DNA of 64,000 nucleotides from Impatiens glandulifera (taxonomy: Eukaryota; Streptophyta; Magnoliopsida; Ericales; Balsaminaceae). The stretch is from assembly GCF_907164915.1 (NCBI RefSeq), contig NC_061862.1, positions 32,696,628 through 32,760,627 of the forward strand, given 5' to 3'. The translations under genes were made by a program, and so were the position numbers. Below the pieces are notes generated by a model. The model did no database searches. It saw only the letters and a program-made list of their open reading frames with translations, and was not told where the DNA came from. Within the stretch, counting starts at the first letter, position 1. Each line of letters begins with the position of its first letter. Of this stretch, positions 1 through 64,000 are shown piece by piece.

Positions 1-1721
1 TGTTTTGATTCTAGCTCTCTCTCGATTCACACACAGTACAATCAGAAAGAAGCTTCAAGAATGAGTTCAGTAATCAAGATGATTGAGTAGTCTCCCTCTA
101 CAAAATCAGAATGCCTGTTCGTTCGGAAATTAGCTAGGTTGCTCGTGCTTCGTCCGTTGCTCTAAGGATTGGATAAATACTGATCAGGAGCTAACGGTCG
201 AATCTTCAATAAATGATACGTGGCGCTCTTCCATTGGAAAAACTCCATTGTACACAGCAGGTTCTGAGCACAAGGATCGTGGCCGTACCGAACTGGTAGT
301 GCGCCGAATATTTCATCAGAGATGTACCTGCAAAACGGGTAATGTGAGGAAAATTCTCTTACGTGGCATTCCTTGATTGAATGCATATAACTGTTGTACT
401 AATCTTCACAGGAAGGTGGAGCAGAAGTAGGGAACAGCTATAGCACGTGGGTAGGAGAAATGCTAGATTCAAGCGTACTACTTGAATTAGAGCATTAGAC
501 GTATTTCAGTTAGACGGATTTGGAGAAATCAGTCTAATGAAATAAATCAACTCCTTCTAATGAAAAACGTTTATTAGACCGCCTGGTCTAATATAATTAG
601 ACTCGCGTCTAATATCAATAACCATTAGACGGGTACGTCTAACTCCACTGAGTTAGACTACCACGTCTAATTCCGGTTCTACCTCAGACTTATCTAAAGG
701 AGTTAGACCCACGTCTAACATTCACTAATTAGACAACCTGTCTAATTATAATACCCATTAGACGGGTACGTCTAACTCCACTGAGTTAGACTACCACGTC
801 TAATTCCGGTTCTACCTCAGACTTATCTGAAGGAGTTAGACCCACGTCTAACTTTCACTAATTAGACAACCCGTCTAATTATAATAACCATTAGACGGGT
901 ACGTCTAACTCCACTGAGTTAGACTACCACGTATAATTTCGGTTCTACCTCAGACTTATCTAAAGGAGTTAGACCCACGTCTAACTTTCACTAATTAGAC
1001 AACCCGTCTAATTATAATAACCATTAGACGGGTACGTCTAACTCCACTGAGTTAGACTACCACGTCTAATTCCGGTTCTACCTCAGACTTATCTGAAGGA
1101 GTTAGATCCACGTCTATCTTTCAATTAATTAGACAACCCGTCTAATTCCGCGTATTCATTAGACCATCCGTCTAATTCTTTACGTCTATTAGACTTACAC
1201 GTCTAACTCCGATGAGTTAGATTGTACGTCTAATTCTATTAGATTTACGTCTAATTCCTTGTATTCATTAAACTACCCGTCTAATTCTTTACACGTCTAT
1301 TAGACTTACATGTCTAACTCCGATGAGTTAGACTGTACGTCTAATTCCATTAGACTTACGTTTAATTCCGTGTATTCATTAGACTACCCGTCTAATTCTT
1401 TACACGTCTATTAGACTTACACGTCTAACTCCGATGAGTTAGACTGTACGTCTAATTCTATTAGACTTACGTCTAATTCCTTTAGACTATTAGACTGCCC
1501 GTCTAACTCCGTTGAGTTAGACTGTGCGTCTAATTCCATTAGACCAACGTCTAATTTTATGCGAATGGAGATCAAAATCGGTCTAATGGCCCTCATTAGA
1601 TCCAAGTCTAAAGACATGTTTGTCTTAATACACCTGTATCAAAACTCATAAATTATTTCATCATCAAAATATCAGGGGATAAATTATTTCAACACTTAGT
1701 CAAAATAATTTGACCCAACAA
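1..1721 (-). repeat. 3' LTR of element 1, truncated by the window edge
   Basis: Bases 1-1721 match 8345-9961, the inner part of the other LTR. About 387 bases are missing at the window edge. The LTR ends with CCCAACA immediately before the polypurine tract, giving the expected TGTTGGG start on the element strand. Positions 540-1560 are packed with TTAGAC and GTCTAA half-sites. A unit of about 134 bases recurs four times, starting near 623, 757, 891 and 1023. Array differences between the two LTRs are small indels and point changes. Confidence 0.93.
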
Positions 1722-1745
1722 TTTCCCCCTTTTTGATGAAGAAAT
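1722..1745 (-). other. Polypurine tract of element 1
   Basis: On the minus strand a run of A and five G residues (AAAAAGGGGGAAAT) directly precedes the TGTTGGG start of the 3' LTR. This is the usual position and composition of the plus-strand primer of a Copia element. Confidence 0.85.
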
Positions 1746-1984
1746 TGCAAACCTGCATACATATAACACAACATGCATTCATCCAATAAATAAACAAACG
1801 GACAACATGCAAGTAATCATTCAAAAACATCTACGTTAATCACATATAAGTGTTTTTAGAAGAAACACTCAAAACATTGTTCAGTGTAACCATGAAGACA
1901 TTAAAAAATAACTACAAAAAGACATTTAATCATTAGTCTTCTTCTTCTCCCTGGTCATAACTTCTGGACGGGATACACTTCAGC

Positions 1985-2744
1985 CTAAGATGCCTCTAAG
2001 ACAGCAGTTACGAGAGAGTTGGAGTCTTCACTTTTACGTTTCATAGATTTGAGCGTTTCCACCCTTTGAATATAATCTACCACTTTCTGGTAGTTTAGGA
2101 TCTTAGAAGGAAGGGGGAATCTTTTACTAGTTTCATTCAGACGGTGACAGAGAAAGGAACTGAGAGGATCATCAAAGCCAAAGATCTTCTTTCTAGCTAC
2201 AACCATTCTGACAAGATTCCCGAAGAGGAAGCTTGTCCAGTTCACGGGAACACCCCTGGTGATAGCCACCATTATCTGAAAAACCTTCGTACAATACTTG
2301 TAGGAGGTTTCTTTAGATAGAAGAGATTTAGAAATGATATCACTTAGAACATCATATTCGACCTTCAGAAGGTTCTTCTTTCCATGAATATCTACTTCAG
2401 GGGAATCGGAAAAGACTTTTATCATCGAAATCATGAGGTTAGGGTGAGTGGAAGAGAAATCATCAATACCTTCTGTTGGGAGATAGAAAAACTCACCAAA
2501 AGATTCTTCTGTGAGCCATACCATCTGGCCCATTACAACACCATCAATAACACTATCTTGATAGAAGCTAGCGTTTTGGAAGAATTCGTTGACAAGCTGT
2601 TCATTATAGGTTTCATGAGGGGTGAGGAATCTTCTCAGCCCTGAAGCTTTCAGAGAGTCGAAACATCCTTTGCATTCCTGGAGATTCAAGAGTGGAAACA
2701 GATTGAAAGTCCACCTGAATCGATTTTGGTCGGAAGGGCAGCAT
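1985..2744 (-). pseudogene. Accessory ORF of element 1 (plant transposon protein family), one frameshift
   Basis: The frame ending at 1985 gives about 225 codons related to the three accessory ORFs of the 13.7-kb element. Shared features are an N-terminal (V/I)DF(Q/D/E)S motif, a GL..FL segment, LPTEGI.DF, an EYDVL.DII.KSLL block and a PVNWTSFLFGNLVRMV block. The best start is the ATG at 2744, because its frame begins MLPFRPKSIQVDFQS like the paralogues. That frame only joins the main one across a one-base shift near 2659-2663. An upstream in-frame start at 2761 would be TTG and lacks the N-terminal motif. The C-terminus ends in a basic MKRKSED stretch. No catalytic residues are recognised; the family resembles proteins annotated as putative plant transposon protein, and function is unknown. 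Confidence 0.7.
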
Positions 2745-2847
2745 ATTGATTTGATGAGCAAGGGATTGAGAGATTCAAAGGGTTCGATTTCTAAAGAGAG
2801 AAAGAGAGATTTCAGGGATCTTCTAATCTTTTAGAGAGAATGAATCT

Positions 2848-2857
2848 ATTAATACCG
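2848..2857 (-). promoter_or_regulatory. Weak TATA-like box upstream of the element 1 accessory ORF
   Basis: TATTAATAG lies about 105 bases upstream of the ATG at 2744 and is followed by a CT-rich leader. The spacing matches the TATA-to-ATG distances of the paralogous ORFs in the 13.7-kb element. The box itself is not a perfect consensus. Confidence 0.35.
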
Positions 2858-3119
2858 GGGTTTTAATCATGAAGAAGAAAGCTAATGATTACTTCTACCG
2901 TCAAGAATTTCAAAAAAACAGTTCCCAATACACAACATTTAATGTTAGCATCAAATAAAACGTCTAATACTAAATGTACAAGCAAAAGATGTCAGAAATA
3001 TTAGTCATTTCTTGCATATTGAGAGACACGTGTCTTCAATTCTTTTGAGGAATGACTGATTTATTTTTCGGCGGGAAAGATAACTCAAACAGACATCATT
3101 AAAGGACAGGTGTCCTAAA

Positions 3120-3365
3120 TGCCAGAAAATGAAGAGTCTAATTACACCAGTAGTTAGACGTTTTTATTCTTCTTTTCACATTTTCAACTTCTTTTTGAAA
3201 ATCAGTCTATTAGACGTGTGCGTCTAATTATTCTATAACAGCACGTGATACACGCGTGTCTGATTAGAAGTGAGTAGCCTCTTGCTCATGACGTAAAAAC
3301 GTCTAACGTCTATTAGACGTGTTCGTCTAATAGATGCATCCGTCTAATCAAGCAGGTTAAAATAA
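3120..3365. promoter_or_regulatory. Internal cluster of TTAGACG/CGTCTAA motifs between pol and the accessory ORF
   Basis: About ten TTAGAC or GTCTAA half-sites occur here, several as near-palindromes such as TTAGACGTGTGCGTCTAA. They are the same motifs that fill the LTRs but lie in the internal region, 300-600 bases upstream of the accessory ORF start. The remaining bases of the gap 2835-3536 show no other gene-like signal. Confidence 0.5.
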
Positions 3366-3506
3366 CCAAGACAATGATTTCATATAGAGATGAAATTGCT
3401 TAAGGGAAATGTTTGTCTAAGTAGCTGTGTTTCTCAGACTCTGAATCCTTAGGACGAATTAGAACCTCCGTCTTTCATATCTGTTCAGTTTCATTTTGAA
3501 CAATAC

Positions 3507-3520
3507 GTTCCCCCTCAATT
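3507..3520 (-). other. Second PPT-like purine tract just after pol
   Basis: Immediately after the pol stop the minus strand reads TTGAGGGGGAACG. This looks like a Copia polypurine tract, yet the LTR lies 1.8 kb further on, beyond the accessory ORF. It may be a relic or an auxiliary PPT. Confidence 0.4.
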
Positions 3521-3536
3521 TATGCACATAATTACG

Positions 3537-6500
3537 TTAATCAAGATCAACAAAACCTAGCATGTTTCTAAAATGAGAAAACATAGCTTCAGGAAGAGGT
3601 TTCGTGAAAATGTCTGCAGTTTGTTGATCTGTAGGAACATGTTCAAGACGGATTTGTTTCTGATTGACGTGTTCTCGGATGAAATGATGCCTGATTTCAA
3701 TATGCTTTTTCCGAGAATGCAGAACAAGATTATAGGATATTGCGATGGCACTTGTGTTGTCGCAGAAAATTGGAGATTCATCAGCCTCAATCCCATAGTC
3801 TTTAAGCTGTTGCTGAATCCACAGAACTTGAGAGCAGCAACTATTAGCTGCAAGATACTCTGCTTCAGCTGTAGAGGTTGCCACAGAAGTCTGCATCTTG
3901 CTGAACCATGTGATTAGACGATTTCCAAGGAACTGGCAAGTTCCACTTGTGCTTTTTCTATCAATTTTGCATCCTGCATAATCTGCATCTAAGAAGCTAA
4001 TTAAATTGAAACTGAAATCCTTCGGATACCACAGTTCCACATTTTGAGTTCCCTTCAAATATTTAAGAATACGTTTAGCAGCAGTGAAATGAGAGAGTTT
4101 AGGATCAGCCTGAAATCTGCCACAGACACCAACAGCAAATTGAATGTCTGGCCTGCTGGTAGTTACATATAGTAAGGAACCGATGAGTCCTCTATATGCT
4201 ATAACATCTACACTTTGGCCACCTTCATCTTTTTCCAATTTGACTGAGGAGCTCATAGGAGTAGCTTCTGTAGAACAATTCTTCAAACCAAATTTATTTA
4301 GCAATTCTTTAGTATATTTGGCTTGGTTGATGAGGGTTCCGTTTTCCAGCTGACGGATCTGAAGCCCAAGGAAGAATGTAAGTTCTCCCATCATGCTCAT
4401 TTCAAACATATCCTACATCAGCTTGGCAAATTTCTCACATAGTTTGGGGTTAGTTGACCCAAAGATAATGTCATCAACATATATCTGAACAAGTAGTATA
4501 TGGGAGTCTTTAGCAAATCTGAACAGGGTTTTATCTACTGTTCCAACAACAAAATCATGATCAAATAAGAAATTGGTTAGAGTGTCATACCAAGCTCTAG
4601 GAGCTTGTTTTAGACCATACAATACTTTGTTAAGTCTACAAAAATGATCAGGTAAAACATGATCTACGAAACCAGGGGGCTTCTCAACATATATTTCCTC
4701 ACTTAATTTTCCATTTAAAAACGCACTTTTTACATCCATTTGAAAGTCTTTGAAATTCTTAAATGATGCATATGCTAGAAAGATTCTAATTGCCTCTAGT
4801 CTTGCAACCGGTGCAAAGGACTCATCAAAATCAATACCTTCCTCTTGTCTATATCCTTGAGCAACTAAACGAGCTTTGTTTCTAATGACTAAACCATCTT
4901 CACTAATATTGTTTCTAAAGACCCATCTTGTTCCTATAACTGACTTATCAGTTAGTCTAGGAGTAAGATACCACACTTTATTTCTATCAAATTGGTTTAA
5001 CTCCTCTTGCATAGCATTGATCCAATCTAGATCAACTATAGCTTCACCAATTTTCTTTGGTTCAATTTGAGAAATAAATGCAGAGTTGGCCATTTCATCC
5101 ATCAACTGACGTCTTGTCCTTCGAGGAGAAAAAGGGTTACCAATTATCAGTTCCGGTGTATGATTTCTGTTCCATCTGAAGTTGGAACCAAGAGGATTGG
5201 TCATCTGAACCGGTGACACCGCGACATCCAAACTTTCAACTTCTTGTTAAATAGGAGTTTGTACGTCTGGTTGAACTTCAACCGGATCAGCCACAGGATC
5301 AGATAGAGCCATGCGTTTGTCCAAAGTTTCTTCTTCTTCACATACAGACTCAAGACTAGCCGCTTTCAGTCTGTCAGCAAGATCAATGGGTTCTTTGGAT
5401 TTGCTCTCAACAGGCTCATCAAAGATTGCATGAAGGGATTCTTCAACAGTCTGAGTTCTTTTGTTGTATACTCTGTAAGCCTTGCTTACTGATGAGTATC
5501 CCAACATAAATCCCTCATCTGCTTTAGCATCAAAAGCAGTTAAATAAACCTTTCCATTGTTATGGATAAAACATTTATATCCAAATATCTTAAAATAAGA
5601 AACTGTGGGAATTCTCCCATAATACAATTCATAGGGATTTTTATCAAAACGTTTGTTAATAATTGACCTGTTTTGAGTATAACAAGCAGTACTAATGGCT
5701 TCCGCCCAGAACCTCTAAGGAACATCTGATTCAACAAGCATAGATCTCGCTGCTTCTTTCAGAGTTCTCACTCTTCTCTCAGCAATGCCGTTTTGCTGTG
5801 GAGTTCTAGCACTAGACAACTCGTACCTAATTCCATTTTCCTCAAGATAAGATGATAGAAATCTGTTAGTGAATTCAGTTCCTTGATCACTTCTAATACA
5901 TGAGATATTTAGAGATTTCTGATTCTGAATGTCTCTAAATATTCTGATCAAATTTTCAGCAGTTTTATCTTTTGATGGCAAAAATGCAACCCACGTAAAA
6001 CGTGAAAAATCATCAATAACAATTAAGGCAAATCTCATTCCTCCTACACTTTTTACAAGAATTGTACCAAAAAGATCCATATGTAAAAGTTCTAGGATAC
6101 GACTGGATTGTGATTTTCCTTTGCTTTTGAACGATGATCTTCCCTGTTTGCCTAATTGGCAAGCAGTGCAAATCTTGTCCTTTGAAAACTGAAGGTTAGG
6201 TAAACCAATAACTAAATTGTTTAAACAAATGTTGTTGATGGTTTTAAAATTCAAGTTGTTCAAACGTTTATGTCATAACCATTTCTGATCATTTTTGGCA
6301 ATCATGCACATATGATCAGCTATTTCTTTTTGCCAATTCATTTTATATGAGTTTCCTACTCTTATTCCAGTTAATAAGATGTTTCCCTCTTGGTCTTTAA
6401 CTAAACATTCATGAGTTTGAAAATCTACTGACAAACCATTATCACATAGTTGACTGATATTGATTAAGTTATAACACAAGTTGTCAACTAACAGCACATC

Positions 6501-6670
6501 ATTAATGGTCAGTTTACTATGGATAATCTTACCCTTACTCATGGTCTTACCCTTCTTGTTGTCACCAAATGTGATCTTAGGTCCAGAGCAGTCTGATATA
6601 TCAGTGAGAAGCCGTTTGTTTCCAGTCATATGCCTAGAACATCCGCTATCAAGATACCATACAGATTCCT
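3537..6670 (-). pseudogene. pol of element 1 (protease, integrase, RT, RNase H), interrupted
   Basis: The order is protease (DSGCSRHMTG near 6640), GAG-pre-integrase and integrase core (HMDLFG, IDDFSRFTWVAF, IRSDQGTEF, TPQQNGIAERR) at 6263-5715, then RT ([21 protein letters not shown]) and RNase H ([26 protein letters not shown]) to 3537. All segments from 6629 to 3537 are in one frame and are separated only by single stops at about 6273 (TGA), 5715 (TAG), 5247 (TAA) and 4413 (TAG). The TGA replaces the conserved Trp of the LWHKRL motif. The C-terminal 290 codons are open. It is a recently decayed polyprotein, not a functional gene. Confidence 0.9.
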
Positions 6671-6799
6671 CTAGTCCTTCATTTATTTGTACCTACATAA
6701 ATAAATATTTACAATCTTTTGGTACCCACCTTCAATTGGGTCCTCGATCAATCAGTCCCTTAGGAATCCATATTTGGGTTATTTTGATGGATTTCCCAT

Positions 6800-7908
6800 T
6801 GTGTTGTGATTAGTGCATAGGTTTTTGACTTAGCAGATGACTTCCTGCTAGCCATTGATCCTTTGACTTTTGAAGAAGGTTTTCTTTTAAAATTCCTTGA
6901 CATTGAGTTAGGTTTTAAATTACCAGACTTATTAGCTTTTTCAAGCTTATTCTTAAGTCAGCTAACAGTTGGTGGAACATAAACTATTTCATTTTTAAAA
7001 GCAACTTCTTCATGAATAGGATCAGATTCAATGTCAGTCATACTTCCTTTGACAAAACTTATTGGCTTAAGTTTGTAATTTGGCTTTGACTTTTTGCAGG
7101 ACAGGTTAGGATCATTGTTATCAAATCCCAATCCGGATCTAGATCCAACAGGTTTCAACATGCTGATCTGATATTTGACAGCATCACCAGACCTTGTCCA
7201 TGCACTGACTATGTAGTTCAGTCTCTTGTTTTCAGAAGAAAGAGTTTGAATCTGTTCCTTGAGCATTTCATTCTCAGATGAGATCTCAGTTGAGTTTTCA
7301 TCAAAAACATTTGATTCGGATTCTTTCTTTGAAAGGGGAACAGTTGATTCATATTTGACTTTCATTTCATAAAAAGAGTCAGCTAACTTTTTGTACTCAA
7401 TAGCCATTTCATTAAGTGCATTAGATAGCTCCTCGTTTGTAAATTCTGGTTCAAAGATATCATTTACCTTAGGTTGGTCATCAGCCAATAGGCATGTTAC
7501 AGCTTCATTCTCTTTTTCGGTGGGAGATTCCTCAGTATCACTGTCAGCCCATCTGGATTTGTTCTAACTACACATGAATGCGTTCTGGTTGTTCTATTAT
7601 TGAGGGCTCACTCCATGGATCTGGCTGAGCTTATCCCATATTTCTTTTGCATTGGAACATGACTTAATCTCACAGAACATCTTTGTGTTGAGAGACTGGA
7701 ACAGGATGTTCTTAGCAACATTATCCAGGTTGTTTGTCACCTTATCTTCAGTGGTCCACTCACTTCTTGGCTTTGAGATCTTTATGGGACCATCGGTGAT
7801 GACACTCCACATATCATAGTCAATAGCAGCCAAGTGAGCTTGCATTCTTACCATCCACACATCATAGTTGTCCTTTGACAGAAGAGGGATTTCATTGATG
7901 CAAGACAT
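6800..7908 (-). pseudogene. gag of element 1, internally deleted
   Basis: The N-terminal part begins MSCINEIPLLSKDNYDVW at 7908 and matches Copia gag (UBN2/DUF4219 type) through NAKEIWDKL. It then stops at 7597. The same frame resumes at NKSRWADSDTEE and the coiled segment ending at 6958. Compared with the gag of the 13.7-kb element, more than 200 residues are missing at this point, including the capsid core and CCHC zinc knuckle. The lost region was removed by a deletion, since flanking segments abut within about 110 bases and stay in frame. Confidence 0.8.
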
Positions 7909-7943
7909 ACTTTGGGAACTTGATGCTTGAGAATAGAAACAAG

Positions 7944-7955
7944 GCTCTGATACCA
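7944..7955 (-). other. Primer binding site of element 1 (initiator-Met tRNA)
   Basis: On the minus strand TGGTATCAGAGC, complementary to the 3' end of plant initiator tRNA-Met, begins two bases after the LTR end (ATCA). This fixes the orientation of the element and the inner LTR border. Confidence 0.93.
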
Positions 7956-7957
7956 AT

Positions 7958-9961
7958 TGATAGGATCGGCTTTATCGTTAGAGACGGGGGTCTAGCTAAG
8001 GATGAAGGCTTATGAAAACGGTTTGAAAGAAATCTTGTTAGAGATTTAATTCACTTTCTATTCTACGCAAACTTGTGTAAACACTTGAAACAGATTCAAG
8101 GCGGAATTGTTTACTTGGGTTTGAAACACAAGACGAAATATGAAAAGATGACAGAAAATGAAGAACATAGCAATTTGTTTATGTATGTTCGGAGAAACTC
8201 TCCTACGTCACCCCTTCTTCCAACCACCGGAAGGATTCACTATATGATGAGAATCAAATACAGTTTACACACACTTAGCTCACTATTGAACAAAACACTT
8301 TTTGTTCAATTACAAGAAGATGAAGAATATCACTCAGCTAATGGTGTTTTGATTCTAGCTCTCTCTCTCTCTCTCTCGATTCACACACAGTACAATCAGA
8401 AAGAAGCTTCAAGAATGAGTTCAGTAAGCAAGATGATTGAGTAGTCTCTCTCTACAAAATCAGAATGCTTGTTCGTTCGGAAATTAGCTAGGTTGCTCGT
8501 GCTTCGTCCGTTGCTCTAAGGATTGGATAAATACTGATCAGGAGATAACGGTCGAATCTTCAAGAATGATACGTGGCGCTCTTCCATTGGAAAGCCTCCA
8601 TTGTACACAGCAGGTCATGAGCACAAGGATCGTGGCCGTACCGAACTGGTAGTGCGCCGAATATTCCATCAGAGATGTACCTGCAAAACGGGTAATGTGA
8701 GGAAAATTCTCTTACGTGGCATTCCTTGATTGGATGCATATAGCTGTTGTACTAATCTTCACATGAAGGTGGAGCAGAAGTAGGGAACAACTATAGCACG
8801 TGGGTAGGAGAAATGCTAGATTAAAGCGTACTGCTTGAATAAGAGCATTAGACGTATTTCAGTTAGACAGATTTGGAGAAATCAGTCTAATGAAATAAGT
8901 CAACTCCTTCTAATGAAAAACGTCTATTAGACCACCTGGTCTAATATAATTAGACTCGCGTCTAATATCAAAAACAATTAGACGGGTACGTCTAACTCCA
9001 CTAAGTTAGACTACCACGTCTAATTCCGGTTCTACCTCAGACTTATCTGAAGGAGTTAGACCCACGTCTAACTTTCACTAATTAGACACCCGTCTAATTA
9101 TAATAACCATTAGACGGGTACGTCTAACTCCACTAAGTTAGACTACCACGTCTAATTCCGGTTCTACCTCAGACTTATCTGAAGGAATTAGACCCACGTC
9201 TAACTTTCACTAATTAGACAACCCGTCTAATTATAATAACCATTAGACGGGTACGTCTAACTCCACTGAGTTAGACTACCACGTCTAATTCCGGTTCTAC
9301 CTCAGAATTATCTTAAGGAGTTAGACCCACGTCTAACTTTCACTAATTAGACAACCCGTCTAATTATAATAACCATTAGACGGGTACGTCTAACTCCACT
9401 AAGTTAGACTACCATGTCTAATTCCGTTTCTACCTCAAACTTATCTGAAGAAGTTAGACCCACGTCTAACTTTCAATTAATTAGACAACCCGTCTCATTC
9501 CGCGTATTCATTAGACCATCCGTCTAATTCTTTACGTCTGTTAGACTTACACGTCTAACTACGATGAGTTAGACTGTACGTCTAATTCTATTAGACTTAC
9601 GTCTAATTCCGTGTATTCATTAGACTACCCGTCTAATTCTTTACACGTCTATTAGACTTACACGTATAACTCCGATGAGTTAGACTGTACGTCTAATTCT
9701 ATTAGACTTACGTCTAATTCCTTTAGACTATTAGAATGTCCGTCTAACTCCGTTGAGTTAGACTGTGCGTCTAATTCCATTAGACTAGCGTATAATTTTA
9801 TGCGAATGGAGATCAAAATCGGTCTAATGGCCCTCATTAGATCCAAGTCTAAAGACATGTTTGTCTTAATACACCTATATCAAAACTTATAAATTATTTC
9901 ATCATCAAAATATCAGGGGATAAATTATATCAACACTTAGTCAAAATAATTTGACCCAACA
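7958..9961 (-). repeat. 5' LTR of element 1 with TTAGAC palindrome array
   Basis: This 2,004-bp LTR runs from TGATAGG to CCCAACA on the plus strand. It contains four copies of a unit of about 132 bases (near 8978, 9109, 9241, 9374). The wider array 8845-9840 has dozens of TTAGAC and GTCTAA half-sites in inverted pairs. A possible TATA element (GTATTTATCC on the minus strand) lies near 8527-8537, which would place the array upstream in U3. A CT-dinucleotide run sits near 8360-8380. Confidence 0.93.
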
Positions 9962-10169
9962 TCATGATATAAAAATTAATTATCGCACCTGTTTTACAGC
10001 CATATTAGATGTGACACGCTTTCTATTGAGACAATGATTACTTTTTCAAGGACATGATGAGTTAAGTAGTTCATTAAATAAAGGTAAATTTCCTTAATTT
10101 ATTGATTGGTTCAGTCAACGAAACAAATAAATTTTTAAATATGTAAAAACAAAATGTTTCCAATAAGAT

Positions 10170-10452
10170 GAATTTTCCAAGAATTAAAATTTTTTTATTA
10201 CAGGCTTGTGCTTTACAAAAACCTTCGCAATTAACCCACATCCAACACTTAGAATTTTTTTGGGTTTTTTGGGAAGGTAAAAACCGAAAGTTTTTTGTAG
10301 AACTTTCGGTAATAATGAATAAACCCGAAGGTTTTACACCCCTCTCGGAATCTATTTTAATCCCGAAGGATTTGTTCCTCTCGGGAGTATTTAGGAGATG
10401 TTTACAAAACCTTCGGGAAAAACCGTCGGTAAAGGTCCTTTTTTTACCAGTG
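10170..10452 (-). mobile_element. CACTA-type DNA transposon terminal fragment
   Basis: On the minus strand the segment starts CACTGGTAAAAAAAGG, a CACTA-superfamily-like terminus. It is followed by repeated subterminal motifs such as ACCGACGG, CCCGAAGG and CCGAAAG in both orientations, including the inverted pair ACCGAAAGTT/AACTTTCGGT. Only one end is visible. No transposase reading frame is present, so it is a fragment or one end of a non-autonomous copy. Confidence 0.65.
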
Positions 10453-10563
10453 AATTATATTGGTTATAATAAATGATATTGATTATAAAATTAATAAAAG
10501 TATAACTAATTTAGCTCTCCAATATTATTTATATGTTCACCCCTTTCTATAACAATGTATAAA

Positions 10564-10654
10564 TATAAATATTGAATGTTTGAAAAGTAATGATAGGGGG
10601 AGTGAAGATATAAATATTGAATGTTTGAAAATTAATGATAGGAGGAGTGAAAGA
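10564..10654. repeat. Tandem duplication of a 45-bp unit
   Basis: Two adjacent copies of a unit beginning TATAAATATTGAATGTTTG and ending near GGAGTGAA differ at only a few positions. The second copy overlaps the outer end of the long inverted repeat that follows. Confidence 0.75.
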
Positions 10655-11905
10655 TTTATAGAGCGAAAAGTAATTAGACTTGCTAACTCAGTATTTATTT
10701 AATTTTCTTCTTTTATATTTATTAATAATTTTCTCTCTCTTCTCATTACTTACATTTTCTCTCTCTATCTTAAATAAGACAATAAGACGCATTCAATAAA
10801 AAAAATTCAATTTTTGTTATTAAAAAACACTTAATAATTTATCTCTTAATTTTATTATTATAAATATTTTGTAAAATCAATTTAATTATTTTTCTCTCTC
10901 AATAATTTATTTTCTTTTATTTATGAAAAAAATTAAAAATTATTTTTAATAATAAAAATAACTCAAATTAAAATAAATAATAATTAATTATGTTAATTAA
11001 AATTTATATACAAGAGAATAAAACAAATATTTTTTAATTCAAATAATTAATTTTATTATCTATTAATTTAATAATATATATTAATAATATATAATAATTT
11101 ATAATAATAATAATTATATATTAATAATTATTTTATCTATGTTAAATATTAATGGTTGGTGATTTGAGTGTTATCTATCTTGAATATTTCAATAGTTTGT
11201 GGTTTGAGTTGAATCATGTTCGTAGTTAAGAATTTTTCTTTTAGTGGTCAAATTTCAAATGAAGTGAAAAATAATAAAAATGATGTGCATCACGACCCAT
11301 CTTTATTTAGTTCAAATGAGATTAAACTTCCTGATATTGGAATGATTTTTTCATTCGAAGATGAAGTTCGTAATTTTTATAAATCTTGATGGTTTTGGTA
11401 TCTCCAAACTTGGTGATAAAAATGAAAATGATAATAAATAAAAATATTTGAAGTAGTAGATTTTATGTTGGGGACAAAATGAGAATCCTTATGAAAAGTT
11501 TATTTTGTGGTATATTACAATGTATTAAACTCTTTAATTTGAGTTATTTTTATTATTGAAAATAAATTTTAATTTTTTTCATAAATAAAAAGAAATAAAT
11601 TATTGAGAAAGAAAAATAATTAAATTGCTTCTACTGTTATATGTACAATAATTTTAAAATTTTTTATATTTATAATAATAAAAATTAAAAAGATAAATTA
11701 TTAATTGTTTTTTAATAATAAAAATTGAAAATTTTTTTTATTGAATGTGTTTTATTGTCTTATTTAAGATAGAGATAGAAAATTTAAGTAATAAAAAGAG
11801 AAAGAAAATTATTAATAATTATAAAAAGAAAATTAAATACATAGCAAGTTTAATCAGACCTGCACGTGCTATCTCATTCGCTACTCCTCTATCATTACTC
11901 TTTAT
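10630..11905. mobile_element. Long-terminal-inverted-repeat element, MULE-like
   Basis: Bases from about 10630 to 10985 are largely the reverse complement of about 11528 to 11905. The match includes distinctive stretches such as CTTAAATAAGACAATAA, repeated in inverse in the right arm, and GAGTTATTTTTATTATT at the inner edges. The arms are therefore about 300-350 bases. The central 540 bases hold a FAR1-like gene remnant. Long inverted arms plus FAR1 sequence fit a Mutator-like element. I could not fix exact ends or a 9-bp target duplication. Confidence 0.6.
11216..11510 (+). pseudogene. FAR1 DNA-binding-domain remnant
   Basis: A 57-codon ORF starts with ATG at 11216 and ends at TGA 11387-11389. 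Its end reads LPDIGMIFSFEDEVRNFYKS, matching the start of FAR1/FHY3-type domains (GM.F.S.EE.Y.FY). After a one-base shift, GFGISKLGDKNENDNK continues the domain, followed by several stops. FAR1-like proteins are related to Mutator-like transposases, so this is probably a relic of the element's own gene, but a captured host fragment is possible. It is not functional as read. Confidence 0.6.
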
Positions 11906-12670
11906 GAATTAGCCTGATTAATTTTTATTGATCTTTTAATAATTTATGGGTTTTTAGAAGAAAAAATAAACATGGTAAGAAAGTGATGAGATCAGGTTGT
12001 AGCCATTTAAAAGAAATGATATTACCTTTCATGGTTGTGGTAAACATGTACATTTAGTAACACTTTTACCGACATTATTAAAACATGTAATATTTTTATG
12101 ACGGAGATTTCATCAATAAAATAATATCGAAAATTAGCTCATCGGTTCAACAGCCATTCAATCAGTTGGAAAATATGTTAGACCTTTTTTTTAAAATAAA
12201 AGTATGTTTAATTTGTATGATTTTTCTTGTAAATTATTGCAAGTTTTATCATTAAATTTGCTAATGTTAATTTGCCACAAAATTTTCCACAGTCAATATT
12301 TATTTTTTTGTTATTATTTATTAGGGTTTAACTAAAATTTTAAACATTGTTTGTTGGAATATCCATGACTTTTTTTATTCCATTCAAAATTAATATCTAT
12401 ATAACTATTTTAATATTATTGTGAGAAATGATTTTATTTTATATTAACATTATTTTATAAAATCTCATAAATCAATATAGTACACTGAAATTCAATATTA
12501 ATGTATTCCAACCATAATTTACCACAAGTCATAAAAACTATTTAAATTAAATCTTATTGAAATAACACAAATTATGTTCATATCTAAATCTAAAAGTTTA
12601 ATACACTAATACCATATCATAAAACACTATATTCAAACTAAACCTTAAAAAATATCTTCATATCCAGCTC
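11906..12670. other. AT-rich intergenic stretch
   Basis: No ORF, repeat or RNA signal is supported here. It ends at the target site ATATG of the 13.7-kb element. Confidence 0.7.
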
Positions 12671-12675
12671 ATATG

Positions 12676-13998
12676 TGTTAGGATCTAGGTAGTCGCTGGA
12701 GGACCGGGGGTTGGACCGGTTAGCGGTTCTCACTCGAAGGGTGGTGGTTAATCCGGTTAGAGATTAACACCGGGGGTTTCAATACTACACAACCTGTCAC
12801 AAACCCTTGAACTAGGTTCAAGCGCGGAAGAGGTTTGGTTTCAGGTTGAAGCAGCACACTTGTTTGATGGACAAGGCCGGTTTCGGATGATGGAGGTTTG
12901 AAAATGGTGGGTCGGTTTCTGTAATCTGGAAATTCGGTATGGTTAGTATAGAGTCGGTTTAGAGCGGTGTAGTTGAGTTAATCGGTCAGACAATGGAGCC
13001 GGCAGAAAGTAAATAACAAGACAGATTTTATGGATGTTCGGAGATAAAACTCCTACGTCACCCCTTCCTCTCGAAACCGCGAGAAGGATATTCACTAAGG
13101 AATACAAGTACAATACGATCGAGACTTATTTCCTGCTCGATGACACTTTTACAATTTACACCGAAATTGTAAAACACACTTTAACTTTAGCACTTAGGCT
13201 TTCTAGAACAGCACAGTCTTATCACTTGTAGAATAAATGCTCTTAGGATTTCTAACTTGTCTCACTGTATGTTGCTTGTCCCGCATTTACTCTTCTTCAA
13301 CTCCCCCTTTTATAGGTGAAATATGCCAACGGTCATATTTCACTACCTTGAATCTGATTGGCTGAGCATAGGTGCAGTGATTCAGTGTTTCAGAGATTCA
13401 GACCTGCGGTCGTTTCCTCAGACCTGATGGTCAACCTCAGACCTGACATTCTGTCTCAGACCTAGCGGTCTGTTCTTCCGGTATGTAAGACAAACCTGCC
13501 AGGTTTGTCTTTTACTTGATGTAGGCACTGTCTGTTGGACAGTTGTCTGTACTTGGAAGATCTTCTTTCTGACTTATCCCGAAGTGGAAAGATCCGGTAG
13601 TACTGTCTTCTGCAGCCTACAGTCTTTCCTCAGACTTGCATGGATATGGAAGTGTTCAGTCTGTTCCTTTGGTATCGTTCTCAACAGATACCCGAATTGT
13701 CTTCTTGTTCTGGTCGACCATTTGTCTTAACCGAATGGCTTTTGGTATGAGTGATGTAACCGGACTTCTTCCGGTTATTCCTCTGCCTTGTGGCTGATCG
13801 GCTGTTTGATGTTTCCGGTTTTGCTTTGGCCGATCCTTTCTTTGTGCGGTCATGTTCCGAGTATTCTTGGTCGGTTTAGTAGCTTGACCGTCTAGTTTTC
13901 TTATCCGGTTCTTTTGTTTATCCGGTCCGGTTCCTTATTCCTGCATGAAACGTTTATTTAAGTTAGGTTTATTTGAACCGGTCTAATTTTATCTAACA
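12676..13998 (-). repeat. 3' LTR of element 2
   Basis: The plus strand runs from TGTTAGGATC to ATCTAACA. It is nearly identical to 25056-26377. A TATA box on the minus strand (CTATAAAAGG) lies at 13306-13316. The palindromic array at 13398-13512 lies 80-200 bases upstream of it in U3. Confidence 0.95.
13398..13512. promoter_or_regulatory. Palindromic motif array in U3 of the element 2 LTR
   Basis: Four TCAGACCT repeats begin near 13398, 13418, 13436 and 13455, most forming GACC-N3/4-GGTC inverted pairs. They are followed by an 11-bp-arm palindrome, AGACAAACCTG and its complement around one central C. In the other LTR (25776-25890) the same array is present with the last palindrome reduced to 9-bp arms. 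Clustered palindromes upstream of the LTR TATA box are known in sireviruses; the sequences here are family-specific. Confidence 0.6.
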
Positions 13999-14205
13999 AT
14001 TTCTCCCTTTTTGATTATTTTATTTAAAATTATCAAAATCATGTAAGTTTGCAACCGTAGGCCGGTTGTTTTGTTTGTCCGGATTTTTGAAACTGACTTA
14101 TGAGAATTTTTCGAAAAATTTTGAGAAAATTTTTGGAAGAGTCTTTATCTTTTATCTTATCAATTTCTCCCTTTTTGATTATTTTATTTAAAATTATCAA
14201 AACTA
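13999..14205 (-). other. Duplicated polypurine tract region of element 2
   Basis: The same roughly 40-base block, with the minus-strand tract AAAAAGGGAGAAATTG, occurs next to the LTR at 13999-14040 and again at 14162-14203. Multiple PPT copies are a feature I associate with sireviruses. The bases between the two blocks are simple sequence without a gene. Confidence 0.7.
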
Positions 14206-14320
14206 AGTAGAGATGCAAGAAATGACCGGTTTCAAAAATAGCTTTATACATAGTATAGATAACCGAAAATAACATAATATGAAAAAAAACACTAAGACAA
14301 GTAAAGGAAAGAGAGAGCCC

Positions 14321-16075
14321 CTATTCCGAGTCCGAGAAGTCATATATGCTCTTCTTTTTCTTCTTCGGTTGCTGTCGACTGGTCGGTTCGGAAGGTCGTC
14401 GTCTTGTAGACCGGGACTGCAGTTGTTCTTCAACTTCCTCTTCGACTTGATCATCCTGCTGCGATGTACTCGTGATGACCGTTTCAGTGACCTCATTGAG
14501 GAGGTCGGCTATTTGAACTTTCTTAGGGGCTTCCCTCTTTCGCTTTTTCGGCGCTGAAGCGGAGGCGACCGCCTTTTTCTTCTTGTTTTCGGTTGCGAAG
14601 CCTTCCAGCCTTCATGTTTCCCTTTCCAACCGCTCAGCATCCTCCGCAGCTTGAGCGACTGCTTTCTTAGCAAGTCTTGGGAATATGGCCTCTGCCCTTT
14701 TAATCCGCGCGGCTTCCTCTTCCTCCTCGGTAAGTTGAGAAGAACGCGGTGCCTCTTTCTCCTTACTTGCTTCGGCATCCAGCGCATCCTGGACCCTCTT
14801 AGCCACTTGAGCATCAGCCGCTACAGCCGCAGCGTCCGCGTTCATCTTTACCCTTAGCAGTTCGGCAACTTGTTCGGAAAGCGCCTTAAGTTCGGCCTCG
14901 AGACCCACATTTTTCTTCTCGAGTTCGGAGACCCGTTCGAGTGTTGTGCCGACCAGGTCATCAGCCATCGTTGTCAGTCGTTGATCGGTCTCTCTCTCAA
15001 ACCGGTCGAAGTCTTTCTTTAACTCGGAGGTCGAATCCTCCAAAATTGCGGTTCGCTTAACATATTTACCGCGAAGAGCCACCTCTTCCTGTAGATCTTC
15101 GTCGACTTCTGAGATTCGGTCCCGATTGGAATTCAAGAGATACCATGTGGTGTCGGCGAACTTGAGTGCCGAGCCAGTGATTCTTTGGACTCTATCCTTG
15201 AATGGCTGAACCGCGGAGTCTTCAAACTCTTGAATTCGGTTGTCAATCCGTTCTGCGGTTGAGTCTTCAAGCCTTTGGAGACGGCCCTCAACCCATTCCT
15301 TTGTGAAGTCTGATGCGGAGACTTCCGGTTGTGGAGGAGGTGATTGCCCGGTGAGATTATGATCGGCTCTTTCATCGGATTCCTTTGATGCCGCATTCTC
15401 CTTTGGAGGTGTTGGGTAGTGATCCGGAGTCATTTCGATCCGGGGAGCAGTATAGACCGGTATTTTCATTCGGCTGCATATTGCCTCTAGCCGTTCGATT
15501 TCTTGAATGAGTTCCCCTTTGGCTTTTTCAAGCCTTTCTAACACCCGCGGTGCTAAGGTGTCTTCCGGTCCCATCGCTTTGAGCTCCTCCGTAATTTTCC
15601 GGATACGTGTTGTTAGCTTTCGTAGTTGGACCTTTGGTTTCAAGAGGCAGGTTCGGTGTAATACCTCTTGAAGTGTGTTGGAGTTTGTAAGATTCATGAT
15701 CAAGTCTTCCACTTCCTCCAGTCTGTGGATGCACTCCAAGTCTGTGTGGCCCGGTAGGATTTCCCTATACGGTGTGCCGTACCGGTGCTCGTGCCATTCC
15801 AGATATAATTCTTCAATTGACTCGGCTCGCTTTTTCACGCCCTCAAGGAGTTTCAGAGATATCCTATCGGCCTCTGCTTCTTCGGCCTTCTCCTTATCTT
15901 TGTCGCCGCCTTCATCATCGGCTTCTTTATCATCCTCTTCTCCACCCTCGGTGGTCTCAGGATTGGCGTTATCGGGGCTCTGGGCCGAATGCTCGTCTTC
16001 ATTGACCGATCTTTCGTCCTCGGTCTTCTCTGTATCGGTTCTTTCAGAGCGGGAAGCCGACTCTTCATCCTCCGT
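14321..16075 (-). pseudogene. C-terminal acidic, coiled-coil and NLS-like part of accessory ORF C
   Basis: This continues the frame of the ORF at 16891 after a single TAG. An open segment of 408 codons starts at 15838, and the 79 codons upstream of it are also open back to the TAG. The first part is rich in Glu, Asp and Ser. Residues from about 15780 to 14620 are heptad-like and strongly helical (EELYLEW, LERLEKAKGELIQEIERLE, VSELEKKNVGLEAELKAL), suggesting a long coiled coil. A TGA at 14614-14612 interrupts the frame. The tail then runs to a stop at 14323-14321 and contains APKKRKREAPKK, a classic basic NLS-like cluster, and a KKKKKS cluster before the end. Taken as one frame, 16891 to 14321 is 857 codons with two internal stops. 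No enzymatic motif is seen. Confidence 0.6.
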
Positions 16076-16891
16076 CTACTGCGGCGGTTCTGAGAAAGTT
16101 ACTTTTTCTTTTCCTTTACTTTCAGCCTTTGCTTTGGCTGGGGCCGCTTTCTTGTCGGCTTTCTTCTTTTGGCCACATGTGGAACCGGGGGCCGGCTGCT
16201 TCCTTTCTAGGAATTGCTTCGATCTGATGAGGCATCGATCTGCGACAACGACGCCGGGACCGATGTCGAGATTGTGGTGAAGGAAGATCTTACCGAGAGG
16301 AACGACGTATCCCCACGACCGGTTTGAATCCGGTTTCACCATATCCATTAAGTTGCTGAACACCGCTTTTGCCCAGTTGACCTTTCTTCCCTCTATCAGG
16401 CCGATCAGCATCCTGATTTTATCCCTTGTTAGGTTGCTGTAGTTTCCTCCCCTCGCCAGAATCGCCCTTGCGAAGATGTCACAGATTGGGATATACTCCG
16501 GCTTCAACATTGATTTGCTGCCGGATACTTTGATCGGCTCTTTAGTTGCCGATAGAATCTGGCAAGCCGCCTCAAAAGTTTTGTGCTCTATGTCTGTCGT
16601 TGCATCCTGGTCGGTTGTCGGAAGGCGCAGGCTCTCTGCCACCGATGTCTTGGTGAGCTCTATTTCAGAACCGCATACAGTCGCGGTGATTTTGTCGTTG
16701 GAGATGGTTGCGGTTTTGAAGAATTCTTCGACCGCATCTTTGTATATGACATGAGGACCGCCAAGGAAATATTCCAAACCGGTTTTGACTACCCGGTCAA
16801 TAACCTCCTTTGCCTCGGACGTACCTTTCAGCCGGATTTCCTCGAAATCCACCTGAGATAGGTGTCTAAACAAGGCCGAATCACGCCCCAT
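16076..16891 (-). CDS. Accessory ORF C, plant transposon protein family domain
   Basis: The ORF has 271 codons starting at ATG 16891. It aligns with ORFs A and B and with the element 1 ORF. It has LSQVDFEE near the N-terminus, a GLEYFL segment, an FF.TA.I block, ELTKTSVAESLRLPTT, KSMLKPEYIPICDIFARAIL and GRKVNWAKAVFSNLMDMV. It ends in a basic Lys-rich stretch (KKADKKAAPAKAKAESKGKEK) before TAG at 16078-16076. The same frame stays open beyond the TAG, so the TAG is probably a recent Gln-to-stop change in a longer gene. Biochemical function is unknown. It is separately promoted to judge from a TATA box 105 bases upstream. Confidence 0.75.
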   Translation of the reverse strand: MGRDSALFRHLSQVDFEEIRLKGTSEAKEVIDRVVKTGLEYFLGGPHVIYKDAVEEFFKTATISNDKITATVCGSEIELTKTSVAESLRLPTTDQDATTDIEHKTFEAACQILSATKEPIKVSGSKSMLKPEYIPICDIFARAILARGGNYSNLTRDKIRMLIGLIEGRKVNWAKAVFSNLMDMVKPDSNRSWGYVVPLGKIFLHHNLDIGPGVVVADRCLIRSKQFLERKQPAPGSTCGQKKKADKKAAPAKAKAESKGKEKVTFSEPPQ

Positions 16892-16994
16892 CTTAGAGTT
16901 TGAGAGAGTTTGAGAGATAACCGCTTCAGAGAGTTAGATAGCTTAGAGAGAGAAAGCAGATTCGCGTGAGAATGAAATAAAATGACCGAGAGTC

Positions 16995-17004
16995 CCTTTT
17001 ATAG
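16995..17004 (-). promoter_or_regulatory. TATA box upstream of ORF C
   Basis: CTATAAAAGG on the minus strand lies about 105 bases before the ATG at 16891. A CT-rich leader (TTTCTCTCTCTAAG) lies between them, like the Y-patch of plant core promoters. The rest of 16892-17440 has no other gene. Confidence 0.6.
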
Positions 17005-17440
17005 ATGCGGTTTGGAAGCCCAACCGTCCCATCAATATTGGGCGGGAATTTTCCCTCCAAATTGAAAGAAGCGGCAAACCGTGGGCGGGAGATAATGGGC
17101 GCCAAACCATGGGCGGTAAACCGAGGGGGCGACAGTTTTGGGCGGGAAATTTCCCTCCAAAGCCTTTGCTTATGCCATTGATGACGCGCTCTTCTTTTTG
17201 AAACCGATTGATGGTGCGGTTTCAAAGTTTAACCGGTTATTTTGAATGATCAGAGTGTTTGCAATCTTTTAATTTTAAGCGATTTTATGTGACCGAATAA
17301 AGACTCGGTTATAGTTTGAAGATGTTAACCGGTTATTTAGATAAATGTTCAAAGTATTGAATTCAAGAAATATTGCAGAAAGAAAACCGACAGAAAATTC
17401 GGTATTGAGATAGGCATACGTAAATAATGGAAAGTACAGC

Positions 17441-18145
17441 CTATGGAAAAGACATTCTAGAAATTCGGTCTATTGCTGAATCCTTGTCGAGGATGTTCGA
17501 GGAGGAGGCCCGTGTCCCTGGTCTAAACTCTGGCCGGTACCCAAGAATCAGCTTGCTGATATGCGGTGCATAACCGAGACCTCTCTTGGTCAGCACCAAA
17601 TTCTTGAGGTTTTCGAATATGACCGTTGACCAGTTGATGGTCGATTCGCAAAGGATGTGGGTCATAATGTTGTAGGTATTTCTAGAATACCGTTGATTCG
17701 GCGATTGACACAGGATCGAACGGGTCACGATTTCGAGAAGTAGTTGACCGTGACTAGCAAGCTGGGTTTTTGGCCCATAGTGTTCCACCGGAGAAGGGGT
17801 GGCCGATAGGTATTGGGCGAGTTCAAATCCCGCTAGGTCCTCTATGGTTGGAAAGTCAGAGAATCCTTCAGTGGGTAGACCGAATAGTGAAGCAAATTCA
17901 GCTTCATCGATCCAGAATGTGTGGTCTCTGACGGTAGAGACGACATACTTTCCCCTGATGCAGGCGCTTCGAAAGAAGGCCTTGACATCCTCTAGGAGAA
18001 TTGGACCGGCCTCTTCAAGAAAAGGTTGAAGACCGGTTGCAGTGAGAGAGTGAAACATGAGCTCCTGTTCAGGATTTCCGTCCCTCTCTCCCATGCAAGA
18101 GTCGAAGTCAATGCTTAAGAAGTTTCCCAAAGTTCGGCTCGGCAT
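17441..18145 (-). CDS. Accessory ORF B, plant transposon protein family
   Basis: The chosen start is the ATG at 18145 (MPSRTLGNFLSIDFDSC), giving 234 residues. The longer frame back to 18175 needs a TTG start. Family features are the SIDFDS motif, ATGLQPFLEE, FFRSA.IRGKYVVSTV, a FASLFGLPTEGFSDFP segment, LLLEIVTRSIL and STINWSTVIFENLKNLV. The reading frame is intact. It is a stand-alone domain without the coiled-coil tail of ORF C. No known catalytic motif, signal peptide or membrane segment is visible. Role unknown. Confidence 0.75.
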   Translation of the reverse strand: MPSRTLGNFLSIDFDSCMGERDGNPEQELMFHSLTATGLQPFLEEAGPILLEDVKAFFRSACIRGKYVVSTVRDHTFWIDEAEFASLFGLPTEGFSDFPTIEDLAGFELAQYLSATPSPVEHYGPKTQLASHGQLLLEIVTRSILCQSPNQRYSRNTYNIMTHILCESTINWSTVIFENLKNLVLTKRGLGYAPHISKLILGYRPEFRPGTRASSSNILDKDSAIDRISRMSFP

Positions 18146-18233
18146 GATTACGATATTGAGAGAGATGGAATTCAAAGTATTTTAGAAGTGTTTTTATGCT
18201 TTCGTATGTGGTAAGTTGATTAGAAGATGGCTC

Positions 18234-18244
18234 CTTATATAGGG
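18234..18244 (-). promoter_or_regulatory. TATA box upstream of ORF B
   Basis: CCCTATATAAGG on the minus strand lies about 90 bases before the ATG at 18145. The gap 18246-18664 between ORFs A and B shows no other gene. Confidence 0.6.
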
Positions 18245-18664
18245 TCGGTTTTGGAGGGAAAACTTAAGCTTTGATTGTTAGTTTTGTTTTATTTTAAGCA
18301 AAAGAATCTTTATGTTTCCAAGGTGCATGGGGAAGAGGCAGATTGCGGAGCCCGAGGTAGGTGTTAGTTGAGAAGTAACCAGGTTAGTTGAATATTAAAT
18401 GTTCAAGTGGTTGGCGGTTAACTCATTAATAGGGATTCCTTTTTCATTGAATGCACTAATCATAACCGAGATTAATTAGTTGAGACCGAAAGTAACATAG
18501 GACAGTGCCGAACAGGCATGGATAATAATGAAGAAAACATGAGATCAAAAGAAACATAAATGAAACCGAAGAGGACGTAGATCTGGCCGAAACGATCAAT
18601 CATAGGTTGGATAAAGATACACCCGGTGCATGAAGCAAAACGACCGGGTGCAAGAAGGAGTGAC

Positions 18665-19417
18665 TCAGTGTGCATAAGAGTTGACGACACCATTGCGGCA
18701 GTTTCTCCTCTTCCAAGCTCTCTCGAACCGCTCATAAAAGGAGTCGGTTATTTCTTTAGTCAACACCTGGGCTTGGTTCAAACCTTCTCCGGGATAGGTT
18801 GGAACACCAAGCTCCACAAGAAGACAGCTTAGTTGGGGGATGAAACCTACTGATCGGATGCCAACCATCCAGATAAGGATGTCAAACAGCACCCTGGACC
18901 AGTTCACCGGTGTGCCGGTGATTATAGCCGCCATCATGTTGAAGTTCGAGGTACAGTAGGTATTTGTGACATCCTTTCCGAAGATGCTCTTACCGATCAC
19001 ATCATTGAGGAGCTGATATTCAGCTCTCAGGCGTGATTTTGTACCATGATCTTCAACCGGTTCGTCAGATCGTGCGAAGGCGATGGAGATCTCGGCTTTT
19101 ATGTCGGCTGGAACTTCTAGATCCGTAATCCCGTGCTTTGGCAGGATAAAGCACCGCGCAAAGTCCCTTTCGGTGAAATCAAAGACAATACCTCCCACTT
19201 TATATTGAATGTGAGTTTCAAAGTGGGGGGTGCCTCTAAACACCCTGGCGTGATAGAAGAAATCCAAAATGGATTCAGGATAGATGGTGTGTTTGTCGTC
19301 TAGGAAGTTCTGAAGACCGGTTTCCTCCAGAGATTTGATTATCTTGTACACTTCATAGTGCTCTGTGTTTGAACAGGATTGAAAATCAACCTGAAGGATG
19401 TTGGGGAACTGAGACAT
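18665..19417 (-). CDS. Accessory ORF A, plant transposon protein family
   Basis: The ATG at 19417 (MSQFPNILQVDFQSCS) is preferred to the upstream GTG at 19480, because its N-terminus matches the paralogues and leaves a normal leader after the TATA-like box. The product is 250 residues and uninterrupted. Domain landmarks are VDFQS, ETGLQNFL, DFFYHARVFRG, FTERDFARCFILPKHGITDL, SRLRAEYQLLNDVIGKSIF and GTPVNWSRVLFDILIWMVG. It is closest in wording to the element 1 accessory ORF. Function unknown. Confidence 0.75.
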   Translation of the reverse strand: MSQFPNILQVDFQSCSNTEHYEVYKIIKSLEETGLQNFLDDKHTIYPESILDFFYHARVFRGTPHFETHIQYKVGGIVFDFTERDFARCFILPKHGITDLEVPADIKAEISIAFARSDEPVEDHGTKSRLRAEYQLLNDVIGKSIFGKDVTNTYCTSNFNMMAAIITGTPVNWSRVLFDILIWMVGIRSVGFIPQLSCLLVELGVPTYPGEGLNQAQVLTKEITDSFYERFERAWKRRNCRNGVVNSYAH

Positions 19418-19479
19418 TTTTGTCTTAGTGAGAGGATAGTCTTTTGTCTTGTGAGTGTTTTTGGTGAATGTTTGCTTCA

Positions 19480-19488
19480 CTTAAATAC
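19480..19488 (-). promoter_or_regulatory. TATA-like box upstream of ORF A
   Basis: GTATTTAAGT on the minus strand lies about 63 bases before the ATG at 19417. The region 19489-19931 between this box and the end of pol holds no other reading frame of note and is a candidate promoter. Confidence 0.45.
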
Positions 19489-19931
19489 TGGTTGGGGGGC
19501 TATCCTATTGTCCGGTATGAAATGAGATGATATCTATTAACTACAGGATAAGAGGTATTGCATGAAATAGGTATGTTTGCAGTCTAGGATGTTGGTCATA
19601 GGCCTGGACTGTGAAAGATATCAAAAGATCTTCACGTCTTTTTAGGCGCGACCATTTTACTTTGAAAAGGCAATGTTTCAGGACAGACATCTATAAACAC
19701 TGATAATTATTCCACTTCTGTTTGAATTTCAAATAATCTAAGATGACCTGCTTCCAAACCGGTCAGTCATCAGTTGTTCATCCCGATACGGTTATTTGAT
19801 GCATACACCAAGTAGCCGGTCGGTTTACTCTGTCTGATGAGCTGGGCGGTTCTTCCATAGGTAACTCGAAAATTTGAAGTCCAACAGTTTAGGAGGAACT
19901 ACCGGTTTTGTCTGTCCGAACCGGTTTCCCT

Positions 19932-22900
19932 TTAAGCATCCTTAGGAAGGATCTGGCTAATGTCGGTTAAGCCGAGAGTAAGTCTGAATTGAGAGAACTT
20001 AGCTTCCTGTAGAGGCTTAGTGAAGATATCGACTACTTGTTGATCGGTCGATACGTATTCCAGCCGGATATGCTTCAACGTGACATGTTCCCGGATGAAG
20101 TGGTGCCGTATGTCGATATATTTGGTTCTGGAGTGGAGAACCAGGTTGTAGGTGATTGCAATTGCACTTGTATTGTCACAGAAAATCGGGGACTCTTCGG
20201 CTATGACACCGAAGTCCTTCAGCTGTTGTTGGATCTAGAGGAGTTGAGAGCAGCAACTTCCGGCCGCCAAGTATTCAGCCTCCGCTGTTGATGTGGCCAC
20301 CGATGTCTCCTTTTTGCTATGCCATGACACTAGTCGGTCACCTAGGAACTGACATGTTCCACTGGTACTCTTTCTGTCAATCTTACATCCTGCATAGTCT
20401 GCATCTGAGTAACTTGTTAGATTAAAGGACGAGTCCTTTGGGTACCACAGACCGACGTCAGGTGTGCCTTTTAGATACTTCAGTATCCTCTTTGCGGCTG
20501 TGTAGTGGGATTGTTTTGGATTTGCTTGGAATCTCCCACAAACACCAACTGCAAACAAGATGTCCGGTCTACTTGCTGTTAAGTATAGAAGGGAACCGAT
20601 CATGCCCCGGTATGCAATCTGGTCTACCGATTGACCCTCATCATCTCTCTCCAGTTTAATTGATGAGCTCATTGGAGTAGCCGCCGATGAGCAAGTGTCC
20701 ATCCCGAACTTCTTTAGTAGCTCCTTGGTGTATTTAGGTTGGCTAATGAATGTTCCTTCTTTGAGTTGTTTAACCTGAAGACCTAGGAAGAAACTTAATT
20801 CTCCCATCATACTCATTTCAAACTTGTCAGTCATCATTTTTGAAAACTTTTCACATAACTTAGGATCGGTTGAGCCAAAAATGATATCATCTACATAAAT
20901 TTGAACAAGTAGGATATGTTCCTTCTTTTCAAATTTAAACAATGTTTTATCCACCGAACCGATGGTGAAATCATGTTGTACTAGAAATGCAGTTAGTGTA
21001 TCATACCAGGCTCTAGGTGCTTGCTTTAGACCGTATAAAGCTTTATTTAGCCGGTATACATGGTTTGGAAATGCAGCGTTTTTGAAACCGGGTGGTTGTT
21101 CAACATACACTTCCTCACGTAGGTCACCGTTTAGAAATGCACTTTTGACATCCATTTGAAAAACTTTAAAGTTTTTGAAAGCAGCAAAAGCCAGAAAAAT
21201 TTTAATAGCTTCAATCCTAACTATAGGGGCAAATGATTCTTCAAAATCAATGCCTTCTTCCTGTTTGTAACCTTGAGCCACTAATCTGGCTTTGTTCCTC
21301 GTGACCAAACCGTCCTCATTGAGTTTGTTTCTAAATACCCATCTTGTTCCTATGACCGATTGATCCTTCGGTCTAGGGACTAGGTACCAGACTTTACTAC
21401 TTTCGAACTGGTTTAGCTCTTCTTGTATTCCCAAGATCCAATCCGGATCTGACAATGCTTCATCTATTCTTTTCGGTTCAATCTGGGATATGAAAGCGGA
21501 ATTAAAATATCCTTCCAGAAGTTGACCCCTAGTTCGAACAGGTTCTGAAGGGTCACCTATAATTTGCTCAGGAGGATGTTTACTGTTTCTTCTGAGATTC
21601 AGTTCAGGAGTGTCTACCAAATTACCGTTTGTTTGATCAAGGCTAGACATGTCGGTAGGCTGAACATGATTGTCAGACCGACCGACTTCCTCGGATTGGA
21701 CCGAAGTGTCAGCTTCCTGTTGTGGAACAGCTTGATCCGGCTGGGTTTCAATGTTACCCATTTGGTCATGGACAAACCGCCTGAAGACCAGAGTGTCATC
21801 TTCACTATCAGAATGAATATTGTTGTTTTTCAATCTGTTGTGTAGATCAAAGCATGAAGCAGTATTGCTTTCAACCGATTCATCGAAAACAACGTGAATT
21901 GTTTCCTCCATGGTTGCAGTTCTATTATTATATACTCTATATGCTTTACATACTGATGAGTATCCTAGCATGATGCCGGTATCGGTTTTTGCATCAAAAA
22001 CAGTGAGTTGGGTTTTACCATTTATGTGTATATAACACTTACAACCAAAAATCCTGAGGTACTTGAGTTTGGGAACCCTGTTAAAATAAACCTCATACGG
22101 TGTTTTGTTGTGAAACTTGTTTATTAAAGACCGGTTTTGTGTATAACATGTAGTGTTGATAGCTTCAGCCCAAAATTTCTGAGCAATGCCGGAATCGGCT
22201 ATCATGGACCGTGCGGCTTCCTTGAGAGTCCGGTTTCTTCTCTCGGCCAGGCCATTTTGTTGAGGAGTCCTAGCACTAGACAACTCGTGTCTAATGCCGG
22301 ATTCATCAAGATATGCGGTTAATGTACTATTGGTTATTCGGTACCTCGATCACTTCGAATGCTATTAATGCGAGTTGATTTTTCATTTTGCAGGCGCTTA
22401 AGAAGTGTAATCAGGTTTGATACGGTTTCACGTTTAGATGGTAGAAATATTACCCATGTAAATCTAGAGTAATCATCAATAACTACCATGGTGTAAAGCA
22501 TACCTCCTAGGCTAATGACCTGAATCGGTCCAAATAAATCCATGTGAAGAAGATCTAAACATCGGCTAGATTGGATGTTTCCTTTACTCTTAAAGGTTGA
22601 CCTAGTTTGTTTACCCATTTGACATGCTGAGCAAACTTTATCTTGATTAAATACTATGTCAGGAATACCTTCAACTAGCTTTTTGCCACGAATGTAGTTT
22701 AAAGTTTTCATGTTTAGATGGTTTAGTCTCTTGTGCCACAGCCAGGTTTGATCAGTCTTAGCTATCATGCATATAGGATATTCTACTCTAGTTTTCCAGT
22801 CTACCTTGTAAATGTTACCTATCCTATTTCCGGTTAGTAGTACGATACCTTGAGAGTTCTTAACTAAGCATGCATGTTTAAGAAATTCTACCGTGTATCC

Positions 22901-23206
22901 AGCATCACACATCTGACTGATGCTAAGCGGGTTAAAACGTAGGTTTTCTACTAGAAGTACATTATCAATGGTTAGGTTACCATGGACAATCTTACCCTTG
23001 CCCACAGTTTTACCTTTTGAGTTGTCACCGAAAGTGATTAAAGCACCGGTTACTGCTCTGATGTCGGTTAGCATATTGCTGTTTCCGGTCATGTGCCTGG
23101 AGTAGCCGCTGTCCAAGAACCATTCAGAACTTCCTAGCCGTTTCTTTGGATCCTGCAAAATGTACATATTTATAACTATTTGGTACCCACATTTACTTGG
23201 GTCCAC
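19932..23206 (-). pseudogene. pol of element 2 (protease, integrase, RT, RNase H), one frameshift and one amber stop
   Basis: Protease reads DSGYSRHMTG, with Tyr where relatives have Cys. The GAG-pre-integrase HHCC motif (HKRLNH with CSAC) follows. The integrase core shows [25 protein letters not shown] and [11 protein letters not shown]. The frame breaks near 22333 by a one-base loss just after RGTE. From 22283 the frame is open for 682 codons through RT ([21 protein letters not shown]) and most of RNase H ([26 protein letters not shown]). TAG at 20237-20235 replaces a conserved Trp. The remaining RNase H (CDNTSAIAI, HIDIRHHFIREHV-like) continues in frame to a stop at 19934-19932. Gag and protease lie in different frames near 23200. 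Confidence 0.93.
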
Positions 23207-25016
23207 ATGCGATTAGTCCCTTAGGTATCCAAACCTTGATAAACCGGACGGTTTTCTTTGCTAGGGTTTTAACTGTCCTTTTGACACTCGGTCTCGTGTA
23301 TCTCGGTTTTTCTACAAAGGTCTTAAATGGTGATGGTCTTCGGTTCGGTGATCTATGGTTTGACCTACGTGGTTCAGGAAAGGCTTTCATATGTTTGAGG
23401 ATTTCAGCGTTTCTTTTCACAGGGTCAAGCCATTTCTCGGATTCGGTTGGACCAACATAGTCGTATTTTAGCTTTTCTTCCCTATAGTATGCGGTCTCCT
23501 CTTCTTCAGCGGTCCAGGAGCTTTTAAGAAATTTTATAAAGGGAAGGTTTCCTCTTGTAAGCCTTGCTTTCTCTATGGGTTTTCGGTCTTTGGGGCTATT
23601 CTCTGTGTATTCTAGGCCAAACTTGCAACGAGGATGTTTGTAGTGTCTGTTCATGTTCTTTACTATATCACTAGATCTCTTATATGCGGCCATCTTATAT
23701 TGAAGTCGGGCATTTTCTTCCTCGGTTAATTCTCTAGTCGGTTCACTGGATTGTTCAGTCTTAGGATCTAACTCGGTTTCTAAAATATGGGTATCATCAG
23801 GTTGTACGACCTTTGGTTCGGTTATGATGAGTACCTCTGATTCTGTCGGAATGGATATTATGGGATCGGTTCTAATGTTGAGGTGCTTAGGTAACATGGC
23901 TAGTAGGTTCCTATATTCTTCTACCATGTCATTCAATGCATTGTATAATTCATCTTTAGTAAATTCTTCACAAGGAGAGTCAAATACCTGTTCTTCATTT
24001 GCCATGAGACACGTGAGTTCATCATCACTGTCACTATGAGCCCATAGACTTCCTCCATCGTCGGCTATCAGTGCTTTCGGTATCTCACTTCCTTCACCGG
24101 TTTGTTGATAATTGTTTCTGTCATTTTGATAGTCCGGTTTCTGGGTATCCCTCCTCGGCTTCCTGCATTCCCACTTAAAATGTCCCAAACAGTTACAGTT
24201 ATAACATCTTATATTGGATTTGTCACCATAGTAGTTGTTCGTCGGTTGGCTTCTTTTCATGAACCTCCCAAACTTATGTGCAAGCATTGCCATGGCATCC
24301 TCAGTGAACTGTTCGGCGGTTCTGATCGGTACGGGTGCAGGAACCGGTGCCGGTGCAACTGGTTCTGTAGATGTGATTAGTGCTCTGGTTGATGTTGAGG
24401 CCGAGACTTCTTCTTCAGTCCTAGATCTCATTTCGAACTCATATGCCTTAAGATCTTCGAATACATCGTGTAGTTTCATCTTACGTAGGCTCTTTGATTC
24501 CCTCATTACCATTGTTTTTATGTCCCAAGTACTTGGAAGAGATCTCAAAGCTTTCATAATGACCTCTTTGTTGTCATACTTCTTGCCCAGAGTTCCTAAT
24601 TCATCCAACACACCAGTGTACCGGTCACTGTATTCCTTCATAGTTTCTCCTGGTTTCATTTTGATGCTTTCAAACTTCTGTGTGGCCACCATTATCTTGT
24701 TCTCCCTTGTTCTTTCATTTCCCTCAAAGATCTAGATAACCGTGTTCCATGTCTCCTTCGCGGTTTTGCAGTCTCTGATCTTGCAGTATGTGTTTCTGTC
24801 CACACTGTTGGAGATCCGGTTTCTAGCATGATTATCCAGGTTGTTTCTTCTCCTATCTTCAGCCGTCCATTCCTTTCTATCCTTATCAATGAATATCGGT
24901 CCTTCGGTCAGAATGGACTCCATTTCATCATCCAACGTGACTAAGTGCATGTGCATGCGTGCCTTCCAGTTGGCAAAGTCATCTCCTTCTAGCATTGGAG
25001 GCCTATCCTGATACAT
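23193..25016 (-). pseudogene. gag of element 2, one amber stop
   Basis: The frame starts MYQDRPPMLEGDDFANWKARM at 25016, stops at TAG 24734-24732 where a Gln is expected, and continues in the same frame to 23193. It contains the UBN2-like capsid region (ATQKFESIKMKPGETMKEY, ALRSLPSTWDIKTMVM), a Pro/Ala hinge, and one CCHC zinc knuckle (CYNCNCLGHFKWEC) near 24200. The C-terminal third is acidic then basic. Apart from the single stop it is about 607 codons, normal for this lineage. Confidence 0.9.
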
Positions 25017-25041
25017 GCTTGCTTGAGTATTGAAACTAACT

Positions 25042-25053
25042 GCTCTGATACCA
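25042..25053 (-). other. Primer binding site of element 2 (initiator-Met tRNA)
   Basis: TGGTATCAGAGC on the minus strand begins two bases after the end of the 5' LTR. Confidence 0.93.
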
Positions 25054-25055
25054 AT

Positions 25056-26377
25056 TGTTAGGATCTAGGTAGCCGCTGGAGGACCGGGGGTTGGACCGGT
25101 TAGCGGTTCTCACTCGAAGGGTGGTGGTTAATCAGGTTAGAGATTAACACCGGGGGTTTCAATACTACACAACCTGTCACAAACCCTTTAACTAGGTTCA
25201 AGCGCGGAATATGTTTGCTTTCAGGTTGAAGCAGCACACTTGTTTGATGGACAAGGCCGGTTTCGGATGATGAAGGTTTGAAAATGGTGGGTCGGTTTCG
25301 GTAATCTGGAAATTCGGTATGGTTAGTATAGAGTCGGTTTAGAGCGGTGTAGTTGAGTTAATCGGTTAGACAATGGAGCCGGCAGAAAGTAAATAACAAG
25401 ACAGATTTTATGGATGTTCGGAGATAAAACTCCTACGTCACCCTTCCTCTCGAAACCGCGAGAAGGATATTCACTAAGGAATACAAGTACAATCCGATCG
25501 AGACTTATTTTATGCTCGATGACACTTTTACAATTTACACCGAAATTGTAAAACACACTTTAACTTTAGCACTTAGGCTTTCTAGAACAGCACAGTCTTA
25601 TCACTTGTAGAATAAATGCTCTTAGGATTTCTAACTTGTCTCACTGTATGTTGCTTGTCCCGCATTTACTCTTCTTCAACTCCCCCTTTTATAGGTGAAA
25701 TATGCCAACGGTCATATTTCACTACCTTGAATCTGATTGGCTGAGCATAGGTGCAGTGATTCAGTGTTTCAGAGATTCAGACCTGCGGTCGTTTCCTCAG
25801 ACCTGATGGTCAACCTCAGACCTGGCATTCTGTCTCAGACCTGGCGGTCTGTTCTTCCGGTATGTAAGACAAACCTGTCGGGTTTGTCTTTTACTTGATG
25901 TAGGCACTGTCTGTTGGACAGTTGTCTGTACTTGGAAGATCTTCTTTCTGACTTATCCCGAAGTGGAAAGATCCGGTAGTACTGTCTTCTGCAGCCTACA
26001 GTCTTTCCTCAGACTTGCATGGATATGGAAGTGTTCAGTCTGTTCCTTTGGTATCGTTCTCAACAGATACCCGAATTGTCTTCTTGTTCTGGTCGGCCAT
26101 TTGTCTTAACCGAATGGCTTTTGGTATGAGTGATGTAACCGGACTTCTTCCGGTTATTTCTCTGCCTTGTGGCTGATCGGCTGTTTGATGTTTCCGGTTT
26201 TGCTTTGGCCGATCCTTTCTTTGTGCGGTCATGTTCCGAGTATTCTTGGTCGGTTTAGTAGCTTGACCGGCTAGTTTTCTTATCCGGTTCTTTTGTTTAT
26301 CCGGTCCGGTTCCTTGTTCCTGCATGGAAAGTTTATGTAAGTTAGGTTTATTTGAACCGGTCTGATTTCATCTAACA
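25056..26377 (-). repeat. 5' LTR of element 2
   Basis: It runs from TGTTAGGATC to CATCTAACA on the plus strand, 1,322 bp. The right border is fixed by the ATATG target duplication at 26378-26382. A TATA box (CTATAAAAGG on the minus strand) lies at about 25686-25695 and would drive the genomic transcript. The GACC-GGTC array is at 25776-25890. Confidence 0.95.
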
Positions 26378-26382
26378 ATATG

Positions 26383-27085
26383 CATAATGCTTATTAATAA
26401 TCTGCAACAACATCAACAAATAGATCTAAATAGAAAATTACTTCACATAATATTACTATTTAAACATAAAATAGACAAACATGAAAAGAAGTCAATAAAA
26501 CTACATGATACAAATATAATATATAGTCATCTAAGTTATTAAATCAACATAACATAAGTGAATTATAACAACAAAAGGAATCAATAATGTTAAATGATAT
26601 AAATTAGTCAACTAACTTACTAAACTCAACACAATATCAACACAAATGAATTATAATATTTGATTAACCATATTTAGCTTTATTGATATCTTAAATATTT
26701 TTTTTTATAGATTTTAAGATCATTTGAGATTGATTATATTAAATCTTAGATTTTTATAGAAATATAGTGTATACCAAAATGTGAGTACACAACTGAGAGT
26801 AATTTGTTGTTTTAATGATTTGAAATCCAATACATATCCAATTGCAAAAATAATTTGTTATCGCCTAATTATTAACTCATTCAACTAGTTTGAAATTAAA
26901 TCTTACACCAACCAAGTTAAGAATCAATTACATGTTTGGTTTCAAAAAGTTAGTACAAATATTAATATTCAAATCAATTTCAAACTACTTCTAAAATGTA
27001 TCAACAATAAGAAACTTTGAAATAAAATGTGTTCTATAATTAATCAGCTTAAGTTGAAGATAACTAGTGCAACCAGCTGAATCTA
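26383..27085. other. AT-rich intergenic stretch
   Basis: No supported gene or repeat border lies between elements 2 and 3. Confidence 0.7.
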
Positions 27086-27099
27086 CATATATCAAATAC

Positions 27100-27574
27100 C
27101 GATAGAAATGTTTATCAGTATCCTAATCATGAATATAGACTATAATTATAATGCATCGGAAACGTACCTGAAGATGATCCCAGTGTAGATCCAGATTGAT
27201 CTATTCTTGAAAGGAACAGCTAGGTCTTTCAAGACTAAGTATTATCCGTTTTCCTCTGATATTGACGGGGGAAATCAAAGGACAAGAAAACGGAGGAGAG
27301 TTGAGAGGGAGAATGCGTGAGAGTTCTTCTTTTAATCTCCCTCTCCTATTTCTTAAATAATACTTGTCTTAGGGACCTAACCCTAGTTGAAGCCCATATA
27401 TTGTTAAAGCCCACAATATAAGAAGGCCCACCATATTATTAATACTTGTTTTGTCACGTCACCAAATAAACAAATACTAAACGTGTATCTACAATTATTC
27501 ATTTCATAATCATTAAGCCCATGACTTTAATCTAATAATATGTTCTACATATATATTTAAATCCAAATCCAACA
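27100..27574 (-). repeat. 3' LTR of element 3
   Basis: The plus strand starts CGATAGAAATG (the first T mutated to C) and ends ATCCAACA. It is followed by a purine tract on the minus strand (CGAGTGGGAGAT) at 27575-27590. The 394 bases to the RNase H stop hold the 3' untranslated part. Confidence 0.9.
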
Positions 27575-27968
27575 ATCTCCCACTCGATTTAATATGTATC
27601 CGAATGAACACATTATTCTTCAAAACTCAATTTATCAGTTAATAAAAATAAAGGGCTTATAACAATCTGGTCCATCAATCATAGCAATATAGGACTAAAG
27701 AAGCATTCGTCATATTTATGGCTAAAATAATAATAATCACTGATACTACTGCAATCAAACGACATAGATCAATTATGAAACATGTAGAGAGAAAATCATA
27801 TTAATGTGACTTGAATATGTCAATTTTCTCTGGTCCAAACTTAATGAGATCGTTATCTTTGAATATAATGTACAAATGTGTCAAAAATAAACTTTATTTC
27901 TGATCAGAAAAGTGTTTTAGAAAACATCGCGCAATTAACAAAAAAATTAATTGTAGCATACTCTCCCA

Positions 27969-30843
27969 CTATAATGAAGCTTCCTTAAATTGTAACACAC
28001 CCATACGTGCCGTATGCCCGTAAAATACCATAGGTGTTACACCTTTAGTTAGGAGGTCTACTAACATAGATTTTGTTCCTAAATGCTCGATGTAAATCTG
28101 ACCACTTAGTACCATTTCTTTCACACGTAGGAACTTAATGTCAATATGCTTTGACTTCGACGAGCTCCTATTGTTATTGGAATACAAAACTGCTGAATTA
28201 TTGTCACAAAAAATCTTAATAGGTCTTTCCACCACCGGAATAATGTGCAGCCTTGTGACAAAATTCTTTAACCAAATTCCCTGATGTGATACTTCAAAAC
28301 ATTCCACAATTTCAGCCTCCATAGTAGAGCTGGTAATAAGTGTCTGTTTGGCACTACGCCAAGAAATGGCTCCTCCAGCCAATGTATAAACACAGCCAGA
28401 TGTAGATCTTCTATGTCTGGGCAATCTACAAAATCGGAGTCAGAATACCCAACGATCTCCAAATGGTCTGACCTCCTTTATGTGAGCATATAATCATTTG
28501 TTTTCTTTAGGTATCTCATCACCCTTTTAGCTTCTTTCCAGTGATCCATTCCAGGATTATTGAGATATCTGCCTAACACACCAACTATGAACGCAATATC
28601 CGGACGCGTACATACTTGTGCATACATAAGACTTTTAACTGCAGAAGCATATGGAATCTTTTGCATTTCCTGGATGTCTAAACTTGATTTTAGACATTGA
28701 TTTAAACTGAATTTGTCTCCTTTGACAACTGGGGTATTTCCTGGTTTGCAATTCTGCATGCCAAATCGTTCAAGCACTTTATCGATATAGCTCCTTTAAG
28801 ATAACTCAAGAATATACTGAGATCTTTCACGGTATATTTGGATCCCTAATACAAAAGATGCTTCAAAAGATCTTTCATTTCAAAGTTATTCGAAAGAAAT
28901 TTCTTAGTTTCGTACAAGAAGCTCATATCATTTGTGGCAAGCTGAATGTCATCCACATACAAAACCAAAACAATAAATTTACTCCCACTAAACTTTTGAT
29001 AAACACAATAATCAACTACATTCATTTCAAAACCGTATGAAAGAATTATTTGATGAAATTTGTGATACCACTGGCGAGACGCTTGTTTTAGTCCATTGAT
29101 AGATTTTCTTAATTTACAAACCATTTGTTTCGGGTCATCGACCTCAAAACTTTCAGGTTGTACCATATAGATTGTTTCATCAATGTCACCATTCAGAAAC
29201 GCTGTCTTTACATCCATCTGATGAAGCTCCAAATCAAAATGTGCCACTAGAGCCATGATTGCCCTAAAAGAGTCTTTCGAAGAAACCGGAGAGAAAGTCT
29301 CTTTATAGTCAATTCCCTTTTTCTGAGTATAACCTTTAGTTACAAGACGTGCTTTATACCTCTCCACATTACCATTAGCATCCCGTTTGGTTTTAAAAAT
29401 CAATTTACAACGTACGGGTTTTGCACCTTCTAGCAATAAGACAAGTTCCCAAACCTTATTGTCTTGCATTGATTTATACTCATCACGCATTGCTTCGATC
29501 CATTTATCCGAATTAGGACCCTTCATGGCATGACAAAAGTTGATAGGATCATCCTCAGTCATGCCACCATTGTCCTCATTTTCTTGAAGAATTGTCACAT
29601 AATCATTCGGAATGGCATTTCTCCGTTCTCTAGTGGATCTACGTAATAATGTTGGCTCTTGAACAATATGTTTTTGAGTTTCTTGAGTTTTTTCTTCAGC
29701 TACAACTTGGTATTCCCGTTCAATTTGAATGGGTTCCTCAATTGTATCTTGAAACTGTATGGGAGTCGGAATGACTAATCCTTCTTGAGGTGTCAGGTCA
29801 ATCACTTTGGTGATTTCTTGATCCTCTAAAGAAAAGTCTAAAACTGTATTTCTCCCCCCAAACTCAACATTCTCAAAGAACGTGACAGTACCCGTCTCAA
29901 AAATGTTTCTTGATGTGGGATCATAAAAATTATACCCATTTGACCGTTCCGAGTAACCAATAAAGTGACTACTCACCGTACGAGATACTAGCTTTGGTTC
30001 ATTTGGCATATAACGCCTTGCCTCAGCTGAACATCCCCACACCCTAAAATGACGTAAGCTGGGTTTACGCCCAGTCCAGAGTTCATAAGGTGTTTTGATT
30101 GTTGCCTTAGTCGGTACTCGATTAAGAATGTAGACTGCAGTTTTCAATGTTTCCCCCCAAAAAGATTTTGGCAAAGTAGTTTGACATATCATACTTCGAA
30201 CCTTATCTTTTAATGTGCGATTACGTCTCTCTGCAACACCATTCATGCTAGAATAACCCGGCATGGTGTATTGAGGGACTATTCCACACTCTTTAAGGAA
30301 GTCAGTAAAAGGACCTGGACGTTGTTCACCCGATCCATCATTTCTACCGTAATATTCACCTCCACGGTCAGATCTGATGATCTTAATGCGTTTGTTGAGT
30401 TGATTTTCAACTTCAACCTTAAATGCTTTGAACATGTCCACTGCCTCAGATTTTTCTCTTATGAGGTAAAGATAGCCATATCGAGAATAATCATCTTTGA
30501 ATGATACAAAGTATTGTTGACCATTCCACGAAGGTGTGGAAAATGGCCCACAAATGTCTGTAGGTATCAACTCTAAGACTTCTGTAGCTCGATAAGCACA
30601 TGTCCTCTTCACTTTGGTCTGTTTACCTTTAATTCAGTTAACACAAACCTCAATATCCGAAAAAACTATGGAATCAAGGATTCCATCCTTAACGAGTCTT
30701 TCAACTCGATTTTTTGAAATATGACCTAAACGTTTGTGCCATAATAAACTTGAATTATTTAATTTTCGCTTAGTACCTCTCGTTTGCACATTTAGGGTTT
30801 CATGATATGAAGTTAAAGTGTCAAGCATGTATAAAAATATCAT
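27969..30843 (-). pseudogene. pol of element 3 (integrase, RT, RNase H), frameshifted
   Basis: A 588-codon frame (30612-28846) carries integrase motifs ([39 protein letters not shown]) and RT motifs (HQMDVKTAFLNGD, VLYVDDIQLA). The integrase zinc region is in 30843-30634, in frame with it but cut by a stop. RT continues at 28777-28478 in a shifted frame (ERFGMQNCKPGNTP, RPDIAF). RNase H follows at 28462-27969 (GYSDSDF, STSGCVYTLAGGAISW, CDNNSAV, KSKHIDIK) after another shift. Catalytic motifs are recognisable but the polyprotein is broken in at least four places. Confidence 0.9.
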
Positions 30844-32035
30844 TCAACATAAAAGTACCAAAACCAATCAAATTTGAATTCAAAGACAATGTAACTTCAT
30901 TGTTTCCAAACGAACAATAATAACCGAATTTGTCCAAATAAGAAACAGAAACCAAATTCCGTCTAAATGACGGTATAATAAAAGTGTCTTTTAATTCAAG
31001 AAAATGTTGAGTACTTAGCAACAATTTAAAATTGCCAACTGCTTCCACTTCGACCGATTCCCCATTTCCAAAGTAAATGCGTCTTTCAGCATCAATTGGG
31101 CTTCGGTCGCTTACGCAACCCTACATTGAAACACTGATGTTAGTAGTTGAACCAGAGTCTAACCACCAAGTGTTTCGAGGCACTAAAGCTAGATTAACTT
31201 CAGAACAAACCAAAGTAAGAACAGTACCTTTCTTCACACACCAATTGTGATAGCTGGCACAATCCTTCTTTTCATGTCTAGTCTTCTTGCAAAAGAAGCA
31301 AGATTTCTCCATAGGACGAGCCTGAGGAGCTGGGACTGAAGCCTTAGCAGTCTCAATCTTCACGGCCTTAAACTTTCTTTTATTGCCGCCGACATATTTC
31401 GAGGTTCCAATCATATGTACCTCCTCAGTCCTTTTGTGCTTCATTCTTTCTTCCTCTTCAACACAATGAGAAATGAGTTCATTAAGAGTCCATTTCTCCT
31501 TTTGATAGTTATAACTAACTTTGAACTGATTGTATTGAGCAAGAAGTGAGAGCAGGACCAATAGGACTAACATGTCCTCTGAAAGGTCTAACTTGAGTGC
31601 TCTCAGTTTTGAAGCGACATTGGACATATTAAGGATGTACTCCCTTATGTTCCCCTTCTCAAGATACCTCATGGTAATGAGTGACTTAAGAAAAGTAATT
31701 ATTTCCTCCTTATCGCTTTTAGAAAAGCGTTTTTCTATCTCGATGAGAAATTCTTCAGCCTTAGTGTTATCATCAGATATCGTATCCCGAAATATTTCTG
31801 GAATGCTTTTCTTTATGATCATCAGACTTAAACGATTAGACCTTTCCCACTTCTCAAACATCTGCCTTTGATCAGCAGTGCTTACATCCGTAAAGGAGCG
31901 GGTTGGTCTATCCTTAATGCTAAGTCCAGATCCATACAGCCCAAATGAATCAAAATGGATTCTTTCCAGTTCTTAAAGTTGTCCTCCGATAAAATGGGGA
32001 CTGGATAGTTAGCAGATATCAAAGAACCAGATCCT
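30821..32035 (-). pseudogene. gag and protease of element 3
   Basis: Gag begins near 32035 with a segment reading YPVPILSEDNFKNWKESI, shifts frame near 31895, and then runs 31861-31121. That segment includes RLSLMIIKKSIPE and a CCHC knuckle, CFFCKKTRHEKKDC. The protease motif WWLDSGST follows at about 31140. TAG at 31123-31121 interrupts the frame, which continues in register at 31048-30821 with the rest of the protease. The TAG replaces a position where relatives have Gln. Confidence 0.88.
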
Positions 32036-32808
32036 AAAGTTAACAAAAAATATAAACACTCACATTATTACAAATATTTAAATAATAAACAAATTATGGT
32101 TAATCCCATCGCAAGATACCAAACACAACATTAAAACCAAATCTTTGGATAATAATTTTAATTGTAAGCGGTACTCTTGTTGCAATAATAAAATCTTGAC
32201 AATAAATTCTGTAAAACTAATAAATTTATCTTTAGATAAAAGTATAATCCACATGAAAACTGTATAACTGTCACAGATTTATTACCACGAGTATGTTTAT
32301 ATTTCTGCCAAGTATTGATCAACCTTTGGGTTAATCAATAAACGCATGAAATAAAAAAATATATAACCATCCTTAAGAATTTAAATAAAACGATTACGAA
32401 ATAGAGGTCACTTTGGTGACATCTGAAGATGAAATTATTTTATTTAAATGGAATAAATATTAGAATATTAATATTATTATCTAATTTAATAAAACAGATT
32501 CTAATAATTCATTTCTTAGCCGTTAATATTATTTAATATAATATAAATTCGTTATTGATGATAATAAAAAATTATTATATTATCAATTCCTTATTTATTT
32601 AATAATAATAATAAATATTATATTATGAATTCCTTATTTATTTTATTTTCTTAATATAGAATATTATTTCTTTATTTATCTTGTAGTTTAATAGTAATGA
32701 TAATAAAATAAAATAATATATTTTATTTATTATTAATTAAAAATAAATAAATAAACAAATCCAAATTCAAATACGATCATTATAAATTATCGATTCATAA
32801 ATAGGATA
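32036..32808 (-). other. AT-rich leader of element 3
   Basis: About 770 bases between the PBS and gag are very AT-rich and have no ORF. This is the 5' untranslated leader of the retrotransposon. Confidence 0.65.
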
Positions 32809-32820
32809 GCTCTGATACCA
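32809..32820 (-). other. Primer binding site of element 3 (initiator-Met tRNA)
   Basis: TGGTATCAGAGC on the minus strand begins two bases after the LTR end. Confidence 0.92.
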
Positions 32821-32822
32821 AT

Positions 32823-33298
32823 TGATAGAAATTTTTATCAGTATCCTAATCATGAATATAGACTATAATTATAACGCATCGGAAACGTACCTGAAGATGA
32901 TCCCATTGTAGATCCAGATTGATCTATTCTTGAAAGGAACAGCTAGGTCTTTCAAGACTAAGTATTATCCGTTTTCCTCTGATATTGACGGGGGAAATCA
33001 AAGGACAAGAAAACAGAGGAGAGTTGAGAGGGAGAAGGCTTTAGAGTTCTTCTTTTAATCTCCCTCTCCTGTTTCTTAAATAATACTTGTCTCAGGGACC
33101 TAACCCTATTTGAAGCTCATATATTGTTAAAGCCCACAATATAAGAAGGCCCGCCATATTATTAATACTTGTTTTGTCATGTCGCCAAATAAACAAATAC
33201 TAAACGAGTATTTACAATTATTCATTTCATAATCATTAAACTCATGACTTTAATCTAATAATATGTTCTACATATATATTTAAATCCAAAATCCTACA
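32823..33298 (-). repeat. 5' LTR of element 3
   Basis: The LTR is 476 bp from TGATAGAAAT to ATCCTACA. It matches 27100-27574 with about 20 differences by eye. Confidence 0.9.
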
Positions 33299-33312
33299 CA
33301 TATATCATATAC

Positions 33313-33807
33313 AGATTAATTAAATCAAAACTGGACAAACATTATATAAAGTTCTTTTAAAAGGTATTAATCTATTGTCTTACTATGAAGTTTGATTCGG
33401 TTAAATCAAATCATCAATCATTATCTTAGAGCTATCTCAATTACATTAGAATAGTATCAATTACAACTAATTGATCACCACAACAATTAAAATAATTATT
33501 TGCAAAGGAAACTGCATAGATTTGTGCAGTTTAATAGACAAGAAACTTCAATAACAATTCTTATTGAATATCAAAACAAGAAAGTTGTTCCTGAAAGATA
33601 GTATTTCATTTTTACATTTGATGTTCCGCACTTTTCAATCCAATTTTTAAAAAAAAATAATAACAACTATAGTGGGCTTTGAATGTGGCAGAGAACAAAT
33701 AACTTAATTTACATTTCATGTTTACTGAATTCATTGTCGATAGTGTTACTTACCAATGATATATTTTATCTTGTAATCCTCTTAATAAGTGACAAGAGGC
33801 AGTTATT

Positions 33808-33850
<43 letters not shown>

Positions 33851-34497
33851 TTCCATCTCTTCTCAAGTCTCCTACATTATTATTGTTCAAACACAATAGA
33901 ATAAATGTACTAATGAAATTGTTTTTGGCCTAATGTGAAAAATTAAGACAATTAAACAAAAGATATGCAATATCGATCATTGTTTTATTAATTATTCATG
34001 CATTAAATAATAAAACAAAAGAAAAAGTGTAAACTACAAATAATTATTCTCCAAAATTCTAGAGAAAAATGAATTGATATTTCTTCAGTTTGTTTAAACA
34101 GTAAATTAAGACCTATCAGATTAACTCCCACTTCTACTTAGTCTATCTAAGTCCAACTACTAGAGCTAGTATTGAAGGAGAAAACTGAAGAGGATTTTTA
34201 AGAATTTTTTAACATATTTTTTAGTTTAATCTATTTTCTTTTAGATTTTTTGTGACATGTATTATTAACTCACATTAATTTTTTAACAAAAATTTAGACA
34301 AAATAATTTTTTTTAAAACTTTCTATATACGAAGTTTACCGAGATTATATATATATTTAAAAAAATTTAAGTTATCTAAACCAACTCTCATATTTTTAAC
34401 ATATATTATTACCAATTATGTATTCCCTAAGTTTTTAGTGTTTTTGCTAAATTATTTTATAGAAAAACAATTCGGTTACTTTACCAACTATCTAGAG
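33313..34497. other. AT-rich intergenic stretch with a (TA)n run
   Basis: No gene is supported. A (TA)n microsatellite of about 36 bases lies at 33809-33844, which breaks any short ORF here into low-complexity sequence. Confidence 0.7.
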
Positions 34498-34660
34498 AAT
34501 GTATTTATGTGTGTTATTACAATTACAAGATTATGAATTTATACAAAAATAAGGGAAACTAAAAGGTTAGAATGTGTAAAGGTTTTAAATACACTTAGTA
34601 GATGGAATATGAAACCAAGAGACTAAGTGTGTTGCTCTTTAATGGTATAGTCTTTAATAC
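34498..34660 (-). repeat. 3' LTR of element 4, end eroded
   Basis: It matches 39031-39193 almost base for base from GAATGTATTT to TCTTTAATA. The minus-strand purine tract GAGGGAAGG at 34661-34669 sits next to it and is the likely PPT. Confidence 0.8.
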
Positions 34661-37600
34661 CTTCCCTCAAACGAAACGGAGAGGCACACACCGTGAGTTT
34701 GTTACACAATAAAGCAAATCGGTTTGATGTAAGTTCTTTGGTGAGGATGTCGGCAATTTGATCATCAGTAGGTATGTATCGGATGTAAAGAGCTTTCTGA
34801 GCAACACGTTCGCGAACGAAGTGAAAATCAATCTCTATATGTTTCGTACGAGCATGAAAAACTGGATTGGCCGACAGAAATGCAGCACCAATATTGTCAC
34901 ACCATAGAGTGGGAGGTTGAAGTGGGGAGATGCAAAGTTCACGTAGCAAGGATTGGAGCCAGATGAGTTTAGCAGTGGCATGAGCTAGAGCTCGATACTC
35001 AGACTCGGTACTAGACCGAGCAACAACTTGTTGTTTCTTTGAATTCCAAGAGATAAGATTGTCACCAAGAAATATGCAGTAGCCAGTTGTGGAGCAACGA
35101 TCGTCCGGACAACCAGCCCAGTCGGAGTCAGAAAAGGCAGATATATCGAGAGAAGATGATGGACGAATGAGAAGTCCATGATGAGAAGTATGACGAAGGT
35201 AGCGGAGTATTCTTTTTACTGCAGACCAATGAGTGGTGGTAGGAGACTACATGAATTGGCATGCACGATTGACAGCAAATGCTAGTTCAGGTCGAGTATG
35301 CGTCAAATATTGGAGAGCACCAACAATGTTGCGATACAAAAATGGTTCAGGAAGAGTATCACCATCATGGCGAGATAAAGATGATCCAGAAGAGATTGGA
35401 GTATTAAGAAGTTTTGAGTCACTCATATTGGCTCAGATAAGAATGTCATTGATATATTTTGATTGAGAGAGAAAAATGCTGGAGATAGATCGATGAGCTT
35501 CAATCCCATGAAAATAGTGTAGTGGACCTAAATCTTTAAGAGGGAAAATGTGGTTAAGTTGAGAGATGATTGAGGAGATGTGAGAGGAAGAGTTACTAGT
35601 GAATATAATATCATCCACGTAGACAAGAAATAACGATGTAATTTGTAGAGAGTGGTACATGAATAAAGAAGAATCATTTTTGGATTCATGAAAACCAATG
35701 GAAAGAAGAGAAGATTTTAAGGTAGTATACCATTCACGGGGAGCTTGTTTGAGTCCATAGAGTGCTTTGTGAAGTTTGCACACATGATTAGGATAATTAG
35801 GATGAGTGAATCCAGGCGGTTGAGACATAAAAACTTCCTTGTGTAGAGTTCCATGTAGAAAGGCATTACTAACATCGAGTTGATGAATAGGTCATTGCCG
35901 AGTGACGACAAGTGAGAGGATGGTTCGGATGGTAGTATGTTTGACAACTGGACTGAATGTTTCAAGATAGTCAATGCCTTCTTGTTGATGAAATCCCTTT
36001 GCAACTAAACGAGCCTTATGACGTTCAATGGAACCATCGACTCTTTGTTTGATTTTGAAAACCCATTTGCAACCCACGATATTCTGCGAGGATCGAGGAA
36101 CAAGAGACCACGTATTGTTTTGAATTAGAGCATTAAACTCATTTTCCATGGCAGAACGCCATTGAGTATCTTTATTGGCGGTAGAGAAACATGTAGGTGG
36201 AGAGGTGGAGATGGTGGCAATGTTAGAATTGTGAAGGGCACGAGTTTTGGCACGTGTGATCATATGATGAGAGGAACATTCAGGAGCATGTATAATGGTG
36301 GTAAGTCCACGTGTGGGAGTAGGAGGGTTGATTGAAGATGAGTTGGTTGATGATGATGGTTGATAGGAGTTTGATGTTGGTGAGTTGATTGGTGAAGATG
36401 GATGGTTGGAGTTTGATGATGATGATGAGTGTTCGGATGTTGGAGAAGATGGTACTATAGGGATTTGTGATGTTAAAATTGGGGAGATTGGTGGTGATGA
36501 ACGTGGCAGAAAAGGAAAGTGCGATATTGGAGAGACTGCTGATGTAGAAAGATTGGTAGATTTTGATAATGTACTTTTAAATGGAAATGTTTGTTCATCA
36601 AAAGTGACGTGACGAGAGATATATATTCTGCCAGAAAGAATGTGTAGACAACGATAGCCTTTGTGATTTGGATTATAGCCAAGAAAAATACATTTTAGAG
36701 TTCGAAAATCAATTTTGTGAGAGTTATATGATCGTGTGAGCGGAAAGCAAGAACATCCAAAAGTTTTAAGGAATAGATAATTAGGAGGACGATTAAAAAG
36801 AATTTCAAAGGGGGGTTGACGAGGCTTACAATTTGAAGGAAGACGACTAATGAGATACGTACTTGTCAGAAACGCATCATCCCAATAAGATAGGGGCATA
36901 GAAGCATGAGTAAGAAGGTGAGGCTCATTTCTGTAAGGTGGCGAATCTTGCGTTCAGCAACACCATTTTGTTCACTTATATGAGGGCATGATAGACGATG
37001 TTGGATGCCATGAGTTTCAAGATAAGATTTCAGACTTCTATATTCGCCTCCCCAATCAGATTGTAGAGTTTTGATAGATGTGTTGAATTGATTTTTAACA
37101 AGTGTCTTAAATTTAATAAAAGTTGGCAAGACATCAAATTTTCTATAGATAGGATATAGCCAAGTAAAGCGGCTGTAGTCATCGATAAAATGGACAAAAT
37201 ATCGAAAACCGTTAGTAGAGAAAAGAGGAGCAGGACCCTAAACGTCAGAATGTATTAATTCTAATGGAGACTTACAACGAGATTGAGAAATAAGAAAAGG
37301 AATTTTGTGTGCTTTTCCATATTGACAAGATTCACAAAAACATAATTTATTGTTGCAATAATAGGTAAATGAAAAGAAGGCATAATAAAAGTTGATGTTG
37401 ATAATGAAGGGTGTCCAAGACGATGATGCCAAGAGTTGGCAGATGAACGAGTTCCAATAAGAGCTTGATGAGTGGGCGGAGGGTTGACGATTGAGTTTAG
37501 GCGATATAGCCCATTTTTAAGTGTGCCGCGAAGGAGTTCCCTCTTCGTGACCTGATCCTTGACAATACAATAATTTGGATGAAATTCAAAAAAGATATTA

Positions 37601-37700
37601 TTATCGGTAGAAAATTTGGAAACTCTTAGAAGATTTTTGGTTATTAATGGGACATGCGATATATTACGTAGATGAATGTTTTATTGGAACATGGAATGAA
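34623..37700 (-). pseudogene. pol of element 4 (integrase, RT, RNase H), interrupted
   Basis: The integrase zinc region and start of the core are at 37432-37238 (CESCQYGKAHK, HSDV). TAG at 37240-37238 replaces the Trp of the DVWGP motif, and the frame continues at 37129-36866 (QSDWGGEY, EQNGVAERK). A frameshift near 36890 leads to 36899-35892, with the integrase end and RT start (WVFKIK..VDGSIERHKARLVAKGF). The same frame runs to 34623 with stops near 35892 (TGA), 35433 (TGA) and about 35248 (TAG). RT shows LVYVDDIIFTS. RNase H shows [32 protein letters not shown] and [13 protein letters not shown]. It is a decayed gene. Confidence 0.9.
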
Positions 37701-37754
37701 TGATTGCCCAATATTAGAAATAGGAAGAGGGTTATCGTCTCCCATTTTAATAGT

Positions 37755-38960
37755 TTATGTACCATTATATAGAGTTGAGATGCTAAGATTGTCAAGGTTC
37801 GTCGTGAGATGGTCAGTAGCACCATAGTCGGGATACCAATCCGAGTCATAAACAGAAGAAGGTGTAGCCATCATAGTAGAGTGTGTCGTTGAATTTTTAT
37901 TCTGACGACGTCGGCAAGTTTCAATCGAATGACTTGTAAACTTGCAAATATTACAAAACAGACCCGATCGACAAACATTAGCCGCATGACCAAAACGACC
38001 ACACAATTGACATTGTATTTTATTTTTATTGGGCCCACGAGGCCCACGACCCAAAATAGAAGGCACATTAGTAGAAGGACCCCCTAACCCGATAGTAGAA
38101 GCCCGATCGGAGTGTGAAATTTTAGATGAACTTGAAGGCCCATTTATTTGATATCCATTAGAATTCTGGGAGCTCAATCTATTGACAGTTTCATTTTCTG
38201 AACTATAATCACTCGGAGAGGAGACCGAACGTCGTGGTCGTTGGAAGTGGGATGGTTTTGCAATCCCTCTCGATCCAAATGCAAGATTAGTAGTTGGAGA
38301 GTTAGAGTGGAGTGATTCAAGACGAATCTCATGTGTAAGAAACATTCCTTGGAGGTCTTCGATGGCGATGGGGTCAGTGCGAGTGGTTACCGCTACAGTG
38401 AGAGATTCGTATTCAGGACCGAGTCCTCCCAAAGCATAAAGGATGAAATCTTGTTGAGATATGTTTTGCTCAGCACCAGCGAGACTATCGATGATTGATT
38501 TTATTTTCTGTAAATATTCGGCCATCGGGAGTGAGCCCTTCTTTACCGTCTGAAGTTGAAGATGAAGCTGCATTAGACGAGCTTCAGATTGAGAGGCGAA
38601 TGTGCGTTCTAAAGCAGACCAAAGGGCTTTAGATGTAGTGCATGATTCACCAACCACTTGGGCTAGGATGGATTCTGAAAGGGTGGAGAGAAGCCATGAA
38701 AGGATTCTCTGATCTTGCTCCTCCCAGATGGTAAAAGCATGATTTGGAGTGAGGACACTAGATCCGTCAGCAGCATCGACTTGGAGAAAAGCTTTAGGGG
38801 CAGAATTAGTTCCAGTAACAAATGGATAGAGACCATAACATTTAAGGGTAGGTAAGATTTGAGATTTCCAAATAATAAAGTTTTTGTGATCGAGTTTAAT
38901 GGATGTGAGATTGTGGAAGAGATGAGTGGTTGAAGCGGAAGAAGATGAAGAAGAGGCCAT
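37755..38960 (-). CDS. gag with start of protease, element 4
   Basis: A 401-codon open frame starts at ATG 38960 with a Ser-rich N-terminus. It has the UBN2/Retrotran_gag region (SIKLDHKNFIIWKSQI, ALERTFASQSEARLMQL, EYLQKIKSIIDSL) and two zinc knuckles (CQLCGRFGHAANVC and CNICKFTSHSIETC). The protease start reads WYPDYGATDHLT. Relatives have DSGATDH, so the Ser after the catalytic Asp is Tyr here. The frame stops shortly after, at 37755, where a stop or shift separates it from pol. Gag itself appears intact. Confidence 0.88.
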   Translation of the reverse strand: MASSSSSSASTTHLFHNLTSIKLDHKNFIIWKSQILPTLKCYGLYPFVTGTNSAPKAFLQVDAADGSSVLTPNHAFTIWEEQDQRILSWLLSTLSESILAQVVGESCTTSKALWSALERTFASQSEARLMQLHLQLQTVKKGSLPMAEYLQKIKSIIDSLAGAEQNISQQDFILYALGGLGPEYESLTVAVTTRTDPIAIEDLQGMFLTHEIRLESLHSNSPTTNLAFGSRGIAKPSHFQRPRRSVSSPSDYSSENETVNRLSSQNSNGYQINGPSSSSKISHSDRASTIGLGGPSTNVPSILGRGPRGPNKNKIQCQLCGRFGHAANVCRSGLFCNICKFTSHSIETCRRRQNKNSTTHSTMMATPSSVYDSDWYPDYGATDHLTTNLDNLSISTLYNGT

Positions 38961-38991
38961 GGATACAGAGGTTTGTTAAAACCGAATAATG

Positions 38992-39003
38992 GCTCTGATA
39001 CCA
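38992..39003 (-). other. Primer binding site of element 4 (initiator-Met tRNA)
   Basis: TGGTATCAGAGC on the minus strand lies between the 5' LTR and gag. Confidence 0.9.
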
Positions 39004-39004
39004 A

Positions 39005-39193
39005 GTTAGGAAAGATAAGTAAGCTGTAAGAATGTATTTCTGTGTGTTATTACAATTACAAGAATATGAATTTATACAAAAATAAGGGAAACTAAAAGGT
39101 TAGAATGTGTAAAGGTTTTAAATACACTTAGTAGATGGAATATGAAAACCAATAGATTAAGTGGATTGCTCTTTAATGGTATAGTCTTTAATA
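39005..39193 (-). repeat. 5' LTR of element 4
   Basis: About 189 bases from TTAGGAAAG to TCTTTAATA on the plus strand, repeated at 34498-34660. The terminal TG..CA is not clean, so borders are approximate. Confidence 0.75.
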
Positions 39194-39427
39194 TCCTTAC
39201 ACCTATCACACATATTTCATTTAAGAAATAGAAAAGAAAAACTAGATATAATTTCAATTAATTGTTTAAAAATGAATAAATATAAATAAAATATATGAAC
39301 CAAATTAAAAGGTTTATTATAAAGCAGTATTATCCTTTTCACAATTCACAAAAACTAACATTCTCTTAAATTTTAGTTAAAAGATACAAAACTAAAATAT
39401 CTTCTCTTTATTTAAAGGGTATTTTCT

Positions 39428-42400
39428 TTAATTAAGTATTGATGACCGATACAATAGAATGGGACTTTTGACCCTATGAGTGCCATCAAACCAAATTAAT
39501 GAACATGAAATATGATCTTGGTTGAGCCATTGTCCATTAACTGTCACAATAAATTGTTTCCTCTCATTGAGTCTAACAAACGAGAGAACACTTGGTTCCA
39601 CATTGACATAGATTGTATTATCCCCGGTACTAACTTGGGCATGATAAGTGGAGTTTGCATGTCCAACATTTGTCACAATTCTTGTGAACTGGATAGTGAA
39701 AGAGGATTTAATGTGCACTAATGTTGTCATTGTTGGGTAGTTGAGATCCTTTACAAGAGTTTTTTTCCCCTTTGAACATTTATGTTTTTTTCCTAACATC
39801 TTTCTCAATATTTTATCTCCTTCTGAACCTAGACTGCAAAACATATTGATATATTCATCTATAAACGTCTCATACACAAGTCCAGGATGTACGGCTCTCA
39901 CTGGGTCAATGTGTCCTGCTCCATATCCAAATTCCGCATCGGCATTATAATTTGTATTCATAGTCCAAGCTGCATGTAAGCCATCCAAACACAAAGAACG
40001 GATACATGAATAAATTATATATTATCTTAAAAAGTAATTGAATTACCAGTAGTCATGAGAGATGATTTGATAGCTGAAGGTGACCAATTAGGATGTTTTG
40101 ATTTCACATAAGCAGCTGCGCCTGTAACATGAGGACACGCCATGGATGTACCGGTTTGAATATCGTAATTGGAAACAAGTTTTCCATCGTCTATAGGACA
40201 TTCGGCCAATATATCTATCCCCGGTGCAGTTATATCAGGCTATAATGTATGTAAAATATACTTATAAGAACAAGAATAACATATATTATTGGATCCACAA
40301 TGAACAAAATAACTTTGAACAACAAAATTTCAATAAGGTATAAAAATGCTTCACAAGAATTAATATAAATTTGTATGGGCATACCTTTAAAATTTCTGGT
40401 AAAATAGTATTGGGTCCTTTACAGGAGAAAGAACCTACTATTGGAGCATAACTGTGAATAGTCTCACTTTTTAGAATTCGTGCTGATGGAAATTTTGTAG
40501 ACTTGATGTAAGATTCAATATAATGAAAATCAGGATCATTTAAAGCTGCAGTGGGTAAATAGGTCAATGAACTAGAATCATTTGAACTTCTATTCTTTCG
40601 AAGAATAACTCCACTCGCATTGGCAGTCATAGTTGCGAATATTGCATCTGACTTATCAACGTCAGCATCACATACTACAATCTTTCCCTTCACTAAATCA
40701 GGGTCAACGCAATCAATTACACATTGCCTGAGATTAATTCAAATTTGACAAAAAAACCAAAAAGAATAAAAGAACATAAATTATTAATGGATAACGACAA
40801 TGAAAGAAATAAAATGACACAATAAAAATGACTTTACATTGCACTTGATTCGTTACAGTGTCGGGTGATTCCTTTTCCATATACCAATCTCTTGTTATGT
40901 CTTCCTGTGGTCAAAAGACTCAATGCAACGCTCTACTCAACAAAAACATGGATCACATATTAGCTCTGTGCTTAATTAAGTTTTCGATTATGTTAATGAG
41001 ACTTTCCGTATATTAGAGAAAAATTAAACTAATTATTTCTTTTTAGCTGGAACTTTTTATGTTAATGAGATATAATATTTTTAACCATGCTAATTTCAAT
41101 CACTAAAAAGCAGTACACATATTTGTTTAGATTGAATTAGAAATATGTGAGTGGTTTAAGCTTGACTATTTGACTAAATATGGCACACATTTACAATATC
41201 ATATATACAGACAAATATTTTGATAATATATCATAAATATTTTTGAATATCATGTTTAAAAGAATCAATAAATTGTTATTCTTATCAAATTTGTTTGTAC
41301 TTTATTTATGTGGTATTTAATTTTTTAGTATTTGTGTTGAATCAACTTAAAGAGTGAATAATTCATCAAAAAGAAAAGAAATAACTTAAAGTGTCAATAG
41401 AAGTAGTCCAACAAGAAACAAAAGTCACATGATTAATTGACTATATCTATTGTTTAGAGGCCACACCACCTGTTGATTTGAACAGATGACCTAATTAATG
41501 TTTGAACTTGCATGGCATATATAACTAATGCTGTTCACTATCCTTAAGATGACCGTGTAAACTAGATATGAGAGTAAGAATATTGGTCTAGTACGGTATA
41601 TACCACATTTACACATTGGATCATTAATTTTCAAGGGTTGTTGAAACCTCTCAAGACAACTATTGGATCATTTTCTAAACTAAACAATATTTTCCAAATT
41701 CCCCTGCTTCTATCTCATTTTTTTATGAAAACAATGTGATTTATAAAATATTATAAGGTTATGTAAGTTATGTCTAGAACTACTATAAAATAATTTAAAA
41801 TGTGAAAATAGTTCAAATGAATTTATATAGAGACTTATACTTACAATGAGTGTACGCCCATTTCCTAGGATCAACTTATTTATGATTTTTCGGTCGGTAC
41901 TACTTGCAGCCACAGTGAACAACCATGGTGCATTGCTTACAACAGATTTTAAGATGTTAATACCTGAATTTCCTGCACCTTGTACGGTTAAAATACCTTT
42001 CTGCATTGCATGAAAGGAACCAATGGCAATAGCATCTTGACTAATGTTAACGGGAGAAAGATAAGCCATAGAGATCGTGATAATGTCAACACCGTCAGCA
42101 ATGGCATCATCAAAGGCGGCCATTGTAGCATCATCGTAACAATACTTCTCACCACACACATTGTAAGTAGCAATTCTAGCTGATGGGACACCTCCTCTTG
42201 CAGTCCCATTTGCTATGCCAAAAAAGTTTGCATTATGCACTTCCCTTCCGACTGCGGTTGAGGCAGTGTGGGTGCCATGACCTTTTATGTCCCTTGCCGA
42301 GTGTCCATCGTAGTATCTCGCTCCAATTAGTTTCCTGGATCACAAGGTCCAAAATACACAAATTTTGTGAAAATGTAAAAAGAAGTGATACCTAAAATAA

Positions 42401-43915
42401 TGAATTTCAAAATCTTATATAGAGAGAAGAATATAAATACTTGTTGCAAGTGAAGTTTTTTCCTCCCTCACAAACACCTTTCCATTTGTTCGGAACATTG
42501 CTTAAATTGTGGTCAGATAAACTCTTTACTTCAGGATTTATACCACTGTCAATATGACCGATTATCATGTCACTCTCGACTGATGGATTTCGAGGAATCT
42601 CTAAAGATAAACCCATGTAGTCCCAAGATCTTGTCGTTTGAACATTAAGATGCTGCCTTTCAAAAATGGAGACAATCCCTTCTATGTCTATATTTAGAAT
42701 AGATTTGTAATTAATAATTTTGAATAATTAAACTATAAATATATATATAAATATATAAATATATAAAACTTCAATTGATTTATCAAAAACACCCACATGT
42801 ATAATTTGTATTTGGAAAATCCATATGGATGTTTTGGGAACTAATAAATTTTAAACTTTTTTAATGCATAATTATAAAATTAAATTTTAGCAATATTTGG
42901 AAATTTTTAATATTTACATGTCCGTTCAAAATAATATATATGTATAGAGGTCTTAATTTGAATTTTAGAAAGATTTTATTTAGTATGATATGTTTCAATT
43001 ATGAAGATCAACACGTACATGACACTAACTTTATTTAACAAAGAAAGAATTTTTTTTTGTATGATATATATAGGAAATAAAGACCTTTTTAAGTTTAGGG
43101 TAAACAGAATTATAAAATTTACCTTTCAACTTTATGGCTTCATACGAGTTGAGATAAGCACTAAAGCCATTGAAACTTCTTGAATAACTTTTCATCAATA
43201 TTTTTTCTGTCATACTGTAACATATAAATTGAACATAATTATGTATTTGTTTTAATTAATAATAACATGATATAATATTTTGAAAAAATATATATGTACA
43301 AGAGAATGTTAAAATAATTTAATCAAATCATCCTAAAGAACATTAATTTATGACAAGCCCATCGTTTCAAATTATAATAAAACATGTAACCAAAAAAACA
43401 TGGACAAACCCTTTACCACAACACCATTATCCAAAATCAATAAAAGATATGAATTATAAATAAGAACAATGAATGTGAAAATAAACTAACTACATACATT
43501 TTGTTGTGTCCAAGGGATTTGAGTAGACTAGTATGGTGGGAACGAGCTAAATAATCTCCTTCGGGGAGGCTTCCCATATAAACGATGTAGACCTAGCGAC
43601 ATCATAAAATTTTCACTGAGTAAACACGTATTGAAAAAGACTTGCACTAATCTTGGATTTTTAAGAATAAGATGAGACAAGACTTGCCAATTGAATCTTT
43701 ATTTTTAGTTTTTAACATGACGGGTAAAAATATTATTATTAAAAAAGGTTCAAATAATTATTTGTATTGTATGTAACTAACTATATGATTGGAAAATTGA
43801 GGAAGATGCTTACTTTTCTTTCTTCATCAATTTCTTTATAAGAGAAACAAGTGAACGAGACAATTAAAATGATCAAGAGAGGATACCAAAAATTAAAAAA
43901 TTTAAATTTTGCCAT
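39428..43915 (-). CDS. Subtilisin-like serine protease (cucumisin-like, S8A), 9 exons
   Basis: My splice model on the minus strand is 43915-43814, 43592-43498, 43214-43123, 42687-42441, 42334-41845, 40932-40838, 40727-40385, 40239-40047, 39969-39428. Every intron has GT-AG borders, and the total is 2,199 bases, 732 residues plus stop, the usual subtilase length. Residues 1-25 form a signal peptide (hydrophobic [14 protein letters not shown]). The inhibitor I9 propeptide follows ([27 protein letters not shown]). The peptidase domain carries the catalytic Asp143 (GHIDSG), His201 (GHGTHTAST), the oxyanion Asn (GAGNSG) and Ser in [16 protein letters not shown] protease-associated insert (VKGKIVVCD...GVIL) sits between the last two. 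The C-terminus is Fn3-like (DLNYPTM, RIVTNVG). It is predicted to be secreted to the apoplast. The exon 6 acceptor is the least certain border. It appears to be the only intact host gene in the window. Confidence 0.92.
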
Positions 43916-44299
43916 GGTAGAACTCTTTATCTGTATGTTAGAATAAAAATAATAGGTTCAATATTGGTCTATTTAAATGATTTAAAATAGTTATACATGG
44001 ACTATTTGCTTTTATTTTTCCAAAATATGAACATTTCATAAATCTACATTGAACCGTTTTACATAATAGCATCAGTTTTCCCAAAACTGCCTATTTAAGT
44101 TTATTCATATACTCGGTTATTATTTTGAAATCTTGCTAATTATTGCTATATTTACTATTCTTATAAAAATAAAAATATATATGCAATGAATGCATTAACG
44201 TTGATATATATGTCCTAAATAAAATAATGATATTTTGTAATTAATTTATATGTTTAAGCATAAGTAATTTTAATTAATGAGCAAATTAATATTATGTTA
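43916..44299 (-). promoter_or_regulatory. Upstream region of the subtilase gene
   Basis: The ATG lies in a favourable context (CTACCATGGC). AT-rich sequence precedes it, with a TATA-like ATTTAAATAG near 43970-43979, about 55-65 bases upstream. No element insertion separates the gene from this stretch until the duplicated unit at 44300. Confidence 0.35.
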
Positions 44300-44667
44300 A
44301 AATATCTCAAAACTTTTGATCTCATTAAAAAATAGCAAAATTAAAATAATTTAAACATCTTCTAATTTATACTTAATTTACATTAAGGGTGATTTGTGAC
44401 TTAGTTAATTTAGTCTATGTCATCATTCGGATATTTTATATTTGTCAATCATAATAATATTAAATTTAATGATTCATTTTAAATAATGAAAATGGATAAG
44501 ATTTGGCCACTAATTTGCTTAAAATTAATTATCTATATTATAACTAATTAAAAACAAATCAATTTATATTTATAAGGTTGAATGGTTAAATAGGAGTTCC
44601 TCATTGGCAAACTTATTTGAAACTCACCCTTTAGGACTCCTTAAATAAAGTTATACAAAATGAGGTT
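44300..44667. repeat. Tandem duplication, copy 1, left part
   Basis: This matches 54271-54640 closely (GGTGATTTGTGACTTAGTTA, GTTCCTCATT and so on). It is the left part of copy 1, separated from its right part (53611-54270) by the LINE. Its last bases, AAAATGAGGTT at 44657-44667, are the LINE target duplication. Confidence 0.85.
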
Positions 44668-45442
44668 ATGAGTATTTAGAGAAAGAAATTTTCTTTCGAG
44701 ATTTTTTTTCTCACTTCGGGCACGACCTGCACATCAACGCCGCCGGAGTTTCCGACGTCGGAATAATCTCAAATTTCTCCAGCAGGTGCGTCTCTTTTCC
44801 CCTACAATCTGACCGAAGGAATTTCAATTTGGCATGAGGAATAACGAGTTATCGCGATTATAGTTTCTGGATCGAATATTGGATCGTTGTCGGCACGATC
44901 GACACGATCGGCACGAACGACACAAATGACACGGATTCTCTCCGCGACCGCGCTTCTACATTGGAAGTCGGCCGCCATCCTCTAGCACCTTCGATCGGTT
45001 GTCGTGTGCCCTCTGAACATGTTCTGTTGTGCAAGGAACGGTCGCGGTCATCTTATCCTACCGTCGATCAGAGTATTTCGTCAAAACCCCCTTCTACAGA
45101 GACTTGTCGTCGAATTGGCGTCGGTCGCCCTCATCTCCTCACTTTTCGCTTACAGGCTAGTTTGGACCTCGATCGGGACATCAAACCACACCACGAGGTG
45201 CGGGTAGGTCTCCATTGAACTTCTTTCTCGCCGTTTGAATCAAGTGTTCGGTCTGGAGGAAGCTTTCGTAGCTATAGACCGTTCCAAAATTGCTTAAACG
45301 TCCCTTGTTTGAGCAATTATATTCAAGCCCTTATTCCGGTGCGATTGGTTTCCAATCGCGCTGCTTGCGCCCACCCTTTTTGCTACAGAATTCCAACCTT
45401 TGCGGCTCCTTTGAAGTAGGAAATTTGCGCTTGATCTTTCCA

Positions 45443-48400
45443 ATGACTAGTACGCGCCCGTCCAGTGTTGTTACTCGGAAAAGGGGCGTCCTTCAAGTCC
45501 TCCCTGATGATCCTAAAAAAGTGCTGGAGGGGCCGTCGACAAGCAACAAGGCTAGGTCTGATAGACGAACTCGTAGGTCTCTTAAAAATCATAGGATGTA
45601 GAAGCCAAAAATCATGGATGAAGTTCTAAAAAATGGAAAAGATGCACCTATTGATTCTATGCCAAATACATCATCGGGTATGAGTTCTTTTCCACATGCT
45701 GATGAATTATATGAGAATAGTTCTATTATGGATTCATATTGTAATGATATACACGTTCATAATAGAAATGATAGGACTGAATTAATAGGAAAAGATAGTA
45801 CTTCATATAGAAGTGATAGGACTTTAATTCTAGACATATATGTTGTTATTGGAATTGCTGCACAGAATGGACGGTTAGGTTCTCCAGTTGGTACCCTAGA
45901 CCTGACCGGTCATTCTGTTGGGAAATTGGATTTGAAATCTTATTTGGATGAAACTGATGACAATCGGGTTGTTTGTGCTGAAAATTCACTCCCATAGTTG
46001 GAAATAATCTGTCAAAAGGGCTTTAAGGTAATGTAGGAAAATGTCATAAATTGTACAGGTTTATCGGATCCTATTGAAAGCTCAATGTTGGGATCTGTTT
46101 CTGCATCGGGTGAAAACATTAAGTTGAGATCTATGTCTCTTTTGAATGATCATACTGAAGTTGATATTGGGGTTCTATTGAGGTAATATGAAAGGACTGA
46201 ATAAGACTGTTGGTCAAAGAATATTACAAGGTTGGGGTTAGTTTCAGAAACAGGAAAAGATCACAGTTTGAGTTATTTAGGTGCAGCAAAAGATTAGAAA
46301 ATAGAGTTTACCGGTTCTACTAGAGAGGATGCTGAACCGGGCAAAATGGGTCATATTGAAATTGCCTCTACAGAGTTGGAGATATCAGCTGTTCAGAGTC
46401 CATTGGATCCAAAGAATGACATAATTTCAGAATCTTGTTCTGCAATGGGAAATCTTGCAAAACTGTAAGTCTTGAGTTCCATTGATGATCATAATGCTAA
46501 GTCTACCTTCCCTACTAAGGATCAGATGAAAAATCAGACAACCAGACTATTGACTATGCTAGAAAAAGTTTAGACAGAAGACATTAAATGCGCTCAGGAT
46601 TCTGAAACTGAGGCTAAAATTGCAGGATTTTCTAAACAACCTACACATCTAGATGAAACTGTTGAAAGACATAGTCTAACAGAATCTGGAAACTCTGAAG
46701 AAATTAGATCTGAGTTGGAGCTGGTCATGAAAATAAAATCAGCTAAATCAGAAAAGCTTAATAAAATAGATCTAAAGGATGATGAACTGAACTTGATTGG
46801 TATAGTCAATGGTGAAAACTTGGCTGAGAATTATATTGATTCATTGGTTGATGGCACAATGAATGACAATCTGTTTGAAAATATGGTTCTGGGTATGAAT
46901 CTCATGGAAGCTATAAATAAGTTGGGTCAGAATATAAGTCAGGGTATAAGAGGTGAAGAATGTATGAAACTGGAAGAATTAGCCAACGGTTTTCGCTTGG
47001 CTGGGTTTGAAAAGATAATTTAGTTACTCACATAAGCCCTAGTGCTACTTACATTTCTGGTCATACAATTGTTGCCTCTGTCGGTCTTAATCGACACGAT
47101 GATAATTCTACAATCAAAGCTATGAGCCACCAAATGAATCAAAAGAACCAACGCATGGATGGTGATTTGGAATGAGACGATAACACCGATTATGATGAGA
47201 CAATAATATGTGACCTTGAATATCATAAGTCCATAAAGAAGATGTCAGAAGCAAAGATCAAACCAAAAGAAAGGGGAATAGTTCTTCCAAAACAAGTGCT
47301 GAAATTGAAAGGATCGGTTAAGTAATAGGATCGAATAATTCTAAAATAGCTAAGAAGGGTAAGAATGGATCAAAAATCAAAGAAATGAAAAACATGAAGG
47401 CAAATAACTCAAGTTCCAAGAAAAATGCTGAAGTAAATCCTAAGGAAACTATGACACCATAGGCTAACCCTAAGATATTGAACATGGGTGTGTTTTCTCC
47501 ACTCGTTAATCTGGATCCTGAAATTCCAATTGATAGCATTCAAAAGAGGAAAACTGGCACACAAGAGAATAATACCGAAGGGGATATTCTAAAGAAGATT
47601 GGAACAATTGAAGGAAACCGTTTTGTGGGAAATACAAGGATTAGATGGGCCAAAAAGAACAAACAAGTCATGAAAGATAGCAACCCTAAAACATTCATCT
47701 CCTCAACTCCTTCTACTACTACAATTTCTAACAAAAAAAATAATCAGGCTGATAATAAAGATCCTACTACTGGTGCAACGTGGTCAAAGAGGAAAAACAA
47801 AATAGAAAATTTGGCAAGACTGAGGAACCAGATGAAGAAGCTATTTTTCCAAGTTAATAAACAAGAGACTACGATGCCCCAGGAAAGAAATGATCAGTTC
47901 AATGCTCAGTTCAACAATCACTATCTAAAGAAATAAAATCTCTTCAACAAAGACCAGTATGATGAAGTGATCAAGTGGACGGTCGACGCCATGAAGGAAA
48001 TTTCTAAATGTAATAAAACAAAGGTGTATACAATCATGAGAAACCCAAACAAAACCTATAAAGAAGGAAATGTGTGGAATGGAAATGCCATGAACGATCC
48101 AGAAAAGGGAAAATTCCAGATAGACACCTTATACCCAAAGGTAATTACACTTGATCATCCGCACCGGTTTGAGCTCCCACTAGAAATTGAAGAAAAATGC
48201 GTAAAGGCATGGGAGTTTGTCAAGTTGGTCACTTTATGGGCAACATGAAGGCACCATTTGCTGAGGTTAAAAGAACGTTGATGGGTCAGTGGGAATCATC
48301 TGGTCTGGAGAGGATCACAATCAATGATCACGGATTCTACTTTCTATCATTCAGGAATGGAAGCGAAATAAGCCGATCATAGAGAGCGAATATACCTTTG

Positions 48401-48780
48401 TCAAAGGAAAAAGATTAAAGTTGTACAAGTGGAGCGAGGAACTTAATACTAATCATACACCACCTGAACTTGAACAAATCTGGGTGAATCTCAAGAATGT
48501 TCTACCACACCTGTGCAACCCAATGGGTCTGGCCTATATTTCAAGCGTTATAGGCAAACCACTTATGTTTCACCCAACAATGGAAGGCTACGAGCATCAA
48601 TCTGTGGCCAGAGTTAGTGTTGAAATCCATCCAAGTAGCTATCTTCCAATTAAGCTTGAACTTAAAGATAGACTAGGAAATTTATTTGACATTAGAGTAT
48701 AATACGAATGGAAACAAAATCGATGTATATGATGTAACACTTTCACACACGCTACGAATAAATGTCTAGTCAATAATAAT
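45443..48780 (+). pseudogene. LINE copy 1 ORF1 (DUF4283 and zinc knuckle), degraded
   Basis: The probable start is the ATG at 45443 (MTSTRPSSVVTRKRG), stopped by TAG at 45599 but in frame with the next open stretch (45614-45997). The long middle is Ser/Asp/Lys-rich, low in conservation and cut by many stops (open pieces at 46715-47023 and 47478-47936). The DUF4283 region lies at about 48197-48440 (GHFMGNMKAPFAEVKRTL, GFYFLSFRNGSEI), followed by the companion segment 48421-48702 (NLKNVLPHLCNPMGLAYISSVIGKPL, ARVSVEIHPS). A CCHC-like knuckle follows near 48720-48770, broken by a TGA at a Trp codon. It is an RNA-binding ORF1 of a plant LINE. Confidence 0.78.
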
Positions 48781-49045
48781 CTAAAATCGAAGGCCAATAA
48801 CAATGCTCAGAAAGGCGGTATCAATGACTCTAACCAGGCTCAGGTTGAGAGAAATGTGAATAGGTATGAACTTAACATAATTGAACACATTGATAATGAT
48901 AGTATGGGAAACCAAAAGCAAGAATAGATAAGGGTAAGGAAGAAAGATAGAAAAAAGAATGAAGTAGGTAAGGGTACAAGCTGGCCCTGCTAACGCTGAT
49001 CATATCGGTCACGTTCAGGGAACCGGTCCTAGGGATTCTGTTTTC

Positions 49046-49931
49046 TCAAGAATAGGTCCTGTTCAAAACGTCGATATTGGTCAGGATATTGGTCCCGATA
49101 AAGCTGGACATAGACACACCAGTCCTAAAGCTTCTCATAATGCTACTGTACCTAGACATATTGACCATGTTAAGCCTGTTCCTCGACTTGCTGATCCGGA
49201 TACTACTCAAGCTACAGGACTTGCTACTATCGGTCCTGATGAAAAATGTTCTGGTTCTAAAGTTTCTAGAATTCAAAGATCTATGGGACGGGGAATAATT
49301 GGCCCATATGAAACAAGCAAAATTGGGTCTGATGGCACTCCAATAGGTCGTGAGTCCACTCTTCACAATTCTAGGAATGCAAGCAGGAACCAAAAAAGCA
49401 ATGTCATCAGAATAGAAATGACCCGATCCATTGGCTTAAAGCCACCTTTCGAGATAATGAACAAGAAAATCCTAGACAAAAAAACATTGAAAAACCAAAA
49501 GCAATAAAGAAGCTCTTAAGAATGAATTGGAAAATCTTGGGTTTTGTGAAATTAAAAGATCAAGTGCAAAAGAAGACAATTTGGTCTTGAATAAGTCAAT
49601 GAGCCTTAGTTCTGAAGTAGGGCAAATTAAAATCGATAACATACATGAATCCAGTAGTGAAGAGGTTCAAAGTCAGAAAAGACCTACCAAAGAAGAACAA
49701 GCTGAAAAGAAAAGACAGAGCAGAAAGATCATGGATCCAGAAGCCATTGACTCTATAATGGGAGAAGATGAGATCTATGTGAGGCAACCCCCATTCAATG
49801 TGAATAGTATTCCATGTAATCAAGCTGTAGCCATTGAGGATAGAAAGACAAGTGATGCTTACGATTTATCTGATGAAGAGGTCCAGGACAGTCTAGAAAG
49901 TCAGAAACCCAACACTTATATCCATTCATAA
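49046..49931 (+). pseudogene. LINE copy 1 region between ORF1 knuckle and endonuclease
   Basis: Open pieces at 49077-49298, 49283-49507 and 49527-49931 form a linker rich in short charged repeats. Its plus-strand bases contain a repeated ATTGGTCCTG/GGTCCTGTT-like theme (49020-49240). The last piece (SMSLSSEVGQIKID...YVRQPPFNVNS) is conserved in copy 2 at 62437-62207. It probably belongs to the end of ORF1. No known domain. Confidence 0.5.
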
Positions 49932-49932
49932 A

Positions 49933-52900
49933 TATAGTGACATGGAACATAAGGGGACTCAATGACCCTCTAAAATGCAAAGAAATCAGGAGGATCATTG
50001 AGAACCAGAAAATTACTATTATGGGTTTTCTGCAGACAAAAGTCAAAAGTCGGAACGTTGAGAAGGTTAGCAAGCTGTGTATTGATAGTAGCTGGGAAAT
50101 CATTCACAACTCAAATGAAAAATCGAGCAGAATCTGGGTTATCTGGGATAACAAAGTTGTTGAGGTTAGGGCTCTCTTTTTTAATTATCAAGCAATCCTG
50201 GTGGAGGTCAAAGACAGAATCACAAGAATATTGTTTAATCTTGTTATTGTCTATGCTAACAACTCAAGCACTAATAGAAGACTCCTCTAGAATTGTCTTA
50301 GAAACTGGATCGTAGCCCATAATCTGAAATAACTCGGGATATGATTGACTTTAATGACTGCATCAGAGATATGGGTTGTATCGAGCCTACTAATTCTGGG
50401 AATTTCTTCACTTGGTCTTCTAAAAGAGGGAATGAGCAAATTAAAAGAAGTAGAATTGACAGATATCTGGTAAATGAGAACTGAATTAACCAATTTCCGA
50501 GAAGTCAACTTCACGTTCTGAATCCGGTTATATCTGATCACTGCCCGATTATATTTTCAATTTCTGGATGGAAAACAACAAATTCAAGGGTCTTCTCGAA
50601 AGCTTATGGTCTACAGATGTCAGGGGATCCAACATGTACAGGGTTTCTAAGAAGCTTAAACTCATGAAGAATCATCTCCAAAGCTTTGAAAAGAATAAGT
50701 TCAACAATATCTCCAATAGAGTTCTGGCTGCTAGAGAAGAACTGGAAGCAGTTCAGAAAAGGTTATTAAGGAATGATAATGATGAACAACTCAATGAAAC
50801 AGAAAAGGATGCGCTAGAAAACTTCAGGAAGCCGAGTCTTCTTGAAGAGAATTTTATTAGACAAAAATCAAGACAAAGCTGGCTCTCGTTGGGTGACAAA
50901 AACACTGCTTTCTTCTACAGAAAATGCAAGGCTAGAAACATGAGAAACAATGTATACAGGATGAAGAATGATGATGATGAATATGTTCAGGGTCAAAAGG
51001 GTGTACAAGATTTGGCTATCGATTTCTATAAGCAACTTATGGGTACAAAAAAGCAGCATCAAAGTCACCTGAATACCTTGTATCAAATTATTGATAGAAA
51101 AATTTCAGTAGAAGATAGTCGCAAGTTGATAAGGGTGGTCACGAGGGTTGAGGTTAAAGAAGCTCTTTTTAATATTGATGGGAATAAAAACCCGAGTCCT
51201 GATGGGTTTAACGCATAGTTCTTCGAAGACAATTGGTCGGTTGTGGGTAAAGACGTTACTAATGGGGTTATGGAGTTTTTCAAGAATAGGACGATGTTAA
51301 AGCAATGGAATACAGCGGTCCTAACCTTGATCACCAAAACTGCGGTATCCAAGAAAGTATAAGATTTCAGACCAATTTTCTACTGTAATGTAATTTATAA
51401 AATAATTTCAAAAATCATTTCTAAACGATTTAAAAATGTCATAGGAAAAATTATAAATCTTAATCAATCTGCATTCATCCCCGGTAGGACAATTTCTCAT
51501 AATATTCTTCTCATGCAGATTCTTTTAAAAGGCTACGGGAATAAGAAAATATCCTTGAGAGTGACTTTCAAAATAGATATCAAGAAAGCTTTCGACTCTG
51601 TTAGATGGGAAGCCATTCGGGACTTTCTAGTTGTATATGATTTTCCTATTATTTTTATTTATTGGATTATGTAGTGTTTTTCATCATCCTTCTTTGTTGT
51701 TAGCGTCAATGGAGTCCACATAGGCTATTTTAAGGGTGAAAACGGGGTAAGACAAGGGGACCCCCTCTCTTGTTACCTTTTCGTATCTATCATGGCGATC
51801 TTTGAGAGCATCTTCGCGATGTTCCGAAAGAATCGTCCATACATCTTTCACCCATTCTGTGAGGTAGAGGAGGTAACATATTTATGTTTTGCTGACGCTT
51901 TGTTCATTCTAGCTCACGCAGACATTAATTCCATTAAAACTATTAGGGTTGCACTAACGTTCTTTTCTGAGGTTACATGTTTAACTATTAATGAAAGAAT
52001 AAGTGTGGCATTTTATGGAGGCGTGAATGACGAAACAAAGCAGGACATCTTCAACATCTTGGGCATCAAGGAAGGTAGTTTTCCCGTAAGGTACATAGGA
52101 ATTCCGTTAACCGCGAAGCAGATTGAGATCTCACACTGCAAGTCGCTGATTGAAAAGGTAAAAAACACGATATCTAGTTGGGCAGCGAAAAAACTTTCTT
52201 ATGTAGGGAGAATCGAACTTATCAAAACTGTGGTCATGGGCATAATTGGCTATTGGGCGAAACAAATGGTCATTTTGAAGAATGTGATGAAGGAGCTCGA
52301 CACGTTGATGAAGATCTTTATGTGGGGAAGTAGCGGAAGAGTTGGAAAAAAAGTCAAATGGACCGCTCTCTGCGAACTAAAGGACGAGGGAGGCATCGGC
52401 TTGAAGAACTGTATCGAGTGAAACAAAGCTCTTTCCTTCAAGCATCTGTGGACATTGGAGCGCAATCAGGAATCACTATGGATTAAATGGGTGCATACGA
52501 GGTTTATGAAATATGAAACCAGCATTTGGACCTGCAAAATTCTTAAACTAAGAAGCAATATTGCAGATCTTTATGACATCCGGCTAGGGGATGGGAAAGT
52601 TACACTATTCTGGCACGACCCCTGGTTCGATAATCAGCCTATCATCCACACGGAGGAGTTTTAAAATACCCGCATCTGAAGGGACTGTACAGAAGCAAAA
52701 AAATCAGAGACATTTGAGACGGGATATGGGACTCACTCTTGAGAAGAAATCTAGAAGGACAAAGAATTCTTGATCATATAAGTAACATACAACTCTTGCG
52801 ATAGACCGAATATTCATGAATGGAAAGCTGAGTACAATGGGAAGCTGGTATCGAAGAAAATATGGGAGTTAACTAGAGAAAAGTGAAGAAAGTAGAATGG

Positions 52901-53390
52901 CTCATCGTGTACGTATGGTCAACGAAGATTATCCCTAGACACTAGTTCATCCTATGGCTCGCCTTCTGGGAAAGGCTCAGCACTCGTGATCGTATCAGCA
53001 AGTATATGAGCATCCCGGACACGATCTGTCTTTTATGTAGAGGAAATGAAGAAACCATAGATCACATATTCAGGAGCTGTTGTATTGCTTTAGAGCTTTG
53101 GGACAGATTCTATAAAAAACAGGAGCTGATCAGTTTCCCAAGCGAATGGAATGAAATCAATGATGCAACACTACTCAAAACCAAGGGAAATAGATTTGCA
53201 ACAAGCGTGTTCAAGTGCAGCTTTGGAGCAGTGGTGTATAACATTTGACAAGAACGGAATGCAAGGGTATATGGCAGAACCCGCAGGAGCGTTGAAGAGT
53301 TATGGAAAGATATTATATCGGATTGCAGCGCCCTCGCTAGAACATGGACAAGAATTCCAAGCACGGAGCAGAATATGAATATTTGTTGGA
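49933..53390 (+). pseudogene. LINE copy 1 ORF2 (EEP endonuclease, RT, zf-RVT), degraded
   Basis: The endonuclease starts IVTWNIRGLNDPLKCKEI. Its catalytic ETK motif reads LQTKV here, with Glu changed to Gln. The RT region (51180-52420) has SPDGFNA, IPGRTISHN, FKIDIKKAFDSV, GVRQGDPLS and LCFADALFILAHAD. The RT box relatives have as FADD is FADA, so the second catalytic Asp is lost. The C-terminus includes RLGDGKVTLFWHD and a zf-RVT domain (CLLCRGNEETIDHIFRSC) at 53030-53110. Frame breaks occur near 50290, 51218, 51360, 51675 and 52420. Both catalytic substitutions and the stops make it inactive. Confidence 0.88.
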
Positions 53391-53610
53391 ACTAGAATTA
53401 ACCGTTTTTTAAACTCACTAGAATTGAAAGCATTGTAATCAGATAATTCATTTATGTTTTTAGGTTTTTAGTTTTTATTCAGAATGTTACGACTTCAAAA
53501 TCATTCTAGGCCTGTCTAGATTGATCTCTTAAACTCGTATTTTTTTTCTCATTTTTGGGAATTGTTAATGAAATAACGCTAAGTCGTTTTTCCCCCCAAA
53601 AAATGAGGTT

Positions 53611-54270
53611 TTATTTTAATGATTTCTAACACCGTTAAATTATTATTTACATGATATTATTTATAAAAAAAAATACACCTCACTAATTTAATGACATGTC
53701 ATTTTTGTGAAGTAATTTTTTTATTTTTAAAAATGACTTACGTAATTCAATTAAAAAGCTAAAAAAGTGTTAGAAATATTGTCATGAAAATAACATAAAT
53801 ATATATATATATATAATGATGTTACAAATAAATTAAATAAACTAGAATATATGAAGAACAATATCACCGAATAAATGGTTGATTTGAGGCATGTGTTTAG
53901 CACATTTATATTAAAACAGCCATCTCCCCTTTTGCTGGAGCTTATCACAGATGGCTGTCTCCCAAGGTATAACAAATCTAGTAGTGATTCAACACCAGAA
54001 TCACTACGCAACGAACTTGATAAAGTACCTGAATCAATCACCGGGCTTCAATAGAAATACGAGATGTCAAGAATCAAAGAATACTCGATTAAGTGAAAAA
54101 CTAGAAAAACACTCAGATGAGTGAAGAAATTGATGAACACTCAAGAAAACAAAGAAAAAAACTTTCGAATTCTAGATAGATTATGGAATGAGTGAAAAAG
54201 AGATAGGAGATATTTTCAGAGTTCCAACATGAAGGGAATATTTATAGCTGGAAATTAAACGAGCACAATA
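53611..54270. repeat. Tandem duplication, copy 1, right part
   Basis: This matches 54632-55329. It includes a TATA-like GAATATTTATAG near 54238 on the minus strand. On the plus strand, 53878-54053 encodes VFSTFILKQ...SPESLR-like sequence ending at a TAG, parallel to the ORF in copy 2. It looks like LTR or promoter sequence rather than a protein gene. Confidence 0.8.
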
Positions 54271-54822
54271 AAATATCTCAAAAACTTTTGATCTAATTAA
54301 AAAAAAACAAAATTAAAATAATTTAAACATCTTCTAATTTATACTTAATTTACATTATAGGGTGATTTGTGACTTAGTTAATTTAGTCTATGTCATCATC
54401 CGGATATTTTATATTTTGTCAATCATAATAATATTAAATTTAATGATTCATTTTAAATAATGAAATGGATCAGATTTGGTCACTAATTTGCTTAAAATTA
54501 ATTATCTATATTATAACTGATTAAAAACAAACCAATTTATATTTATAAGGTTGAATGGTTAAATAGGAGTTCCTCATTAGCAAACTCATTTGAAACTCAC
54601 CATTTAGGGCTCCTTAATTAAAGATATACAAAATGAGGTTTTATTTTAATGATTTCTAACACCGTTAACTTATTATTTACATGATATTATTTATAAAAAC
54701 ATACACCTCACTAATTAGATGACATGTCATTTTTGTGAAGTAATTTTTTTATTTTGAAAAATGACTTATGTCATTCAATTAAAAAGCTAAAAAAGTGTTA
54801 GAAATATTGTCTTGAAAATAAC

Positions 54823-54877
<55 letters not shown>

Positions 54878-55329
54878 GATGATACAAATAAATTAAACAA
54901 ACTAGAATATATGAAGAACAATATAACCAAATAAATGGTTGATTTGAGGGATGTGTTTAGCACATTTATATTAAAACAGACATATCCCCTTGTGCTGGAG
55001 TTTATCATAGATGGTTGTCTCCCAAAGTATAACAAATCTAGTATTGATTCAACACCAGAATCACTACGCAGAGAACTTGACAAAGTACCTGAATCAATCA
55101 CCGGGCTTCAACAAAAATACGACGATTCAAGAATCAAAGAACACTCGATTGAGTGAAAAACTAGAAAAACACTCAGATGAGTGAAGAAATCGAAGAACAC
55201 TCAAGAAAACAAAGGAAAAAGCTTTTGAATTCTAGAGAGATTATGGAATGAGTGAAAAAGAGATATGAGATATTTTCAGAGTTCCAACATGAAGGGGATA
55301 TTTATAACTGGAAATTAAACCATCACAAT
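54271..55329. repeat. Tandem duplication, copy 2
   Basis: The second copy is contiguous and preserves the LINE empty site at 54621-54631. It contains an (AT)n run of about 48 bases at 54826-54873, expanded relative to copy 1. The minus strand has a plausible TATA box at 55296-55305 and CT/TG-rich downstream sequence (GAGTGTTCTTTGATTCTTG) like an LTR leader. A 73-codon plus-strand ORF at 54935-55156 is matched by an interrupted version in copy 1. Neither strand encodes a known domain. Confidence 0.82.
54826..54873. repeat. (AT)n microsatellite
   Basis: Uninterrupted AT dinucleotide run of about 48 bases. The equivalent place in copy 1 (53800-53815) is only about 16 bases. Confidence 0.95.
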
Positions 55330-56137
55330 AAATTCATTTATCAATCCAACGGCTGATAATTCATTTCAAGAGTCTTGGAATTCGATCTTATCCATTGGCA
55401 TTCGATCTTATCCACTCAAATTAAATTTCACCTAAAATTCACATTTGAATTTGATATGAATTTATATTTATTTGGATTAAATTACATTTAATTTATTTAT
55501 ACAAATTCTCATTTCCATTCAATTAATGGAATTATTTAAAATTCCAACAATTCCCTACATTAATGGAAATTAAAAGATTAACCCGGTAAAAGTTTCAACA
55601 GTTGAATTCTATATAAGATATGTATGTGTAACCCTTTGAACCTTCCCTTATGAAAGTATATATAACTTTACTAGCTGATTAGTTGACTCGATGTCATTGA
55701 ACTATTCTTCCATTTGTGTAAACGACTACATACTTTCACATAGAATTCTCCATGATACATTTCAGCTCTCATGGTTGTGTCCGTTTTGGCCATGGAACAC
55801 GCGCTTGGTTGTGAGAGGGTCTAGAATTGAGCCTTGCAATTTCTTCGAAGCAGACCAACTTCTCCTTCACATAGGTGATATCTTTGCTCACAAAAAATCA
55901 TTAAAAGTGATTTTCTTATCCTCGTCAAAATATATATAGTGTTTCATTGTAAAATTAATCCTCAACAATAATCTTTCAAGTCAGTACAATTAGGTTGTCC
56001 CTTTGAACCTAGTTCTTGGGATCTCCAATCTTCATAGGTTGAGTTTTCCTTCATACCAACTTATAGTAGGCTCATGTTTTTAAAAGACTTTCAAACTAAT
56101 TCTCTATTTAATAGTTTGGTTAGTGGATACACAATGT
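55330..56137 (-). mobile_element. Probable Copia LTR and 3' internal remnant, truncated by LINE copy 2
   Basis: The plus strand ends a candidate LTR with AATTCCAACA at about 55549, followed by ATTCCCTACATTAATGG, which reads on the minus strand as a weak purine tract before TGTTGGAATT. The following 590 bases have no long ORF. They end abruptly where LINE copy 2 begins. Without the second LTR the element cannot be defined; this could also be unrelated intergenic sequence. Confidence 0.4.
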
Positions 56138-56399
56138 TTTTTTGGGGAAAAACGACTTAGCGTCATTTAATTAAAAATTTTCAAAAACATGAAAAAATAC
56201 CCACGATTTTAAGAGATCATTCTAGATAGGCCTATAATGATTTTGAAGTTGTAACATTCTGAATAATAGCTAAAAAGCTAAAAACGTAAATGAATTATCT
56301 GATTATAATGCTTTCAATTCTAGTGAGTTTAAAAAATGGTAAATTCCAGTTCCTACCGATATTCCACTTCTGCTTTGTGCTTGGAATTCTTCTCCACGT

Positions 56400-57206
56400 T
56401 CCTGTAAGGGCGCTGCAATCCGATACAATATCTTTCCATAACACTTCATTGCTCCTACGGGTTCTTCCATACACCCTTACATCACTTCTCCAAAGCCGCA
56501 CTTGAACACGCTTGTTGCAATTCTATTTCCCTTGACTTTGAGTAGTGTTGCTTCTTTGATTTCATTCCATTCGCTTGGGAAACTGATCAGCTTCAGACTT
56601 TTATAAAATTTATCCCAAACCTCTGAAGCAATACAATAGCTCCCGAATAGGTGATCTATGGTTTCTTCATTTCCTCATAATAGAAGACAACTCGCGTCTG
56701 GGATGCTCATATACTTGCTGATATGATCACGAGTGTTGAATCCTTCCTAGAAGGCGAGCCATAGGAAGAACTAGTGTCTATGGATAATCTTTGTTGACCA
56801 TACAAGAGGAGCCCATTCTACTTTCTGTGCTTTTTCCCAGGTAACCTCTCATATTTTCTTCGATACCAACTTCTCATTGTCCTCAGCTTTCCATTCATGA
56901 ATATCCGGTCTGTCGTGTAGTTGTATATTACTTATATGATCAAGTATTCTTTGTCCTTCTGGATTTCTTTCCCGGAGTGAGTCTCAATTCACGTCTTTAA
57001 TGTCTCTGATTTTCGCTTCTGTGCAGTCCCTTCTGATACGGGTATTTTAAAACTCCTCCGTGTGGATGATAGACTGGTTTTCGAACCATGGTCGTGCCAG
57101 AATAGAGTAACTTTCCCTTCCCCTAGTCGGATGTCATAAAGATCTACAATATCACTTCTTAGTTTAAGAATCTTTTTCAGAGACCATCTCATACCTTCAT
57201 GAATTT
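56400..57206 (-). pseudogene. LINE copy 2 ORF2, C-terminal part (zf-RVT region)
   Basis: The minus strand reads ILKLRSDIVDLYDIRLGEGKVTLFWHDHG at 57192-56989 and a zf-RVT-like Cys/His segment near 56620-56700, with frame breaks. Before the LTR inserted, it joined the piece that resumes at 59412. About 35 bases relative to copy 1 appear rearranged next to the insertion point. Confidence 0.7.
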
Positions 57207-59406
57207 CGATTGGATCGACAGCACCAATAGAGACAGGGATTTGGCTATTGATGACGGCTTCAGATAAACGATTTGATAGAAATCTTGTTAGGGACTAATA
57301 ACACTTTCTATTCTTCACAAACCCTTGCAAACTCTTGAACGATTCAAGTGCGGAAACATTTTCTCAGGTTTGAAGCTAAGAACCAAAGAAGGGAAAGATG
57401 ACAGAATGTAAATAACACAACAGTTTGTTTATGGATGTTCGGAGCAAACTCTCCTACATCACCCCTTCTTCCAACCACCAGAAGGATTCATTATACTTTC
57501 GAATCAAATACAGCTTGCTGGCTACCTAACACTCTGTTGAACAGAACAACATCTGTTCAACTTACAACACACTATTAATGACTATCAAATAGTCCAGTAA
57601 CTTATCTCTCAACTTCACGTAGTGATTTACAAAATACACTTAAGAATAAAATATCTAGAGATAGTAAGTTGATTCAAGAAATCAAGCTTCTAGTAATCTG
57701 TTGATTCAATGAGAGAGAGAGCTTCAGCTTCTGTCTTGTAATTTTTCTACTACTTTCCATCCGTTGTCTTTAGGCAACAATATATTCTTGAAAAGCTTCA
57801 ACGGTCGAATCCTCCTTTTGGACACGTCGCAAGCGTCCATTGGAAGGTCGCCTAAAGGACAGAGTACAAAAGACTCTGTGCTTCTGGAACGTGGCTGTAC
57901 TAAACAGTAGTGCGTCAAATATTCTCTTGTAATTGTCCTGCACAGAACAATTAGTGGGAAGAATATTTACTTACGTGGAATTCATTCATTGGATGCAGTT
58001 AGCTAGCTGTCAGACTGCACATGAGAGAGAGTAATAAACAACAAGTTGATTGTGGGTAAACGGATTATAACTTCAAGCAAGTACTGAAGCAAGGCATTAA
58101 ACGTTTTTCAATTAGACTAATAAGTCTAATGAAGTTAGACGCCCCCGTCTAATAGTAGGATCCAATTGACAACCTGGTCTAATGGGATTAGACGACACGT
58201 CTAATTACGGTTCTCTTCAGACTAATCTGAAGGAGTTAGACTGCACGTCTAACATTCATCTCTGTTATACGACACGTCTAACTACGCATCCCTTCAGACT
58301 AATCTGAAGGAGTTAGACTGCACGTCTAACTCTCATCTGTTAGACAACACGTCTAACTACGCTTCCCTTCAGACTAATCTGAAGGAGTTAGACTGCACGT
58401 CTAACTCTCATAAGTTAGACGACACACGTCTAACTTTACATCTCATTAGACACCAAGTCTAATGGAGTTAGACACCAAGTCTAATGGAGTTAGACTGCCA
58501 ATTCTAACTTTACATATCACTTTAGACTAATATGAAGGAGTTAGACTTACAAGTCTAACTTTACATCCCATTAGACACCATGTCTAATGGAGTTAAACTA
58601 CCAAGTCTAACTTTACATATCACTTCAGACTAATCTGAAGGAGTTAAACTTGCACGTCTAACCTTACATCCCATTAGACCACCAAGTCTAATGGAGTTAG
58701 ACTGCCAAGTCTAACATTACATCCCATTAGATATCAAGTCTAATCGAGTTAAACTACCAAGTCTAACTTTACATCACTTCAAACTAATCTAAAGAAGTTA
58801 AACTACCAAGTCTAACTTTACATCCCATTAGACCACCAAGTCTAATGGAGTTAGACTACACGAGACGTGTCGTTTAACATGCACGTAGTTAGACGTGCAG
58901 TCTAACTACGTGCATGTTAGATGACACATCTAACTTCGTGCATGTTAGACTACACGTCTAACTACGTGCCTGTTAGACGTACCGTATAATACGCACGTAG
59001 TTAGATGTGCCTGTTAGACTGCACGTCTAATTACGTGTCTGTTAGACTACACGTCTAACTACGTGTGTTGACTTTGAGCTGTGCATTAAACGCCCACGTC
59101 TAACCACACATTAGACGCCCTACGTCTAACTACGCGTTGACTTTGAGTTGTGCCTACAAATTAACAAAACTCTAATTATTAATTCTGCACCTGGTGAGAT
59201 TCGAACTTAGATCACTTGTATACTAGGCGGGCATGCTTACCACCACACCACTTAAGATGTTGATATTTAAATATATATTTATATATTTGATATGACTAAC
59301 AATTATTGAACTTAGTTTTATCCATTTATTATCAAAAGTCATTTCATCAATCATCAAATCAAAATTTTTAAGTTATTTTAAATCATTTAAAAATCTTAAC
59401 CTAACA
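57207..59406 (-). repeat. Solo LTR related to element 1, inserted in LINE copy 2
   Basis: The segment is 2,200 bp and is flanked by the 5-bp target duplication AATTT (57202-57206 and 59407-59411). Its start (CGATTGGATCG, then GAAATCTTGTTAGGGAC) aligns with the start of the element 1 LTR, and its end CCTAACA aligns with CCCAACA. There is no internal region, PBS or PPT, so it is the product of LTR-LTR recombination. The array at 58085-59140 is full of TTAGAC and GTCTAAC half-sites, but its repeat unit differs from the element 1 unit. Confidence 0.88.
59190..59253 (-). other. tRNA-like (SINE-head-like) segment inside the solo LTR
   Basis: On the minus strand GTGGTGTGGTGGTAAGCATG resembles a tRNA D-arm/A-box, and AAGTTCGAATCTCACC resembles a B-box/T-arm. 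No complete cloverleaf or acceptor stem was found, so it is not called a tRNA gene. It may be a tRNA-derived or SINE-derived insertion. Confidence 0.4.
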
Positions 59407-59411
59407 AATTT

Positions 59412-62112
59412 TGCAGGTACAGATGTTGGTTTCATGTTTCATAAACCTCGTACGGACCCATTTGATCCATAGTGACTCCTGATTGCGCTCCAAAGCCCAT
59501 AGATTCTTGAAGGTAAGAGCCTTGTTCCACTCGATACAGTTCTTCAAGCCAATGCCTCCCTCGTCCTTCGGTTTGTAGAGAGCAGTTCATTTCACTTTCT
59601 TTCCTCCTCTTCCGCTACTGCCCCAAATAAAGTTCATTTACAGCATGTCAAGCTCCTTCATTACCTTTTCGGAATGACCATCTGTTGCGCCCAGTAGCCA
59701 ACTATGCCCATGACCACGGTTTTGATAAGTTCGATCCTCCTTGCATAAGAAAGTTTTTTCACTGCCCAAACCAGATATCGTGTTTTTTACCTTTTCAATC
59801 AGCGACTTGTAGTGTGAGATCTTGATATGCTTCACGGTTAACGGAATTCCTATGTACCTTACGGGAAAACTACCTTCCTTGATGCCCATGATGTTGAAGA
59901 TGTACTGCTTTGTTTCGTCCTTCACGCCTCCATAAAATGCCACACGATTGCTTTTTTTAATAGTTAAACCTATAACCTCAGAAAAGAACGTTAGTGCAGC
60001 CTTAATAGTTGTAATGGAATCAATGTCTGCGTGCGCTAGAATGAACAAATCGTCAGCAAAACATAAATGGGTTACCTCCTCTACCTCACAGAATGGGTGA
60101 AATATGTATGGACGATTCTTTCGGAACATCGCAAAGATGCTCTCAAAGATCACCATGATAGCAACGAAAAGGTAAGAAGAGAGGGGGTCTCATTGCCTTA
60201 CTCTATTTTCACCCTTGAAATAGCCTCCGTGGACTCCATTGACGCTAACAAAAAAGCAGGATGATGAAACGCACTGCATAATCCATTCAATAAAAATCCT
60301 AGGAAAATCAGATATAACCAGAAAGTCCCGAATGACTTCATATCTAATAGAGTCGAAAGCTTTCTTGATATCTATTTTGAAAGCTACTCTCGGGGATATT
60401 TTCTTTTTCCCGTAGCCTTTTAAAAGGCTCTGCATATGAAGAATATTATGAGAGATTGTCCTACCGGGGATGAATACAGATTGGTTCAGATTTATAATTT
60501 TTCCTACGACATTTTTAAATCGTATAGAAATTATTTTATAAATCACATTGCAGCAGGAAATTAGTCTGAAATCTTGTACTTTTTCTGGTACCGCAGTTTT
60601 GGGGATCAAGGTTAGGACCGTTGTGTTCCATTGCTTTAACATCTTCATGTTATTGAAAAACTCCAAAACCCCATCAGTAACGTCTTTACCCACAACTGAC
60701 CAATTGTCTTTGAAGAACTGTGCATTAAACCCATTAGGACCCGGGCTTTTATTCTCATCAATACTAAACAGTACTTCTTTAACCTCAACCCTAATGACCA
60801 CCCTTATAAACTCGCGACTATCTTCTGCAGAAATTTTCCTATCATTAATCCGATACAAGGTATTCATGTGACTTTTATGCTGCTTTCTTGTACACATAAA
60901 CTGCTTATAGAAATCGATAGCCAAATCTTGTACACCCTTTTGACCCTGAACATATTCACCATAATCATTCTTCAGCCTGTATACATTATGTCTCATGTTT
61001 CTAGCCTTACATTTTCTATAGTAGAAAGCTGTATTTTTGTCACCCAACGAGAGATACTCTATCTTGAATTCTGTCTAATAAAATTATTTTTAAGCAGACT
61101 CAACTTCCTAAAGTTTACAAGTGCATCCCTTTCTGTTTCATTGAGTTGTTCATCACTATCATCCCTTAATAATCTTTCTGAACTTCTTCTAGTTCTTCTC
61201 TAGAAACCAAACTCTATTGAAGATATTTCTGAACTTCTTCTTGTAAAAACTTTGGAGATGATTCTTCAGAAGCTTAAGCTTCTTAGAAACCCTGTACATG
61301 TTGGATCCCCTAACATCTGTAGACCATACGCTTTCGAGAATACCCTTGAATTTGTCGTTTTCCATCCAGAAATTGGAATTTTTAAAGGTCCTTTTGAACC
61401 TTTCTTCCTTTTCCCAAAACAATTTAATCGGGTAGTGATCAGATATACCCGGATTCAGAACGTGAAGTTGACTTCTTGGAAATTGGTTAATCTAGTTCTC
61501 ATTTATCAAACATTTGTCAATTCTACTTCTTTTAATTTGCTCAATCCCTCTCGTAGAAGACCAAGTGAAGAAATTCCCAGAATTGGTAGGCTCGATACAA
61601 CCCATATCTCTGATGCAGTCATTAAAGTCAATCATATCTCGAGTTATTTCAGATTCTGGGCTACGATCATATTCGTTTCTAGTTACGTTGTAATCAACAA
61701 GGACAACCCAAAATTTATCACTACCGATCCAGTTTTTAAGACAATTCTAGAGGAGTCTTCTGTCAGTGCTTGAGTTACTAGCATAGAAAATAACAAGATT
61801 AAACACGATTCCTGTGATTCTGTCTTTGACCCCCACCATGATTGCTTGATCATTCAAAAAAAGAGCTCTGATCTCAACAACTTTGTTATCCTAGATAACC
61901 CAGATTCTACCCGTTTTGTCATTTGAGTTGTGAATGATTTTCCAGCTACTATCAATACACAGCTTGCTAACCTTCTCAACGTTCCTGCTTTTGACTTTTG
62001 TCTCAAGAATACCCATAATAGTGATCTTCTGATTCTCAATGATCCTCCTGATTTCTTTGCATTTTAGGGGGTCATTGAGTCCCATTATGTTCCATGTCAC
62101 TATATTCATGAA
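59412..62112 (-). pseudogene. LINE copy 2 ORF2 (EEP endonuclease and RT), degraded
   Basis: Reading down from 62112: endonuclease start (MNIVTWNIMGLNDPLKCKEI) with the catalytic ETK motif kept (GILETKV). After breaks, the region 61422-61189 is a conserved linker. A 285-codon open stretch at 61047-60190 holds SPGPNGFNAQFFK, IPGRTISHN and FKIDIKKAFDSI. TGA replaces a Gly codon in the RQGDPLS motif near 60190. RT continues in 60156-59638 with the intact LCFADDLFILAHAD box. Relative to copy 1, both catalytic motifs that changed there are preserved here. Confidence 0.87.
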
Positions 62113-62189
62113 TGGATATAAGTGTTGGGTTCCTGACTTTACAGATTGTCCTGGACCTCTTCAATAGAGAAATCGTAAGCATCACTTGC

Positions 62190-64000
62190 CTCACTATCCT
62201 CAATGGCTACAACTTTATTACAAATAAATTATTCACATTGAGTGGGGGTTGCCTCACATAGATCTCATCTTCTCCCATTATAGTGTCTGTGGATTCTAGA
62301 TCCAGGATCGTTCTACTTTGTCTTCGATTTTTAGCTTGTTCTTCTTTAGTAGTTCTTTTCTGACTTTGAACCTCTTCACTACTGGATTCATGTCTGTCAT
62401 CGATTTTAATTCGCCCTACTTCAGGACCAAGGCTCACTGCTTATTCAAGACCAAATTGTCTTCTTCTGCACTTGATCTTTTGATTTCACAAAACCCAAGA
62501 TTTCCTAGTTCATTCTCAAGAGATTCATTATTGCTTGTTAGTTTTTCAATGTTTTTTTTGTCCAGGATTCTCCTTTTCATTATCTCGAAAGGTGCCTCTG
62601 AGCCCATGGATCGGGTCATTTCGAATTCTGATGACATTGCTTTTTCGGTTCCTGTTTGCATTCCTAGAATTGTGAAGAGTGGGCTCATGAACTATTAGAG
62701 TGTCATCAGACCCTATTTTGCTTGTTTCATATGGGCCATGTATTCCCCATCCCATAGATCTTTGTATTCCAAAAACTTTAGAACCAGGACATGTAGTTGC
62801 ATCAAGACCAGTTCTTTGATTAGTATTGGGACCAGGAGTTAAGACCAAAAATAGTATCATCCACAATAATAGGACTTGTGCTAATATTAGGACCAATATA
62901 GTTGGGACCATCAATTGTTACACCTTTTTCATCAGGACCTGTAGTAGCAAGTCCGGTAGCTTGAGTAGTATCCGGATCAACAAGTCTAGGATCAGGCTTA
63001 ACATGGTCAATATGGCTAGGTACGGTAGATTTATAAGAAGCTCTAGGATCAGTGTGACTATGTCCAACTTTATCATGACCGATACCCTAACTAGGACCGA
63101 CGTTTTGAACAGGACCTATTCTTGAGAAAACAGAATCCCTAAGACTGTTGCCTTGAACATGACCGATAGGATCAGCGTTCGCAGGGCCAACATGTACCCT
63201 TACCCACTTCATCTTTTTTTCCTATCTTCTTCCTTACATTTATCTGTTCTTTCTTTTGGTTGCAAATCCTATCATTATTAGTGTGTTCATTGTTGTTAAG
63301 TTCAGACCTGATCACAATTCTCTCAACTTGAGTCCGGTTAAAGTCATTGATACCGCTTTCTAAGCATTGTTATTGGCGTTCGATTTTGGATTATTATTCA
63401 CTGGACATTTATTCGTAGTGTGTGTGAAAGTGCTACACCATATACATTGATTTGGTTTTCATTCGTATTGTACTCCAATGTCAAATAAATTTCCCAGTTT
63501 ATCTTTAAGTTCAAGCTTAATTGGAAGAGAGTTACTTGGATGGATTTCGACACTAACTCTGGCCACAGATGCACGCTCGTAGCCTTCCATTGTTGAGTCA
63601 AACATAAGTGGTTTGCCTATAATACTTGAAATATCGGCCAGGTCCATTGGGTTGCACATGTGTGGTGGAAAATTCTTGAGATTCACCCATATTTGTTCAA
63701 GTTCAGGTTGTCTATGATTAGTATTAAGTCATCGCTCCACATGTCAGCTTGAATCTTTTTCCTCTGATAAAGGTATATTTGCTCTCTATGATCGGCTTTA
63801 TTTCGCTTCCATTCCTGAAGGATAGAAAGTAGAATCCGTGATCATTGATTGTGATCCTCTCAAGGCTAGAGGATTTCCATTGACCCATCAGCGTTCTTTT
63901 AACCTCAGCAAATGGTGCCTTCATGTTGCCCATAAAGTGACCAACTATGACAAACTCCCATGAATTTACACATTTTTCTTCAATTTCTAGTGGGAGCTCA
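62190..64000 (-). pseudogene. LINE copy 2 ORF1, partial (zinc knuckle, DUF4283)
   Basis: The minus strand carries the conserved linker (62437-62207, 62688-62434), a charged repeat region (62914-62546), a knuckle near 63400-63470 (CIWCSTFTHTTNKC) preceded by a TGA at a Trp codon, the segment MNLKNFPPHMCNPMDLADISSIIGKPL (63686-63459), and DUF4283 at 63933-63724 (GHFMGNMKAPFAEVKRTL). The window ends inside it. Confidence 0.78.

What the first reader, a model, noticed from the sequence alone, without database searches (positions are those of the whole stretch)
13999..19931. Three paralogous accessory genes in tandem between pol and the 3' LTR of one Copia element
ORFs A (18665-19417), B (17441-18145) and C (16076-16891 plus tail) share the same succession of motifs: (V/I)DF(Q/D/E), GL..FL, a Phe-rich block, a Leu-Pro segment, a KS or AI block with an EY start, and a VNW/INW block followed by F..L..(M/L)V. 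Sireviruses often have one extra env-like ORF, but I know of no description of a tandem triplet of this family in one element. The block is about 6 kb, nearly as long as gag plus pol. Retention of open frames in A and B while gag and pol already have stops hints that they may be under selection or were younger additions.
Basis: partly seen in the sequence, partly recalled or inferred. Interest (0 to 1): 0.82.

Follow-up and report, generated by a model that had tools for sequence, protein, structure and literature searches.

The report
Three-gene accessory module in a retrotransposon
A jumping element in an Impatiens genome carries three related extra genes in a row, each apparently with its own start signal, and comparison of many copies shows that natural selection has acted on all three, which makes it possible to ask what such extra genes do for the element.

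Summary
Confirmed and extended. The window matches an Impatiens glandulifera assembly. A 13.7-kb SIRE-like Copia element (26377-12676, minus strand, LTRs 98% identical) carries three paralogous ORFs between pol and the 3' LTR: A (250 aa), B (234 aa) and C, which runs to 14321 (857 codons, two in-frame stops). They match each other at E 7e-27 to 5e-18. A and C, not B, resemble Pfam Transposase_32 below its cutoff.

It is no chance insertion: 31 of 38 A-bearing copies span all three genes, in order. Variants shared by three or more copies are more synonymous than singletons in all three genes, so all were selected. Each ORF has a conserved TATA-like box 70-112 bp upstream (exact in 37/38, 34/35, 33/33 copies), suggesting separate internal promoters; upstream of C there are also E2F-like sites. 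B is exchanged between elements: its versions differ by dS 1.2-1.6 where A differs by 0.15-0.20.

The parts
25056..26377 (-). 5' LTR (TATA box at 25693)
   Evidence: 98.0% identical to 3' LTR; coordinates
25042..25053 (-). primer binding site TGGTATCAGAGC, 2 bp after the 5' LTR
   Evidence: printed sequence; tRNA-Met complementarity recalled
19934..25016 (-). gag-pol, broken by two in-frame stops (about 24733, 20236) and two frame changes (about 23200, 22340)
   Evidence: Pfam Retrotran_gag_2, gag_pre-integrs, rve, RVT_2
19480..19487 (-). TATTTAAG, TATA-like box of gene A, 70 bp before its ATG; exact in 37 of 38 copies
18665..19417 (-). gene A, 250 aa, open
18234..18241 (-). TATATAAG, TATA box of gene B, 96 bp before its ATG; exact in 34 of 35 copies
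17441..18145 (-). gene B, 234 aa, open; exists in deeply diverged versions in other copies
17071..17149 (-). three E2F-like TTTSSCGC sites (17149, 17106, 17078) upstream of C
   Evidence: at least one in 31 of 33 copies
16996..17003 (-). TATAAAAG, TATA box of gene C, 112 bp before its ATG; exact in 33 of 33 copies
14321..16891 (-). gene C: 857-codon frame (domain 1-240, then a long tail with acidic, heptad-like and basic stretches), two in-frame stops at codons 272 and 760
13994..14231 (-). two copies of a polypurine-tract-like block before the 3' LTR
   Evidence: the repeat finder D7; sequence
12676..13998 (-). 3' LTR (TATA box at 13314)
   Evidence: CATAT on both outer flanks

Best explanation
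A SIRE-like Copia retrotransposon family carries a module of three ancient paralogous accessory genes. Shown: the genes are homologous, multi-copy, in conserved order, under purifying selection, and each has a conserved TATA-like box shortly upstream of its ATG; gene B exists as deeply diverged versions in otherwise similar elements. Inferred: each gene is transcribed from its own internal promoter (C perhaps in dividing cells, through E2F sites), giving mRNAs separate from the LTR-driven gag-pol RNA; A and B are single-domain proteins, C the same domain with a long acidic, heptad-like, basic tail; versions are swapped between elements by recombination, probably during reverse transcription of co-packaged RNAs. 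Most likely job (inferred, about 1 in 3): nuclear DNA-binding factors that counter silencing of the element's own copies, working like VANC proteins of VANDAL transposons. Because selection is seen at the level of the single element, they should act preferentially for the copy that encodes them.
For: Homology. Copies and order. Selection: (omega of shared / singleton variants: A .10/.36, B .14/.39, C domain .24/.49, C tail .41/.59; RT control, 20 copies plus the window.013/.33), wrong-frame control for A, B and C; omega between B versions .11-.18. Promoters. Exchange of B; of A. Fold. Cis action: reasoning of Dazeniere et al. 2022 (PMC9073684, abstract only).
Against: No RNA data. NCBI gene models P0001 and P0020 join A to C, and P0021 joins B to C, as if spliced. 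The TATA and E2F motifs were chosen after looking at the sequence; two of the three E2F-like sites are no better conserved than their surroundings (ranks 106, 77 and 25 of 180). C is open in only 2 of 32 copies on the window's frame and its tail is weakly constrained. Singletons too have omega below 1 (.33-.59). The VANC21 match rests on one model of mean pLDDT 63.7; Foldseek's best PDB match has E 0.28 and is another protein; A's model (pLDDT 48.9) does not show it; no DUF1985 match was listed for A, B, C or E1.
Confidence: 0.72

Rival explanations
1. The three ORFs are alternative 5' exons of one accessory gene: a primary transcript starting upstream of A is spliced from A or B into C, so that different domain copies are joined to the common C tail.
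For: Gene models P0001 (A to C tail) and P0020 (A to C domain) both leave A at the same place, after GEGLN(H/Q)AQ, and P0021 joins the B end to C. GT stands at that place of A in 38 of 38 copies, AG at the C-tail place in 28 of 32.
Against: The models are automatic annotations; A goes on for 33 codons after that place, with 2 nonsynonymous and 5 synonymous shared changes there, so that stretch looks coding too. Each ORF has its own conserved TATA-like box, and no other ATG lies between box and ORF in 36 of 37, 34 of 34 and 31 of 33 copies.
Confidence: 0.15
2. They are envelope-like proteins in the usual Sirevirus sense, helping particles move between cells.
For: Position between pol and the 3' LTR in sense orientation, and heptad-like stretches in C (crude, no control), as recorded for Sirevirus env-like genes (passages of PMC3414828).
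Against: No clear transmembrane segment: highest 19-residue Kyte-Doolittle mean 1.77 in A, 0.82 in B, 0.96 in C (crude). Basic clusters lie in the last 150 residues of 27 of 31 C relatives, which would fit the nucleus.
Confidence: 0.1
3. Captured, decaying gene fragments without function that were carried along.
For: C carries stops here and is open in only 2 of 32 copies on the window's frame; gag-pol is broken too.
Against: Shared variants are strongly synonymous in all three genes, not in the wrong frames; B versions at dS 0.7 to 1.6 keep omega 0.11-0.18; the TATA-like boxes are conserved.
Confidence: 0.03

Closest known systems
Sirevirus (SIRE) elements with an extra 3' sense ORF (eORF-3'F, env-like)
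   Same: Copia element, extra sense ORF(s) between pol and 3' LTR, repeated PPT-like blocks, TATA in the LTR. Neumann et al. [quoted passage not shown]
   Different: Three paralogous genes rather than one, each with its own TATA-like box. Bousios et al. 2010 supported an internal env promoter but could not conclusively identify one (section 20 and passages, PMC2829016).
Pfam PF20167 Transposase_32; the 3' ORF of sunflower Athila 14
   Same: PF20167 is the only family listed for A, C and E1; Kazancev et al. 2024 report partial PF20167 similarity in an Athila (Gypsy) ORF (passages, PMC11728184).
   Different: Scores are below Pfam's cutoff (20-28 bits against 45), B has no match, and the host element is Copia, not Gypsy.
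VANC anti-silencing proteins of VANDAL transposons (VANC21)
   Different: No DUF1985 sequence match listed, 10% identity in the structural alignment, a retrotransposon and not a DNA transposon, three genes and not one; no binding or demethylation data.
Antisense or 5' accessory ORFs of Retand, Grande and Tekay
   Same: Extra genes beside gag-pol; Grande's extra gene is reported to have its own promoter (parts 1-2 of 3 of PMC7264820); [quoted passage not shown]
   Different: Those are Gypsy elements with other proteins; those of Grande and Retand are antisense and that of Tekay is at the 5' side.

Membership tests
SIRE lineage / Sirevirus | Copia pol domains in the order integrase, RT | tested here: met
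   gag_pre-integrs and rve, then RVT_2 downstream
SIRE lineage / Sirevirus | RT/RH phylogenetic placement within SIRE | not tested
   no reference set was at hand; the placement rests on structural marks and on sequence style as I recall it
SIRE lineage / Sirevirus | PPT octamer AGGGGGAG in several copies next to the 3' LTR, AT/TG attachment site (PMC2829016 passages) | tested here: inconclusive
   two PPT-like blocks and AT/TG are present, but the octamer here reads AGGGAGAA
SIRE lineage / Sirevirus | conserved TATA box near the middle of the LTR (PMC2829016 passages) | tested here: met
   TATAAAAG at 25693 and 13314, about the middle of each LTR
PF20167 Transposase_32 | score at or above Pfam's gathering cutoff | tested here: not met
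   A 20.1, C 27.8, E1 26.9 bits against 45; B none
VANC family | DUF1985 domain by sequence | tested here: not met
   hmmscan of A, B, C and E1 listed no DUF1985 (the filters drop most weak matches); of the 22-member scan only 25 of 38 families were shown
VANC family | fold of VANC21 | tested here: inconclusive
VANC family | sequence-specific DNA binding and loss of DNA methylation | not testable with these tools
   needs wet work
Env-like proteins | transmembrane segment | tested here: inconclusive
   crude hydropathy only, maximum 1.77

The most novel reading that the evidence does not exclude
A Copia retrotransposon family carries a three-gene set of VANC-like, DNA-binding anti-silencing factors, each with its own promoter (C under E2F, cell-cycle control), that recognise repeated motifs in the element's own non-coding DNA and are reshuffled between elements as interchangeable modules. 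On this reading part of the heterogeneous 'env-like' genes of Sireviruses are not envelopes but anti-silencing systems, a kind of system so far known to me only from DNA transposons.
Probability: 0.3. Interest if true: 0.92.

Novelty: new variant of a known kind. Interest (0 to 1): 0.72.

Why it matters
How Sirevirus 'env-like' genes are expressed and what they do is left open in the passages read (PMC2829016, PMC3414828, PMC6317226). This family gives candidate internal promoters for three genes at once, evidence that all three proteins were selected, and a natural experiment in exchange of gene versions, so expression, DNA binding and anti-silencing become directly testable.

Tried and rejected

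Dropped before counts: of 41 matches of A, the window itself and two pieces of one split copy on C8 were not fetched, so 38 loci; gene counts leave out copies whose match spans less than 85% of the gene. Of the 31 copies that span all three genes, L009 lacks a part inside B and L022 a part inside C. L009, put in the B-prime list by an identity threshold, is not counted as B-prime. RT control: 20 of 38 copies. In one search each list held 39 entries: for B and C the window was left out; for A the window and the smaller piece of the split copy. The C tree holds 32 copies and the window; L030 is not in it.
Full report
THE ELEMENT. The window is G000:C1:32696628-32760627 of a 653.9-Mb assembly. 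Contig lengths there equal those printed for Impatiens glandulifera protein records, so I take that as the species. On the minus strand a complete Copia element runs from 26377 to 12676 (13,702 bp): LTRs of 1,322 and 1,323 bp with 14 transitions and 11 transversions, K2P 0.019, about 0.7-1.4 million years with recalled rates of 1.3e-8 and 7e-9; CATAT on both outer flanks and a TGGTATCAGAGC primer site. gag-pol has two in-frame stops and two frame changes.

THE THREE GENES. A, B and C are pairwise homologous. C is longer than its open part: an 857-codon frame to 14321 with two in-frame stops; the first domain (1-240) is followed by a long tail with acidic, heptad-like and basic stretches (the heptad scan is crude and has no control). 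PF20167 Transposase_32 is the only family listed for A, C and E1, below its cutoff; B matches nothing. A second element in the window has one related ORF, E1, whose frame is broken near the start.

COPIES. DNA of A gave 41 matches; only 40 of 2,158 candidate places were scored, so this is a lower bound. I read 38 of these loci. Matches span at least 85% of each of A, B and C in 31 of 38, in the order A-B-C; two of the 31 (L009, L022) have a deletion inside B or C. The other seven lack or cut B or C. Searching with B and C independently (40 matches each, of 1,736 and 1,660 candidates), 21 of 39 listed B places have a listed C place about 1.3-1.4 kb downstream on the same strand, and 17 of 39 listed A places have a listed B place; both are lower bounds since the lists are cut. 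On the window's frame A is open in 23 of 38, B in 17 of 34 and C in 2 of 32 copies that span the gene. A protein search with C's domain gave 31 proteins at E <= 10, all named I. glandulifera, and searches with A and with the A/B/C/E1 alignment gave 1 and 4, also of that species; the tool reaches only relatives that share short exact words and a similar length.

SELECTION. Following the logic of Dazeniere, Bousios and Eyre-Walker 2022 (PMC9073684, abstract read), I compared variants seen once with variants seen in three or more copies. Omega falls from .36 to .10 in A (P 4e-6).39 to .14 in B (P 5e-4).49 to .24 in the C domain (P 1e-3) and .59 to .41 in the C tail (P 4e-3); doubletons lie between (.28.21.28.46). 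RT, over 20 copies and the window, falls from .33 to .013. In the two wrong frames of A, B and C shared omega is 0.90-2.03 (not done for RT). So all three proteins mattered to the spread of the element, less strictly than RT and least for the C tail. Singletons are also below 1, so they are no perfect neutral yardstick. That abstract argues that such a decline is expected only if products favour their own insertion; A, B and C therefore probably act in cis preference. Copies were not filtered for intactness, and near duplicates such as L011/L013 exist.

PROMOTERS. TATAWAAG occurs four times on the sense strand of the whole element: once in each LTR, 96 bp before B and 112 bp before C; TATTTAAG occurs once, 70 bp before A. 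In 1,000 shuffles of the internal region the strict box stood before one of the three genes 8 times and before two never; the motif was chosen after seeing the sequence. Across copies the exact octamer is kept in 37 of 38, 34 of 35 and 33 of 33, and ranks 4th, 2nd and 1st of 192 octamers in the 200 bp upstream; four further loci fetched for another purpose keep the A box too. Between the box (plus 30 bp) and the ORF there is no other ATG in 36 of 37, 34 of 34 and 31 of 33 copies. TTTSSCGC, the E2F site as I recall it, occurs four times in the 64-kb window on both strands: three upstream of C and one 334 bp upstream of E1; 1 of 2,000 shuffles of the C upstream stretch holds three or more, but 31 of 2,000 reach the count of a looser motif. 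At least one site is upstream of C in 31 of 33 copies, none upstream of A (38) or B (35); 72 of 88 sites in the 38 loci fall in the C-upstream 330 bp, 4.7% of the bases. Against this, two of the three sites are not better conserved than their neighbourhood. Bousios et al. 2010 (PMC2829016, section 20 and passages) supported an internal env promoter but could not conclusively identify one; here there are three candidates. This is sequence evidence only.

EXCHANGE OF VERSIONS. In six copies (L026, L030, L031, L037, L041, L043) B is only 73-76% identical to the window's, while A is 93-95%, the C domain 90-93% and the C tail 87-91%. In 150-bp bins the drop coincides with the B ORF in L026, L037 and L041; in L031 and L043 it reaches further out, and L030 was not plotted. 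These B versions differ by dS 1.2-1.6 from the window's, while in the same element pairs A differs by 0.15-0.20 and, in the four pairs measured, the C domain by 0.23-0.34; omega between B versions is 0.11-0.18, while one close pair of the same version (window, L010, dS 0.025) gives 1.14. In a tree of C, L041 (B') pairs with L023 (B) at 99/99, and L037 joins L031, L042 and L043, which hold other B versions, at 100/100, so B changed partners more than once. The tool's own group table, which leaves out rows without a label, needs only one change for each of the two B' groups. Conversely three of four loci chosen because their B is 97-98% identical carry an A of only 80%, the fourth 89%. Recombination between co-packaged RNAs is the likely route (inference).

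SPLICING RIVAL. Gene models P0001 and P0020 leave A at the same place and enter C, and P0021 runs from B into C. GT is kept at that place in 38 of 38 A copies, AG at the C-tail place in 28 of 32. These are automatic annotations; only RNA can decide.

VERDICT. It is a new variant of the known extra-ORF Sirevirus: a conserved, selected three-gene module with candidate own promoters and exchangeable genes. That it is unpublished rests on ten searches of an open-access library, none of which listed such a triplet.

Noticed in passing
window 15-9747, minus strand: A second SIRE-like element, by its direct repeats 15-1395 and 8369-9747 (95.5% identical, with 133-bp tandem repeats inside), with one related ORF (E1) whose frame is broken near the start; TATTAATA lies 110 bp and an E2F-like site 334 bp upstream.
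   Followed up: partly
window 25841-25783 and 13462-13404: GGTCTGA at four places, 19-20 bp apart, upstream of the TATA box in both LTRs; it resembles the Sirevirus repeated motif CGGTCTGACCG listed for Osr10 in PMC2829016 (passage).
   Followed up: partly
window 17440-16892: The stretch upstream of C has CpG observed/expected 1.21 against 0.67 in gag-pol.
   Followed up: no
I. glandulifera protein records P0001 and P0003-P0036: Pieces of these transposon genes are annotated as proteins with misleading names (myosin heavy chain, titin-like, Ycf2-like, calponin homology).
   Followed up: partly
window 39428-42240, minus strand: ORFs that look like subtilisin-type protease exons by eye; no family search was made.
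   Followed up: no
window 48170-52541 and 59407-64000: Long inverted repeat pair, 88-94% identical, holding LINE-like reverse transcriptase pieces by eye.
   Followed up: no
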